NCBI RefSeq assembly: GCF_963576615.1
Contig: NC_088714.1
Span: 310,001 to 374,000, forward strand
Source of the DNA: Watersipora subatra
Lineage: Eukaryota; Bryozoa; Gymnolaemata; Cheilostomatida; Watersiporidae
Direction: 5' to 3'
DNA length: 64,000 nucleotides
The notes under the pieces: model-generated
Database searches by the model: none
Seen by the model: the letters and a program-made list of their open reading frames with translations, nothing else
What the model was told of the DNA's origin: nothing
Part shown: positions 1-64,000 of the stretch, piece by piece
How positions within the stretch are numbered: the first letter of the stretch is position 1
How the letters are laid out: each line of letters opens with the position of its first letter
Position numbers and translations under genes: made by a program

Positions 1-1520
1 TTACTGTTACTACTTTAGTTGGTTTCTGAGGATGTAACTCTTGTTACTGTTACTACTTTAGTTGGCTTGCTGAGGCTGTAACTCTTGTTACTGTTACTAC
101 TTTAGTTGGCTTCTGAGGATGTAACTCTTGTTACTGTTACTACTTTAGTTGGCTTGCTGAGGCTGTAACTCTTGTTACTGTTACTATTTTAGTTGGTTTC
201 TGAGGATGTAACTCTTGTTACTGTTACTACTTTAGTTGGTTTCTGAGGCTGTAACTCTTGTTACTGTTACTACTTTAGTTGGCTTGCTGAGGATGTAACT
301 CTTGTTACTGTTACTACTTTAGTTGGCTTCTGAGGATGTAACTCTTGTTACTGTTACTACTTTAGTTGGCTTCTGAGGATGTAACTCTTGTTACTGTTAC
401 TACTTTAGTTGGCTTCTGAGGATGTAACTCTTGTTACTGTTACTACTTTAGTTGGCTTCTGAGGATGTAACTCTTGTTACTGTTACTACTTTAGTTGGCT
501 TGCTGAGGATGTAACTCTTGTTACTGTTACTACTTTAGTTGGCTTGCTGAGGCTGTAACTCTTGTTACTGTTACTACTTTAGTTGGCTTCTGAGGATGTA
601 ACTCTTGTTACTGTTACTACTTTAGTTGGCTTGCTGAGGCTGTAACTCTTGTTACTGTTACTATTTTAGTTGGTTTCTGAGGATGTAACTCTTGTTACTG
701 TTACTACTTTAGTTGGTTTCTGAGGCTGTAACTCTTGTTACTGTTACTACTTTAGTTGGCTTGCTGAGGCTGTAACTCTTGTTACTGTTACTACTTTAGT
801 TGGCTTGCTGAGGCTGTCACTCTTGCTACTGTTACTACTTTAGTTGGTTTGCTGAGGCTGTAACTCTTGTTACTGTTACTACTTTAGTTGGCTTCTGAGG
901 ATGTAACTCTTGTTACTGTTACTACTTTAGTTGGATTCTGAGGATGTAACTCTTGTTACTGTTACTACTTTAGTTGGATTCTGAGGATGTAACTCTTGTT
1001 ACTGTTACTACTTTAGTTGGATTCTGAGGATGTAACTCTTGTTACTGTTACTACTTTAGTTGGTTTCTGAGGATGTAACTCTTGTTACTGTTACTACTTT
1101 AGTTGGCTTGCTGAGGCTGTAACTCTTGCTACTGTTACTACTTTAGTTGGATTCTGAGGATGTAACTCTTGTTACTGTTACTACTTTAGTTGGATTCTGA
1201 GGATGTAACTCTTGTTACTGTTACTATTTTAGTTGGCTTGCTGAGGCTGTAACTCTTGTTACTGTTACTACTTTAGTTGGCTTCTGAGTATGTAACTCTT
1301 GTTACTGTTACTACTTTAGTTGGCTTCTGAGGCTGTAACTCTTGTTACTGTTACTACTTTAGTTGGCTTCTGAGGATGTAACTCTCTTGTTACTGTTACT
1401 GTTACTACTTTAGTTGGCTTCTGAGGATGTAACTCTTGTTACTGTTACTACTTTAGTTGGCTTGCTGAGGCTGTAACTTTTGTTACTGTTACTACTTTAG
1501 TTGGCTTGCTGAAGCTGTAA
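1..1520. repeat. 43/44-bp minisatellite, about 35 copies
   Basis: Tandem array touching the left window edge, so its full size is unknown. The unit begins TTACTGTTACTACTTTAG and ends GATGTAACTCTTG. A 44-bp variant has GGCTTGCTGAGG where the 43-bp form has GGCTTCTGAGG. Variants are interspersed, and blocks of several units recur (for example around 60-240 and 540-740), which suggests higher-order duplication. It ends at about 1520 in unique sequence. Confidence 0.97.
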
Positions 1521-2853
1521 CTCTAAATATTTAGGAATGGAGAAGAGCCGCTAGAGGGTAGAACCAGACAATCCTTGTAAGATGTATCGAGTTCATAGCT
1601 GTGACATCTACCCTAAAATATATTTAACCCTACAATGCGCAACCCTTTTATCAAAGAGCAGGTGCTTTGTACACCGCAGTTATATTGCGCAGAGAACATT
1701 CTTGTTTTCTCTTTAATCTTCTCCTACACCCGCAGTCTATGGTTAAGTTACACCGTGTCACTGGCTCCTACTCCCGAGAACCAACTTACGGAGTACGCTT
1801 AACATCAGGGGTGGTACGTTTTTTATATGGGAATATTTGTATCTAAAGCAATGAGCATTGCCCTTTTCAAAACATTTCATAAAAAGTTGCTCAGTTAGCA
1901 ACAGAGTTCCATAATCTATAGAGTGGCAGGCCAACAACTTTACCAGTGCCAAAGTAGATATACACTCATCGATTACCATCATCATTCGCTCAGTCTTCTA
2001 CTAAGGTAAGTCAGTCTTCTAGTGATGTAAGTAACGTTATAAAAAGTGTTAAACTCAAAGCGTAAGAAGAGAAACAAACAAAAGAAAAATCATAAAAAGG
2101 TACTTGAAATAATTTATTTGACAAAGATATAAATATGCGATGCTTTTTGTGGAATAGTTACTAGAAGGTAAACAGAATTATTCAAGGCAGTGCCTAGGGA
2201 TAATTAATGTGTTTACGAAGTTGTATTTTGGGCAAACTTTTGTAGAACATACAAATGGTAAGATGTCGGCTCTGTATTCCTAAACCAGCAATAAGCCTTC
2301 ATTTTCTTCTCACCCTCTGTTTCCTTCCAGGAGCTGGTGTAGCTAATCAGTCTTCTGGTGCATGCATCAAAGGACAGGAATGAAATTACAGAGAAAATGG
2401 AAACGCGAAATAATCTTCTCACGGTTACTATGACAACCACACATTTGTCACCGAACCACAATTTATCTTAGAAAATTCAGCGAGGCCCTTTAGTGCTAAC
2501 CAGAAGACCAAAGCGAAAGCAAGTGAAAGCTTCTCAGAGGTTTGTATAGAGTGCTGACGGTAGAATTGTCGGCTGTTAGCGAAGATCTGTAGCGTTTGTA
2601 TAACATTAGTAAGAGGGTTGTTAATGATATGGACAAAAAGCTCATTATTATGCGGTACATGGTGGCTATTAATTCTTTCCTCTCATCGATGAGCTGAGTT
2701 TGGTTAATTCTAATCTCTAAACTCTTTGTTAAAGTCGCTGTGAGGAAATATGAAATTATTCTTGCTCAACTTCTGAATGCGTACAAACAAAACAACCGAC
2801 TGAGCGTTACAAGGAAAATCTTTTGTTATTGTGTACTCACCGAAAAGAAAATC
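1521..2853. other. 5' flank of chitin synthase gene, no convincing gene
   Basis: Non-coding sequence upstream of the first coding exon. The part at about 1785-1985 is an inverted, diverged copy of about 3085-3300 (shared core CTGCCACTCTATAGATTA). A short phrase CAGTCTTCTAGTGATG occurs at about 2010-2030 and again inside exon 1 near 3050. Two minus-strand open frames (75 and 82 codons) show no recognisable domain. The promoter and 5' UTR of the chitin synthase gene should lie here or further left, but I see no diagnostic core promoter element. Confidence 0.5.
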
Positions 2854-5800
2854 ATGCCTGCTAAACAAGGCTTTCTTGTAGAAAAAAGAAAAGATACAAC
2901 AGTTTCAAAGTCTCCACAAGCTTCTCCTCGTCTCCAACTGCAGTTATCCGGAATTTGCAGTCAAAGTTTGGTACCTGAAGTTGAAGCTATGTCAGTAAAC
3001 TCAGGGCGGGGGCCTGCACCTCTCCCCCGACACTCTAATGCGAGTGCTCAGTCTTCTAGTGATGAGGATAACCCGTGAGTATACAACTACTTTGGTAGAG
3101 TTGTCGACCTGCCACTCTATAGATTACGGAACTCTATCGCTAGCTGAGCATGTTAACATGTATAGAATGCATCTATAAACATCTAAAATATAATTTACCT
3201 ATATTTCGCTAACATTGCTAGCTGAGCATGTTAACATTCTCAGCTAGCAATGGAGTTATTCTATGAATTGTTTCGAAAAGAGCAATGCTCACTGCTTTAT
3301 GTTCATCGATTAACTGCACTGCAATGTCTATCCATGAAGGGCTCTCTATACCACATTTACCTATATTTTAGACTGATTTTGATTTTAATTGAGCCCATTA
3401 ATAGTATTAAAACTGTTTTTACTTCACAGCTGAAAAAGTGTTAGAGGTAATTCAGGGCAGTACTGCCTACGCTTCTTATCTGTGTATTTCTCTGATGGTT
3501 GATTGAAAATCCATCTGACAATAATCTTACCACATGGCTGTTGACCATGTTTTAAACTCTTCTAAATGCTTTAGTTATGAAACTGAAGCTGTTTTTGTTA
3601 AACTTACCAGCTCCCGTTTGAATTTTGCTAATTCTTGTCACTCCGTTACCTCCTAGTCCTCCCACGGCCTGCGGGCTGTGTATATTACCCTTATCCTAGT
3701 CCTTCCACGGCCTGCGGGCTGTGTATATTACCCCCATCCTTGTCCTTCCACGGCCTGCGGGCTGTGTATATTACCCCCATCCTAGTCCTTCCACGGCCTG
3801 CGGGCTGTGTATATTACCCCCATCCTAGTCCTTCCACGGCCTGCGGGCTGTGTATATTACCCCCATTCTAGTCCTTCCACGGCCTGCGGGCTGTGTATAT
3901 TACCCCCATCATAGTCCTTCCACGGCCTGCGGGCTGTGTATATTACCCCCATCCTAGCACATAGTGCTCTTCTAGTTTACTGATACAACTTGAATCCCGT
4001 TGTCATGTAGATCAGGTGAAAGAGGTTTTGTTTACACGTAGTTGGTGATTCTATGTGTTAGTTAAAGGTCTACTTCACATTCCACCATCTGGTGCTGCCA
4101 CAAGCCATTTGCGTTGTGAAATATCTAACTGCACCGTGTCATCTTACATGATATTGGCTCAGAAAGAAGCATGAAAGAAGCTCAGTAAAAAGGCCGTACA
4201 TTTAGAGTTAGCTTGGCTATTATAGCTGGAACAACGCTAGCTCTAGTAATCCTCTTCTAGCCTAGTTATGTCTTCTCTAACCATCTCCAGCAATGGTGTT
4301 GAAGAGGCGATTTATCATCTATACTGGTAGATAAAACATCCGTTTTGGCTCAGTAGTTTACGCCTGACAGACTGCATCTTTAGAGAAGCTAGTGGTTTGT
4401 TTGTCAGCTACAACTCTACTAACTCTCCCAACTATCTTAACTCTACCAACTCTACCGACTCTACCGACTCTACCGACTCTACCGACTCTACCGACTCTAC
4501 CAGCTCTACCAACTCTACCAACTCTACCAACTCTACCAGCTCTACTGACTCTACTGACTCTACCAACTCTACTAACTCTACTGACTCTACCAACTCTACC
4601 AACTCTACTAACTCTACTGACTCTACCGACTCTACCAACTCTACCAACTCTACCAGCTCTACTAACTCTACTGACTCTACCAACTCTACCAACTCCACTG
4701 ACTCTACCAACTCTCCCAACTCTACCGACTTTACCAACTCTACTAACTCTACCAACTCCACTGACTCTACCAACTCCACTGACTCTACCAACTCCACTGA
4801 CTCTACCAACTCTACCAACTCTACTAACTCTACTGACTCTACCAACTCTACTAACTCTACTGACTCTACCGACTCTACCAACTCTACCAACTCTACCAGC
4901 TCTACTAACTCTACTGACTCTACCAACTCTACCAACTCCACTGACTCTACCAACTCTCCCAACTCTACCGACTTTACCAACTCTACTAACTCTACCAACT
5001 CCACTGACTCTACTAACTCTACCGACTCTACCAACTCTACCAACTCTCCCAACTCTACCGACTTTACCATCTCTCCCAACTCTACCAACTTTACCAACTT
5101 TACCAGGCTGCATTCAAACAACAGCACTTGAGCTGTGAGCTGATCACTCGTTTACATTCACTGTATGTCTCTTAATGGTCAGAAGGTTTTACCCGTACAG
5201 CTTCTGCTGGCAAATTCAAGGGTCGGGCAAATACCAGCCGACTAGGAAATGGATGAGGTTGGTTTTAACTTCCAGTCAGTATTAATCACTGTACAGAGGT
5301 ACACAAGGCCGAGGCAGTCATATTAATCGCTGTACAGAGGTACACAAGGCCGAGGCAGTCAGTATTAATCACTGTACAGAGGTACACAAGGCCGAGGCAG
5401 TCATATTAATCACTGTACAGAGGTACACAAGGCCGAGGCAGTCAGTATTAATTACTGTACAGAGGTACACAAGGCTGAGGCAGTCATATTAGTGTATTAG
5501 AATTTTAGGTAACTAATTACAATTGCCCTTGTATCTGTCTTGCTGAGTGCCTTCAATATTTTCTGTAGCAATTATAGGCAAAGATGAAAACCCCCAAAAA
5601 ATTCAATTATTAATACCAAAAGCAATAGTAACACTAACTCCCCACCCACTGCCCTAGCATTTTGCTAACCCAGATTTTAACAAAGGAGATAATTATTATC
5701 ATTACAGAGAAGAGCCGACGACTCCCCTTATATCTGAGCCAAAGCCATCACTCTCAGGCAAGAAAAGCCTAGGGATTGGTCAAGTGAAACATGCCAGCTT

Positions 5801-8800
5801 TGAGTCAGATGTGCCAGAGAAGCCTGACAGACCTGAAAAGGGTAAGAGAACTCTCCAAGCGTGAGATTAAAATATGCCATTATCTCTCATCTTTACACGG
5901 CATTGTATAACCTCATCGCTCATCCACTTGCCAGCAAAAGTGTTCCAGGAATGGTGCATACTTACCTACACAATCCTATTGCTAACCTCATGTTTTAACC
6001 ACCATTCTTGCTTGTTTTAGCCTTAGCTCTAGCATTGAGGAGGGTACGTGGTGTTTCAGGGATGGTTATTTTGCCCGGTATCAACTAACTAGAGTAATAT
6101 GCGTGTTTAGCTGGATACCCAGAGGCTTTAGCTAAAAGAACGTTAGATACTTCTGAACTGCTAGTTTACCTCTTGGAAGTAGAAGAATATTAAATGGTTT
6201 TTTATCTTCAAGCTTGACTAACACCTTCTAAATAGCAGCGATTAACAGAGTACACCCTGTCCACACCATAAACATTAACATAGTTGTGAAGGCAACAGGG
6301 TGTAAGAGTCAGGGTTAGGTAAATGTTACCAGGTTTTAGTGATGTTCCTATCTGCTAAGACAATTTATACTAGGCAAACTCTTAGCCTTAGTTCAAATTA
6401 TTTGTATCTAATAAAAGAAGGAGCTGCTTTTAGCATGCAGACGACAACTACGAATATTAAGCACGGTTGAAGGCGCACCGAATATGCTCATGAATTATTA
6501 AGAAGGCAGCGAAGATCGGACGAAATGTGCGTCAGATCCAAAAAAGCGGTAGAGCTGTAAACATGGCAGAGTACAATCGGCCTAACGAGAAAAAATCAAA
6601 GTTATACTCTGGCAGGCGTTCTTCTGGAGTAATCGTTGAGACAGCAACTGCCAATCTGCTCAGCACAGCTGCCAAGAAGCAGAAACCAGCATCAGTGGCA
6701 GCGAGGACGTACAATGTTCACAGAAAAGAGTTTCCAGGTGTTGGCTACCTGAGGCATGTTTCTGCGGAGAAAAGCACATGCGACAAGCACCCTTGGTGTG
6801 AACTTTCATTTAATAAGGCATGCAGGCTTTGTAAATCCACTGAGAAGTGTGAAAAGAAGCCACTGACCACAAAGAGCGAGGCCCTTTATTTAGGAGATGA
6901 AAAGGAGGTAAAGTGGAGAAAGGCAACTAATTGTTGCTATGAATCTGACAGAGAGTGTTTAGTGGAAGGTCAACTTCCAGAACTACCAACCATGTTGTCT
7001 GCACATTGGTCAACCAAGAAAGAAGTTAGCTTGAAGTTGATCTCTTCTGCTTCAATGGACTTTGGAGATGGTGAACTCAAAGCCAAGCAATGCAAAAGAC
7101 CAAAACATTTAAAGGATTTCCCTTTGTACCAGCCCCCTGAGAGCGATGTAGGGCTTACAGGGTCGAAGAACATGCAGACTGTTTCTTCCGCTGTCCATAA
7201 AGGCTCTCGAGTCTATGAGAAGAAAGTTCATGGCATTGGACACCTCAGATATGCCAAGACACCATATCCAGTAGAGAGTCAAGAGAACTTGTCAGATAAC
7301 AATAACCAAAAGTTCACCTTCTCTCAATAAATTGATTGTTTACGCTAGCGTTTTATTGCCATGTTCCAGCAGCTTGTTTGTAATCAAACATTTGCCTAGT
7401 TCTACATAACTAACCAATTTATGAATTCTTTTGCTGTGTTTTACTTTTAAGTAAAAATACATTAGCAATAACATCTCCCTAGGATATTATGATATTACCT
7501 TGACTAACCCGACTAGAACCTCGATAGTACTGAGTTGGGGAAATATTAGACAAGTACCGACTTTAGTCCTTTATAAGGTTAGATTCCAAAGCAAGAAAGA
7601 AAATGATAGACATTTGCGATAGGTGTCTGATGAGGCACATAATAAATCCAGCTTTATTGAAAACACGCTTATTAATGGTGAATGTGAAATGAACAACAGC
7701 TCTTCTGCTTGAGCAATAGATCAAGAGCTCAGCGTGTGCAGAATTGTGATTCAACTTACAATGTAATAGGGCAGAAATGTTCGAAAGGTTGTTAACGCAC
7801 TTTATGACTGTTATGCTTCAGTCACGATGGCGTCAGAGGAGGCCTTCCATAGGTTAGTCACTTTTTCTATAAGCTTCTGAGTTGTAATTCACATAAATAA
7901 TTAGCAAAGAAATTGTGTCTTCAATTGTTTTACCTGCGCTGTACCTTTACCTGCGCCATCTTACACCTTAAAACCAAGTCTCTTAGCGGACTGTAAACTT
8001 TACTAGCACCATTTTAGATCGATATCTTTTTATTGTAGATGGATTTCCACCACGGCCTCCACGTGGTGTTGCAGGCATTCTTCACAGATTCTCTATGAAG
8101 CACTTTTCCTCTGTCTATGCAAAAAAGCCACCTACTGTCATACCAGATGAACCAGAGGAAGAGATCTATCTGTGAGTCATAATCATCTACACAGTACTTC
8201 TAATGCAGCTCGCTACAGAGCCTTTGCCCTACAGTAGATTAGTACTTGTCACAGAGAATCAAATGGTTCAGAGGCCATCACAGAGGGATGGTTAGGGGTC
8301 GGTTCAGAGAATGTGGTGGTCAGAGGTTATTACAGGAAAGCAAGAAGGAAAGCATGAGAATTACGTAAACATAACCATCATGTGGGTAGCTAACAATGTA
8401 ACCAAACAGGAAGCAGTTTATAGATAATATTTCTGTAATATGAAAAAAGGCTAGACATTTTTATAATGCTAAAAGGTTGAAGTGCTTTAAAACTTCAAGT
8501 TCAGCTTCAGTTTCTATTATATGTGAATGTAAACTAGCCACTCATATCTTGCTAATTCAATGTACTTTGTATCACTGTTCATCTTGTATTGAGCAAATTC
8601 TCTGGTTTACAGAGATGGTGATGAGCTCTGGGATCAGTTCCAGTCAATTCCTGATGATGATGGCGATGAGAGAACTGGTGAATACTGCTTTGAAGTTATG
8701 ACAAAAGTTCTCAAAATATTCATGTACTTTATTTTCTTCCTGATCATCATAGGAGGGATACTTGTATGCAAAGCATGTCTCATCATGTTGTGTCACCAGT

Positions 8801-11800
8801 ACCAGAAGGCAATGGTAAGTATCCATCTCTTATCTCTATTCACAAAAATTCACTTGCAAATAATGCAAGTCATATCGAGCTAGTACTGAGTTTACATACC
8901 GGGATAGTGTAGAGACACCTGGGTGTCCCTACACTATTGGTGAAGAGCCACGCTGGGACGACAAGTATGTTTCTATAAGGAGCTATAGTAGAGCGATGGT
9001 TGTGTCATGCCTCATATCACCGTTGTATCTTTAACCAATACGCATGCACAATTGCGACGTATAGGTTAAAGATACAACCATTGCTAAGGCTGTTTCCATG
9101 GTACAAACATGGCGCATCACATGGGTGTTTTTCTTCCAAACAGAGACACTGAATCACAACAGACTGAAACTGATATGGCTATTTGCATGATAGCATTGCA
9201 GTGCCATATGGGGGTGTGTCACTATGCAATCACTGTATAGAAACTTGGTATAGGTTTGCTTTTGATAACCAGATTCCACAGATTTTCTGAATGCACCTTT
9301 AGAGGTATCTTTAGTAGGTGGAATTGTAAATTAGGCTGAATGTCGCTCATGGAGGAAGTCTCTAAGTCATCCGTGTTTACGCTCTAGAAGTGCTTATGAT
9401 TTATTGTCTCCCACCCACCGGTTTAGAAGTTGACTCAGTGTAGCAGTTGGTGCTAGCCGTACAACGTACAACGGATGTAATAGCAGTAAATAGATTTTAT
9501 GAAGCGAGTTTATTAATTGCACAAGGTCTTACTCACAGCTGCGACGTCATAACTCGCCGGTTTGGTCACAATAAAACTCACTCAACCATACGCCAAGCGC
9601 AGCTTGCTATCGATGTTGAGCAACTACCTCACTTCATGACCTGGTTGATTTATCACCTGACAAAGAATGTTTTTTGCAAGAACTCTGATTGCCTCAGATT
9701 CTTGGAACGCTTGTTCACTAATGTTCCACACCATGTTCCACACCATGTTCCACACATGTTCACACTTGTTCAATAATGTTCCACACCATGATCCACACCA
9801 TGTTTGACACCATGTTCCACACATGTTCACACTATGTTCACACTATGTTCACTAATGTTGAGTTTTGGTTTCTGACAAAATAAGAAAGGAAAACATCGCG
9901 AGTAGCTACAGCTATAGTTTGAAAACTCATAGATAAAAATAGTGTCTAAGTGTTGATGTCTATTACCTAGGATATGGGCTCACCCCAGCTGATGTCCATG
10001 TGGATGTACCTCTGCCTATGGGCTGCCTCCATTCCTTATATCATCACATTTCTCCAAACCGGAGTGAAGATCCTATTTGGTTCGCATCCTTGGCCTGCAG
10101 TTGGCACTCTGATATGGGTATGTATTGGGATATTGGGTCAACTAGTTATCTACTTAATATGGGTATGGAATGGGATGTTGGGGCAACTAGTTATGTACTT
10201 AATATGGGTATGTATTGGGATGTTGGGTCAACTAGTTATGTACTTGTTATCATAGTATCGAGGCAGAAGTAGAGTTATTTAGATAGACTTTTGGGCAATG
10301 AAATACAACTACTGTAGAGGTGTTCCGGAAAACATTGTTTCCTAGAACATTATGTTATAGTATGTACTAATATGTATGTAATTTATATCTGTTAGCATCA
10401 TTTTGACCTGTTCATCTGCCATCTTTGCTAGGATCAATGTCATTCAAGTGATAACTCATTTCAGACAACTCTCATGGAGTCTATCCATACACTCGGCATT
10501 TGTCTGATGATAGTGAGAGTCTTACCAGAACTAGATCTCATCCGGTGTCTTCTTATTATGTGTGGGGTGGGCCTGGTTCCCTCCCTTATCAACCTTATAT
10601 TCGGCCTTCGACCCAGACATAACACTGGCAAGAAGATAGGAATCATAATCCTGGACTTGATGGCAGTTCTCTTTCAGACTAGTGTGCTTGTGGTTGTCTT
10701 GATCCTTGACTACAATTCTACCAAAGGTTTGTGCAGATATTCTTCTATTTAATACATTTACAAGTAAGTTTGACACCTCGGCTTTGACCGCACTTTCAGC
10801 GTGGGTACATCTTTTCTTCTCCTTTTATTGTTAGTAACTAGAATGGTTGATTCAGAGTTCCTGTGCAGTTCTTGTGCAGTCTGCTACTTTTAAGAAATGA
10901 AATCTAACAGGAAATGCTATTGCAAACATCAACTGTCTTCATACGCTATCTATTTTTTCTTGCTAGCTATAACCATTACTATAGTGGAAAATTATACACT
11001 ATTTGGTTGCTTCAAGTTTTTGAAAACCTTCGTGAGTTTTGTGGCACCTATCAAAATCCTCCTCATGCTATGGGTTGTAAAAGGGTTATCTGCTGCTCAG
11101 GTGAACTCATAGTGACAACAGCAAACCTCAAATGGGAAGCGGCTGTCTCCGTCGTCTGCATAGGCTTTTCTTGGAGAGAGAACTTTCTCAACTCTGACCT
11201 AACTTGTGGAAGGATGACTTTTAGTGTAAACAAATTCAAGAGACGAGCACTTGCTGCCCAGTCCAAAATCTATTTCTTCATCTCTATTGTTAAGGTGAGC
11301 AGGCAAACCTTTCATTGTGAACATCATTGAGTATTTATCACCTTTAGCAAGGGTGTTCTTAATAAAAGACTTTGCTAAGTAAACCTAGAAACCATAGCAG
11401 CTTGTTTTGAGTACTGGTGTTGTACTCCTTTGACACCCTTCCAGATTTTTATTATTTCTTAAAGGCTAATGCTAGCAGTATCCAAATGAATTCTGTAGTA
11501 TGGCTGTATAAACCTGGAATTTAGGTCATTGGTTGACTGATTATGCACAACCTGTCACTGCTGGCTAATAAATATGCAATCGATCAGCAACACCCACCCT
11601 CTCCCTATTATATGCTCCTGTATAATACAGGAGCATATTCAAATATTGCTTACCTGCACATGAACTAATCACTGTACGTCACTGTACATGAACTAATCAC
11701 TGTAAGTCACTGTACATATACTAATCACTGTAAGTCGCTGTACATATACTAATCACTGTAATCACGGTAAGTCGCTGCACATCTACTAATCACTGTAAGT

Positions 11801-12740
11801 CAAAATGTTAGTAACAACCAGGGCTGCTCTGCTGAAGGATCATGTCTCTAGTGAATGATTATGTTTGCCCTTTTACATGCTCTCATTTGAATGATGAACT
11901 GATTGATAATGCTATGATATGCATTATGTATATGCTTATGATTTGCTATGATATGCATTATGTATATGCTTATGATATGCTATGATATGCATTATGTATA
12001 TGCTTATAACAGGCTGTGATATGCATTATGTATATGCTTATGATATGCTATGATATGCATTATGTATATGCTTATGATATGCTATGATATGCATTATGTA
12101 TATGCTTATGATATGCTATGATATACATAATGTATATGCTTATGATAGGCTATGATATGCATTACGTATATGCTTATGATATGCTATGATATGCATTATG
12201 TATATGCTTATAACAGGCTGTGATATGCATTATGTATATGCTTATGATATGCTATGATATGCATTATGTATATGCTTATGATATGCTATGATATGCATTA
12301 TGTATATGCTTATAACAGGCTATGATAGGCATTATGTATCTGCTTATGATATGCTATGATATGCATTATGTATATGCTTATGATATGCTATGATATGCAT
12401 TATGTATATGCTTATGATATGCTATGCTATGATATGCGTTATGTATATGCTTATAACAGGCTGTGATACCCATTATGTATATGCTTATGATATGCTATGA
12501 TATGTTTATAGTGTGGGCTCCTCTTTGGACTTACTTTTTGGCTCCAGCCAGGACTTCTTTCCTTCTCTCAAGCTTTCAACTTGACAGGTTCTGCTCCTGG
12601 AAGTGTAAGTAAAACATGAACATCTAGTCTTATTATTTTTTATTAGTAAGTTACCTATTACTAGCACCCTTCAGAAGGCCATAGAGTCTATTTATTCAGT
12701 AATGTCGCCACTACTACTACTATTACTGCTACTATTACTA

Positions 12741-12794
<54 letters not shown>

Positions 12795-15700
12795 TGATTA
12801 CTACTATGACTACTTCTATTGTTTCTACTATTACTATTGCTACTACTACTATTGCTGCTACTGTTACTATTCCTACTATTATTATTACTAGTACTACTAC
12901 TATGACTACTACTACTATGACTACGACTACCGCTTCTACTACTACTATTGCTACTACTACTATTGCTACTACTACTATTGCTACTACTACTCTTACTACT
13001 ACTACTCATACTACTACTGCTACTATTACTACTTCTACTATTATTACTACTACTATTGCTACTACTACTCTAACTACTACTACTATTACTGTTACTACTA
13101 TTACTACTACTATTACCATGACGACTAATACTACTAAATGTTTCACTAATACGAGTATTACTACTGCTATTACTACTACAACTATTACTATTACTACTCC
13201 TACTATAACTATTACAACTACTACATGTACTGGTACTACCACTAGTTCTACTACTGCTACTAATACTACTATTACTACTATGACTATTACTATTACTCCT
13301 ACTATAACTGCTACTACTACTATTTTTGCTACTACTACTAGTGTTACTACTACTAGTATTACTACTACGACTAGTACTACTACTACTACTATTATTACTG
13401 CTATCACTACTACGACTATTACTACTACTCCTGCTATAACTGCTACTACTACTGTTACTGCTACCACTACTAGTGCTGCTACTACTGCTACTACTACTAC
13501 TATTACATGCTCCTGTCATACTTGCTAAAGGAGTTGTCCACTCACTACTGCACGCCTGATTTCTCTTTGCAGAATATAACGATAGAGCCAAACTCTACTG
13601 AGCACTGCGTCAGCTACGCTACAACAAGCATCGATGCTGCCATTGACTATCTTCCTTTCATTCTTCTTGCCATTCTTCCCCTCATCGTCTTTTACATCTG
13701 TATTCAGGCAGCCCAGCTTAAGATGCAAGAGGTAAGACTTTTACTATATTATGGTGAGTGATTAGTTTAATTTTTTTGACTGGTCCAATAACAAATTGCG
13801 TCCTTAGATAAAGGTAGATTTTAATATATCATAGTAATAACAGCTCCACTGTGTTGTCAGCTATTGAAGAGTACTGAGAGATGAGATACTTTCTCTAACA
13901 CGGTAAGTACTGAAGTAATTTCAGATGGTTGTGCTTTAAAATTGATCAAAATTCAATAAAGTGCAGACAGTAGCAGCACATCATACGAGTAGCAGCACAT
14001 CATACGAGTAGCAGCACATCATACGAGTAACAGCACATCATACGAGTAACAGCACATCATACGAGTAACAGCACATCATACGAGTAACAGCACATCATAC
14101 GAGTAGCAGCACATCATACGAGTAACAGCACATCATACAAGTAGCCGGATTGATGAGAAAGAAAATAAAAAAGTCTTATTATAATTTTAGGGAACATTTG
14201 CCTTGGCCACGACCTTTGCTACTCCCATCGCTGTAGCAATTGCTATTGCCCTTGAGTTCAACCACCTCACAGACTCAAGGTTTTGCTACTTTATTTTCTA
14301 TGAAGCCGATTCATTTGGAGATAGCAAGTTTATTGTACATCTGGTTGTTGGGATAGCCATCTGGTGGTCTAGCCAGATGTGGCTTTGTCGACACATCTGG
14401 TATCCTAAAAACCTGCGTCTCGAAAGAGTTCAAGGGTAAGTACGATGATGGTTCCAAGGTTTACTCTCACTTACATGCTGAAGAATGCATTCATTCTGTA
14501 AGTTGTTGCGGTAGATGAGAGACTGGTGCATGCATGTATTCTATAGGTTATTTGTACAGCCAATGTATGACAGCGTACTTCTTGAGCAGTCTATGTTATA
14601 CAACCGGCGCAAAGATGAGTTCAACCTGAGAGATCGCTTAGCGATTATAGATTCAGAAGAAGAAAGAAATATCCTTCCTGATGAAGGTAAGGCGGAATGT
14701 GAGGCGGTAGAAATAGCAGGATGTAAAATGAGATGGTGATGGTAGGTAATGGTAGGGGTGCAGTGAAAGGTGGTGGTGATGGTAGGTAATGGTAGGGGTA
14801 TAGTGGAAGGTGGTGGTGATGGTAGGTAATGGTAGGGGTATAGTGAAAGGTGGTGGGGATGGTAGGTAATGGTAGGGGTGCAGTGAAAGGTGGTGGTGAT
14901 GGTAGGTAATGGTAGGGGTATAGTGGAAGGTGGTGGGGATGGTAGGTAATGGTAGGGGTATAGTGGAAGGTGGTGGGGATGGTAGGTAATGGTAGGGGTA
15001 TAGTGGAAGGTGGTGGAGATGGTAGGTAATGGTAGGGGTATAGTGAAAGGTGGTGGTGATGGTAGGTAATGGTAGGGGTATAGTGAAAGGTGGTGGTGAT
15101 GGTAGGTAATGGTAGGGGTATAGTGGAAGGTGGTGGGGAAGAAGGGACATAAGTTGACAATAACTCAAAAAGTGAAGATAGTAGGGATGAGAAGAGGAAG
15201 GGGGAGGTAAAAGTGGAGTGAAATAAAGTGGATAAAATAGGGATGGAGTGACAAAATTGGTAAGGGTAAAGGTGGAGTGAGAAAACGTGGTTAAAATAGG
15301 GGTGGAGTGAAGAAAATTGGTACGGGTAGAGGGGGAGTGAGCGAATGTGGTGACAGTAGAGCTGAAGTGGTAATAAAGCAAGCAGAGATGACTTGAATAG
15401 TAGAAACAGAAATAGTTGAGTTTAATAAACAGGTGATGGCAAGTGATGGCAGGTGTTAGCAGGTGTTGAACTAGAAAAACAGCTAGTAATGAGAAATTGT
15501 GCGAACAGGATATATTTAGAGGTTCAGATATAAGAAACACGCTGTACGCCTCTTCTAATTAGGTATTCTCTATGAGACAGCTAAAAAGAGTTTACAATGA
15601 TGTAAGACAACTTGAGAGGACTTGGGAGGACTTGGGAACACTTGAGAGGACTTGAAATAATGTTATACGACTTGAAAGAGTTCAAAATGTTTTTAAAGAT

Positions 15701-18700
15701 TTGAAATGACTTGACAGAGCTTAGAATGCTTTTGGAGAACTTGGACGAACTTGATAAGGCTAAACAACAATTGAGATGACTTGAAAAAACTTGTGTATTA
15801 TCCCAGCCTGGTTATTATTATAACCAGCCCTTCTGTATTATTATAATCGAAACTACTAACATGATCTCAGTTTTAGATAGTCATTAACTTTCCTTCTCTT
15901 TTGTAATTGTTGATAGCATAATAGTGCTTTTCACTTAACGACAGCAAGTGGCTAAATATTATCTAAACATGCACAACAATGAGATAACAACTCTCAAAGG
16001 TTAAAAATGATATGTGTGCAACTATTAATTGCAGTGGTCAAAGACAGCACAACTCCGATGGTCTACATTTGCGCCACCATGTGGCACGAGAATCTCAATG
16101 AGATGTTACAAATGCTCAAGTCAATATTCAGGTAAGAAGAAAGTTTAAACTGTTAGTTTTTTGTTAATCATATTACTCGTGTTTTTACTCTAAGGCTAGT
16201 TATGATAAACTAATTCAAGTCTGTAATTGAATACTTCCTCGCCTCTGTGAGACCACGTCATTATTGTAGCCGTTAATATGAGTTTCAGGTTGCAGTCTGT
16301 GCCCCTCATTAAACCGATACAATAAGATAATTTTGTAGGCTGGATGAAGACCAGGCAGCTAGAAGACATGTAGGGGAGCTGTTAGAGGCCACTCATGGAC
16401 AAAAGCTCAAAGATCCAGATTATTATGAATTTGAAGCACACATCATGTTTGACGATGCTTTCACATTCAACGATAATGATGACGTCACCATCAACTCTTT
16501 CGTCATTCAACTTGTTGAAACGATCAACAAGTAAGTCAGTCACGCCTGCAATTGACGATTCAGTTAAGCTTTGACCCCCAGGGTTGATACTCTGAAAGAA
16601 ACACCCACCTGGCTAGGCCCAGACTTGGATATTGTACCCCCCCCCCCCAATCACCTGGTTGATCAATTTGAAATACACCCCGTAAACACTAGGAAATCCC
16701 TAGAGGGCGCCCAGGTTCCACGCCCCGCTAAACATTCAATATGATTCAAAAACTATAAAAATAAACTCCACTAGGCCTATAGCATATGTATCTCCTATGT
16801 ATCTAGAAGAACGCCTAATCAGCTCAAACAATGAAAAAAATTCTTCAGCAAAATAGAAAGGATGGGCCCTTTCACTGGCTTGGCTGTGGAAACTCCCCCC
16901 CCCCTAAGTAGCAAATTCACTGACAGTGCCCCATGGTCTGAAAACCCCTCCTAAAACGTGAATTTGGGCCGAACCTAATAGGCCTTTTGAGAGGAGTATC
17001 AACCCTGGGCTTTGACTAGGCCATACCTCGTATGTAGACATAAATTTAGAAAACACTTTGGGCAAATCTTCGATTTTAGGTACAATTAAATTTATTTAAA
17101 ATGGCGTACGTGTTCTGCTCAAATTGCAGACATGGTAAAGCTTACTAGTTTTGTCCTCATCTTCAGGTGTTCAATGGTAAGTTTCACCACCAGAAGGTTA
17201 CTTACTAGTGTAGATATATTGGTCCAAGACTCATATTCACCATTAGTTACTAGTAGTTTGAATAATCCTATTTCACCTATGTCTCTCTGCAGCTCAGCCA
17301 GTTCTATATACAACCGAGCAGTTGAGCTAGAGCCACCCGTAAAAATACCCACACCATACGGTGGTAGACTGGAATGGACCATGCCAGGGGACAACAAGAT
17401 CATAGCACATCTCAAGGATAAGAACAAAATCAGGCACAGGAAGCGCTGGTCTCAGGTGGGTTTATGCTGTAATCTGAGCACTGAGGCTCTCAAACACTGT
17501 CTAGCTTTTGTAAAATGTCAAATGTTATATTTAAAGTTTCACACTCTCTCCTTGCATGAACTGTGTGCTGAACCAATGTATGAGGGAGCGTACAACTACC
17601 GCAAAGTTGAACTATTTGTAAGGTGGAGGGCAACTGCAAAAACCTTGGTCTAATTTGTAAGGAATGGGTCAGCTGCAATAAACAAGGCTTATGAGTAAAC
17701 AACCGTGCACCAAGTGTGTGATTACAAAACACATAAAAGTGCAAAGCTATAAAATACTTGCAAAAAAATGCAGCCATGGCACTCTCGTAAAGAAAATAAA
17801 ACTACCAACATTTTGCAATCAAAATAGAGTGCAGAACTTGTGGGCAGCAAATAAACTACCTTCTTGCAATCTTTCGCTTCAGATTATGTACATGTACTAC
17901 CTACTTACTCTCTATATCTTCAGATTATGTACATGTTCTACCTACTTACTCTCTATATCTTCAGATTATGTACATGTACTACCTACTTACTTTCTATATC
18001 TTCAGATTATGTACATGTACTACCTACTTACTCTCTATATCTTCAGATTATGTACATGTACTACCTACTTACTCTCTATATCTTCAGATTATGTACATGT
18101 ACTACTTACTTACTCTCTATATCTTCAGATTATGTACATGTACTACCTACTTACTTTCTATATCTTCAGATTATGTACATGTACTACTTACTTACTCTCT
18201 ATATCTTCAGATTATGTACATGTACTACCTACTTACTCTCTATATCTTCAGATTATGTACATGTTCTACCTACTTACTCTCTATATCTTCAGATTATGTA
18301 CATGTACTACCTACTTACTTTCTATATCTTCAGATTATGTACATGTACTACCTACTTACTTTCTATATCTTCAGATTATGTACATGTACTACCTACTTAC
18401 TTTCTATATCTTCAGATTATGTACATGTACTACCTACTTACTCTCTATATCTTCAGATTATGTACATGTACTACCAACTTACTCTCTATATCTTCAGATT
18501 ATGTACATGTACTACCTTCTCGGATACAAGTTAGTCGGCAAGCAGTGCGACTTCAATGGCACCATCAGCTCCCGCGACAGTCACCTCACTTCTGACACAG
18601 CCAAGACTAAAAGTAAGTTGATTTGGTCAACGTTAGGCGTTGCAGCCTGTTTTGAGTACTAACCAGTCAGCAGAGTTTCATTTCCACAATAATAGCAGCA

Positions 18701-20581
18701 GAACAGGCTGAATGTTCAAGTTCATTTAATGAAAAACAATTGTGTTGGGCATTTACTGTACCTCATGTATGTTGATGCAAATGTGAGCACACTATAGAGA
18801 TGTCTCATTGGAACACACCAAAGAGATGTCACAATGAAACATACCAAAGAGGTGTCACACATGGAACACACCATAGAGATGTCACAATGACAGCATTGAC
18901 AATGTTGACAGTGTTACCTACGCTAGCAGCCCTGTCTGTTAGCAGTGTTACATACACTAGCTGTACTCGCTATTGACAGCGTTACCTGCACTAACACGGC
19001 TGCCTGTTGACAGTGTTACCTACAATCAGCAGCGCTAACTGTTGACAGCGTTACCTGCACTAACACTGCTGCCTGATTGATTTTAATAAGTTTTCAATAA
19101 CAGACTCTTCCATACAAGACTCATGTTGGCTCAGAGCCTTCTCTATAAACTAGTGAACTCTACCGAGACTTATCCCGTTGCGCCACCTATCACATGCTGG
19201 TTATTGACTTACTGTTGTGTCTGGCTATCTGAGTATGTGAAGTAGACTCATACTACTAGCCCTTCCAACACAAACAGAGTAAGGCACAAATAGAGCCCTT
19301 CTTAACACGCACTATTCAGCTGCCTAAGGCTAACTGCATGCCGGTATAACTTAGTCTAGTAATATCGTTGCAGATCTCAAGAAACGCGCCCGTGCTGAAC
19401 ACTTTGCCAAAGCCAAAGTCTTTGATGATCTACCTGAGAAAACGATTCTTAAAGCGGAGAATACATTTTGTATGGCTCTTGATGGAGATGTAGATTTTAA
19501 ACCTAATGCTGTACAACTATTGATAGATAGATTGAGGAGAAATAAGAAAGTTGGGGTGGTTTGTGGACGCATTCATCCTATCGGTTCAGGTATGCTACAG
19601 GAACTCTGCCAAGGATGCCTAGCATACGACAAAAAACATCCTTTGCATTGCTGATGCAGAATATAATAAATATACTTCAGATATTATTCGATACAGTTGA
19701 GTATGCAAAACTCTAGAAAATTTCTCACCTGTTACAGGGCCCATGGTCTGGTACCAGAGATTTGAATATGCTATCTCTCATTGGCTGCAGAAGGCTGCAG
19801 AGCATGTCTTGGGCTGTGTACTCTGCGCACCTGGGGCGTTCTCTCTGTTTAGAGGATCAGCGCTTATGGATGACAACATTATGAACACGTACTCTAAGCT
19901 GGTTGGTAGCATTCTGCAGATATTTCTGTATAGCACTTTCAAGGCAGCAGGTGCAGCTTGTTATAGCCTTAATCGACAATGGCAGCATTTGAATAAACTG
20001 TATTTACAAAGCAAAGCATCTTTGAATGTATTTTGGGTGTTTGCTAGTAAAGAGAGTTTGAACTCAAACACAGCCATCTGATGTTATAAATGTGTTGGAA
20101 TATGGCTAGTAACAAATAATACTTCAATTGACTTATTATATCATTCAAATTGCTAAACTCTTCGTTTCTGTCTGACCAGTTTAAAGAGAAGCAATAACTA
20201 ACAACTGAAAACTCAACACTTTTATGAGTCTTATAACAAACACAATAGCTAAAAACTAAAAGTGCGCTGAGAAATAATCTTTGAGTCATCGTAGAGCAGT
20301 TTTGAAAGTTGTAAAAGTGAAATTTATTGGACCTTTTACAGGCGACCGAAGCGACGCACTTTGTACAATACGACCAGGGTGAGGACCGATGGCTGTGCAC
20401 TTTACTTCTTCAGCAGGTATATTATAAGCATGTGAACTAGTTGCAGGCAAATAGGCTTACTCTACATGGTACTTGCTGTAGTAGAGGTAGCAGTTGTAGT
20501 AGTAGTATTAGTAGTACCAGTAATAGTACATGTAGTAGTAGCAGTAGCAGTAGTAATAGTAGTAGTAGTAATAATAGTAGC

Positions 20582-20627
<46 letters not shown>

Positions 20628-23600
20628 ATAGTAATAGTAGCAATAGTAGCAATAGTAGCAATAGTAGTAATAGTAGAAGTGGCCAGAAGTAATAGTAGTA
20701 GTAGTAACAGTAATAGCAGTAATAGTAGTAGTGGCAGTAATAGTAGTAGTAGTAGTAGTATTAGTAGTAGTAGTAGTAGTAATAGTAGTAGTAATAGTAG
20801 CAATAGTACTAGCCATGCTAGTAGTAATACTACTGGTAATAGTAGTTGCATTAGCTGTCGCAGTACAGCGGTAATAACAGTGCTAAGGTATTAATCTGTA
20901 AGACCTCTATTGCAGGGCTATAGAGTAGAATACGTAGCTGCTGCCGATGCCTTGACCTATGCACCTGAAAGCTTCCATGAGTTCTTCAACCAGCGAAGAC
21001 GCTGGGGTCCTTCTACTATGGCTAATGTCCTTGACCTCCTCTTCTCGTGGAGGAGGACCGTTAAAATGAATGACAACATCTCAAGGATCTACATGCTTTA
21101 TCAGGGGCTCATCTTTGCCTCCTCCATCCTCGGTCCAGCAACAATTGTTCTCATGTTGTCTGGGGCCTTTCGCAATGTGAGTTCTTAATGCATGGCGAGA
21201 GACTTTCACATTTTTGCTGTAACCAAAACACTAATAAAAGTACTGCTGCTGTTTAAGTATGCTGACACACTCTTATTATCTTATTCGCTACTTCATATTG
21301 TGGAAGACAACAGCAAAATTAGTTGCTAATGCTGCGCTTTGCTCTTGCAGTTGTTTGACCTATCAACTGAATGGGCGTACGTATTTGGAATATTACCACC
21401 TCTCCTCTACCTCATGCTCTGCTTCATGGTCAAGGCCGACACACAGATTTATGTGGCGAGTATAGCAACTGGCGTCTACGCTATCATCATGGTCGCAGTT
21501 ATCATTGATACAATTGTGGAGATTGCATCGAATAGCTTACTCAGCCCTACGGGCATCTTCCTAATCCGTAAGTTATAGCACTTGTGACAAGCATTTGTGG
21601 GAAGTATGAGGTGACAGCAAAGGGCTGACACCGAGGACTTGTGGGAAGTATGAGGTGACAGCAAAGGGCTGACACCGAGGGCATCAAAGTTTAAACTTGA
21701 GAAGTCTTTACTAACCATGATATAGAAACAAATGCATTTAGGTTTGAGTACTAGCATAACTGTAACCAAAACTCCCTAAACATCTGGCTGTATATTGGGT
21801 ATGTTTATCTATATTACCTATTATTACTATATTAAAGTTGAATGTCTTTATATCGCTACCAGTGGCCTTTTTGGGAATTCAGCCCCAACCTGTTGTTTGC
21901 GAATGAAGCGTCTAGGCCGATGTCGCTTTCAGCCATGTATTAGCTGCTCTCGCAATGCGTATCAGTACAAACCAGCCTATCAGATGTATGTACGTAGCAC
22001 TGTCATTAAGTTCTCGAACAACCAGTTAGCATGAGCACTCATCTGTTTTGTAGTGGTTGGAGGTATTATGGTTATAGCCGGATGTTTACATCCTCAAGAA
22101 TTCTGGGATTTGCCTTCTGGTCTTTTATACTTTCTTTCTATCCCGTCTGGCTATCTTCTGCTCACGATCTTTATGTTGACCAACATGCACAATGTCTCTT
22201 GGGGTAAGTACATGATAATCAGAAAGGTATAGCTGTGAATTCATCGCAGCATTATGCGTGTGGGACAGTGTTCCTTATGGTCTATCCGCCATCCATGCAT
22301 GCAGGCCATCATTTTTATCCTGCCTCTTATTGTACAATAAGACGCAGGATAAAAACGTTAAGCCCGCGATTTATCTCACTGTTAATCAGATAGCCTGCAG
22401 CACGTCTGTAGATTTTTACCATACTTCCTTCGCATCACAATCCATAAACGTGTTCATTGAGGGAAATTGTCCTTAAAGCAATCAAAGGTGCATTCTTGAG
22501 TTTTGAGTCACATGAGGGTTTAAAAGGCACTCATATGTCTCAACAACCAGGCAGTTCTGACCAACTATTGTCGGTGAGCTGGCAGAGTGCACAGAGCGTA
22601 TTGGTGTGGAGTTTGAAGAAAATTTGGGCCCAAAATGTTGAAAATGTGTTGCATTGATACAGACTAACAGACATAATGGCAAAGTGTGAGTTATTAAAAG
22701 AGATCTTATATTTTGTCACGTATCCTGCTCCATATCTTGTTAAAAATAGTAAAAAGCGCAAGCATTGCTACAAACCAAAAATAAAATAATTTTAGTATGC
22801 TAATCTATTGAAGGATTTCATTAGATAGGGATACTAATATAATAATATATAATAAATATTCTCAATTTTCAACCAATTTATAAACCTGAGTCGCCATCAT
22901 ACTGACCTCTCTCTGACCTCTCAGGTACTCGGGAAGTTGCTAAACCAAAGCCGAAGAAAAAACCGGAAGACGAAGAAGCGCCTGCCGGCACAGTCATCGT
23001 CCAAAAGCCGAAAAAGTCTGACAGTTTTCTTACTAATCTAATCGACCGGCAGACTGAGGAAGACTCACTCTGCGGTAAAATGGCCGTATTTTTCCAAAAG
23101 GTGATGAATTGTCTTTACTAACGACATATATGTAGAAGGTACTGATTTTCATTATCACTTTCACGAGCTGAAAATTTATGATACATTTAAATTTCATACA
23201 TATTCAAACCTGTGAAATTGTTACAACATACTGTGAAAGTTATAATAAGAGAAGACAACTTTAATTTGTATTTATACGAAAACATTCATGATTTGCATTT
23301 GAGCAAATAAAGCACAATTTAGTACTTTTAAACATGTAATTAAACAATGATAAGCCAAAGATTGTATTTTCCCTAAAAGCACAAACTGAATTATATTGTT
23401 GAGTACACTTCAATGGCTCCTCTCTCTACTAAGACAAACATTGAGCGCAAGTTCTGTTTCAATGGTGATAAATTTCCAGATAGCAGATGTCACAGTACTT
23501 TGCTGTAGCAGATGTCAAAACTCCTTTGCAATAGCATATGTCACAATACCACAATATCTATGATATTATTTAGTCTTTATACTACAGAGATCTAATAAAA

Positions 23601-26600
23601 TCTTTTATAAAAGTTTGACTCGTATGACAGGTGAAACTGTCACAGCCTGCAGTTTTACGGAGTCATGCGATCATAAAGGAATTGTTCATTAACAATAAAA
23701 CTGAGCTATGGACCTCAGGCTGCTTCAGTGTATCAATACATATCTCTGTTTCATAATATCTTTGGTAAATCACAGTGCTGCGGAAAGGCCAATGATGTCG
23801 CTATATATGACATGGTGAAAAAGATGAATGATAAATTGGAAGAAATGGAGAAAGTGGCTGCAGCTGATATCTATGACAACCAGGCCTTATACGCAGCTCC
23901 TCCATCAGATATCTATGGGAGGAAATCTTCGCAAACCTATGGTGGCATCTATGGCAGCGTTTCAAATCGGTGGGTGCACTTATCGAGTAGTTTATAAAAG
24001 GTGTAGTAGATAACAACAAGCGTGTTGCAGCAGATGTATCTGGTCCTGTTGCAGTAGGCGCATGTAACACTATTACGTTGTGTTGCAGCAGATGTATCTG
24101 GTCCTGTTGCAGTAGGCGCATGTAACACTATTACGTTGATCCACCTGCACAAAGTTAGCTTTTAAAGTTTGATTCATACTTGTTTAACTTCCATCTGCTT
24201 TATTTTATTTTTCGTTACTTTCTAAAAGTAAAGCAATCATTCGCGATAGAAATGCACTGAACAATTGAACATCACTTACCCAGAATTCCTGGTGTGACCC
24301 CCGAGCTTCCTGAAGATGAAGAAGCCATTGACCAGTATTACCAGATGGTTCACCGCGATGACATGATCAACCCTTACTGGCTTGAAGAAGAATGTCTCCG
24401 AGGATGTGAGGTAACATGTTAAATATTTTCTGCTCGAAGACATAACTTGGTTCATAATTTTGGAGTTGCATTTTTTGGTGATTAGATTTATATGCACACA
24501 TCTATTATTATCTGCTGTAAATACCATAGATTGAATTTTACTAACTATATTATCACTAATAATTGCAGATTCAACTTCTTGATCAAGAAGAAGTTACCTT
24601 CTGGAGAAAGTTCATCAAAAAGTACCTGCAACCAATTGATAAAGACGTTGAAAAAGAAAAAAAGATAGCAGATGACCTAAAGGTATGTGAATATTATATT
24701 TATAAGGGAGGGGGGCACTACTAGCCCTACGCTTAAGCTCCTACGAAGGTCTTAACAAAACTTTCAAGGTTTCCACTGTGACCCATTAGCTATAAAGAGG
24801 ATCACATGAGTTTAGCCTAAGTTCTATACATGCATTGTTATCAACTATCAGTTGAGCTTAGCCTAGGCCCCTCACAACTACATCGCTTTGGCAAAACACT
24901 TGGCCGACCTACTTTAAATTTGTTTGACATATTTTCATGAATCTAATTTTGACAACAACCATTTTACAGATATTGGCTTTGTTTTGTATTGGGAGAGGGA
25001 TGGGGGTGCTAAAGTAGCGAATCATTTGATAGTCTCATCTATAGTTATTGTAACATTCTGCGCATAAAATCCCTCTGAAGGTATCTGAATACTTAAGATC
25101 ATCTGAAAGGGTAGTTATGGTTGCTAATTAGATGTTTATGTATGTATGCTTATTTTTTGTTAACAGGGAATGAGGAACAATGTTTGTCTTGGATTTTTCA
25201 TACTAAATGCCCTATGGATTGCCATCATGTTTAGAATCGCTCTTGCTGAAGATGATCTCAAACCAATATATTTCAAGTACAGCGTTAATGGAAACGAGCT
25301 TGAAGTTGAGCCCCTTGGTATGTGTTACTATTACACTTGTACATCATTGGCATCTGGCGTGTTTAACGAGCAGCATATCTGCATCTCAGTGGGTGTAGTT
25401 ACCAAGAGAGAAAGTGCGAGAGAGCGGGAGAGAGTGGGGGAGAGAGAGAGTAGGGGGAGAGAGAGTGGGGTGAGAGAGAGAAGAGGTAGTGAGACTAGGG
25501 TGAGAAAAAGGGAAAGAGAGAAAAGAAAATGAGGGAGAGAGAAAGAGGTCGCAAGAGCAGAGGTAGAGGGAAGGAGAGAAAGACGAGAAGAAGAAAAGGG
25601 GGAAAAAGGAGGAGGGTGAAAAAGAGAGAAAGCGAAAGAGCGGAAGAGCGAAGTAAAAAGAAGGAGAGAGAGAGGAGAGAAAGAAAGTGAGGAAGAAAGG
25701 AGAAGCAGGGGGAGAGAGGCGAGAGAGGAAGAGGGAGAAGCATAGGAAGAGAAAAAAGAGAGGGAATTGTGATAACATGTATTTTATTGCCAATTCCTTT
25801 TTTTGAAAAAACCAGTCAGCTTGCAAGTTATCATTGATCGGAATGTTTATCTATATAGATAAACCTTGCTAGCATTACAGCTAGCAAGGTTTATCTATAT
25901 GAATAAACCTTGCTAGCATTACAGCTAGCAAGCAACAACCATGCCTCACAGCAGCAACCATAATACCCCATGTATTTGTACAGGTTTGATTTTCCTATCG
26001 ATCTTTGGCGTGACCTTGATCCTGCAGTTCTTTGGTATGTTGTGGCATCGCTGGGGAACCCTTCGACACATCATGGCAACTACTATTATTGACTTTATTC
26101 CTGGGGTTAATACGCTATCTCTTGCCAAGAAAGATGAGAGTGTTATCATATCGGAGGCAAGAAAGACAGCTAAAGAAATCGCGAGACTAGAGCCAGATGG
26201 GCGTATAGAGGAGATCTATCCTCAAGGTTAGTGCCCCTATAAGATAGCTATTCAAGCACGCTTGCAATGCACTGCAAGAGCTCATGACGCATGATAAATT
26301 TTTATTATCAACACCTGACTAGCATTTAGATGAGCCATCCATCTCCAACTAGGCATATGCATTGCAACAGGTTGACTTGCAACAAATTTCACATTACAGT
26401 TATTTGGTATCAAAAGGTTCACCATGTTTTACTCTGCTGTGTTGTAAGTGCAAAATATGTGGAAATGTGATTACAAGCTCTTAAAAGCTAAAAAACGAAC
26501 AGTTTATCGCAGCCATCATGAAAACGCCGTAGATTGGAATCCCTTTCCAAAACGACTCAAATGGGATGTAGATGAACACAATGGCTTCTGTTTACACTTT

Positions 26601-28637
26601 CATGCAACCTCATTCGTCGAAATACTTTCACATACATACTTCCACGCATTCAATAAAACCATGTTATAAAACCAAACTAACTGGTAATCGCAGCCATCCT
26701 GAAAACGTCGTAGTTTGGAATCTCTTTATTTCGATGACGTACTCAAACATTGTAGTTATTGTTTTGACACGCGATGCTATCACGTGAAATTAAAGACCAA
26801 CAAAAGGCTCCGTATAAAATGTCTCGTAGCACTAGTTTGTGACAAACACTTCGAGTTCTACCGGAAAGTCTGTATCAAACATAAATGCTCGCTACTTTAC
26901 AGTTTCACTTCAGTTTGGTCGTCATCATCTAGTCGTAATTTGATCATGCGACCCATACTTCCTGCCAAATAGCGCGAACAATTTCTGCAGCATTTTTCGA
27001 CTATCACAGGTGACCAACAGGCTCATTATGTTTATCAGAAGATGATATGCACTCTTTCGAGCTAAGGTTAATAAATTAAACGAATTTTTACAGTAGGTTT
27101 TGAGATATCAGTGCTCAAAGTAACAGCATTACAATGATGATGAAATAGATGCGTAAGAACAATAGACATGGTTTTATTGAATGCGTGGAAATATGTTTGT
27201 GAAAGTATTTTGACGAATGAGGTTGCATGAAAGTGTAAACAGAAGCCATTGTGTTTATCTAGATCCCATTTGAGTAGTTTTGGAAAGGGATTCCAATCCA
27301 CAGCGTTTTCATGATGGCTTCGATAAACTTTTTGTTTTTGAGCTTTTAAGAGCTTGTAATCACATTTCCACATATTTTGCACCTACAACACAACAGAGTA
27401 AAACATGGTGGATCTTTTGATACCAAATAACTGTAATGTGAATTTTGTTGTAAGTCAACATTTAAACATAAAGTAGCTGAGAACTTGGCAGAAGACCAGA
27501 TGTCCACAAGCATTAAAACTAAGATTTGTTGCTAATTGAACATGTTTTTGCTGCCACTAACAATACATGGTAGATATGATTGTAATTTGAAAAACTATTG
27601 CAAGCTATAAGGCATACATTATCAATATCTACGTGCGAGTCCACGTGTACATTTATGTTATCATGGTCATTTACGTTATCACGTTCATTTATGTTATCAC
27701 GTTCACATGTTTATTTATGTTATGACGGCAAAGTGGAAATCACTAAAAGTACATTAACTTTAAAATTTGTGCTCAAACTTTTCTAAACTTTTTACACATG
27801 ATAACATAACTCCAATTTTTTAGGACCATGGGTATTAATGAGGTCATATTGAGCCATTCCTTTGCACTGTCTGCTGACTCAGTCGATTCTAAAAATGTGT
27901 TCAGTTGTAATTTAAAAATTCCGAGTATATTATTAAAACCATTTTGGAGGGCAGAGCATAAATTGATCCCGCATCATTAATGTGTATCACACCATCCTGT
28001 AGGCCCACTATCACCAAACAGTGAGTCTGGAGATAGTGATGGCAACTTCCGAAGAAAGGGTTTAGCCAGAATCTCAATCAGAGACAGATTTAAGAAGAAT
28101 CTTGCCAAGGTCATTACCGAAGCCAACTCTGATGAGCCAGAACCCATTCCGAGAGAAGAGCCAGGCCTGCCACTTGCACCACCACCTTTGCCCAGAAGAG
28201 GAAAATTTACTAAAATCAACAGGTATCCATATCAAATATCGAACTTTTCATGCCAGCTATATTAATCAATAATATTATTCAATAATGTTAATCAATAATG
28301 TTAATTATTGATTAACGTAAAATCCATTATGTAAATCAATTATATTAACCAATTATATCAACCGATTATATTAAACAATATTTTGCACTGTCTCTTATTA
28401 TGAGTCCTTCTGCAATGCTCACTAAAATCCTTTTCAAACTTCACTAATTTGTCTTCTCTGCAATCTGCTCTATCTGTTCATAAATCCACTGTTTTTTCTT
28501 TTTGTGTATCTGCCACTCGAAATACAACGGCTATCTTACATTTCAGAGCACACACTGTTCGACAAGTGAAACGACTCCAAAGTTTAAAGAAGCATTCAGC
28601 TGCAGCAGAAAACAATGCAATGGATAGTGGAGTCTAG
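2854..28637 (+). CDS. Chitin synthase, 29 coding exons, 1642 aa
   Basis: Family 2 glycosyltransferase that polymerises UDP-GlcNAc into chitin and extrudes it through the plasma membrane. Exons: 2854-3074, 5708-5841, 8039-8171, 8613-8814, 9971-10117, 10432-10726, 11101-11294, 12512-12604, 13573-13731, 14191-14435, 14547-14686, 16035-16131, 16339-16530, 17293-17455, 18498-18612, 19374-19589, 19738-19901, 20342-20416, 20916-21176, 21351-21567, 22054-22203, 22925-23100, 23776-23969, 24284-24410, 24569-24682, 25167-25317, 25984-26226, 28003-28222, 28547-28637. The lengths sum to 4929 nt (1643 codons with stop) and every junction is GT-AG with matching phase. Residues 1-196 are polar; the first membrane helix is about 197-220, followed by the N-terminal membrane block. 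The catalytic core (about 650-1080) has TPMVYICATMWHE, YEFEAHIMFDDAF, ALDGDVDF (about 878-885), EDRW (984-987) and QRRRW (1021-1025). C-terminal helices are followed by SWGTRE (1203-1208), a short coiled coil (about 1270-1297), two more helices and a basic tail. There is no myosin motor domain, unlike some mollusc chitin synthases. Exons 1-2 and the start codon are the least certain: the first ATG in the open frame was chosen, and an upstream exon is possible. Confidence 0.93.
3640..3957. repeat. 43-bp minisatellite, about 7 copies (intron 1)
   Basis: Unit starts CCTTCCACGGCCTGCGGGCT and continues with GTGTATATTACCCCCATCCTAGT. It is GC-richer than its surroundings and very homogeneous. The 78-codon open frame across it is a product of the repeat. 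Confidence 0.95.
4441..5105. repeat. 9-bp (ACTCTACCA)n-type array, about 73 copies (intron 1)
   Basis: Variable 9-bp unit (AACTCTACC, GACTCTACC, AACTCCACT and others). Because the unit is a multiple of three and lacks stops, long open frames exist on both strands (about 230-250 codons of Thr/Leu/Pro, Ser/Thr/Asn, Gly/Arg/Val or Leu/Val/Glu). A roughly 240-bp sub-block appears duplicated (about 4560-4760 and 4840-5000). Confidence 0.95.
5270..5492. repeat. 41-43-bp minisatellite, 5 copies (intron 1)
   Basis: Unit contains TATTAATCACTGTACAGAGG and ACACAAGGCCGAGGCAGTCA. Copies alternate between AGTCAGTATTAAT and AGTCATATTAAT joints, giving an alternating two-length pattern. Confidence 0.93.
6563..7330 (+). 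CDS. Nested intronless gene, unknown 255-aa basic protein
   Basis: Single open frame inside intron 2 of the chitin synthase gene, same strand. The start was taken at the ATG in AAACATGG (a good Kozak context); the frame is open a little further upstream without another ATG. I do not recognise the family. The protein is rich in Lys, Ser and Glu. It has two related motifs: residues 49-66, RTYNVHRKEFPGVGYLRH, and residues 216-230, RVYEKKVHGIGHLRY, sharing R-(T/V)-Y ... G-(V/I)-G-(Y/H)-L-R. Between them, residues 73-96 hold five cysteines (C73, C79, C87, C90, C96), a possible metal site. There is no signal peptide or membrane helix. The stop TAA lies inside AATAAA (7326-7331), a candidate poly(A) signal, which would give a very short 3' UTR. 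The balanced, non-repetitive composition argues for a real gene; being intronless in an intron-rich region suggests a retrocopy or a lineage-specific gene. Confidence 0.6.
   Translation: MAEYNRPNEKKSKLYSGRRSSGVIVETATANLLSTAAKKQKPASVAARTYNVHRKEFPGVGYLRHVSAEKSTCDKHPWCELSFNKACRLCKSTEKCEKKPLTTKSEALYLGDEKEVKWRKATNCCYESDRECLVEGQLPELPTMLSAHWSTKKEVSLKLISSASMDFGDGELKAKQCKRPKHLKDFPLYQPPESDVGLTGSKNMQTVSSAVHKGSRVYEKKVHGIGHLRYAKTPYPVESQENLSDNNNQKFTFSQ
8904..8937. repeat. Short palindrome (intron 4)
   Basis: Near-perfect inverted repeat with arms ATAGTGTAGAGACACC and GGTGTCCCTACACTAT, nearly no loop, just after exon 4. It could fold as a hairpin in the transcript; no known element is recognised. Confidence 0.8.
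9022..9078. repeat. Inverted repeat, 15-bp arms (intron 4)
   Basis: Arms GTTGTATCTTTAACC (9022-9036) and GGTTAAAGATACAAC (9064-9078) are exact complements around a 27-bp loop. This may be the remnant of a very small foldback element. Confidence 0.75.
9720..9845. repeat. Degenerate ATGTTCCACACC repeat (intron 4)
   Basis: Roughly 12-bp units (TGTTCCACACCA, TGTTCACACTA) repeated about 10 times. The small open frames on both strands here are repeat artefacts. Confidence 0.85.
10108..10255 (+). promoter_or_regulatory. Triplicated 5' splice site of exon 5, 45-bp period
   Basis: Exon 5 ends ...ATATGG at 10117, followed by donor GTATGT. The next 45 bp end again in AATATGG followed by GTATGG (10163), and the following 45 bp end in AATATGG followed by GTATGT (10208). 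The frame stays open from exon 5 through all three units, so each alternative donor would add exactly 15 hydrophobic residues (first insert VCIGILGQLVIYLIW). Exon 6 begins in phase 0, so all three isoforms would be in frame. Use of donors 2 and 3 is inferred, not shown. Confidence 0.8.
11610..11638. repeat. Perfect short palindrome (intron 7)
   Basis: Arms ATATGCTCCTGTA (11610-11622) and TACAGGAGCATAT (11626-11638) around a 3-bp loop. Confidence 0.85.
11670..11800. repeat. About 26-bp tandem repeat, 5 copies (intron 7)
   Basis: Degenerate copies of ACTAATCACTGTAAGTCGCTGTACAT. Each contains GTAAGT, a consensus-like 5' splice motif, though it lies deep in the intron. Confidence 0.85.
11880..12505. 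repeat. 34-bp minisatellite, about 18 copies, abutting exon 8 acceptor
   Basis: Unit GCTATGATATGCATTATG plus TATATGCTTATGATAT, with a TATAACAGGCTGTG variant. The last partial unit (GCTATGATATG) runs into the exon 8 acceptor (TTTATAG, ending at 12511). The normal polypyrimidine tract is therefore replaced by AT-rich repeat sequence. Confidence 0.95.
12705..13505 (+). repeat. (ACT)n trinucleotide tract, about 800 bp (intron 8)
   Basis: Long imperfect ACT/TAC trinucleotide microsatellite, pure around 12745-12795 and interrupted elsewhere by ATT, GCT and ACG triplets. Long Ser, Thr or Val open frames on both strands are artefacts. The transcript strand reads (ACU)n, the exact complement of the (AGU)n tract in intron 18. 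Confidence 0.97.
13965..14142. repeat. 19-bp tandem repeat, 9 copies (intron 9)
   Basis: Unit AGTAGCAGCACATCATACG, with an AGTAACAGC variant. It ends about 50 bp before the exon 10 acceptor. Confidence 0.95.
14730..15140. repeat. 40-bp minisatellite, about 10 copies (intron 11)
   Basis: Unit GATGGTAGGTAATGGTAGGG plus GTATAGTGAAAGGTGGTGGT, beginning about 45 bp after the exon 11 donor (GTAAGG, 14687). Every unit contains AGGTAATG, a donor-like motif. A G-rich, purine-biased, more diverged tail extends to about 15370. Minus-strand Pro/Tyr/His frames of 171 and 295 codons are repeat shadows. Confidence 0.95.
16576..17009. mobile_element. 434-bp MITE with 7-bp target duplication (intron 13)
   Basis: Terminal inverted repeats CCCAGGGTTGATACTC (left) and GAGTATCAACCCTGGG (right) bound the element. 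It is flanked by a perfect direct repeat CTTTGAC at 16569-16575 and 17010-17016, read as the target-site duplication. Ends containing CAGGG with a 7-8-bp duplication resemble hAT-type elements. The interior is C-rich (poly-C runs near 16640 and 16900) and has no coding capacity, so it is non-autonomous. Confidence 0.85.
17881..18497 (+). repeat. 41-bp array made of the exon 15 splice acceptor, 15 extra copies
   Basis: Unit AGATTATGTACATGTACTAC plus CTACTTACTCTCTATATCTTC, period exactly 41 bp. The true exon 15 acceptor (TTCAG, ending 18497) and exon start ATTATGTACATGTACTACCT are the 16th copy, so every unit carries a pyrimidine-rich stretch, a CAG acceptor and the exon's first 20 or so bases. 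The array has no stop in any forward frame. Acceptors 3, 6, 9, 12 and 15 units upstream (18375, 18252, 18129, 18006, 17883) are in frame with exon 15. Variants are limited to single substitutions (TGTTCTAC, TTACTTTC, TACTTACTTAC). Confidence 0.95.
18790..19075. repeat. Two degenerate short arrays (intron 15)
   Basis: About 18790-18890 holds three copies of a GGAACACACCA...GAGATGTCACA unit. About 18900-19075 holds four to five copies of a CTGTTGACAGCGTTACCTGCACTAACAC-like unit. Confidence 0.8.
20470..20860 (+). repeat. (AGT)n trinucleotide tract, about 390 bp (intron 18)
   Basis: AGT/TAG/GTA microsatellite with AAT and GCA interruptions; the purest part is about 20580-20630. The transcript strand reads (AGU)n and is complementary to the (ACU)n of intron 8. 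The Leu, Ser or Val homopolymer frames here are not genes. Confidence 0.97.
21595..21682. repeat. 44-bp direct duplication (intron 20)
   Basis: Two exact or near-exact copies of a unit starting TTGTGGGAAGTATGAGGTGA, beginning about 27 bp after the exon 20 donor. Confidence 0.9.
22312..22355. repeat. 44-bp palindrome (intron 21)
   Basis: Arms TTTTTATCCTGCCTCTTATT and AATAAGACGCAGGATAAAAA meet at GTAC, with one mismatched pair. Strong hairpin potential in RNA or DNA. Confidence 0.85.
24023..24136. repeat. 58-bp direct duplication (intron 23)
   Basis: Two copies of a unit starting TGTTGCAGCAGATGTATCTG and ending CACTATTACGT. Each has TTGCAG acceptor-like motifs just downstream of exon 23. Confidence 0.9.
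25404..25766 (+). repeat. About 360-bp polypurine tract (intron 26)
   Basis: Almost uninterrupted A/G sequence on the + strand, largely GAGA and GGGAGAGA motifs with few pyrimidines. Such tracts can adopt triplex (H-DNA) structures. Minus-strand frames rich in Leu, Ser, Phe and Pro are shadows. Confidence 0.9.
25845..25932. repeat. Tandem hairpin repeat (intron 26)
   Basis: Two direct copies of TTTATCTATAT...AAACCTTGCTAGCATTACAGCTAGCAAGG; each holds the inverted pair CTTGCTAGC / GCTAGCAAG. It lies about 50 bp before the exon 27 acceptor. Confidence 0.85.
26369..27461. mobile_element. Foldback MITE, TTAA-family copy A (intron 27)
   Basis: Long inverted arms (about 300 bp: left about 26369-26670, right about 27150-27461) start AGGTTGACTTGCAAC and contain GCAAAATATGTGGAAATGTG. 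The same family occurs at 35697-36591 and 42580-43488. The middle is inverted relative to the other copies. TTAA follows the right end but the left flank (GCAAC) lacks it, so this copy is older or rearranged. Matching small open frames on the two arms (73 aa on +, 104 aa on -) come from the inverted arms and are not genes. Confidence 0.85.
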
Positions 28638-28839
28638 CCAATGTTCAGAAAGAAGAGAAATGATCACAAGTGTAAAACAAAGTAGAAGGCTGCTGAGCAG
28701 GCAGCGAGTAACTCTTTGCCACACGCATGTGGAGAAAACTCTTGGTGGATGATACATAGATGTAATTATGTATGCCTGTATTCTTTTATATATAGATAGG
28801 TATTCTTGGCATTTAAATCAGAGATTAGGAACAAAAGAT

Positions 28840-28845
28840 AATAAA
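28840..28845 (+). terminator. Candidate poly(A) signal of chitin synthase gene
   Basis: AATAAA about 200 bp after the chitin synthase stop codon and before the end of the oppositely oriented coiled-coil gene at 29019. It is the first canonical hexamer I found in the 380-bp tail-to-tail spacer. Confidence 0.5.
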
Positions 28846-29018
28846 TATAACATTTAGTATTTAGTATTTATAGACTTGGTACCCAGTGGTGATGAATTTA
28901 TAGACTTGGTACCCAGCAGTGATGAATTAACAAATCATTTGAAAATAGTCTGTCTTACTTGAGTAAGTTCCCATCTATCTGATGACTAGATGAATATATC
29001 TAATCGGTGAACAAGACT

Positions 29019-32000
29019 TCACCGTAGTAGTAGTGTGATCTTCTGCTTTGAGTTTTGCTTGCCTACTGATGGACTGGTTTTTGTGGCTGAAAGCAGCCTT
29101 TCTTTTAAAAAGTTGTTTTCTTCTTGCAGGGTAGATAACTCCCGTTTGATTGAGACAAATTCTTTAAATGTTGCTGAGTCATCGCTTTTACCTGAAATAA
29201 AAAATCAATGAATTATCAATAATAGGCAATGATTACAATCTTAGCAACAAGAATAATTAGCACACTGTCGGCCGACCTCTACACAAACAGCGGTGCTCAT
29301 GGCTTTTCTAGGAAGTAATTTAAGTTGGCCGTGTATCTCGTGGGAAACGATGCAACAAGTCAAGCAGCCAATTAGAAAGCCCAATAATGTCAATTGAACA
29401 TATGATTTCCTTCCTGACAAAGGCTGCTCTCACAAACTGTATTGCAAGCAATGCAATACTCAATTAATTGGTTTCTCAACTACCGTACAATGTAGGCACA
29501 CACATGCAAACACACTACAGCAAAATGTAAGCATGTATTCACACAGCTAGACAATATACAATATAGACACACACAAAGTCACGAGCACACATGCCCACAC
29601 GCACATGTACAACTTGGTTGCAACATAGCTAAACACACTACAGATATAAACATTGACAATACATTGGCCTTCCAACAAGTACACAAGTGGCAGACAGTTG
29701 AACTGCAAATACGAGATATACGTAGTTGGAACATAGTCCTAAACACCAGGGCAGTAGGCAGTATCATTATGACTACATGCTTACAAAGGTCAATCAGCAT
29801 TCCATACTTTCTACCAGGCAGCCAAGTCAACCTGATTCAACTAGATGTATTACAGGTCAAACTTTCATCAAGGAATATGGAAAACAAGTTTAAATATTAC
29901 AGGAATGGTTACCTTTTAATTTTGATAGTGTTTCCTTCAATTCGGTGACTTCCCTTTTGAGAGCCTCAACCTCTCTCTCAAAACTGTACCTTTTAATCTG
30001 TGTTGCCTCCAGCTCTCCCATAAGCTCTTCAGCGCTTCTTTTGCACATTGATATCTCTGAGTCCTTACCATGCAGCAAATGCTGGAGCGACGAGACCTCA
30101 TTTAAAGCTTTCATTAGCTTACTTTTGTAAGACTTGATTTCATTGTCCTGAAGTGCCAGCAGCGACGCATTGGAGGCAGTTAGCTCTGACTCCAGCTGCT
30201 TCCTTATGCCTTCTAGTTGTTTAATAGTCTGGTTGGCCGACCCTAATTGTTCCTTCAATGCTTGTTGTTTACAAAGTTCAAGGTCAAGACGTCTTATTTC
30301 CTTTAATTGATTGCCATTTTCCTCCCTAAGTGAGCGCACTTGTTGCTACAAGAGAAGATTTGAGATAAAAGGCTAAAGCCTTATAGTGAGACACCACGGA
30401 GTCTCAATAGTATTTGATAAAAGGTGCCAGAGTACCCTCCCCATCTCCCTAGGCCTACACGCACGCTTCAGAACAAAACCTAATGCTTTTAATCAGAGCA
30501 GCGATGCCACTCCGATATTACGATTCAATGAGAAAGCAACTCCTGCAGCTCCAGCAGATGGTTGACTTTTTAGGGAAGTATGACATTTTATAAACTTTAT
30601 GTTAATTAATTTTTATATACTTATGTAAAATGGCATTTAAATTTGCTTCCCTCGACAGTGATGCTTTGCTTGTCTCTTCAGTGATGGTGTAACTCCCAAA
30701 CCATATCTAGTTGTGGCAATCCGCTCAAAGCAACTAGCAACAGTTGATATGAATGACTTGCGTGTCATGACACTGCATTATTAGCTCTTAGTAACTTGAC
30801 AAAGACCATAGACATAAGCCACTAAATGCAAAATAGGGTTTAGGGTGTTTGAGACTCACTTCTAGAGACAGAATACTTGGATCTATTGCCTACAACGTCT
30901 AAGACAGGTTGATCTTAGTTTATCTAGGTTAGGTTAGTGCTATTGCTCTCCAGAGTGTTTGCGAGTCTGATACAGAGTGAGCTAAGGAGCTATAGAACTC
31001 AGGCTATAGCTGTTATTACTGATCAGCATGGCTCTCTATCCAGCTTAACCATACAAATGCTCTCTTGGGCCTTGAGCCTCAGGCTATAACTGTTATTACT
31101 GGGCCGTGACCAGTCACACCTGCAAGTTATCAATTTGGTGCTCATATTCCGCTGTCTTTCCTCTCATCTCCAGATGGTTGACAGCTAGCTCTGATTTGGC
31201 CCTCAGAGCCTCTTCTAGACTTGAATTGAGCTGCAATACATAGACGTAGATACAATTCACGGACTGCTCGATCAACTTCATAAATCATAGATATGGAACA
31301 AAAAAGAAACTGATTGTGATGTCCATGAGCAGTAGGCATGTCCATAGAACTCCATGCTCTCAGCAAAAAGCTACCACACAAGTATCATGCTCGGTTGTTG
31401 CTGAGAATTTATGCATGATTTGGTGCAGCAAATCAAGAGATCTGTTTGAAGGCTTCAAGAAGCCTCCAGCTGTTTGGAGAAATTGAGAACTACACAGCAC
31501 CTAGGCATAAAGAATTATTTGTTTGTGTACTCATGTTTTAGCAAGATATAAACTGCGTTTGTTTCGCGAGCGAATTAGGTTGGATCAATTGCTTATGTAT
31601 AAATAGTCCCAGTTTCAGCAGGTATTTTCATGATTAGAGTGGAACCACAACTTTGTGTTTTTATTAGTTTTTACCATCTTAGCTTATAGACTGCTAAAAC
31701 TGGTTAACTAGCTGGAAGCTAATATCTTCCAGCTTGAACCAACTGTGAAAAGAGGTAGACTGAAAGAACGGGTAGACTGAGAGAACGGGTAGACTGAGAG
31801 AACGGGTAGACTGAGAGAAGAGGTAGACTGAGAGAACGGGTAGACTGAGAGAACGGGTAGACTGAGAAAATGGCTAGACTGAGAGAACAGGTAGATTGAG
31901 AAAAGAGGTGGACTGAGAGAACGGGTAGACTGAGAGAATGGGTAGACTGAAAAAAGAGGTGGACTGAGAGAACGGGTAGACTGAGAGAAGAGGTAGACTG

Positions 32001-34752
32001 AGAAAACGGGTATAGACTGTGAGAAGAGGTAGACTGAGAAAATGGCTAGACTGAGAGAACAGGTAGATTGAGAAAAGAGGTGGACTGAGAGAACGGGTAA
32101 ACTGAGAGAAAGGGTAGACTTAGAGAACAGGTAGACTGAGAGAGTAGACTGAGAGAATGAGTAGACTGAGAGAACGGGTAGACTGAGAGAACAGGTAGGC
32201 TGAGAGAACTTACAAAGGTCAGTCAGTTTATATGCCGAAGGTTTAACTGAGCGTGATCAACGTTAGCCTAAGTAAACCTGCTAACAACAGAGGTATAACA
32301 ACACCTTCGAGAGTCAAAAGTTCGTAAGACTAGTGTTTTGCTGCACCTTCTGCAGACGTTCTATCTCCAAAGCCATGTCTTTTGACACCATCTCCAACCT
32401 TCTCTCTGCATTCAGTTTTTCTTCCTTCAGTTTGTTCTGCTCCTTTTCATGCTTCTTTACAAGAGATGCATTGATCTCGTCTGCTCTAGACAAACTCTGT
32501 TCTTGCACCATTTTGATCTTTGCTTGCGCCTAAAAAATATCGGAAATTCTGGCCACAAAAAGAATTAGTATTGTATCGAAGACCGGTGCACCATTTGCGA
32601 TTTGCCAGAGGAAAAGTTATATTCTTTATTTTCCTTCTGAAGTGCCTATTCATTCATTTTTTCTAATTCTTTTCTAGACATTCTCATCAATCAATCAATC
32701 TGAATCAATTTAAATTTTTATCATTCTCTTACTCACTATTACTCTGAAATATACTTATATCTGTCACTGAACGCCCTTGAATTCCATCATCATAATCCAC
32801 GTATTAACTCCTGTGTCTATGTCCTGTGTTTATGGACAGATGTAAGTATATTTCAGAGTAATAGTGAGTAAGAGAACGATAGAAATTAGAGTTTATTCAG
32901 ATTGATTGATTGATGAGAATGTCTAGCGAAGAATTAAAAACAAATAAATGAATAGGCGCTTCATAAAAGAAATAAGAATATAACTTTTCCACTGGCAAAT
33001 CGTAAATGGCGCACCGGTCTTCGATAGTATTACACAGCCGCACCGGTCTTCGATAGTATTACACAGCCGCACCGGTCTTCGATAGTATTACACAGCCGCA
33101 CCGGTTGCTTCCATACTAGATGTCTTTGATACCGAATTATTACTTTTTACTAGCATCAGTTGCTGTTGATCCTCAAGGCTACCGATACTAGCATCACCTG
33201 CTGTTGATCATCAAGGCTACCGATGCTAGCATCACCTGCTGTTGATCATCAAGGCTACCGATATTAGCATCACCTGCTGTTGATCATCAAGGCTACCGAT
33301 ACTAGCATCACCTGCTGTTGATCATCAAGGCTACCGATACTAGCATCACCTGCTGTTGATCATCAAGGCTACCGATACTAGCATCACCTGCTGTTGATCA
33401 TCAAGGCTACCGATGCTAGCATCAACTGCTGTTGATCATCAAGGCTGCCGATACTAGAATCACCTGCTGTTGATCCTCAAGGCTACCGATACTAGCATCA
33501 CCTGCTGTTAATCATCAAGACAACCAATATTAGCATCACCTGCTGTTGATCATCAAGGCTACCGATACTAGCATCACCTGCTGTTGATCATCAAGGCTAC
33601 CGATACTAGCATCACCTGCTGTTGACCATCAAGGCTACCGATACTAGCATCACCTGCTGTTGATCATCAAGGCTACCGATGCTAGCATCACCAGCTGTTG
33701 ATCATCAAGGCTACTGATACTAGCATCACCTACTGTTGATCATCAAGGCTACCGATGCTAGCATCACCTGCTGTTGATCATCAAGGCTACCGATGCTAGC
33801 ATCACCTGCTGTTGATCATTAAGGCTACTGATGCTAGCATCACCTGCTGTTGATCATCAAGGCTACTGATACTAGCATCACCTGCTGTTGATCATCAAGG
33901 CTACCGATACTAGCATCACCTGCTGTTGATCATCAAAACTACCAATATTAGCATCACCTGCTGTTGATCATCAAGGCTACCGATGCTAGCATCACCTGCT
34001 GTTGATCCTCAAAATTACGGACTAATATTGGTTTGGGCTTTACTACCACAACTTTTTTGTTTGACAATTACTTTGGTAAACATTGAAATCAGGGTATCTA
34101 CTTGCATTCTTTATCAGGGTCTCAAACGTGTTAATTTTAGACAAGCAGTCACATCGAATGTTCTTTTGAACAAAATATCTTTTGCAACATATGTAGGTCT
34201 TTATGAATTTGAAGAGCGAGATGTGCAGAGCGAGTGAACTTAGTTTATTGCAGATATCCTGCGGTAATAGGTGATTTTACAGTGCTATCACCAATGCTTC
34301 ATCTGCTCCTAAAGCTACCCTAAAAGTTACAGCTATATTAACCAGTTAGACAATCTCCAGGTATTGCTCTTTGGAAAGCTCAAAATTATTTTATGGTCAT
34401 TACTTACAGGATATTCTATGGATAACTAACAACGTTAAAACCTATATAGAACATAGCCTCAAATATTTAGACCAAATTTAGCAGCAGTGACTCACAACAG
34501 CAGTACAACCTACTCTAGTGAGCAAAGAATAGGAACGTTGAAGGTAAAACACTAACTCACGGCATCGTTTAGAGCATGTAACTCATCGCAGTGCAATTTC
34601 TGCTGTTCATATTCCTCGAGAAGCTGCCGAAGCTTCTTGTTCTCATTCATCAGTTCTTGGACATAGCCTAAGGTCTGAATGTGCTTCTTGTTGAGACGCT
34701 CATCTTGCTGCACCTTCAGACTGGATGTTATAGTAGCTCCTTTGTCCCCCAT
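29019..34752 (-). CDS. Coiled-coil protein, 5 exons, 363 aa
   Basis: Exons in transcription order: 34752-34561, 32529-32347, 31230-31120, 30345-29913, 29191-29019. The sum is 1092 nt (363 aa plus stop) and all junctions are GT-AG with consistent phases (0, 0, 0, 1). The start ATG at 34752 opens MGDKGATITSSLKVQQDERL. Nearly the whole protein is Glu/Lys/Leu/Gln-rich with heptad-like spacing (for example NENKKLRQLLEEYEQQKLH, EREVEALKREVTELKETL), so it should be a long coiled coil; the last 25 or so residues (SATKTSPSVGKQNSKQK) are basic and unstructured. There is no membrane segment or enzyme motif. It resembles the general CCDC class of ciliary or centrosomal proteins, but I cannot assign an orthologue. 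The exon 2 donor (AAG|GTGCAG) is the weakest site. Introns 1 and 2 carry large minisatellites. Confidence 0.88.
31757..32205. repeat. 17-bp minisatellite, about 26 copies (coiled-coil gene intron 2)
   Basis: Unit GGGTAGACTGAGAGAAC with AGG, GTGG and GAAAA variants. Purine-rich on the + strand. Confidence 0.95.
32568..33034. mobile_element. Foldback element, about 200-bp arms (coiled-coil gene intron 1)
   Basis: The left arm starts TATTGTATCGAAGACCGGTG (32568) and the right arm ends with its complement CACCGGTCTTCGATAGTATTA (near 33034). Internal segments such as ACTCACTATTACTCTGAAAT also recur inverted. The short loop lies around 32770-32830. It has no coding capacity. Confidence 0.85.
33011..33105. 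repeat. 29-bp tandem copies of the foldback terminus
   Basis: Three full copies and one partial copy of GCACCGGTCTTCGATAGTAT plus TACACAGCC, beginning in the right terminus of the foldback element. The transposon end has itself become a small tandem array. Confidence 0.9.
33150..34010. repeat. 38-bp minisatellite, about 22 copies (coiled-coil gene intron 1)
   Basis: Unit TAGCATCACCTGCTGTTGAT plus CATCAAGGCTACCGATAC, with scattered substitutions. Each unit contains the palindrome TTGATCATCAA. Confidence 0.96.
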
Positions 34753-35692
34753 TTCTCACCAGACACTGAACGACTAGCGGTATATCAGTTCAAACCTTGT
34801 AACTGTTTGCAATGTTTCTAAGTTATTACAAATTTGAACAGGAAAGTTTGGATAGCAGTAGCGCAGTACATACGTCATTATGTGAATGCAGATCGGCGTG
34901 TTAGGTGTACAGGGTTTTTGTTATCATTCTATGGAATAATCAATACTGTATTATTGTAACAGAGCATTAAAGCGTAGAATAGAATGGATATCAATGTTGT
35001 TATGAGAGAGCGCATGATAAACTGGGCTGTTGACATAAAAGAAGGAGAACTGTAGCTGTCTAACCTCATTTGGAAATGGGCTCGCACACACTTAGATTAA
35101 TAAGAGCAGCAGGTGCCTAACAATGCATACACAAATAGCTGATAGTGGCATGTCACGGAGCTTGATGTATAACGTGATATACAGGTAGATTAGTTTGATT
35201 AGAATGCCAAACCCGAGTACCATGTAACTGCATTATGATTACTCATGCTACAAGCAAGGATATACAGCCCCCTATAATTGCTACAAGTCTTTGCTGTCGG
35301 CAGCTTCTAAGGTGATACCACTAGCATAGAAAAAATTACTTGTTACAGATACTATTCAGATGATGGGTGCCTAATTGGGTAAAATAATTGTCCGCCATAA
35401 ATAAATGTTCATTCACCCTATCAAATACTGTCTCATTCAAATGCTGACTCAGTCAAATGCTGTTTCTATGAAGGTGTGAGCTGACAGATGGTATCCTTTC
35501 ATAAATAATAATCAGTTTATATCTCCAGTTAGGTATTAGGCAGCCCACTGCGAACAGATCCAGAGGTTATGGTAAGAACTAAAATGAAGTGAGAAGTTGT
35601 CTAATACCGTGTTGTTAGGGAGACAACTACTCATGCTTGTGATAAGTAAGCTTTTAACCTCTAGTATTTGGAGAATTAATAACCTTGTACCT
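34753..35692. other. Spacer upstream of coiled-coil gene
   Basis: About 940 bp. No open frame or repeat that I can support. It should contain the 5' UTR and promoter of the minus-strand coiled-coil gene. Confidence 0.4.
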
Positions 35693-35696
35693 TTAA

Positions 35697-36591
35697 TGGT
35701 TGAATTGCAACAAAATTCACATTACAGTTATTTGGTATAAAAAGATTCACCATGTCTTACACTGCTGTGTTGTAGGTGCAAAATATGTGGAAATGTGATT
35801 GCAAACTCTTAAAAGCTCAAAAACAAACAGTTAATCGCAACATCACCAAAAATCCCTCTCTATAACGGCTCAAATGGGACATAGTTGAACATGCTGACTT
35901 CTGTTTACACTTTCATGCAATCTCATTCGTCAAAATATTTTCACAAATATACTTCAAGCATTTATTAGAACCATGTCTATTGTCCTTATGCGTCTATTTC
36001 ATCATCATTGTAATGCTGTTACTTTGAGCACTGATATCTCAAAACCTACCGTAAAAACTCGTTTAATTTTTTAACCATAGCTCTAAGAAGTGCATATCAT
36101 CCTCTGATAAACATGATGAGCCTGTTGGTCACCTGTGACAGTGGAAAAATGCTGCAGAAATTGTTCGTGCTATTTGGCAGGGAGTATGGGTCGCATGATC
36201 AAATTACGACTAGATAATACGACCAAACTGAAGCGAAACTGTAAAGTAGCGAACATCTATATTTGATAAGAGCTTTTTGGTAAAACCTGAAGCTTTTGTC
36301 ATAAACTAGTGTTACAAAACGTTTTATATTGAGCCTTATATTGGCCTTTCATTTCACGTGATAACATCACGTGTCAAACCAATAACCACAATGTTTGAGT
36401 ACGTCATTGAAATAAAGAGATTTCAAACTGAAATGTTTTTGTGATGGCTGTGATTAACTGTTCATTTTTTAGCTTTTAAGAGCTTGTAAACACATTTCCA
36501 CATATTTTGCACCTACAACACAACAGAGTAAGACATGGTGAATCTTTTTATACCAAATAACTGTAATGTGAATTTTGTTGCAAGTCAACCT
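35697..36591. mobile_element. MITE with TTAA duplication, copy B
   Basis: 895-bp element with inverted ends: left TGGTTGAATTGCAAC, right GTTGCAAGTCAACCT. It is bounded on both sides by TTAA (35693-35696 and 36592-36595). Inverted arms of about 130 bp include GCAAAATATGTGGAAATGTG and its complement. TTAA target duplications are typical of piggyBac-type (also Sola3) transposases, so this is probably a non-autonomous derivative of such an element. No coding capacity. Confidence 0.88.
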
Positions 36592-36595
36592 TTAA

Positions 36596-37566
36596 TAATA
36601 GGAAACTTTTTTACTAATTTGTTTTAATCATTTCTTGGTTTAAATTTATTGACACTAAAAGTTTTTTTTTGGGTGAACTTTATTAGTTCTTCACACGTAC
36701 ACTGAATAGCATGCATTTCAATAAGGAAACAGTTTTCATTACTATCAGTGTCGATGTATTACTAGTAGAACAATAGGCTCTCTTCCCAAATAACTTCTAC
36801 GTGTTTGCTAACTTCACCATGGTATGCCTTCTTACAGTGTTGTTGTTGACAAACTTTTCCTTAGTGGGAAATGGGAAAAATATGACAAGTCATATATTAC
36901 AGCAGGCGATCTGTGCCTCTCAAACACTTGCACTAAACTGGACCTCAAGACTTATTCTCTTCTAACTCGACCATGTTAACCTCGACTAACTTAACCTACT
37001 TTAAGTAAAGAACCAATGTTCTTTACTTAAAGTAGGCCAGGGAGACTACATACTTGTACAGAGCAAAACAAAAAAAACATCCTTCAGAGATTTGAAATAT
37101 TCAACAGACTTGTCTCAGGATTACCTGCTATTGCTGATGTTTTGATAACCCAAATTTGGCTGCGAATGGATTCTCTGAATGAGAAGGGGAATCGGCAGAA
37201 TCTCCAAAACCCGCCGTGACAACATACAATCTTTAGCAAACCTGTTCCTGAGGCTAAAGCAACACACAAAAGCTAAAACATAGTCACTGTAAAAAATCAG
37301 GATGATTACGATTTCATTTTACAGGTGCAGGTGACCAACATCTCAATATTTCTGGGGCTCATGGAGAGAGGTGATTAAATTGAAGAATAACGATGAGGTG
37401 TATCTTGATACATAATGTTGTATTTAGACAATAGGACTGTTTGCAAACAACTATGGATTTACACGCAAGAACTACATGTATAGATTTACATGCGAGAACT
37501 ACATATAAGTAACAAGACTAAAATAACAATTACCCAGTTATAAAGTAGACTAGTAAAATAATAAAT
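36596..37566. other. Spacer downstream of MED7, with hairpin
   Basis: No gene seen. A strong hairpin at 36995-37036 has arms CCTACTTTAAGTAAAGAAC and GTTCTTTACTTAAAGTAGG with a 4-bp loop. The 3' UTR of the minus-strand MED7 gene should lie at the right end. Confidence 0.5.
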
Positions 37567-38259
37567 TCAGCTATCAATTCCATCGGCAATATCACACATG
37601 AGCTTGTCAAGAGTGTCAATCACCTGCACACTCCTGCCACTATCTTTTGGTTCGGCTGATAGCTCATCTACAAGCTGAGATGAGGCAGTAAGTTGTTGCA
37701 GAAGAGACAAGCTTGGCTTTGACTCGATTAGCGGTACCTGACCCTGAGTGAGACTTTTAGAAACTTTTTCTAGTTGCTGTTTAAATCTCTCAGTAATGTC
37801 AACTCGCTGCTTTTTTTGCACTGTCATCATCACTTTTATTGTCTCCCTTGCCTGATGCTGTCGGTATTCATTAATCAAATGGTGCATGTTTATGAAAAGC
37901 AATGTGATGTCTTCAATTTTCTCAACTCTCTGCTCCGAGTCTGGTGCCTTTACCAAAATATCGAGAAGATCAAGGAAGTTGGTAAGCAAGGAGTGGTTTA
38001 TTTTCTTAAGTTCACGCTTGTGGTCATAGCTTTGGGAGTAGAGTCGACGGACCCTCTGACTCTCAAGTGACCTTATTATACTCTCATTAGGAAAAAATGG
38101 TGAGCCGAACATAGAATAAGGTTCATTCACTATAACTGGTGGTGGTTTGGGTGCTCGGCCAGAGGAAACTGCTTCATCTGTGTATTTATCTATATATTGA
38201 AATGGAGGTAGTGGCCATGATAAGGAGGTCTCTTCCTCTGGTCTTCCTGGAGCTGCCAT
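37567..38259 (-). CDS. MED7: Mediator complex subunit 7, 230 aa
   Basis: Complete single-exon frame. MED7 is a core subunit of the Mediator middle module, pairing with MED21, MED4 and MED31 to relay activator signals to RNA polymerase II in the nucleus. Family hallmarks are visible: an N-terminal [16 protein letters not shown] segment; a Pro-rich linker with [19 protein letters not shown]; then the helical [20 protein letters not shown] and [20 protein letters not shown] blocks (about residues 80-140) that form the coiled-coil heterodimer; and a helical C-terminal tail. The length matches animal MED7 (about 230 aa). The coding region has no intron, unlike the neighbouring genes. On the minus strand a TTTTTAG acceptor-like site lies just upstream of the ATG, so a spliced 5' UTR is possible. 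An overlapping + frame (37774-38070) is a shadow. Confidence 0.96.
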
Positions 38260-40013
38260 GCTTTTTACCTCTTTTTCCTAAAAACATTACTTGATAAACT
38301 AGAAATCGAAAAGGGTCAGTGGTGTGTGGTGAACTGATAACGTGACCTTCGTTACTAATGATGAAGTTGGACTCGAGGTAAAAGTCCCTGATCCCTACTG
38401 AGTGTGGCAGCCTTCATCAATGATGCATGAACAGAACCAAAAAGAGTCACCTAGATGCATACAGTAGCCGCTTTTGTAACAAATTCCAGATAACATTAAA
38501 AATTGATGTAAAGTTTTTGCTTCGTACTACATAAAAATTCCAAATAATGTAAAGTGGGAAGTCGGGGCAAGTTCTCAAATTTGATTTGAATGGTAACATA
38601 TCTCGCTGCACTTGTGAAAAACAAAATGATGTGCGTGTAGCAGTACATATATTTATTATATATATATCAAACTTCTATGACATTTTAATTCATCGAGATT
38701 GATCGTCAGATGTGTCGACAAAACAGAGAATAGGTAGCTGCGCAATTGTCCATAAATACTGAAAGGTGATCGATTGTTGCAGGTATTACAGCATCGGTTT
38801 ACCAATTTAAATGTCGGAAGTTGTCTTTTATCCTAACCTTGACCCCTGGATACAGATCAAGACGAACGGGTAGACACTGCTTTTTATAGTCAAAATATAC
38901 TTTTGTTTTGTGTAGACGTATAAAATATTTGTTATTAGTTTTACTTGTCAGAATAGACTGCCATCTAAAAAAAAAAAACAAATCGTTGTAAATAGACATC
39001 CATTTTGTACATTGACCTGTTGTAAAGTTACCGCAATCATGAACCATGAAACAAGTGAAAGTGATAAGAAAAAGGAGAAAAGTTGTCGAGGCAAACCGAT
39101 AATACTGCAGCTACGGTACAGCCAACAATTTGACAAATTAAGTATAATTTTTCTTTTTATATGGCCCCAAAGGGCTGAGTTTGGAAAGATCTTGGAATGA
39201 ATAGGGCAATTTACATGAATTTTGCTGTTCATATAACATAAAATCCCTATAACGCGAAGGTTCCTGGAACGGATTATTTACGTCGCAGGAGTGTCTACTG
39301 TAGTATTCCCATGTCAAAACCATCGATATAATTTGTTTATTGTATTCAACAACCCAAAAGCTTACAATAACTATTGGATAAATTCTATATGTAATCACAC
39401 ATTGCATAAAAACAAATGCATTTTATATAGTTATGCAGACTGAACAGCATGTAAAAACTCAATGAATATAGTAATAATCAGAAATGAGAGATTTCTATTG
39501 CTACTGTACCTTATAAACAAGTGAATGGAAATGCTGGTTCGATTACCTACAGACGTGGGGGTGATAGAGATATCTTACTACATTCTAGCATACATGTAGA
39601 CTATGTCAGACTAAGTTAAACTGTACAGTTTTTATTATTTATATATTTTTTACTTATTTTTATTTATCTATTTTCAAGTTTCAAACAGTTTTTAATCTTT
39701 CCTCACAAAACTGGTACTTTGAGACACTTGGGAAATTGTGTATTTGAAATTATTTCCAGTGTGAACTTATTTCCAGCGTAATTGCGAGAATTTTACGCTA
39801 TATATTGGCAAATCAGTATGCTAAAACACTAGTAAGTGGAGGTTTGATGGCATTTGACCAATAAAACTGCGTTTTATATAATAGCAAAACATAAAAACCT
39901 GAATAGAGGTCATTAGGTTGACCCATGCTTTGGTTTATGGTGCAATCTTAGAAAAAAACCATGTTTGTGGAGGCAGCTCTTTGTGTAATATTATTACCCT
40001 TCTCAATTATAGT
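38260..40013. other. Intergenic spacer upstream of MED7
   Basis: No supported gene. A sequence near 39240-39300 (CCTATAACGCGAAGGTTCC ... GTCTACTGTA) has the look of a transposon end but no partner end was found. A short AT run sits near 38650. The MED7 promoter should be at the left end. Confidence 0.4.
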
Positions 40014-41037
40014 GTACTTGTCACATCAGTCTGTGTAATTATAGTGTACTTGTCACCTCAGTCTGTGTAATTATAGTGTACTTGTCACCTCAGTCTGTGT
40101 AATTATAGTGTACTTGTTACCTCAGTCTGTGTAATTATAGTGTACTTGTCACCGCAGTCTGTGTAATTATAGTGTACTTGTCACTTCAGTCTGTGCAATT
40201 ATAGTGTACTCGTTACCTCAGTCTGTGCAATTATAGTGTACTTGTCACCTCAGTCTGTGTAATTATAGTGTACTTGTTACCTCAGTCTGTGTAATTATAG
40301 TGTACTTGTCACCTCAGTCTGTGTAATTATAGTGTACTTGTCACATCAGTCTGTGTAATTATAGTGTACTTGTCACCTCAGTTTGTGTAATTATAGTGTA
40401 CTTGTTACCTCAGTCTGTGTAATTATAGTGTACTTGTCACCTCAGTTTGTGTAATTATAGTGTACTTGTCACCTCAGTCTGTGTAATTATAGTGTACTTG
40501 CTACCTCAGTCTGTGTAATTATAGTGTACTTGTCACATCAGTCTGTGTAATTATAGTGTACTTGTCACCTCAGTTTGTGTAATTATAGTGTACTTGTTAC
40601 CTCAGTCTGTGCAATTATAGTGTACTTGTCACCTCAGTCTGTGCAATTATAGTGTACTTGTCACCTCAGTCTGTGCAATTATAGTGTACTTGTCACCTCA
40701 GTTTGTGTAATTATAGTGTACTTGTCACCTCAGTTTGTGTAATTATAGTGTACTTGTCACCTCGGTCTGTGTAATTATAGTGTACTTGTCACCTCAGTCT
40801 GTGTAATTATAGTGTACTTGTCACCGCAGTCTGTGTAATTATAGTGTACTTGTCACCTCAGTCTGTGTAATTATAGTGTACTTGTTACCTCAGTCTGTGT
40901 AATTATAGCGTACTTGTCACCTCAGTCTGGATAATTATAGTGTACTTGTCACCGCAGTCTGTGTAATTATAATGTACTTGTCACATCAGTCTGTGTAATT
41001 ATAGTGTACTTGTCACCTCAGTCTGTGTAATTATAGT
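40014..41037. repeat. 32-bp minisatellite, about 32 copies
   Basis: Unit TCAGTCTGTGTAATTATAGT plus GTACTTGTCACC, with few variants (TTTGTG, GCAATT, GTTACC). Period-three and longer patterns of variants suggest block duplication. Confidence 0.97.
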
Positions 41038-41065
41038 GATTATAACAATTAACAACTTTGGTAGT

Positions 41066-41440
41066 TATGAGCCATTATGGATGAGTCATGGCGAGACGGG
41101 AAACCTACTGAACGTATACCAGTTGGTTGCACTAATTATAGATGAGTCATGGTGAGATGGAGATACCTACTGAACTTATACCCGTTGGTTGCACTAATTA
41201 TAGATGAGTCATGGTGAGATGGAGATACCTACTGAACTTATACCCGTTGGTTGCACTAACTATGGATGAGTCATGGCGAGACGGGGAAACCTACTGAACG
41301 TATACCAGTTGGTTGCACTAATTATAGATGAGTCATGGCGAGATGGAGATACCTACTGAACTGATACCAGTTGGTTGCACTAATTATAGATGAGTCATGG
41401 CGGGATGGAGATACCTACTGAACGTATACCTGTTGGCTGC
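41066..41440. repeat. About 63-bp tandem repeat, 6 copies
   Basis: Unit GATGAGTCATGGCGAGACGG ... CCTACTGAACGTATACC ... GTTGGTTGCACTAATTATA. It begins almost directly after the 32-bp array. Confidence 0.93.
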
Positions 41441-42575
41441 AGTAATGATTCAAGAGAATGCAAAAACTGTATCAAAATGTGTATTAATGGCGAGATGACC
41501 TGCAGATAGTTGAAGACAGTTGAAGCCGGTCAGCTCTATAAATAACTTGAGACCAATCAGTTAGGAGCTCATATGAGAATGATGCTGATTAAACAACATG
41601 AAAAAATAATAAATGTTCTTGCATTGCAGGTCAGGCGCAGGCAAACAGGGAAACAAGAACCAAGTCGACCAGTGGAAAAAGGTAAACAGATGAAACATTT
41701 TTCATACACGTGTAAACAAGAGTGAGACAGAAAAATGCCAATAGGGAATGTTTTAAGCATCATAAGTCTCTAAACGTCTCTAAACGTCATAGGCCTTTGT
41801 TAGCTATCGTTTCCATTTATGTGAATGGTGTAAATGTCAAAGCATTGGTAGTTGGAGAGCATCAGCAACCAGTCATATTGTACTCCTTCGTTCAGCAGGT
41901 GAACCTAGCATTTCTCAAGCCACAGCATAAAGTAATGGAGTTGAGTGGTCATCAAGCTACGCGTATAAAGGAAACAGCAGTGGCTTGAAAAGTACACTTC
42001 GCAATCAAAAAACTTGCATTGTTTAGTAACGCTCAGGCTGGTTTGTGATTGTAAGATAATCTTGGTGAAATTGTAATTGACAAACTTGAAAGGGTGGCGA
42101 TTTGAAACAGCAAAAAGATGGATTGAGAGGTTGATGGCAATATGCTAGCATCAGCGAGAAATATTAGAGATGTGGTTTCCCAAGGTAAAGATAACGGCCA
42201 AGTCTTGAAATAGGGACAGCAATTATTCTGTGTGATTTGATAATGGTAATAAATGAGAGGGTCCTAAAAAGGAAGAGGGAGGAGCCTGAGTAAAACAAAA
42301 AAGTACAATGTACATGGTATTGAAACAGACAGGTAAAAAATTGAACAGGAAACAGAAAATTGAAGAAGGTTAGTTTCAATGCTACAATGAGTCAGTTCAT
42401 AAAACAGTGACAGAAGTGATTCGGTTCATGACAGCTGCTCTGCTCAATCTTACAGGCACAAAAAAGGTTTGTCCAGTGAAGGAACTTAACATGGAGTTCA
42501 ATTATCATGTTAATGATTATCCCAAAACTGAGACCACTAAACGAGGAGCTGCATCACTAACCAAGGAGTTGGACC
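41441..42575. other. Spacer, no supported gene
   Basis: Contains an 88-codon + frame (41722-41988) and a 71-codon minus frame without recognisable domains or splice context. The tandem phrase TCTAAACGTC occurs at about 41768-41790. Otherwise nothing seen. Confidence 0.4.
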
Positions 42576-42579
42576 TTAA

Positions 42580-43488
42580 AGGTTGACTGGCAACAAAATT
42601 CACGTTACAGTTATTTGGTATCAAAAGATTCACTATGTCTTACTCTGCTGTGTTGTAGGTGCAAAATATGTGGAAATGTGATTACAAGCCTTTAAAAGCT
42701 AAAAAACGAACAGTTAATCGCAGCCATTACGAGACTGCCGTAGATTAGAATCTCTTTTCAAAACGGCTCAAATGGGACGTAGTTGTACAAGATAGCTTCT
42801 GTTTACACTTTCACACCACCTCATTCGTCGAAATATTTTCACAAATATACTTCACGCATTCAATAAAACTATATCTATTGTTCTTACGCGTCAGTTTCAT
42901 CATCATTGTAATGCTGTCATTTTGAGCACTGATATCTCAAAACCTATCGTAAAAATTCGTTTAATTTTTTAACCTTAGCTCGAAAGAGTGCATATCATCC
43001 TCTGATAAACATGACGAGCCTGTTGGTCACCTGTGATAGTCGAAAAATGCTGCAGAAATTATTCACGCTGTTTGGCAGGAAGTATGGGTCACATGATCAG
43101 ATTACAACTAGACGATTAGACCAAGCCGAAACAAAACTGTAAACTAGCGAGCGTCTATATTTGGTAAGGGCTCTTCGGTAAAACCTGAAGTGTTTGTCAT
43201 AAACTAGTGCTACGAGAGGTTTTATATTGAGCCTTTTATTGGCCTTTCAATTTCCGTGAGAACATCACGTGACAAAACAATAACCAAATGTAATGACTAC
43301 GTCAGAGAAATAAACTGATTTCAATCTACGGCGGTTCGTGATGGCGATGATTAACTGTTCGTTTTTAAGCTTTTAAGAGCTTGTAATCACATTTCCACAT
43401 ATTTTGCACCTACAAAACAGCAGAGCAAGACATGGTGAGTCTTTTGATACCAAATAACTGCAATGTGAATTTTGTTGCAAGTCAACCT
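42580..43488. mobile_element. MITE with TTAA duplication, copy C
   Basis: 909-bp element of the same family as copies A and B: left end AGGTTGACTGGCAAC, right end GTTGCAAGTCAACCT, flanked by TTAA at 42576-42579 and 43489-43492. Internal sequence is collinear with copy B (shared GGTCACCTGTGA, AAATGCTGCAGAAATT). No coding capacity. Confidence 0.9.
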
Positions 43489-43492
43489 TTAA

Positions 43493-46428
43493 AAACATTC
43501 CACAGATATGTAGTTGATATCATCTGTTACCGGAATGTTGCATAAACAACTATGATGGATGGTGGTTTCAGCCAGTAATCAATTTTCACAAAGCAGAAAA
43601 ATGAAACTGCAGATACCTTCTAAAGTTCTAAGTTGGCAATGATATTTAAGAAAAGAGATCTCTCAGATGAGATGATGGGTCGTGTTTCATGACCTCAAGG
43701 TTTACAGATATAGGATGTGACACACATATTCCAAGGAGTCTACAGAGCATTATTCAGTGAGCTGGTTGGGTGTACTTAGCAAGCTATTAAGATGATAGAA
43801 ATATGCACAAAACACAGTGTAGAATATATGGTCTTTTGATAAAATAATGCTCCATATGTAAAGGAAAATGTATCAGCAAATACCTGTGATCGTTAGGGTG
43901 GCTGAAATTGAGGGCAAATGTGAAACGAAATGCACAACTTCAAGAGAACAATTACTAGCATAATGTCAAATGTTGTGGTAAAAGCTAATGGCATGGCTAG
44001 TCCCATTGCAGACGCGTAATTTGCAAAGCAGAACCTTAGTAATGCTCAGCTATCACAACTGACAGTGAAAACAAGAAAGACCATGGCCAATGCTGATTAG
44101 GCTGCTGTAATGCACCAGGTGATGGTGATCCTATTATCAATGATGGCAGTGGTAAAGGTGTCAATATTAGTCACAAACATTCTGAAGATGAGTATGAGAA
44201 TGCATCGGTAGTACAGGTACGTAAACAATGGGCACCTCATCGGTTAGCAGGTTTTTAAGTGAAGCAGTTTTATTCGTGTATTCATCGATCTTCCTTTAGA
44301 TGTTAATTTATTCTTTCATTTATTATAACATTTTAATATCCTTGAGTTTAAAATATGACTCATTATTCTGAAAACCATTCATTAATTAACTCCTATTAGT
44401 GGTTAGGGAATATCAGTCATAGGTGTATGCTGCGGTTTATTAAGTTTATTAAGCAAATGTACTACACCATTTGCACTAGTGCACGAGTTTATCACACTTA
44501 TCATCTAACCCCTTTAAGGTTTGAACAACACATAATTCGCCGTGCGTATAGTTAATGCGTTGTCAGGGCGACACATGTGTCAATTCCTGTAGAACGTCTA
44601 CCGCGTTTGTTTCTATTGATTCATAAGGCATATATAAGCCGTTTATGATGGAGATCGTTGTTGTTGTAGTGATCTACAGAAAGCTTTGAGTTATACTCGC
44701 TGTAATTTTTTGGGAATTATCTTCAAAGTTCGTTCTATTATTATAATTGTAAACAATAACGAGAGATCATTTGCGTAGTTGATGTTTTTTTTATTGAGGT
44801 AGGACTTCCTTCACTTACCTCAATGTTTTTACAACTAGTTGCATTGGAACCACGTTTGTCTTTACGTTGAAATTATTTTTACTATTACCAAAATTATTAC
44901 GGCAACAAATAGAAGACATTTTATGACGTTTTGATATTTCTTTATATGTGAACATGTAGTTCAATGATATACATGTTTGTATTTGTTTTGTATTATAACA
45001 GTTTATAACAATGTTGTATTGTTTGTATTATAACAGTTTTTTAACAGTGTTGTTTGAAATTTGAATAAACTGGATAAAACAATTATAATTCCGCAGTATT
45101 CATTTGTTGTGAGTTACAAACTAGTGATTATTTGACACAATGATAGCATTCAGATAACCTACCAAAGTATATTCAGCTACTTCAACACAGCTGGATGGTT
45201 CTTTTGTAAGTTTATAGCTAGTAAAACTAACAAATATCATTGAAATACTTGCAGCCAAAGTCATCAAATATAGTACAAGTATATACAAGACAAAAACGAT
45301 TATAATTTTGCAACAATCGTTTTTTTTTTAAATGGGGTATTCTGCATCTATTGCAGCACTCAGATACTCTACCAAGGCATACTTAGCAGCTCCAACACAG
45401 CATGATGTTTATCTTCTATGTTTATAGACAGTAAAACTAAAAAAAAATATTGAAATACCTGCAGCCAAAGTAGTGCAAATAGGTATTGAAAACTGCATAT
45501 TTTCGCAAATAAATTAGCATTTTGGGTACTGTTTTAGAAAAAAAATCAAACCTCGAAAGGGCTAAGGCGGTTTTGACAGTCAGCATATAAAATGCCTTCA
45601 TAACTCAAATGCCTCAGCGACGTCTAATAGTTACCGTTTTCATAAACTAAATAATCTTAAAAACATACAAGCATGAACACGTGAAAAAAAATTAAACCCC
45701 AAAAAGCTACAAAATCACGGCAAGATACAATTATAATCATAATCATTAAAAAGCGAAGCGCTTGTGTAATGAACCTTTAGGACACCCACAATGCTTACCT
45801 AGTGCAAAATACCTGTGTGTTTTATCTCTCGGAACAGAACAAAGGTTTTAAAGCAGGTTTCGTTTCGGTTTCTGGATGTTTAATGCCTTTTCATTGAAAC
45901 ATGACGGCAACTGCATAATAAGACACACGCAAAAATTGACACATACAAAAAAAATAATTACGCCTGTTATTTTTGTAGCCTTCATGTCTTCACAAAATTA
46001 TGAATGTCTAAATACTCCGTTCGTACGATAAACTATAATAATGTTTACGTGCAGGTACGCAGGCTAAGTACTACAGAGACCCAAGTTTTCCAGCTTGTAT
46101 TCACGTTCGCTGTGCTGCAGCGAATCTGCATACAGGCCAGATTCTTTCATTGGTCACCTATATGAGCAAATGAAGCAAGAATATGAAAACTGCAGCTAGT
46201 GCTATGTTTAGATATTTAGAATAAATTAATCATATTTCTCTATGTATATTTTTGTGTTATTACAATTCACGGTTCAAATTGTTTACGCGAGCCAGAACAA
46301 GTGGGGTGGTTACTTCTGGTGTGGTGGAACACTTTTGGTCACTGTTGGTGTTATGAAAGGACCTCATATGTTTAACCATGTACTAAAACAATGTGCTATT
46401 AGGGGGCTCAGCAATACCGCTGATCATG
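43493..46428. other. Long AT-rich spacer with one diverged duplication
   Basis: No supported gene in about 2.9 kb. Segments at about 45148-45260 and 45357-45473 are diverged direct copies (CTACCAAAG...AACACAGC...TGAAATAC.TGCAGCCAAAG). The interval may be old transposon sequence, but I found no terminal repeats. Confidence 0.4.
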
Positions 46429-46436
46429 TTTAGTTT

Positions 46437-48899
46437 GGTAACTGGACTTTTGGGCGACAGACACGTAGGCGACACTTTCGGTTCGAAAGGCGACAACTTC
46501 AGACGGAAAGGCGACACGGCAGACAAACCGGCGACAATTCTAGACTATAAGGCGACAAATTGGTTTGCTGTTTGGTGGAAGGCAAGGTAATGTACTGACA
46601 AACTATGAGATGCTGTCGTTGTGTGCTATGCTTACGTATATTTTTGAAACGTAGCCTTGAAAGTGTTATTGTTTTTTACAGACTTTTTTATAAATCGAAA
46701 TTGCAACGTGTATTTTTAAACGCCATTGGTGGGATTGGGATTTCTCTAATTATGCTAGCCCAGACAATTAACAAAATATTAAGGTTTTTTTTTCTAAAAA
46801 TGCATCTAGCTTATTCAATTAAAGCACCAAAACTTGTTTTTGTATCAGCATGTTTGTTCAAAACTGTTCGAAAAGTCACGTTCTCGGCTGAATTGCCGAC
46901 AATCTTGTCTCTGAATATTGAAACTTTAGAGTTATCCCTTCTCTGATTGTTGAAACTTTAGAGTTATCTTACCTCGAAAAGAAATAGTTTTATGGTTTCG
47001 ATCGTCAAAATTCACAGTAGCTGGGAGAAGAGGTTGCTCTTTGTGTGAGATGAAAAGACAATTCCCTATTATTGTAATTTCTCATTTACTTGTGGAAATA
47101 ATAATTTCCTTATCCTTGTTTCTTTACAATTATGATAATAATTCAATGTCATTATAATGCAGACTCAATAGGCTAAATTGCGGTTCACACTGATCTATGT
47201 TTGTTGAGATTTTATTTGAGTATGAAGAGTGAAGGCTTTTTCTGACATAGGTGTCTAAGATATATCCATATTTTACTAACTTCTGCAGCTTGTTGCAAGA
47301 AGACTAAACAGCATCACAGAAAGCTTATGGAGAAATGATCCATTCCAAAGCATAGAAATCAACTGGTCCTGATGCCATGTTACCCTAGAGTCACTTGAGA
47401 TATTTGACCGAATTACCTTTGTCACAGATCCCGATGGCACACACAACCTGTAGTTTGAGACAATGAGGAGTGATCAACACCTCAAAGACCTTTGTGATAT
47501 ATACTCAGTTGCAGGTTAATGCTGCCATGTACCACATCATATACTATAGTTTGCATTTTAACACGCACTATGAATCTTTTTTATATGCGACTATTTTAAC
47601 AAAGGACAGACTTCAGAAAAGATGGGAAGATATTACATAGACAGCCATTGGCTTGAACTTTAATAACAACTTTATTAAATAGTGGTGTAGAGAATTTCCT
47701 GCAATTATTTTTGTGTATGATTGGAAGTGCAAGTGCATTCGAGCACCTGCAAGTCACTGTGTACAATTATACTCCTGTAATTCAAATTATCTTTTCATGT
47801 AAGTTTTAGAATTAGTAGAAAGTAATATTCAGTTGCCAATTTATAACTGTGAACCTGATCTCGTCATTCTTGATAGGAAAGAGAAGTTCTATCGCTAGAT
47901 GGGTTTATCTACATATTATCAATCAGTATAAAGTCATTGTAAAAAAATTAATGCTGCAAACTATTGATATACGTATTTTTGAAAGTTATATATGATAAAA
48001 AATCAGCTTTACTATTTGTATAAATATACCAAAAAGCAAATTTATGAAAATGTATAAAGCTAAACTCATATGTATGTATTTATTTTCATACTGCAATCAG
48101 AACAAGAATATACATTAATTTGAGATCTACTACTGAGGGTCCTAATACATGATACATGAGCCAAAGGTAGTATAATGACTCATCAACAGCGGTATGCTAG
48201 TGACTCAAGAATGCATCGCTTCAAAGGGGTTGAAAAAGTTGGTACCTCTATGATGTCATAAATTAGGCAGTAAGGAATCTCAGACTCTTGCCACACTGAT
48301 AAGCAACTTGCCAGTTTTTCCAAGCATTCAAGGAAGGAAGTGAAAAAGAAAATAGTGACTGGCTAAATGACTTCTGAGCGTGTTGACAGACTCTAAAGTT
48401 AAATTTGTGGAAAAGGATGAACAGAAGAATAGTTGGGCGATTAAAGACAGATTAATCTCAGCAGTTTTTTTAAATAACAACTATCTCAATTAAATAAATA
48501 TTTGGTACATTCATTAATACAATATGAAATTCTACTGTGTGTAAAAGAATAATGTAATCAGATTAATGGCATTAATGAGGATATAAGCAGGTAATAGATG
48601 CCAAGGAAATAAGGTGGAGCAATGCGTAAAAAGTATGCTAATCCAAGATTTCTGATCTGGGCATCAATAAAGTTGGTGTCTTGTTAGTGTTCACTACTAA
48701 TTCACAACAACATAACAGGCCATAGCAGGACTTAATATTTTGAATTAATCCTGCCCTCAGAATTGTCGTCTCAATGTCTAGAATTGTCGCCTGTTTGTTT
48801 GCTGTGTCGCCTTTCCGTCTGAAGTTGTCGCCTTTTGAACCGAAAGTGTCGCCTAAGTGTCTGTCGCCCTATTGACTGTCGCCCAACCGTCCATAATTC
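46437..48899. mobile_element. 2.46-kb DNA transposon with GGCGAC-rich inverted ends
   Basis: The left end (46450-46560) carries GGGCGACAGACAC, TAGGCGACACTTTCGGTTC, AAGGCGACAACTTCAGACGG and AAGGCGACAC at regular short intervals. The right end (48765-48895) carries the same series in inverted orientation. TTTAGTTT occurs directly outside both ends (46429-46436 and 48900-48907), a plausible 8-bp target duplication as in hAT or P-type elements. The outermost bases match poorly, and the right end has one extra GGGCGACAGT unit. The interior has only short open frames (largest 113 codons at 46605-46946), so no intact transposase is seen. Confidence 0.75.
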
Positions 48900-48907
48900 T
48901 TTAGTTT

Positions 48908-50290
48908 TTACTGATTCATATTACCGTTATTGAGACCGTTGTTATGAGAGGTTGTGGAGAAATTATGTTATGCATAACTAATCCGAATCCACACACAACA
49001 TCTGTGTTGAATTTGCTTGTCATATTATTCTATTTTGGCTATGTTTTGTTTGTGCACTTTTACTTAGCTTGTGGGAACTAATTTGATTATTACTGGTTCA
49101 GGTACAAGTGAAGGTGTTAAGCTGTTGTAAGCAATACTTATATCTACCAGTCAAACTTACGTCTTTATTCTGTAAATCAAACAATGAAATACACAACTAG
49201 CAAAATTCTAAAACAATAATATTAATGACAAACAATTAGAAGAGCTAATAAAAATTACATCCTTACTCAAACGGTCGTCTACGCTTGTTGATCAGTCCTG
49301 TACAGCTGTGAGTTTCGACAGTCAAACGAGAGTCATGAGAGGCCATATGTAGAGAGTGTCAGCAGTTGAGATAGTGGTGTAGAAGAGGCTCAACTGATGA
49401 AGAAGAAGGAGGCTCTTTCAGTAGAGAAGAGAGAGAGAGAGGCTCCTCAGCAGGTAGATGAAAAAGCATCCAAGGAGGCCCTCGGGAAGAGAGGTAGAGC
49501 TCAAGCTAGAGCCGCCGAGTCATTGGAGCTGTTTTTTTATAGCTGTCTAGCATGTAGGAAGGCTAGCCTGTGGCAGTAAGTTGAGTGTTAAAATTCAATG
49601 CTTCATGTCAGGCATGTGAAGATTTATTGTTTGCGTAAGTCTTCAGCTGGTGCACGTGATGTTGACATGTAGGGTGTAGCTCGTGACTTACTCCTGGTAT
49701 CTAGGTCATGTTTGACAGGAGTGGCAGATCTGTTTGTGACTCATTTGACTCGTCTCTAATTTTTCTTTGGTGGCTTTTTGATGATGGTGGTTGGTAGGTT
49801 TAATTGCTTCGACTTCCCTTTGGCATGTTCTCTATCTGGCGTTGACGCAGTTTTATGATTGATTTTTTCCACTTCTGAAGTTCATAATTTTTTTTCGACG
49901 TTTCCAATTATCGAATCATTTGATTTCTTTTAGGTGTCTTGCTGCTTGTAGGTATTATATGCTTATCCTGTGGTCTGGCTACATTCCCTGTCGGTATCTT
50001 GTTTTCGCAGTATCTCCGTACAACACCGTTACCAATATACAAACAAGATTGGTACAAAAGCCTTTACATGTAACACTGATCATTACCTTTTCAGTTTCTT
50101 ACCACGCTCCACTAGGGAACTCAGTCTAAATTAAAACTATTTTTTTTAATTTGGCATACATCTTTTTTATGCTTTTCGTGTTCCTCCTAAACAACTGATG
50201 TACTATGTTTTATTGAAAGACATTTTGGTAAAGAACATAAAGGAGATCCTATCCTTCGCCATCTAAAGGGGTCTAAGAAATAAACAAAGA
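48908..50290. other. Spacer, no supported gene
   Basis: A 60-codon Lys/Glu/Arg-rich + frame (49397-49579) is the only notable ORF; it has no recognisable domain and no splice context. Nothing else seen. Confidence 0.4.
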
Positions 50291-50299
50291 GGAAGAAAC

Positions 50300-51070
50300 T
50301 GTCAGTTGGGCATTCTCTCATTTCTTATATGGTCCTTGGTGGAAAGCTTTGGTGGTAGCATCTGGAATTCGCAAAAATTGATGTTTGCTCACTCCGAACT
50401 GCTGATCTTGTGGTCATTGTCATCCTTGTGTGATCATCTGCTATATCATCATACTCTGACGAGAGCGCACTGTGAGTGTCCTCTGCTTGCAGGATATGAG
50501 TTAACAAGTTCAACACATGATTTTTCTGTCAATCTTGAAGCTTTTGCAGGCCTAGTTCATTCCGTGCGTCACTTACACTTTCTCCTCTCGTAAGTCTTGC
50601 TGTGAGTTTTATATAATAGCGCTGTTCCGTATCATCTCAACATCATGTATGGTGCTCTTTAAAGATGGATTCCACGCTGTGTCTGCATATTCTCGAATTG
50701 GTCTACATAAGCTTGTATATGCTACGGGACAGCAATGTTTAGGAGCATCATATAATACATACTTCAGCATGCTGAGGACCCTATGGGCCTTTTGGGTTTT
50801 TTCTGTTGTTTCTCAAATCTGAGGTCATTTTGTAGGGTGACACCCAGATATTCCGTATCCTCCATTCATTTCAAGGGCATATCTCCGAGTCTGTAGTTCA
50901 GAAGCACATAGTTGATACATATGCAGGTGCATCTAAACACTGTTATCATACGAGACAGCCTGAAGGTCTGTTTGTGTCTGCAAGTAAAACTAATGCTTTT
51001 TTTGATCTTGCACCACTCTTGAGCAAGTGGCTTAGAAATTGTGTGGAGTAGGATGAAAATTTGAATAGCG
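50300..51070 (-). pseudogene. Decayed LINE reverse-transcriptase C-terminal fragment
   Basis: Reading the minus strand with frameshifts gives a series typical of CR1/Jockey-type LINE ORF2 C-termini: EDTEYLGVTLQNDLRF (about 50870-50825), a KA/RVLSMLKYVL-like stretch, AYTSLCRPIREYADTAWNP (about 50715-50660), then a terminal segment SEQTSIFANSRCYHQSFPPRTI (near 50325). Stops and frame changes occur between the blocks, so it is a dead copy. The 5' part of the element is absent. Confidence 0.75.
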
Positions 51071-53019
51071 ATTGCACAAATTATGTTTTTTGCGGTTACG
51101 GCTTTTTAATCGAGAATGAAATAAAAACAAAATAAAAATTGATCAATATAATAGCAACAGGAAGGTATAAAGTTCTCCTACTCCTTTTATCACAGCCAAG
51201 ATTCTTAGTGTGAAAATTGAGATTAGATTAGAAGTAACACACGGAATAACTGAAGCATGTAAGTTACAGACTGTAGATAGACTATTATTATGTTTTTTTA
51301 CTAGATATGCTGTTATGCTCATGTCATCTTATGCATAGGTTTTTCTACAAGTTTGGCTATTTGGGATTCGTTTGATGGTTGGTTCAAGTTTGCATAAAGA
51401 TTTACACTTTGTCTCCTGTCAACATATGATGAAAACATACACGACTATTAAACTGTCTTGTCATTAAACTTTATCTAATCAAACTACACATTATACTAGT
51501 AACATGAAACATCAGTTTTGGTGGTAAAGTTGTTGTTATTTTTAGTATTAGAGAAACGGAGAATGTAGAAGATATAACCGATTAATTGGCTGGAGGTATA
51601 ACTAGAATAATCAGAATTAAAAGGAAAAGTTAAATGTTGCGAAGAAACTAACAGACATCGTAAGAACTTCATCGTACAACTTACTCACACCGTAAATGCT
51701 CTACCACTTCTGTCTTGGTCAGGCATATTTGCAAAAGCTGGACTTCAACACCGTCTCGCTGGACAATGATTAAATAACGGTTACTTCAACGTCATACACT
51801 GGAAAGTATGATCGCTGATTAATTGTTGATTTGTTTGGGACTGTCACATTTATTGATGCAAAGACAACCTTGTATTACTAATGGCATATCATGAGAAAAC
51901 CACCATAACACAGACCACACCATCACATTGCCTTTCTTTATAATAGCGTAATAGAGTCTCATGACTATATTGATCTCTTACTTCTACAAACGTCATAGAG
52001 TTACGCTCTAACTTCTACATACATCATAGAGTTACTCTCTCACTTCTACTATTGTCATGGAGTAACTCGGCCTAACTAGCATTAACAAAGTATGCTAGCC
52101 ATCTAGGAAGTCTGTTATCTCAACATGGATGCATTCAATCGTAATTCATCTGCCATCACACTATATCTTTTCATATAACACACTGTTAACGTTTGGATGC
52201 TTTATTTCACTTGTAAATGCATTTTAAGAAATTTGTCTATGCCTCAGTCAGGTATTGTTTTATCCCAGTTCATCAAATTGCGTTGTCTATTTAAATAACA
52301 ACAGAAACTTATTGCTTTTCATATATTAAAAACAATTATCCTTTAAGAATGTAATATTGTAATATGTCGATTGACTACTCTTTGATGCAATGGCTCATTT
52401 TTAAATTTGGACAAAGTGAATCTTCGACAAGTCATCAGCTTATAAAAACATAGTTTATGCTCAACTCTGGAAAATTTTTATCTAAAAGGCACTATTTGTA
52501 ATTATTACTAGCAACATGAAAGCCTAACAGTCTAGTATTCTTTAAAGATGAATTTACAGAAAATTTTAGTAAATTTTATCAAGAAGTATCAGTATTTTTC
52601 TATCATTTAGAAGTTTTTTGTATGTGACATGATCTGACTGCCAATAAGTTTTAAGATTAATCTTAAGATTAATCTTAAAACTTCTTGGTAGTGAAGATTA
52701 ATCTTAGGATTAATCTTAAGATTATCAATAATACTCGATCGTTATTAAACGCTCAGAGGAAAAATATGTAAGCCAAAATGATGTAAGTTCACCTCTAAAG
52801 CAACTGAATCAGAAGTTAATTCATGCTATGCTAATTGATGTCTGTTTCTACATTGCCTCAAGTTGGCACTTCATAGACTCATGTCAAACGAGTGCCTGTT
52901 TCTTGTGTTGGATCATCTAATAATAACACTTTAACTATCATTCCAAATATTGTTTTAGGAATCATGTTCAACTCAAAACCCATGTTTTATTATATACAGC
53001 TTATGGTTTATCTGCCTCT
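51071..53019. other. Spacer with small repeats
   Basis: No gene seen. About 51978-52075 has three copies of a roughly 34-bp unit (CTTCTACA...GTCATAGAGTTAC). About 52650-52735 is built of repeated and self-complementary TTAAGATTAATCTTAA motifs that could form nested hairpins. Confidence 0.5.
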
Positions 53020-53340
53020 TCAAACCTGTAAGCTCGCTAGGTCCGTGTAGCATTCCATAGATAAAATGCGTGGTTCCATCCACCGCCACCATGTACACAG
53101 CACATGTTGACAGATGCTTATGCCTTGCCCCATTTTATGGTTGCATCTTTCTAATATAATGTCACAGTTACAAACGCTACAATGATATTGTCTTCTTGTC
53201 GTGATAACATATTTTTTAAATACTCGTGCGATCATTTGAGTAGTGATGTCTTGTTCTTGTACCAACTCTTTAACAACTAACATTTTCATGAACCTCTCAT
53301 CATCATGAGCAGTTGACAAGGGTAGCACCATGTTGTTCAC
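53020..53340 (-). pseudogene. Cys/His-rich ORF fragment of unknown origin
   Basis: Open frame of 106 codons ending in a cluster of Cys and His (YHCSVCNCDIILERCNHK then ICQHVLC), resembling a zinc-binding module. The minus-strand sequence just upstream continues a plausible protein (VKIAKRASVARIASKNL) but in another frame, so a frameshift probably separates them. I do not recognise the family; it may be transposon-derived or a decayed cellular gene. It has no convincing splice partners. Confidence 0.25.
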
Positions 53341-53574
53341 AAGTTTTTAGAAGCAATTCTTGCTACAGATGCTCTTTTAGCAATCTTTACTGAAACAAGA
53401 ACTTCCGCAATACACTCTTCAACCAGATGGTCTTGTTATTTTTGGAAGTTTTACTCTCTGCACAGTCTATCAAGGGACAAACGCAGCATCAACATAGCAA
53501 GGATAACATAGCATCAATGTTCTTTCATCTAGCTGCCCAAAATAATTTATTTTGGATTAATAACATCATTGTGG

Positions 53575-53757
53575 CTCTTGCTACCTGCAGCTCGTGCTAC
53601 CTGCAACTTTTGCTATCGCAGCTCTTGCTACCTGCAACTCTTGCTACTCGCAACTCTTGCTATCCACTACTCTTGCTACCCGCAACTCTTGCTACCCGCA
53701 GCTCTTGCTACTCGCAGCTCTTGCTATCCACTACTCTTGCTATCCGCAACTTGCTCC
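53575..53757. repeat. 16-bp tandem repeat, about 11 copies
   Basis: Degenerate unit CAACTCTTGCTACTCG, with CAGCTCTTG, CTATCCA and similar variants. Three overlapping + frames here are repeat artefacts. Confidence 0.9.
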
Positions 53758-53762
53758 ATTTA

Positions 53763-55369
53763 CCGTAAAACCTCTGATTGAATGTCATGGCGCTTTATTT
53801 TTTAACCCTTCCTCTGTAGTGACGGTCAATTGGAGGCAGCATTCAAATAGAGGCTAGCGGTGTATTTTTCAAATGGCTCGTCAAAATTTTTGGAAGAAAA
53901 TTTAGCCCTATTACGGGTGAAGCGAATGTCACCTATATTTTGCTCTTTTTTCCGGTAGAGCGATTAAACCTTTTGGATGCAATAAATCTGCTAACTTACC
54001 TCCAACTTGTCAAAGATCTCTTAATAAATGTGCATCGAGAAACAAAAATATCTCTACCAGTTGATGTCTATTGTTTGCAATTGACCTGCGATGATATAGC
54101 CTGTGTTCTTCTTTGCAATTTGTTGGCATTTTCACTTTTTATCTCATTCTAACTTTGAAGGCATATTTTTATTTTATATCTAGGTTTAACAATGTTGCAT
54201 AAAAGCTCATTGCATTCATTAATATGTTTGCTACAGTTTGCAATGGAATCTAGCTTTTTATGTGCAATAGAAGTGGATTTATTAGCATCGATCCATTGTA
54301 AGCCGTGTTGAGATAGCTGCAAGGATGCTATTAAATAACATGCTATAAATCTGCATATTTATAAGTTATATAATGATAATCTATCAAATGATACAAATAT
54401 ATATTTTTTCATGAACAGCTGACATAAACGAACCATACTTATATTACATGCAAAAACAAAAATATTTAAAACAAACATTTATTTTTAAAACAAAAATATT
54501 TCCATCGTTTGCTCGGATAGCTGCGTTCTGATTGTTGCTTTCAATGGAACGAACATCTTCTAGTCGTCCAATACCTTCCACAATATCTTCTGGCCTCTAC
54601 TCCTTTTCTGCACAGCTGAACTAGTCGATATTAGCGTCCAAACAAAACAGTTTTTGGCAGAGTAAAACTTTTATGCACTGCATTTAGCACAAAAGTTTGC
54701 TCGCTAAACATAACCTTTAGCTGAAAACTTGCAAACCGTTTTTATATAGATGTTCTTCCAAGTATTAAGACCGTGTTAAACAACAAACTATTATTAGCCT
54801 GAGACAGTTAGTAATTATTTCTATAGAGTTGCTTTCAAAGTTCATCTACTATCATAAATTTAAACCGTTTTTGATATGTGTAGGCTATTTCAAAGTAGAA
54901 AGACTGCGTTAAACAAGCAACTACTATTAGCCCGAAACAGACATTAATTATTTCTATGGTGTTGCCTTCAAATTTCATCTACCACCGTGAATTTAAACTG
55001 TTTTTTATATAGGTACATGTACTTCCAAGTGCCAAGGCCGGATTAAACAGTGAACTATTAACCTCAGACCATTATTGATTATTTCTATGGTGTTTCTTTC
55101 AAAGTTTTAGCAGAAAAAAGCTAAAAGCTGTGGAGTTGGACTACGAGTTAATTGACTATTATTAATGTAAACAATTCATTATTAATACGATTTTGGGAAC
55201 CCTTTTCTGCTGATCACTTGATATTATGGGCTCATAAAGATCAAAGCTAGTCAAAGTGGTGGTCAAATGGAGGTGGCGTTCAAATAGAGGGTGGCGTTCA
55301 AATAGAGAGTGGCATTCAAATAGAGGGTGGCGTTCAAGTAGAGGTGACATTCAAATAGAGGTTTTACGA
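53763..55369. mobile_element. Candidate 1.6-kb inverted-repeat element
   Basis: Left end CGTAAAACCTCTGATTGAAT and right end ATTCAAATAGAGGTTTTACG are inverted copies with two mismatches. Subterminal TTCAAATAGAGG motifs recur inside both ends. A related degenerate sequence (CCTATTTGAACGTCATC ... GTAAAACGCTACGA) lies near 62065-62098. The interior (about 54735-55110) contains three diverged copies of a roughly 130-bp unit (AAACCGTTTTT ... TTATTTCTATGGTGTTGC). No transposase frame is seen and the target duplication is unclear. Confidence 0.6.
55254..55369. repeat. 21-bp subterminal repeat, 5 copies
   Basis: Unit GGTGGCGTTCAAATAGAG repeated with small changes at the right end of the 53763-55369 element, in the manner of transposase-binding subterminal repeats. 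Confidence 0.9.
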
Positions 55370-55636
55370 TGTTTTATTATATATACACTTGGGATGTCCA
55401 AAGCCAAGACTATGGCATCTTATAGGTCCATTTAAGGGCTGTAGCCTCCCAATCTGGCATTCTTAGTCCAAGCTCCTACAACATGATTGGGTGAGTGAGA
55501 GACGCCTGCATATGCAGCAAAGAGCTTGCATCTTTTCTCTATTGAGTGTTTTTTAACTATTTTTGATAGATCATTGGTTGGATATTTTCACGTAGCAGGT
55601 TCAGCCAGGAATAATGGAATAAGTGGGAAAAGTTGA

Positions 55637-57192
55637 AAACCTTCTGCTGACTAGCTACCAATCCTGGCCATCAAACCTTCTGCTGACTAGCTACCAATCC
55701 TGGCCATCAAACCTTCTGCTGACTAGCTACCAATCCTAGCCATCAAACCTTCTGCTGACTAGCTACCAATCCTGGCCATCAAACCTTCTGCTGACTAGCT
55801 ACCAATCCTGGCCATCAAACCTTCTGCTGACTAGCTACCAATCCTGGCCATCAAACCTTCTGCTGACTAGCTACCAATCCTAGCCATCAAACCTTCTGCT
55901 GACTAGCTACCAATCCTAGCCATCAAACCTTTTGCTGACTAGCTACCAATCCTAGCCATCAAACCTTCTGCTGACTAGCTACCAATCCTAGCCATCAAAC
56001 CTTCTGCTGACTAGCTACCAATCCTAGCCATCAAACCTTCTGCTGACTAGCTACCAATCCTAGCCATCAAACCTTCTGCTGACTAGCTACCAATCCTAGC
56101 CATCAAACCTTCTGCTGACTAGCTACCAATCCTAGCCATCAAACCTTCTGCTGACTAGCTACCAATCCTAGCCATCAAACCTTCTGCTGACTAGCTACCA
56201 ATCCCAGCCATCAAACCTTCTGCTGACTAGCTACCAATCCTAGCCATCAAACCTTCTGCTGACTAGCTACCAATCCTAGCCATCAAACCTTCTGCTGACT
56301 AGCTACCAATCCTAGCCATCAAACCTTCTGCTGACTAGCTACCAATCCTAGCCATCAAACCTTCTGCTGACTAGCTACCAATCCTAGCCATCAAACCTTC
56401 TGCTGACTAGCTACCAATCCTAGCCATCAAACCTTCTGCTGACTAGCTACCAATCCTAGCCATCAAACCTTCTGCTGACTAGCTACCAATCCTAGCCATC
56501 AAACCTTCTGCTGACTAGCTACCAATCCTGGCCATCAAACCTTCTGCTGACTAGCTACCAATCCTAGCCATCAAACCTTCTGCTGACTAGCTACCAATCC
56601 TAGCCATCAAACCTTCTGCTGACTAGCTACCAATCCTAGCCATCAAACCTTCTGCTGACTAGCTACCAATCCTAGCCATCAAACCTTCTGCTGACTAGCT
56701 ATCAATCCTAGCCATCAAACCTTCTGCTGACTAGCTACCAATCCTAGCCATCAAACCTTCTGCTGACTAGCTACCAATCCTAGCCATCAAACCTTCTGCT
56801 GACTAGCTACCAATCCTAGCCATCAAACCTTCTGCTGACTAGCTACCAATCCTAGCCATCAAACCTTCTGCTGACTAGCTACCAATCCTGGCCATCAAAC
56901 CTTCTGCTGACTAGCTACCAATCCTAGCCATCAAACCTTCTGCTGACTAGCTACCAATCCTAGCCATCAAACCTTTTGCTGACTAGCTACCAATCCTAGC
57001 CATCAAACCTTCTGCTGACTAGCTACCAATCCTAGCCATCAAACCTTCTGCTGACTAGCTACCAATCCTAGCCATCAAACCTTCTGCTGACTAGCTACCA
57101 ATCCTAGCCATCAAACCTTCTGCTGACTAGCTACCAATCCTAGCCATCAAACCTTCTGCTGACTAGCTACCAATCCTAGCCATCAAACCTTC
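55637..57192. repeat. 36-bp minisatellite, about 43 copies, highly homogeneous
   Basis: Unit AACCTTCTGCTGACTAGCTA plus CCAATCCTAGCCATCA. Almost the only variation is CCTAGCC versus CCTGGCC (CCCAGCC once) and TTTTGC versus TTCTGC. CCTGGCC units cluster at the left end. Such low divergence means recent amplification or active homogenisation. Confidence 0.98.
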
Positions 57193-57906
57193 TGTGAGAC
57201 CATGTGAGAATTTTTTCTGATGTATTCACACAATGACTGTCTGACCAGTGCTCTCAAAATCAATCTCTAGGAAGTCATAACCACTCATATGTTTACACCA
57301 AAGGGCTAGTGATAACAAATGGTTAGTGACCAACCATGTATAATCATAGAACTTGGGCTAAATAAAATAAAAAAGGTTGAAGAGCAAAATTAGCTCCGTC
57401 AAAGAATAATCTTTGCTAATAAATTTGAGAGAGAATTTTATCTAATGGAAGCAAGGCATCCAATTGGCTGTCGACAACGCAATTGTCAAAATTTGCAGAG
57501 TAAGGCTATTAAAGGTAGATGCGAAGAAGACTGTTTCGAACCAGTGCTGTAGGTTGCTTTCGCTACATGAGGAACGTTAACAATACAAACCTTGATATAT
57601 TTTATGATATGATAAAGCTACCTCCAAAAAAATATTTTATTGAGTGTCATAAAGAGGCAGATATGACACGAGAAAACCTGAGTTTTCGAGCAAGGCTGTT
57701 TGTATAAGCTGCTGATTTTCGGAGATAACAACAGTGGCGATTCTTGCTGTCTTGTTGTCTCTATTCGTCGGTTGTCCGTCTATATTAAGCATTTACTACC
57801 CCATCAGATCATGTCCTTTCGGCTAAAAAACGTGTAAATGGCAAGAAGATAGAATTAATTTAACAAATAAGTGTAAATATATTAGGAATTTAAATAGTTT
57901 TACATC
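57193..57906. other. Spacer between two large arrays
   Basis: About 700 bp of unique sequence. A 62-codon + frame (57519-57707) has no recognisable domain. No gene supported. Confidence 0.4.
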
Positions 57907-59305
57907 ATTGTTCTCTGACCTTGTGAATCATATACATCACAATTGTCAGTGTACATGTCACTTCAGCTTTGCATACATAACAGATTGTTCTCTGACCCTG
58001 TGAATCATATACATCACAATTGTCAGTGTACATGTCACTTCAGCTTTGCATACATAACAGATTGTTCTCTGACCCTGTAAATCATATACATCACAATTGT
58101 CAGTGTACATGTCACTTCAGCTTTGCATACATAACAGATTGTTCTCTGACTCTGTGAATCATATACATCACAATTGTCAGTGTACTTGTCACTTCAGCTT
58201 TGCATACATAACAGATTGTTCTCTGACCCTGTGAATCATATACATCACAATTGTCAGTGTACATGTCACTTCAGCTTTGCATACATAACAGATTGTTCTC
58301 TGACCCTGTGAATCATATACATCACAATTGTCAGTGTACATGTCACTTCAGCTTTGCATACATAACAGATTGTTCTCTGACCCTGTGAATCATATACATC
58401 ACAATTGTCAGTGTACATGTCACTTCAGCTTTGCATACATAACAGATTGTTCTCTGACTCTGTGAATCATATACATCACAATTGTCAGTGTACATGACAC
58501 TTCAGCTTTGCATACATAACAGATTGTTCTCTGACTCTGTGAATCATATACATCACAATTGTCAGTGTACATGTCACTTCAGCTTTGCATACATAACAGA
58601 TTGTTCTCTGACTCTGTGAATCATATACATCACAATTGTCAGTGTACATGTCACTTCAGCTTTGCATACATAACAGATTGTTCTCTGACCCTGTGAATCA
58701 TATACATCACAATTGTCAGTGTACATGTCACTTCAGCTTTGCATACATAACAGATTGTTCTCCGACTCTGTGAATCATATACATCACAATTGTCAGTGTA
58801 CATGTCATTTCAGCTTTGTATACATAACAGATTGTTCTCTGACCCTGTGAATCATATACATCACAATTGTCAGTGTACATGTCACTTCAGCTTTGCATAC
58901 ATAACAGATTGTTCTCTGACCCTGTGAATCATATACATCACAATTGTCAGTGTACATGTCACTTCAGCTTTGCATACATAACAGATTGTTCTCTGACTCT
59001 GTGAATCATATACATCACAATTGTCAGTGTACATGTCACTTCAGCTTTGCATACATAACAGATTGTTCTCTGACCCTGTGAATCATATACATCACAATTG
59101 TCAGTGTACATGTCACTTCAGCTTTGCATACATAACAGATTGTTCTCTGACTCTGTGAATCATATACATCACAATTGTCAGTGTACATGTCATTTCAGCT
59201 TTGCATACATAACAGATTGTTCTCTGACTCTGTGAATCATATACATCACAATTGTCAGTGTACATGTCACTTCAGCTTTGTATACATAACAGATTGTTCT
59301 CTGAC
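57907..59305. repeat. 77-bp minisatellite, about 18 copies, upstream of NSMCE1
   Basis: Unit TTGTTCTCTGACCCTGTGAA plus TCATATACATCACAATTGTC ... TTTGCATACATAACAGA. Variation is mostly CCCTG versus CTCTG. It ends about 70 bp before the acceptor (59376) of the exon that carries the NSMCE1 start codon, so it probably lies in the 5' UTR intron or the promoter of that gene. Confidence 0.97.
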
Positions 59306-59389
59306 AGCACCAATCATCTTGTAAACCTTTAAACCTCTTCCGTGAGCTGAGTTGTTGGTTATTTAATCTTTTCTAGGACAAGCTTAAAG

Positions 59390-62300
59390 ATGGCCTCACA
59401 AGAGCTTTCATCATCACAGAAAATGTTCTTACAGTCTATTGCTCATGCTGGGTTTATGGATGCGAGTACAGTCAAATCTCGGTACAAAGCGTGCCGTGAG
59501 CACTTCGGAGGTTTGTCTAGCTAATAACTTGTTAGTAGGATTTTATTCGGTGAGTTTGTGTGGTTCTAATTGTTTTATCTACGGTGTTTGTCTGCGTGAG
59601 TCTCTCCCCTTCTTCCACTACTTCTCACAAAAGTGTTAAAGTCTGAAGTATTTGAGAACTCTTTGTGACACAGTATCAAGCATTTATAACATTTTTATGC
59701 ATGTTTTCCGAAGCTATCAGAATATAGTTTCTGGTTTTGTTACGAGATAGGAGTTTTTGTCGATGCATACTTGAAGCAATTGTTTTATGTATTCATAAAG
59801 ATATGCTGTTGCCACTTGCGAGCACCTGTCGCGAGAGTTTACCAGGTGCTTGCTAAGATATGTTATGGGAGGTTGTTAAGATGTTATGGGAGGTCGTTAA
59901 GATATGTTATGGGTGGTTGTTCAGATATGTTATGGGTGGTTGTTTAGATATGCTATGGGTGGTTGTTAAGATGTTATGGGTGGTTGTTAAGATGTTATGG
60001 TTGGTTGTTCAAATATGTTATGGAAGGTTGTTAAGATGTTATGGGAGGTTGTTGAGATATGTTATGGGTGGTTGTTAAGATGTTATGGGAGGTCATTAAG
60101 TTATGTTATGGGAGGTCGTTAAGATATGTTATGGGTGGTTGTTAAGACATATTATGTGTGGTTGTTAGGATATGTTATGGGTGGTTGTTATATTATGGGT
60201 GGTTGTTAGTATATGTTATGGTAGTATATGTAAGTTGGTTCATCAGGCCTTTTAATCAAATGAATGAGTACAAACTGTTTTAGGAATTGTTAAAAATGTT
60301 ATGGATTTGTTAAGTTTGTTCTGGACCATAGAGGATGCTCCAGTCAATGAAATTGAAGCTTTGAGAGATTTTATCAAAGCCATCAACACACATCTTCGTC
60401 GACTTGATCTTGAAGTAAAGAAGGGGATTGAGGAGGACACAGGAAGGCCATGCTATGTCTTCATCAACAGCGTGGACAACACATTCCTCATGGCTGCTGG
60501 CAAATATACCGTGAAACAAATGCACTACTTCAGTGTTTTGGTAAGTCTCTCTGGCTGTTTCAACAGATTCAGTCTGAGAGTGACCAGATCATTGCAGAGT
60601 TCAGTGCTGTATTGTGGTTTTATCTCCTAGTATACACTATGTACAGTGTTGTATTGTGGTTGCATCTCTTAGTATACACTGTATGTTCAGTGCTGTATTG
60701 TGGTTGTATCTCCTAGTATACACTGTATGTTCAGTGCTGTATTGTGGTTTTATCTCCTAGTATACACTGTATGTTCAGTGCTGTATTGTGGTTGCATCTC
60801 TTAGTATACACTGTATGTTCAGTGTTGTATTGTGGTTGTATCTCCTAGTATACACTGTATGTTCAGTGCTGTATTGTGGTTTTATCTCCTAGTATACACT
60901 GTATGTTCAGTGCTGTATTGTGGTTGCATCTCTTAGTATACACTGGATGTTCAGTGCTGTATTGTGGTTGTATCTCCTAGTATACACTGTATGTTCAGTG
61001 TTGTATTGTGGTTGTATCTCCTAGTATACAATGTATGTTCAGTGCTGTATTGCGGCTGTATCTCCTAATATACACTGTATAATACTTTTAGTAATCATGT
61101 ACACTGAATAATAAATGGTGATCAAGGTGAGACCGTTACAGCTCAAGTTAATCGTGATGTCAGAGGAAGGATGCATCACTGTCGTCGATGCCTTAAACGC
61201 TGTCGATTCACTAGAGTTCAAAATGTCAAAGGCAGATGCAAGCCAGCTCATCCACCAAGCCTGGCACATGTCAGACAAGTGGCTTAAAGGAGTTCGACCA
61301 TTTGGTTGCCCCCAGCAAGAGGAAGTGTGTATATTTTTACTTGTTTCCTGCATGCAGGATTTGATTCGTTTTACTTCAGTCGGTTTGCCTGACCCTTGCA
61401 GCATCTACTTGTTGTTTCTGCTCACTTGTTGTGATCTTAACCTTTCTAGTTTGAAGGTTTTCCTACAGGGTGTCAATTCCAGTGGTTGGTTCAAGTGCAG
61501 CCTACCTATAATCTAGTAGTCTGTGTTAACTACATCCTAGAGACTGCTATATGTTAAATATGAAGGATATAAGGTAGTAAGGGGAGATTGTTCATTTCCC
61601 ATATGTTAGATAATATCACGTGGAAATAATACCTTTAAATATTAGTGTCTTACATTATACTCTATAAATATTAGTTTTTGTCACACGCTGTGTTTTATTT
61701 ATTAGGAAGAAGATGGAAACACAATGCTTACACTAGGGTCAAGATCTATTCTCGAGTTGGAGCGTTACATGCGGGACACTTACTCAGACTATGTCAAGGA
61801 CTGTAACATATGCAACAGACTGTGCATCAGGGTTCGTAGTAACATTCATGTGTTACAGTATCCATACAACCTGTATATATAAATCTTAAAGTTTGTCATC
61901 TGTCAAGTTAGCGATTAAAATTCAGGAATAAATAATCTGCGTCACAGATGATTTGATCTCGGAATCTCCAATTCTGAAGGCGTCAAGCTTACCCATACCT
62001 ATTAAAGGGTTAAATTTATCTTCCCAAAATTCTGACGAGCTAGTCAAAAATATTGTGCCACCCCCTATTTGAACGTCATCTGTAGTAAAACGCTACGATA
62101 GGTATCTTTCATTTTTTCGTGATGTCATTCTATCGTTGTCCGCCATCTTTATGGACACATTTTATCATTAAAAACACGAAGCTTCTGCAATTGAACATTG
62201 CAAACAATGCTTTTGTTTGCAAATTTTTTATTTTAGTGTCAAAACAGCACCGAAAAATACTATTAATCAAGAGAATGACGATCTTTTTCTACAAAGATGG

Positions 62301-63310
62301 CGGCTTTTTCGTGGACGAGCGCATGTGCAAACAGGGTGATGACGTCAAAAAACCGATGGATTGATATTTCTGTCTACATAAATCTCAAAGTTTGTCGTCT
62401 GTCCAGTTATAGCGATAAAGTTTTAGGAATGAAAAATGCGCATCACAGAGGATTTGAACTCACAAAGATTGCAACAGCAGGTTTGGATACACGCATCTAA
62501 CCACAAGGCTAAGCCATACTTATCATTCTTAACTATTTTATCGACGGTATGTTTATCGCTAAATGGGGATGTGCTTTTTACTAATAATTAATATTACCTT
62601 TCACGTTTGTTTTGCTTTTTAAAAGCCATTTCAAAATTCATCACCTATTTTTTAATGTGTAATTTTCAAATGTGACGTTTTAATTTCAAGCGTTTTATTG
62701 CCAGCTCCGATTTCCAGTTCTTCCTTGTGACGATCGCTAAGAACTATTAAATTTAAAACCTTACCTTTACCTTACCTTTACATCTGAACTGTTGTATTAT
62801 CTCGAGTAGGAATTGCATTTACATTTTCTCTCCATTCAGTCAGACAAAGCATCTGACAAAAACAGTCCAATATCTGTTTGTTACGTTTGTACCAGTATCG
62901 AGAGATACCGATATCATCGTATTCAAAGGTTGGATAGATCACTTTGGTTCCAACAGTAACCTTTTTATACACACTTCTATGTAATCATCATTATTATCAA
63001 TTCAACATGTTCATGATTTTTATTTTGTTTTCTCAGTTCGTAATACTTATATCAGTGCCAAATCGTTTTTCATTTTATTAATTGTAGCAAAACAGACTAT
63101 CTACATGTAGCTATTACTTGCTAATTATTTCATTTTTAAACACCTTTACAGTTGTTTTATTTTTCTCTTAATTTATCTGAATTGCACAAAACACTTTTCT
63201 CATGATATAAAGTTTAAAAGTTGGAATGGTAAATGTTGTAAATGTTGAATAAAATAAATTTTCTCTTCAAAGACTTTTTTATTCCCTGGGCAGTGCCGGG
63301 CGTTCAGCTA

Positions 63311-63355
<45 letters not shown>

Positions 63356-64000
63356 GGTGTCTGTCTGTCCAGTTATATCGATAAAAGGTCTGCTCCGCAG
63401 AGGGTTTAGTGTAGAAACCTTCAGTTCTGGAGGCATTTATGTAGCTTATCCATTAGACTATCGCATTCCATTGAGCATATCGATCAATAATGGCGAAAAT
63501 ATTCATTACATCGGTCATGTAAAGATCAGCAGTTTGCCTCACTAGGTGAATGCCCAGCCTTGCACGGGTACTGAAAACAGCTTATAAACAGTTGCAGATA
63601 ATGTAGTGTAAAGGCAATGTAGTAGGTAAGGTAATGAAATGTTTATAAGCTGTTTTTATTACCTGTGCAACGCAGGCCATTTATGTAGTAATGTATACAG
63701 CATGTTTCAGTTTGTATTGAATGTCCGCCCGCATTTCTTTTCAGTTCTTTCCTCCAACCCTGTATCATTACAACCTTTCATCTTACCACATTCAACCCTG
63801 TATCATTACAATCTTTCATCTTACCACATTCAACCCTGTATCATTACAACCTTTCATCTTACCACAGTCAACCCTGTGTTTGCCTTTTTTGAACATACAG
63901 GGTTTGTTGTGTGAAGGCTGTGACTGTAAGACACATGTCTACTGCCTCAGGAGTTACTTGCGCAAGAAAAAGGATCCCCTGCCTGTCTGCCCTAACAAGT
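59390..64000 (+). CDS. NSMCE1: NSE1, SMC5/6 complex RING-like subunit (3' truncated by window)
   Basis: Coding exons 59390-59510, 60284-60540, 61142-61324, 61706-61831 and 63901 to beyond 64000, with matching phases (1, 0, 0, 0). The start-codon exon begins at an acceptor (TTCTAG, 59376), so a non-coding 5' exon lies upstream. NSE1 is a nuclear subunit of the SMC5/6 complex; with NSE3 it forms a ubiquitin-ligase-linked subcomplex acting in recombination repair. The N-terminus has SSSQKMFLQSIAHAGFM, then the tandem winged-helix region (VKKGIEEDTGRPCYVFINSV; KADASQLIHQAW). The variant RING domain begins CNICNRLCIR (exon 4) and continues LLCEGCDCKTHVYC ... PVCPNK (exon 5), giving the family's Cys/His zinc-ligand series. 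About 248 codons are visible. The exon 3 donor (GAA|GTGTGT) and exon 4 donor (AGG|GTTCGT) are weak. Confidence 0.93.
59855..60215. repeat. About 17-21-bp tandem repeat, about 18 copies (NSMCE1 intron 1)
   Basis: Units GTTATGGGTGGTTGTTAAGAT with frequent short forms. It ends about 70 bp before the exon 2 acceptor at 60283. The 72-codon + frame across it is an artefact. Confidence 0.93.
60600..61085. repeat. About 44-bp minisatellite, about 11 copies (NSMCE1 intron 2)
   Basis: Unit TGTTCAGTGCTGTATTGTGG plus TTGTATCTCCTAGTATACACTGTA. It begins about 60 bp after the exon 2 donor and ends about 55 bp before the exon 3 acceptor, so it fills most of the intron. Confidence 0.96.
61880..62010. mobile_element. 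SINE-like copy 1, diverged (NSMCE1 intron 4)
   Basis: Shares AAGTTTGTCATCTGTCAAGTTAGCGATTAAA ... GCGTCACAGATGATTTGA with the copy at 62388-62520 in the same orientation; more diverged. See that entry for the tRNA-like part. Confidence 0.55.
62388..62520 (-). mobile_element. tRNA-derived SINE-like sequence, copy 2
   Basis: The complement of the right half reads GGCTTAGCCTTGTGGTTAGA ... GAGTTCAAATC, with spacing like RNA polymerase III box A (TAGCCTTGTGG) and box B (GAGTTCAAATC) of a tRNA-derived SINE head. The shared body is AAGTTTGTCGTCTGTCCAG and TATAGCGATAAA. It is too degenerate to be a functional tRNA gene. Confidence 0.55.
63313..63352. repeat. (TA)n microsatellite
   Basis: About 20 uninterrupted AT dinucleotides between a GGGCGTTCAGCTAGTC end and the SINE-like sequence that follows. 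Confidence 0.97.
63353..63560. mobile_element. SINE-like copy 3 (NSMCE1 intron 4)
   Basis: Starts CTCGGTGTCTGTCTGTCCAG followed by TTATATCGATAAAAGG, matching the body shared by copies 1 and 2, and continues to GTGAATGCCCAGCCTTGCAC. It directly follows the (TA)n run, a common tail or target for such elements. Confidence 0.5.
63755..63885. repeat. 38-bp tandem repeat, about 3.5 copies, next to exon 5 acceptor of NSMCE1
   Basis: Unit CAACCCTGTATCATTACAAC plus CTTTCATCTTACCACATT, pyrimidine-rich. The last partial unit ends about 20 bp before the acceptor AACATACAG (63900), so the repeat supplies part of the upstream pyrimidine tract. Confidence 0.92.

Follow-up and report, generated by a model that had tools for sequence, protein, structure and literature searches.

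The 3′ end of intron 14 in a chitin synthase gene of the bryozoan Watersipora subatra carries a tandem array that presents sixteen acceptors in front of exon 15. The array is very probably a minisatellite of the 'mirage' type, that is, a tandem array which repeats an intron-exon boundary, with an origin and a tolerance as proposed below. The units are uniform among themselves, with deviations in the outer flank and in the last unit, and splicing in the annotated mRNA leads to the exon-adjacent acceptor. Mirage minisatellites are known from amphioxus, where they occur in the genes Adh3, BflGb6 and BflGb9 (PMC3087553).

The window, meaning the whole 64-kb stretch of DNA that was analysed, corresponds to positions 310001-374000 of contig 7 (chromosome 7) in the 783.7-Mb assembly. 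A rough protein read of the window gave 2024 matches, of which 120 were listed, and the best was P0001, a chitin synthase chs-2-like protein of W. subatra, which maps onto the window in 29 exact segments separated by 28 introns, all of them GT-AG, and places a gene of 29 coding exons and 1586 aa on the plus strand at 2989..28634. By the same exact mapping, exon 14 (17294..17455, +) ends in KIRHRKRWSQ with the donor CAG^GTGGGT at 17456 (the caret marks the junction), and exon 15 as annotated (18498..18612, +) comprises 115 nt, begins with IMYMYYLLGYKLVGKQC and has the donor AAA^GTAAGT at 18613. The P0001 junctions delimit intron 14 between them (17456..18497, +; phase 0, 1042 bp), whose position is the same in three paralogues. 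A search of the 64-kb window against Rfam at gathering score gave zero matches.

In the array, TRF reports a period of 41, 15.6 copies, 97% matches and a score of 1212 at 17877-18517. The window contains the motif CTTCAG^ATTATG sixteen times, each copy exactly 41 bp from the next, and its exon-side positions on the plus strand are 17883, 17924, 17965, 18006, 18047, 18088, 18129 and 18170 for acceptors 1-8 and 18211, 18252, 18293, 18334, 18375, 18416, 18457 and 18498 for acceptors 9-16. The sixteen tandem acceptors claimed in the initial annotation are thus confirmed, and its description of the unit likewise holds: each copy has 21 pyrimidine-rich nucleotides that end in CAG, followed by the first 20 nt of exon 15, and the genuine exon start, 18498 of the annotated exon, is the final copy. 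Fifteen complete units lie at 17883..18497 (+), as given by TRF, the motif count and the comparison of units, and their variants read ABTAADTDABTTTAQ in order. The units are 98% alike, with 10 of 615 letters departing from the consensus at four positions and none of these letters inside CTTCAG. The block ABT appears at both unit 1 and unit 9, a pattern as block duplication would leave. Deviation is found at the edges, as the last unit (18457..18497, +) is the sole carrier of T20A, which creates CCAAC with its A at −21 of 18498, and the flank of the outermost acceptor (17855..17882, +), 28 nt in array register that start with ACTACCTTCT, differs from the unit at 7 of 28 letters.

Two further features concern the array as RNA and on the opposite strand. 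The palindrome GTACATGTAC is present in most units (17883-18517), and its RNA copies pair between units with the acceptors looped out; in RNA folding the palindromes GUACAUGUAC pair between units with a z of −3.56 against 20 shuffles, a value not decisive for a tandem array. Every one of the 15 units (17883-18497) contains ACTTAC, which reads GTAAGT, a donor-like word, on the minus strand.

The array is unlikely to be an assembly artefact, since the 13.30 Gb of HiFi data in 2.20 million reads amount to approximately 6 kb per read (PMC12902671), which far exceeds the 641-bp array. The tzWatSuba1.1 assembly was built from HiFi reads at about 39-fold coverage with a QV of 63, and its alternate haplotype is named as GCA_963576605.1 (PMC12902671). 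In the assembly searched the array was found at one place only; the other genomic matches were to arrays on chromosomes 1 and 3, with 68% identity and different units. Another 41-bp array, situated on contig 3 outside the chitin synthase matches (L003:1319-1866), is devoid of CTTCAG and contains, in 7 copies, a 16-nt stretch common to both arrays, ATTATGTACATGTACT, while its best rotation agrees at 23 of 41 positions, a value reached by 23 of 5000 shuffles.

Next, the annotated protein fits splicing to 18498 only, as P0001 reads RWSQ^IMYMYYLLGYKLVG with no insert. The strength of the acceptor was considered as the reason and rejected. In a position weight matrix built from the other 27 acceptors of the gene, with leave-one-out scores for the real sites, the 16 array acceptors score 6.38-6.60 (6.45 at 18498 and 6.38 at 17883), which places them 16th-17th of 27, all above the median of 6.14 for real sites, and no other AG of the intron scores higher than 3.56. 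The matrix is weak, since among 1288 decoy AGs the 95th percentile is 5.55 and the 99th 7.73, and the array acceptors fall between these; all 16 sites nevertheless score alike, so strength does not choose among them. Exon definition would favour 18498. The internal coding exons of the gene (n=27) all measure 75-262 nt, whereas the first acceptor would give an exon of 730 nt and the acceptors at least 4 units upstream give 279-730 nt. Exon 15 would then be defined jointly with the donor 115 nt downstream and the nearest acceptor would win, which may explain why 18498 is mainly used although the other 15 acceptors are equally strong. Against the favoured reading, a scanning model that starts at an upstream branch point would lead one to expect use of an upstream AG, and the annotation at the intron 14 junction may itself rest on homology.

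Candidate branch points do occur in the array, every unit having CTTAC at −17 and the last unit alone CCAAC at −21, the latter being a hint only as to the use of 18498. The branch-point consensus is yTnAy, and no match was found in the 45 nt before 17883. Little weight is placed on this evidence, because the consensus is a general one and is lax in this gene, where 21 of 28 introns have a match with the A at −15 to −45.

The array is evidently derived. A set of 43 exon matches led to three paralogues, which lie on contigs 7, 3 and 2, and all three paralogues examined carry the intron at the identical place and phase, RWSQ^(I/V)MYMYY; in the stretches retrieved, their introns of 621, 303 and 783 bp each have a single acceptor, and their exon starts match that of exon 15 at 19, 18 and 17 of 20 letters. 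When the array is collapsed, ACTACCTTCT remains twice, once in the intron and once in exon 15 (18511..18520, +), as a 10-bp direct repeat with a spacing of 41 bp. In mononucleotide shuffles, a direct repeat of at least 10 at any spacing appeared in 4 of 300, and at spacing 41 in 0 of 5000. The exonic copy is also present in one paralogue (L026), and the intronic copy is absent within 80 nt of the acceptor in all three. This direct repeat suggests, as the simplest reading of the sequence, that the array was born by slippage between the two copies. The 10-bp match could also stem from decay at the array edge instead of having seeded the array, which would look similar. On the slippage reading, slippage or unequal exchange between ACTACCTTCT at the end of intron 14 and its counterpart in exon 15 would have duplicated a 41-bp acceptor cassette, and later expansion from the functional end would have produced the 15 near-identical units. 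Use of an upstream acceptor would mostly yield early-stop mRNA or a broken enzyme, with a small leak at most, and the intronic array would be tolerated in a genome that abounds in tandem repeats.

The bryozoan array appears to fit the published description of the amphioxus mirage almost feature by feature. Both are minisatellite-like tandem duplications of an intron-exon boundary, and in BflGb6, as here, the duplicated part consists of the 3′ end of an intron and the 5′ part of an exon, exon 2 in that gene (PMC3087553). The authentic boundary lies at the array edge in both systems (PMC3087553), and here the other units are intronic in the annotated transcript. The units bear AG or GT splice signals, in many of the amphioxus units and in 16 of 16 acceptors here, and arrays of both the acceptor and the donor kind occur in amphioxus (PMC3087553) as in the bryozoan gene. 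Units at the edges escape homogenisation in amphioxus (PMC3087553), which in the single array studied here corresponds to the unique variant of unit 15 and the divergent flank. The differences lie in the host, a bryozoan, and the gene; in the number of acceptors, 16 compared to the 6 and 3 units of BflGb6; in the unit size, 41 bp versus 10-72 bp in Adh3 and 150-160 bp in BflGb6; and in the likeness of units, 98% versus 81-100% in BflGb6 (PMC3087553). Length variation and RT-PCR data accompany the amphioxus arrays (PMC3087553); the W. subatra array is described from the assembly and the annotation.

Two other systems share some of these properties. The 37-bp repeats in intron 7 of human F7 are variable in number and, as in the bryozoan, highly alike, each has a splice site, and in the normal condition the site touching the exon is the only one used (PMC6627357), as it is here by annotation. 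In F7, a human gene tested in cells, that site is the most upstream donor (PMC6627357), in contrast to the most downstream acceptor in the bryozoan. In the potato RdRp gene, a single duplication took in, as here, the 3′ side of an intron together with the adjoining 5′ side of the exon that follows; a new intron arose there (PMC4974935), whereas the bryozoan intron is old and none is annotated as new at the duplicated stretch.

The initial annotation further proposed that the upstream acceptors provide isoforms, with copy number changing isoform choice or dose between individuals. Its arithmetic is correct, as acceptors 3, 6, 9, 12 and 15 units upstream would insert 41, 82, 123, 164 and 205 residues in frame, and the remaining 10 of the 15 shift the frame and lead to a stop in exon 15, at a distance of 78 or 17 nt from the 3′ end of the exon. 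Nonsense-mediated decay of these products is expected, because 14 introns still lie downstream of the stops. The array is also open in all forward frames as claimed, no stop being found, and beyond it two of the three frames reach a stop within exon 15. Openness is however weak evidence of coding, as it was seen in 1393 of 20000 shuffled units and in 11258 of 20000 shuffles that left CTTCAG and the exon start intact.

The isoform claim itself found no support, given the annotated protein without an insert, the early stops and an insertion point that is conserved. The in-frame inserts would land between Q749 and M751, at RWSQ^(I/V)MY, where no insertion occurs in any of the 60 animal chitin synthases that were aligned, a set selected from the 120 listed proteins and including P0001 and the paralogue P0002; RWSQ is present in all 60, and exactly two residues separate Q749 from Y752 in every one of them. 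Judged from this alignment, an insert of 41-205 residues would very likely harm the enzyme. A variable loop of 16 to 79 residues starts eight residues past the insertion point in the aligned set, and the solved-structure matches start C-terminal of that point and leave it uncovered. P0001 forms a cluster of one member, its name has no isoform label, and the 205-aa-longer form (1791 aa), although inside the length range searched, is absent from the 120 proteins listed of 2024. It is therefore unlikely that upstream acceptors are used often enough for copy number to alter the productive share of mRNA between individuals, even though the 16 sites score alike, 5 of the 15 upstream acceptors are in frame and amphioxus mirages vary in length by haplotype, with 6 and 3 units in BflGb6 (PMC3087553); RT-PCR and Adh3 data from amphioxus suggest that regular splicing is not disturbed (PMC3087553), and a single isoform is annotated here.

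The array could also be a step towards a new intron, with a unit later exonised or the array turned into a second intron, a route that has been put forward for both mirages and tandem duplications. A published model (PMC3087553) and the potato case (PMC4974935) speak for such a course, which is nonetheless very improbable here given an old intron at the same position in all three paralogues and an annotation with zero products that contain a unit exon. Given the absence of insertions at this site and the annotated protein, coding use of the array was dismissed as a likely option, and that acceptor 17883 is used to give a 730-nt exon 15 with 205 additional residues is barely credible: the 15 x 41 = 615 nt form an open frame divisible by 3 and the site scores 6.38, but the protein and all 60 homologues lack the insertion, the exon would exceed the longest internal one of 262 nt, and the lax yTnAy is missing upstream.

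The favoured mirage-type reading needs no special cause for the position of the array. TRF arrays with a score of at least 100 cover 22.7% of the window, and 34,475 of 197,337 bases (17.5%) in 20 sampled 10-kb stretches at round coordinates, two of these stretches being entirely array and six having none. In one gene and one paralogue surveyed, arrays are not enriched at splice sites: 20 TRF rows, two of them overlapping, cross 2 of the 56 junctions of the gene, and random placement that allows no more than 25 bp of coding overlap gives a mean of 1.49 crossings and at least 2 in 45% of cases, whereas 9 TRF rows in P0002 cross 0 of 36 junctions, the nearest lying 10.5 bp away. Two crossings are thus the random expectation. 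The second boundary-spanning array, found by TRF and donor scoring, consists of three 45-bp copies over the exon 5 donor (10112..10245, +), with the donor at 10118 and copies at 10163 and 10208 that score 7.95, 5.86 and 7.95, respectively, against a median of 7.79; it is open, its three donors are in frame at 15 residues per step, and its reading is membrane-like. Other arrays end close to splice sites. In P0002 (L028-L031) arrays stop 10.5 and 13.5 bp short of junctions, and between a 34-bp array of 17.5 copies at 11904-12504, in which some units have TTATAACAG, and the exon 8 acceptor at 12512 there are 7 bp.

The array extends boundary-repeating minisatellites from amphioxus to a bryozoan, and no earlier bryozoan case was found in the open-licence literature. 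What is unusual about it is how many acceptors compete and how alike they are. The array provides a clean natural test of 3′ splice site choice: with sequence strength constant over 16 sites, position, exon definition and the branch point remain. It is also a warning for annotation, as a read reaching 20 nt or less into exon 15 fits 16 acceptors equally. Finally, in an improbable scenario, the near-identical acceptors would be in a sixteen-way contest, and the loss of chitin synthase pre-mRNA to early-stop transcripts would depend on the length of the array; if this were true, instability of the array within a clonal colony would make the zooids of one colony differ in their chitin synthase output.
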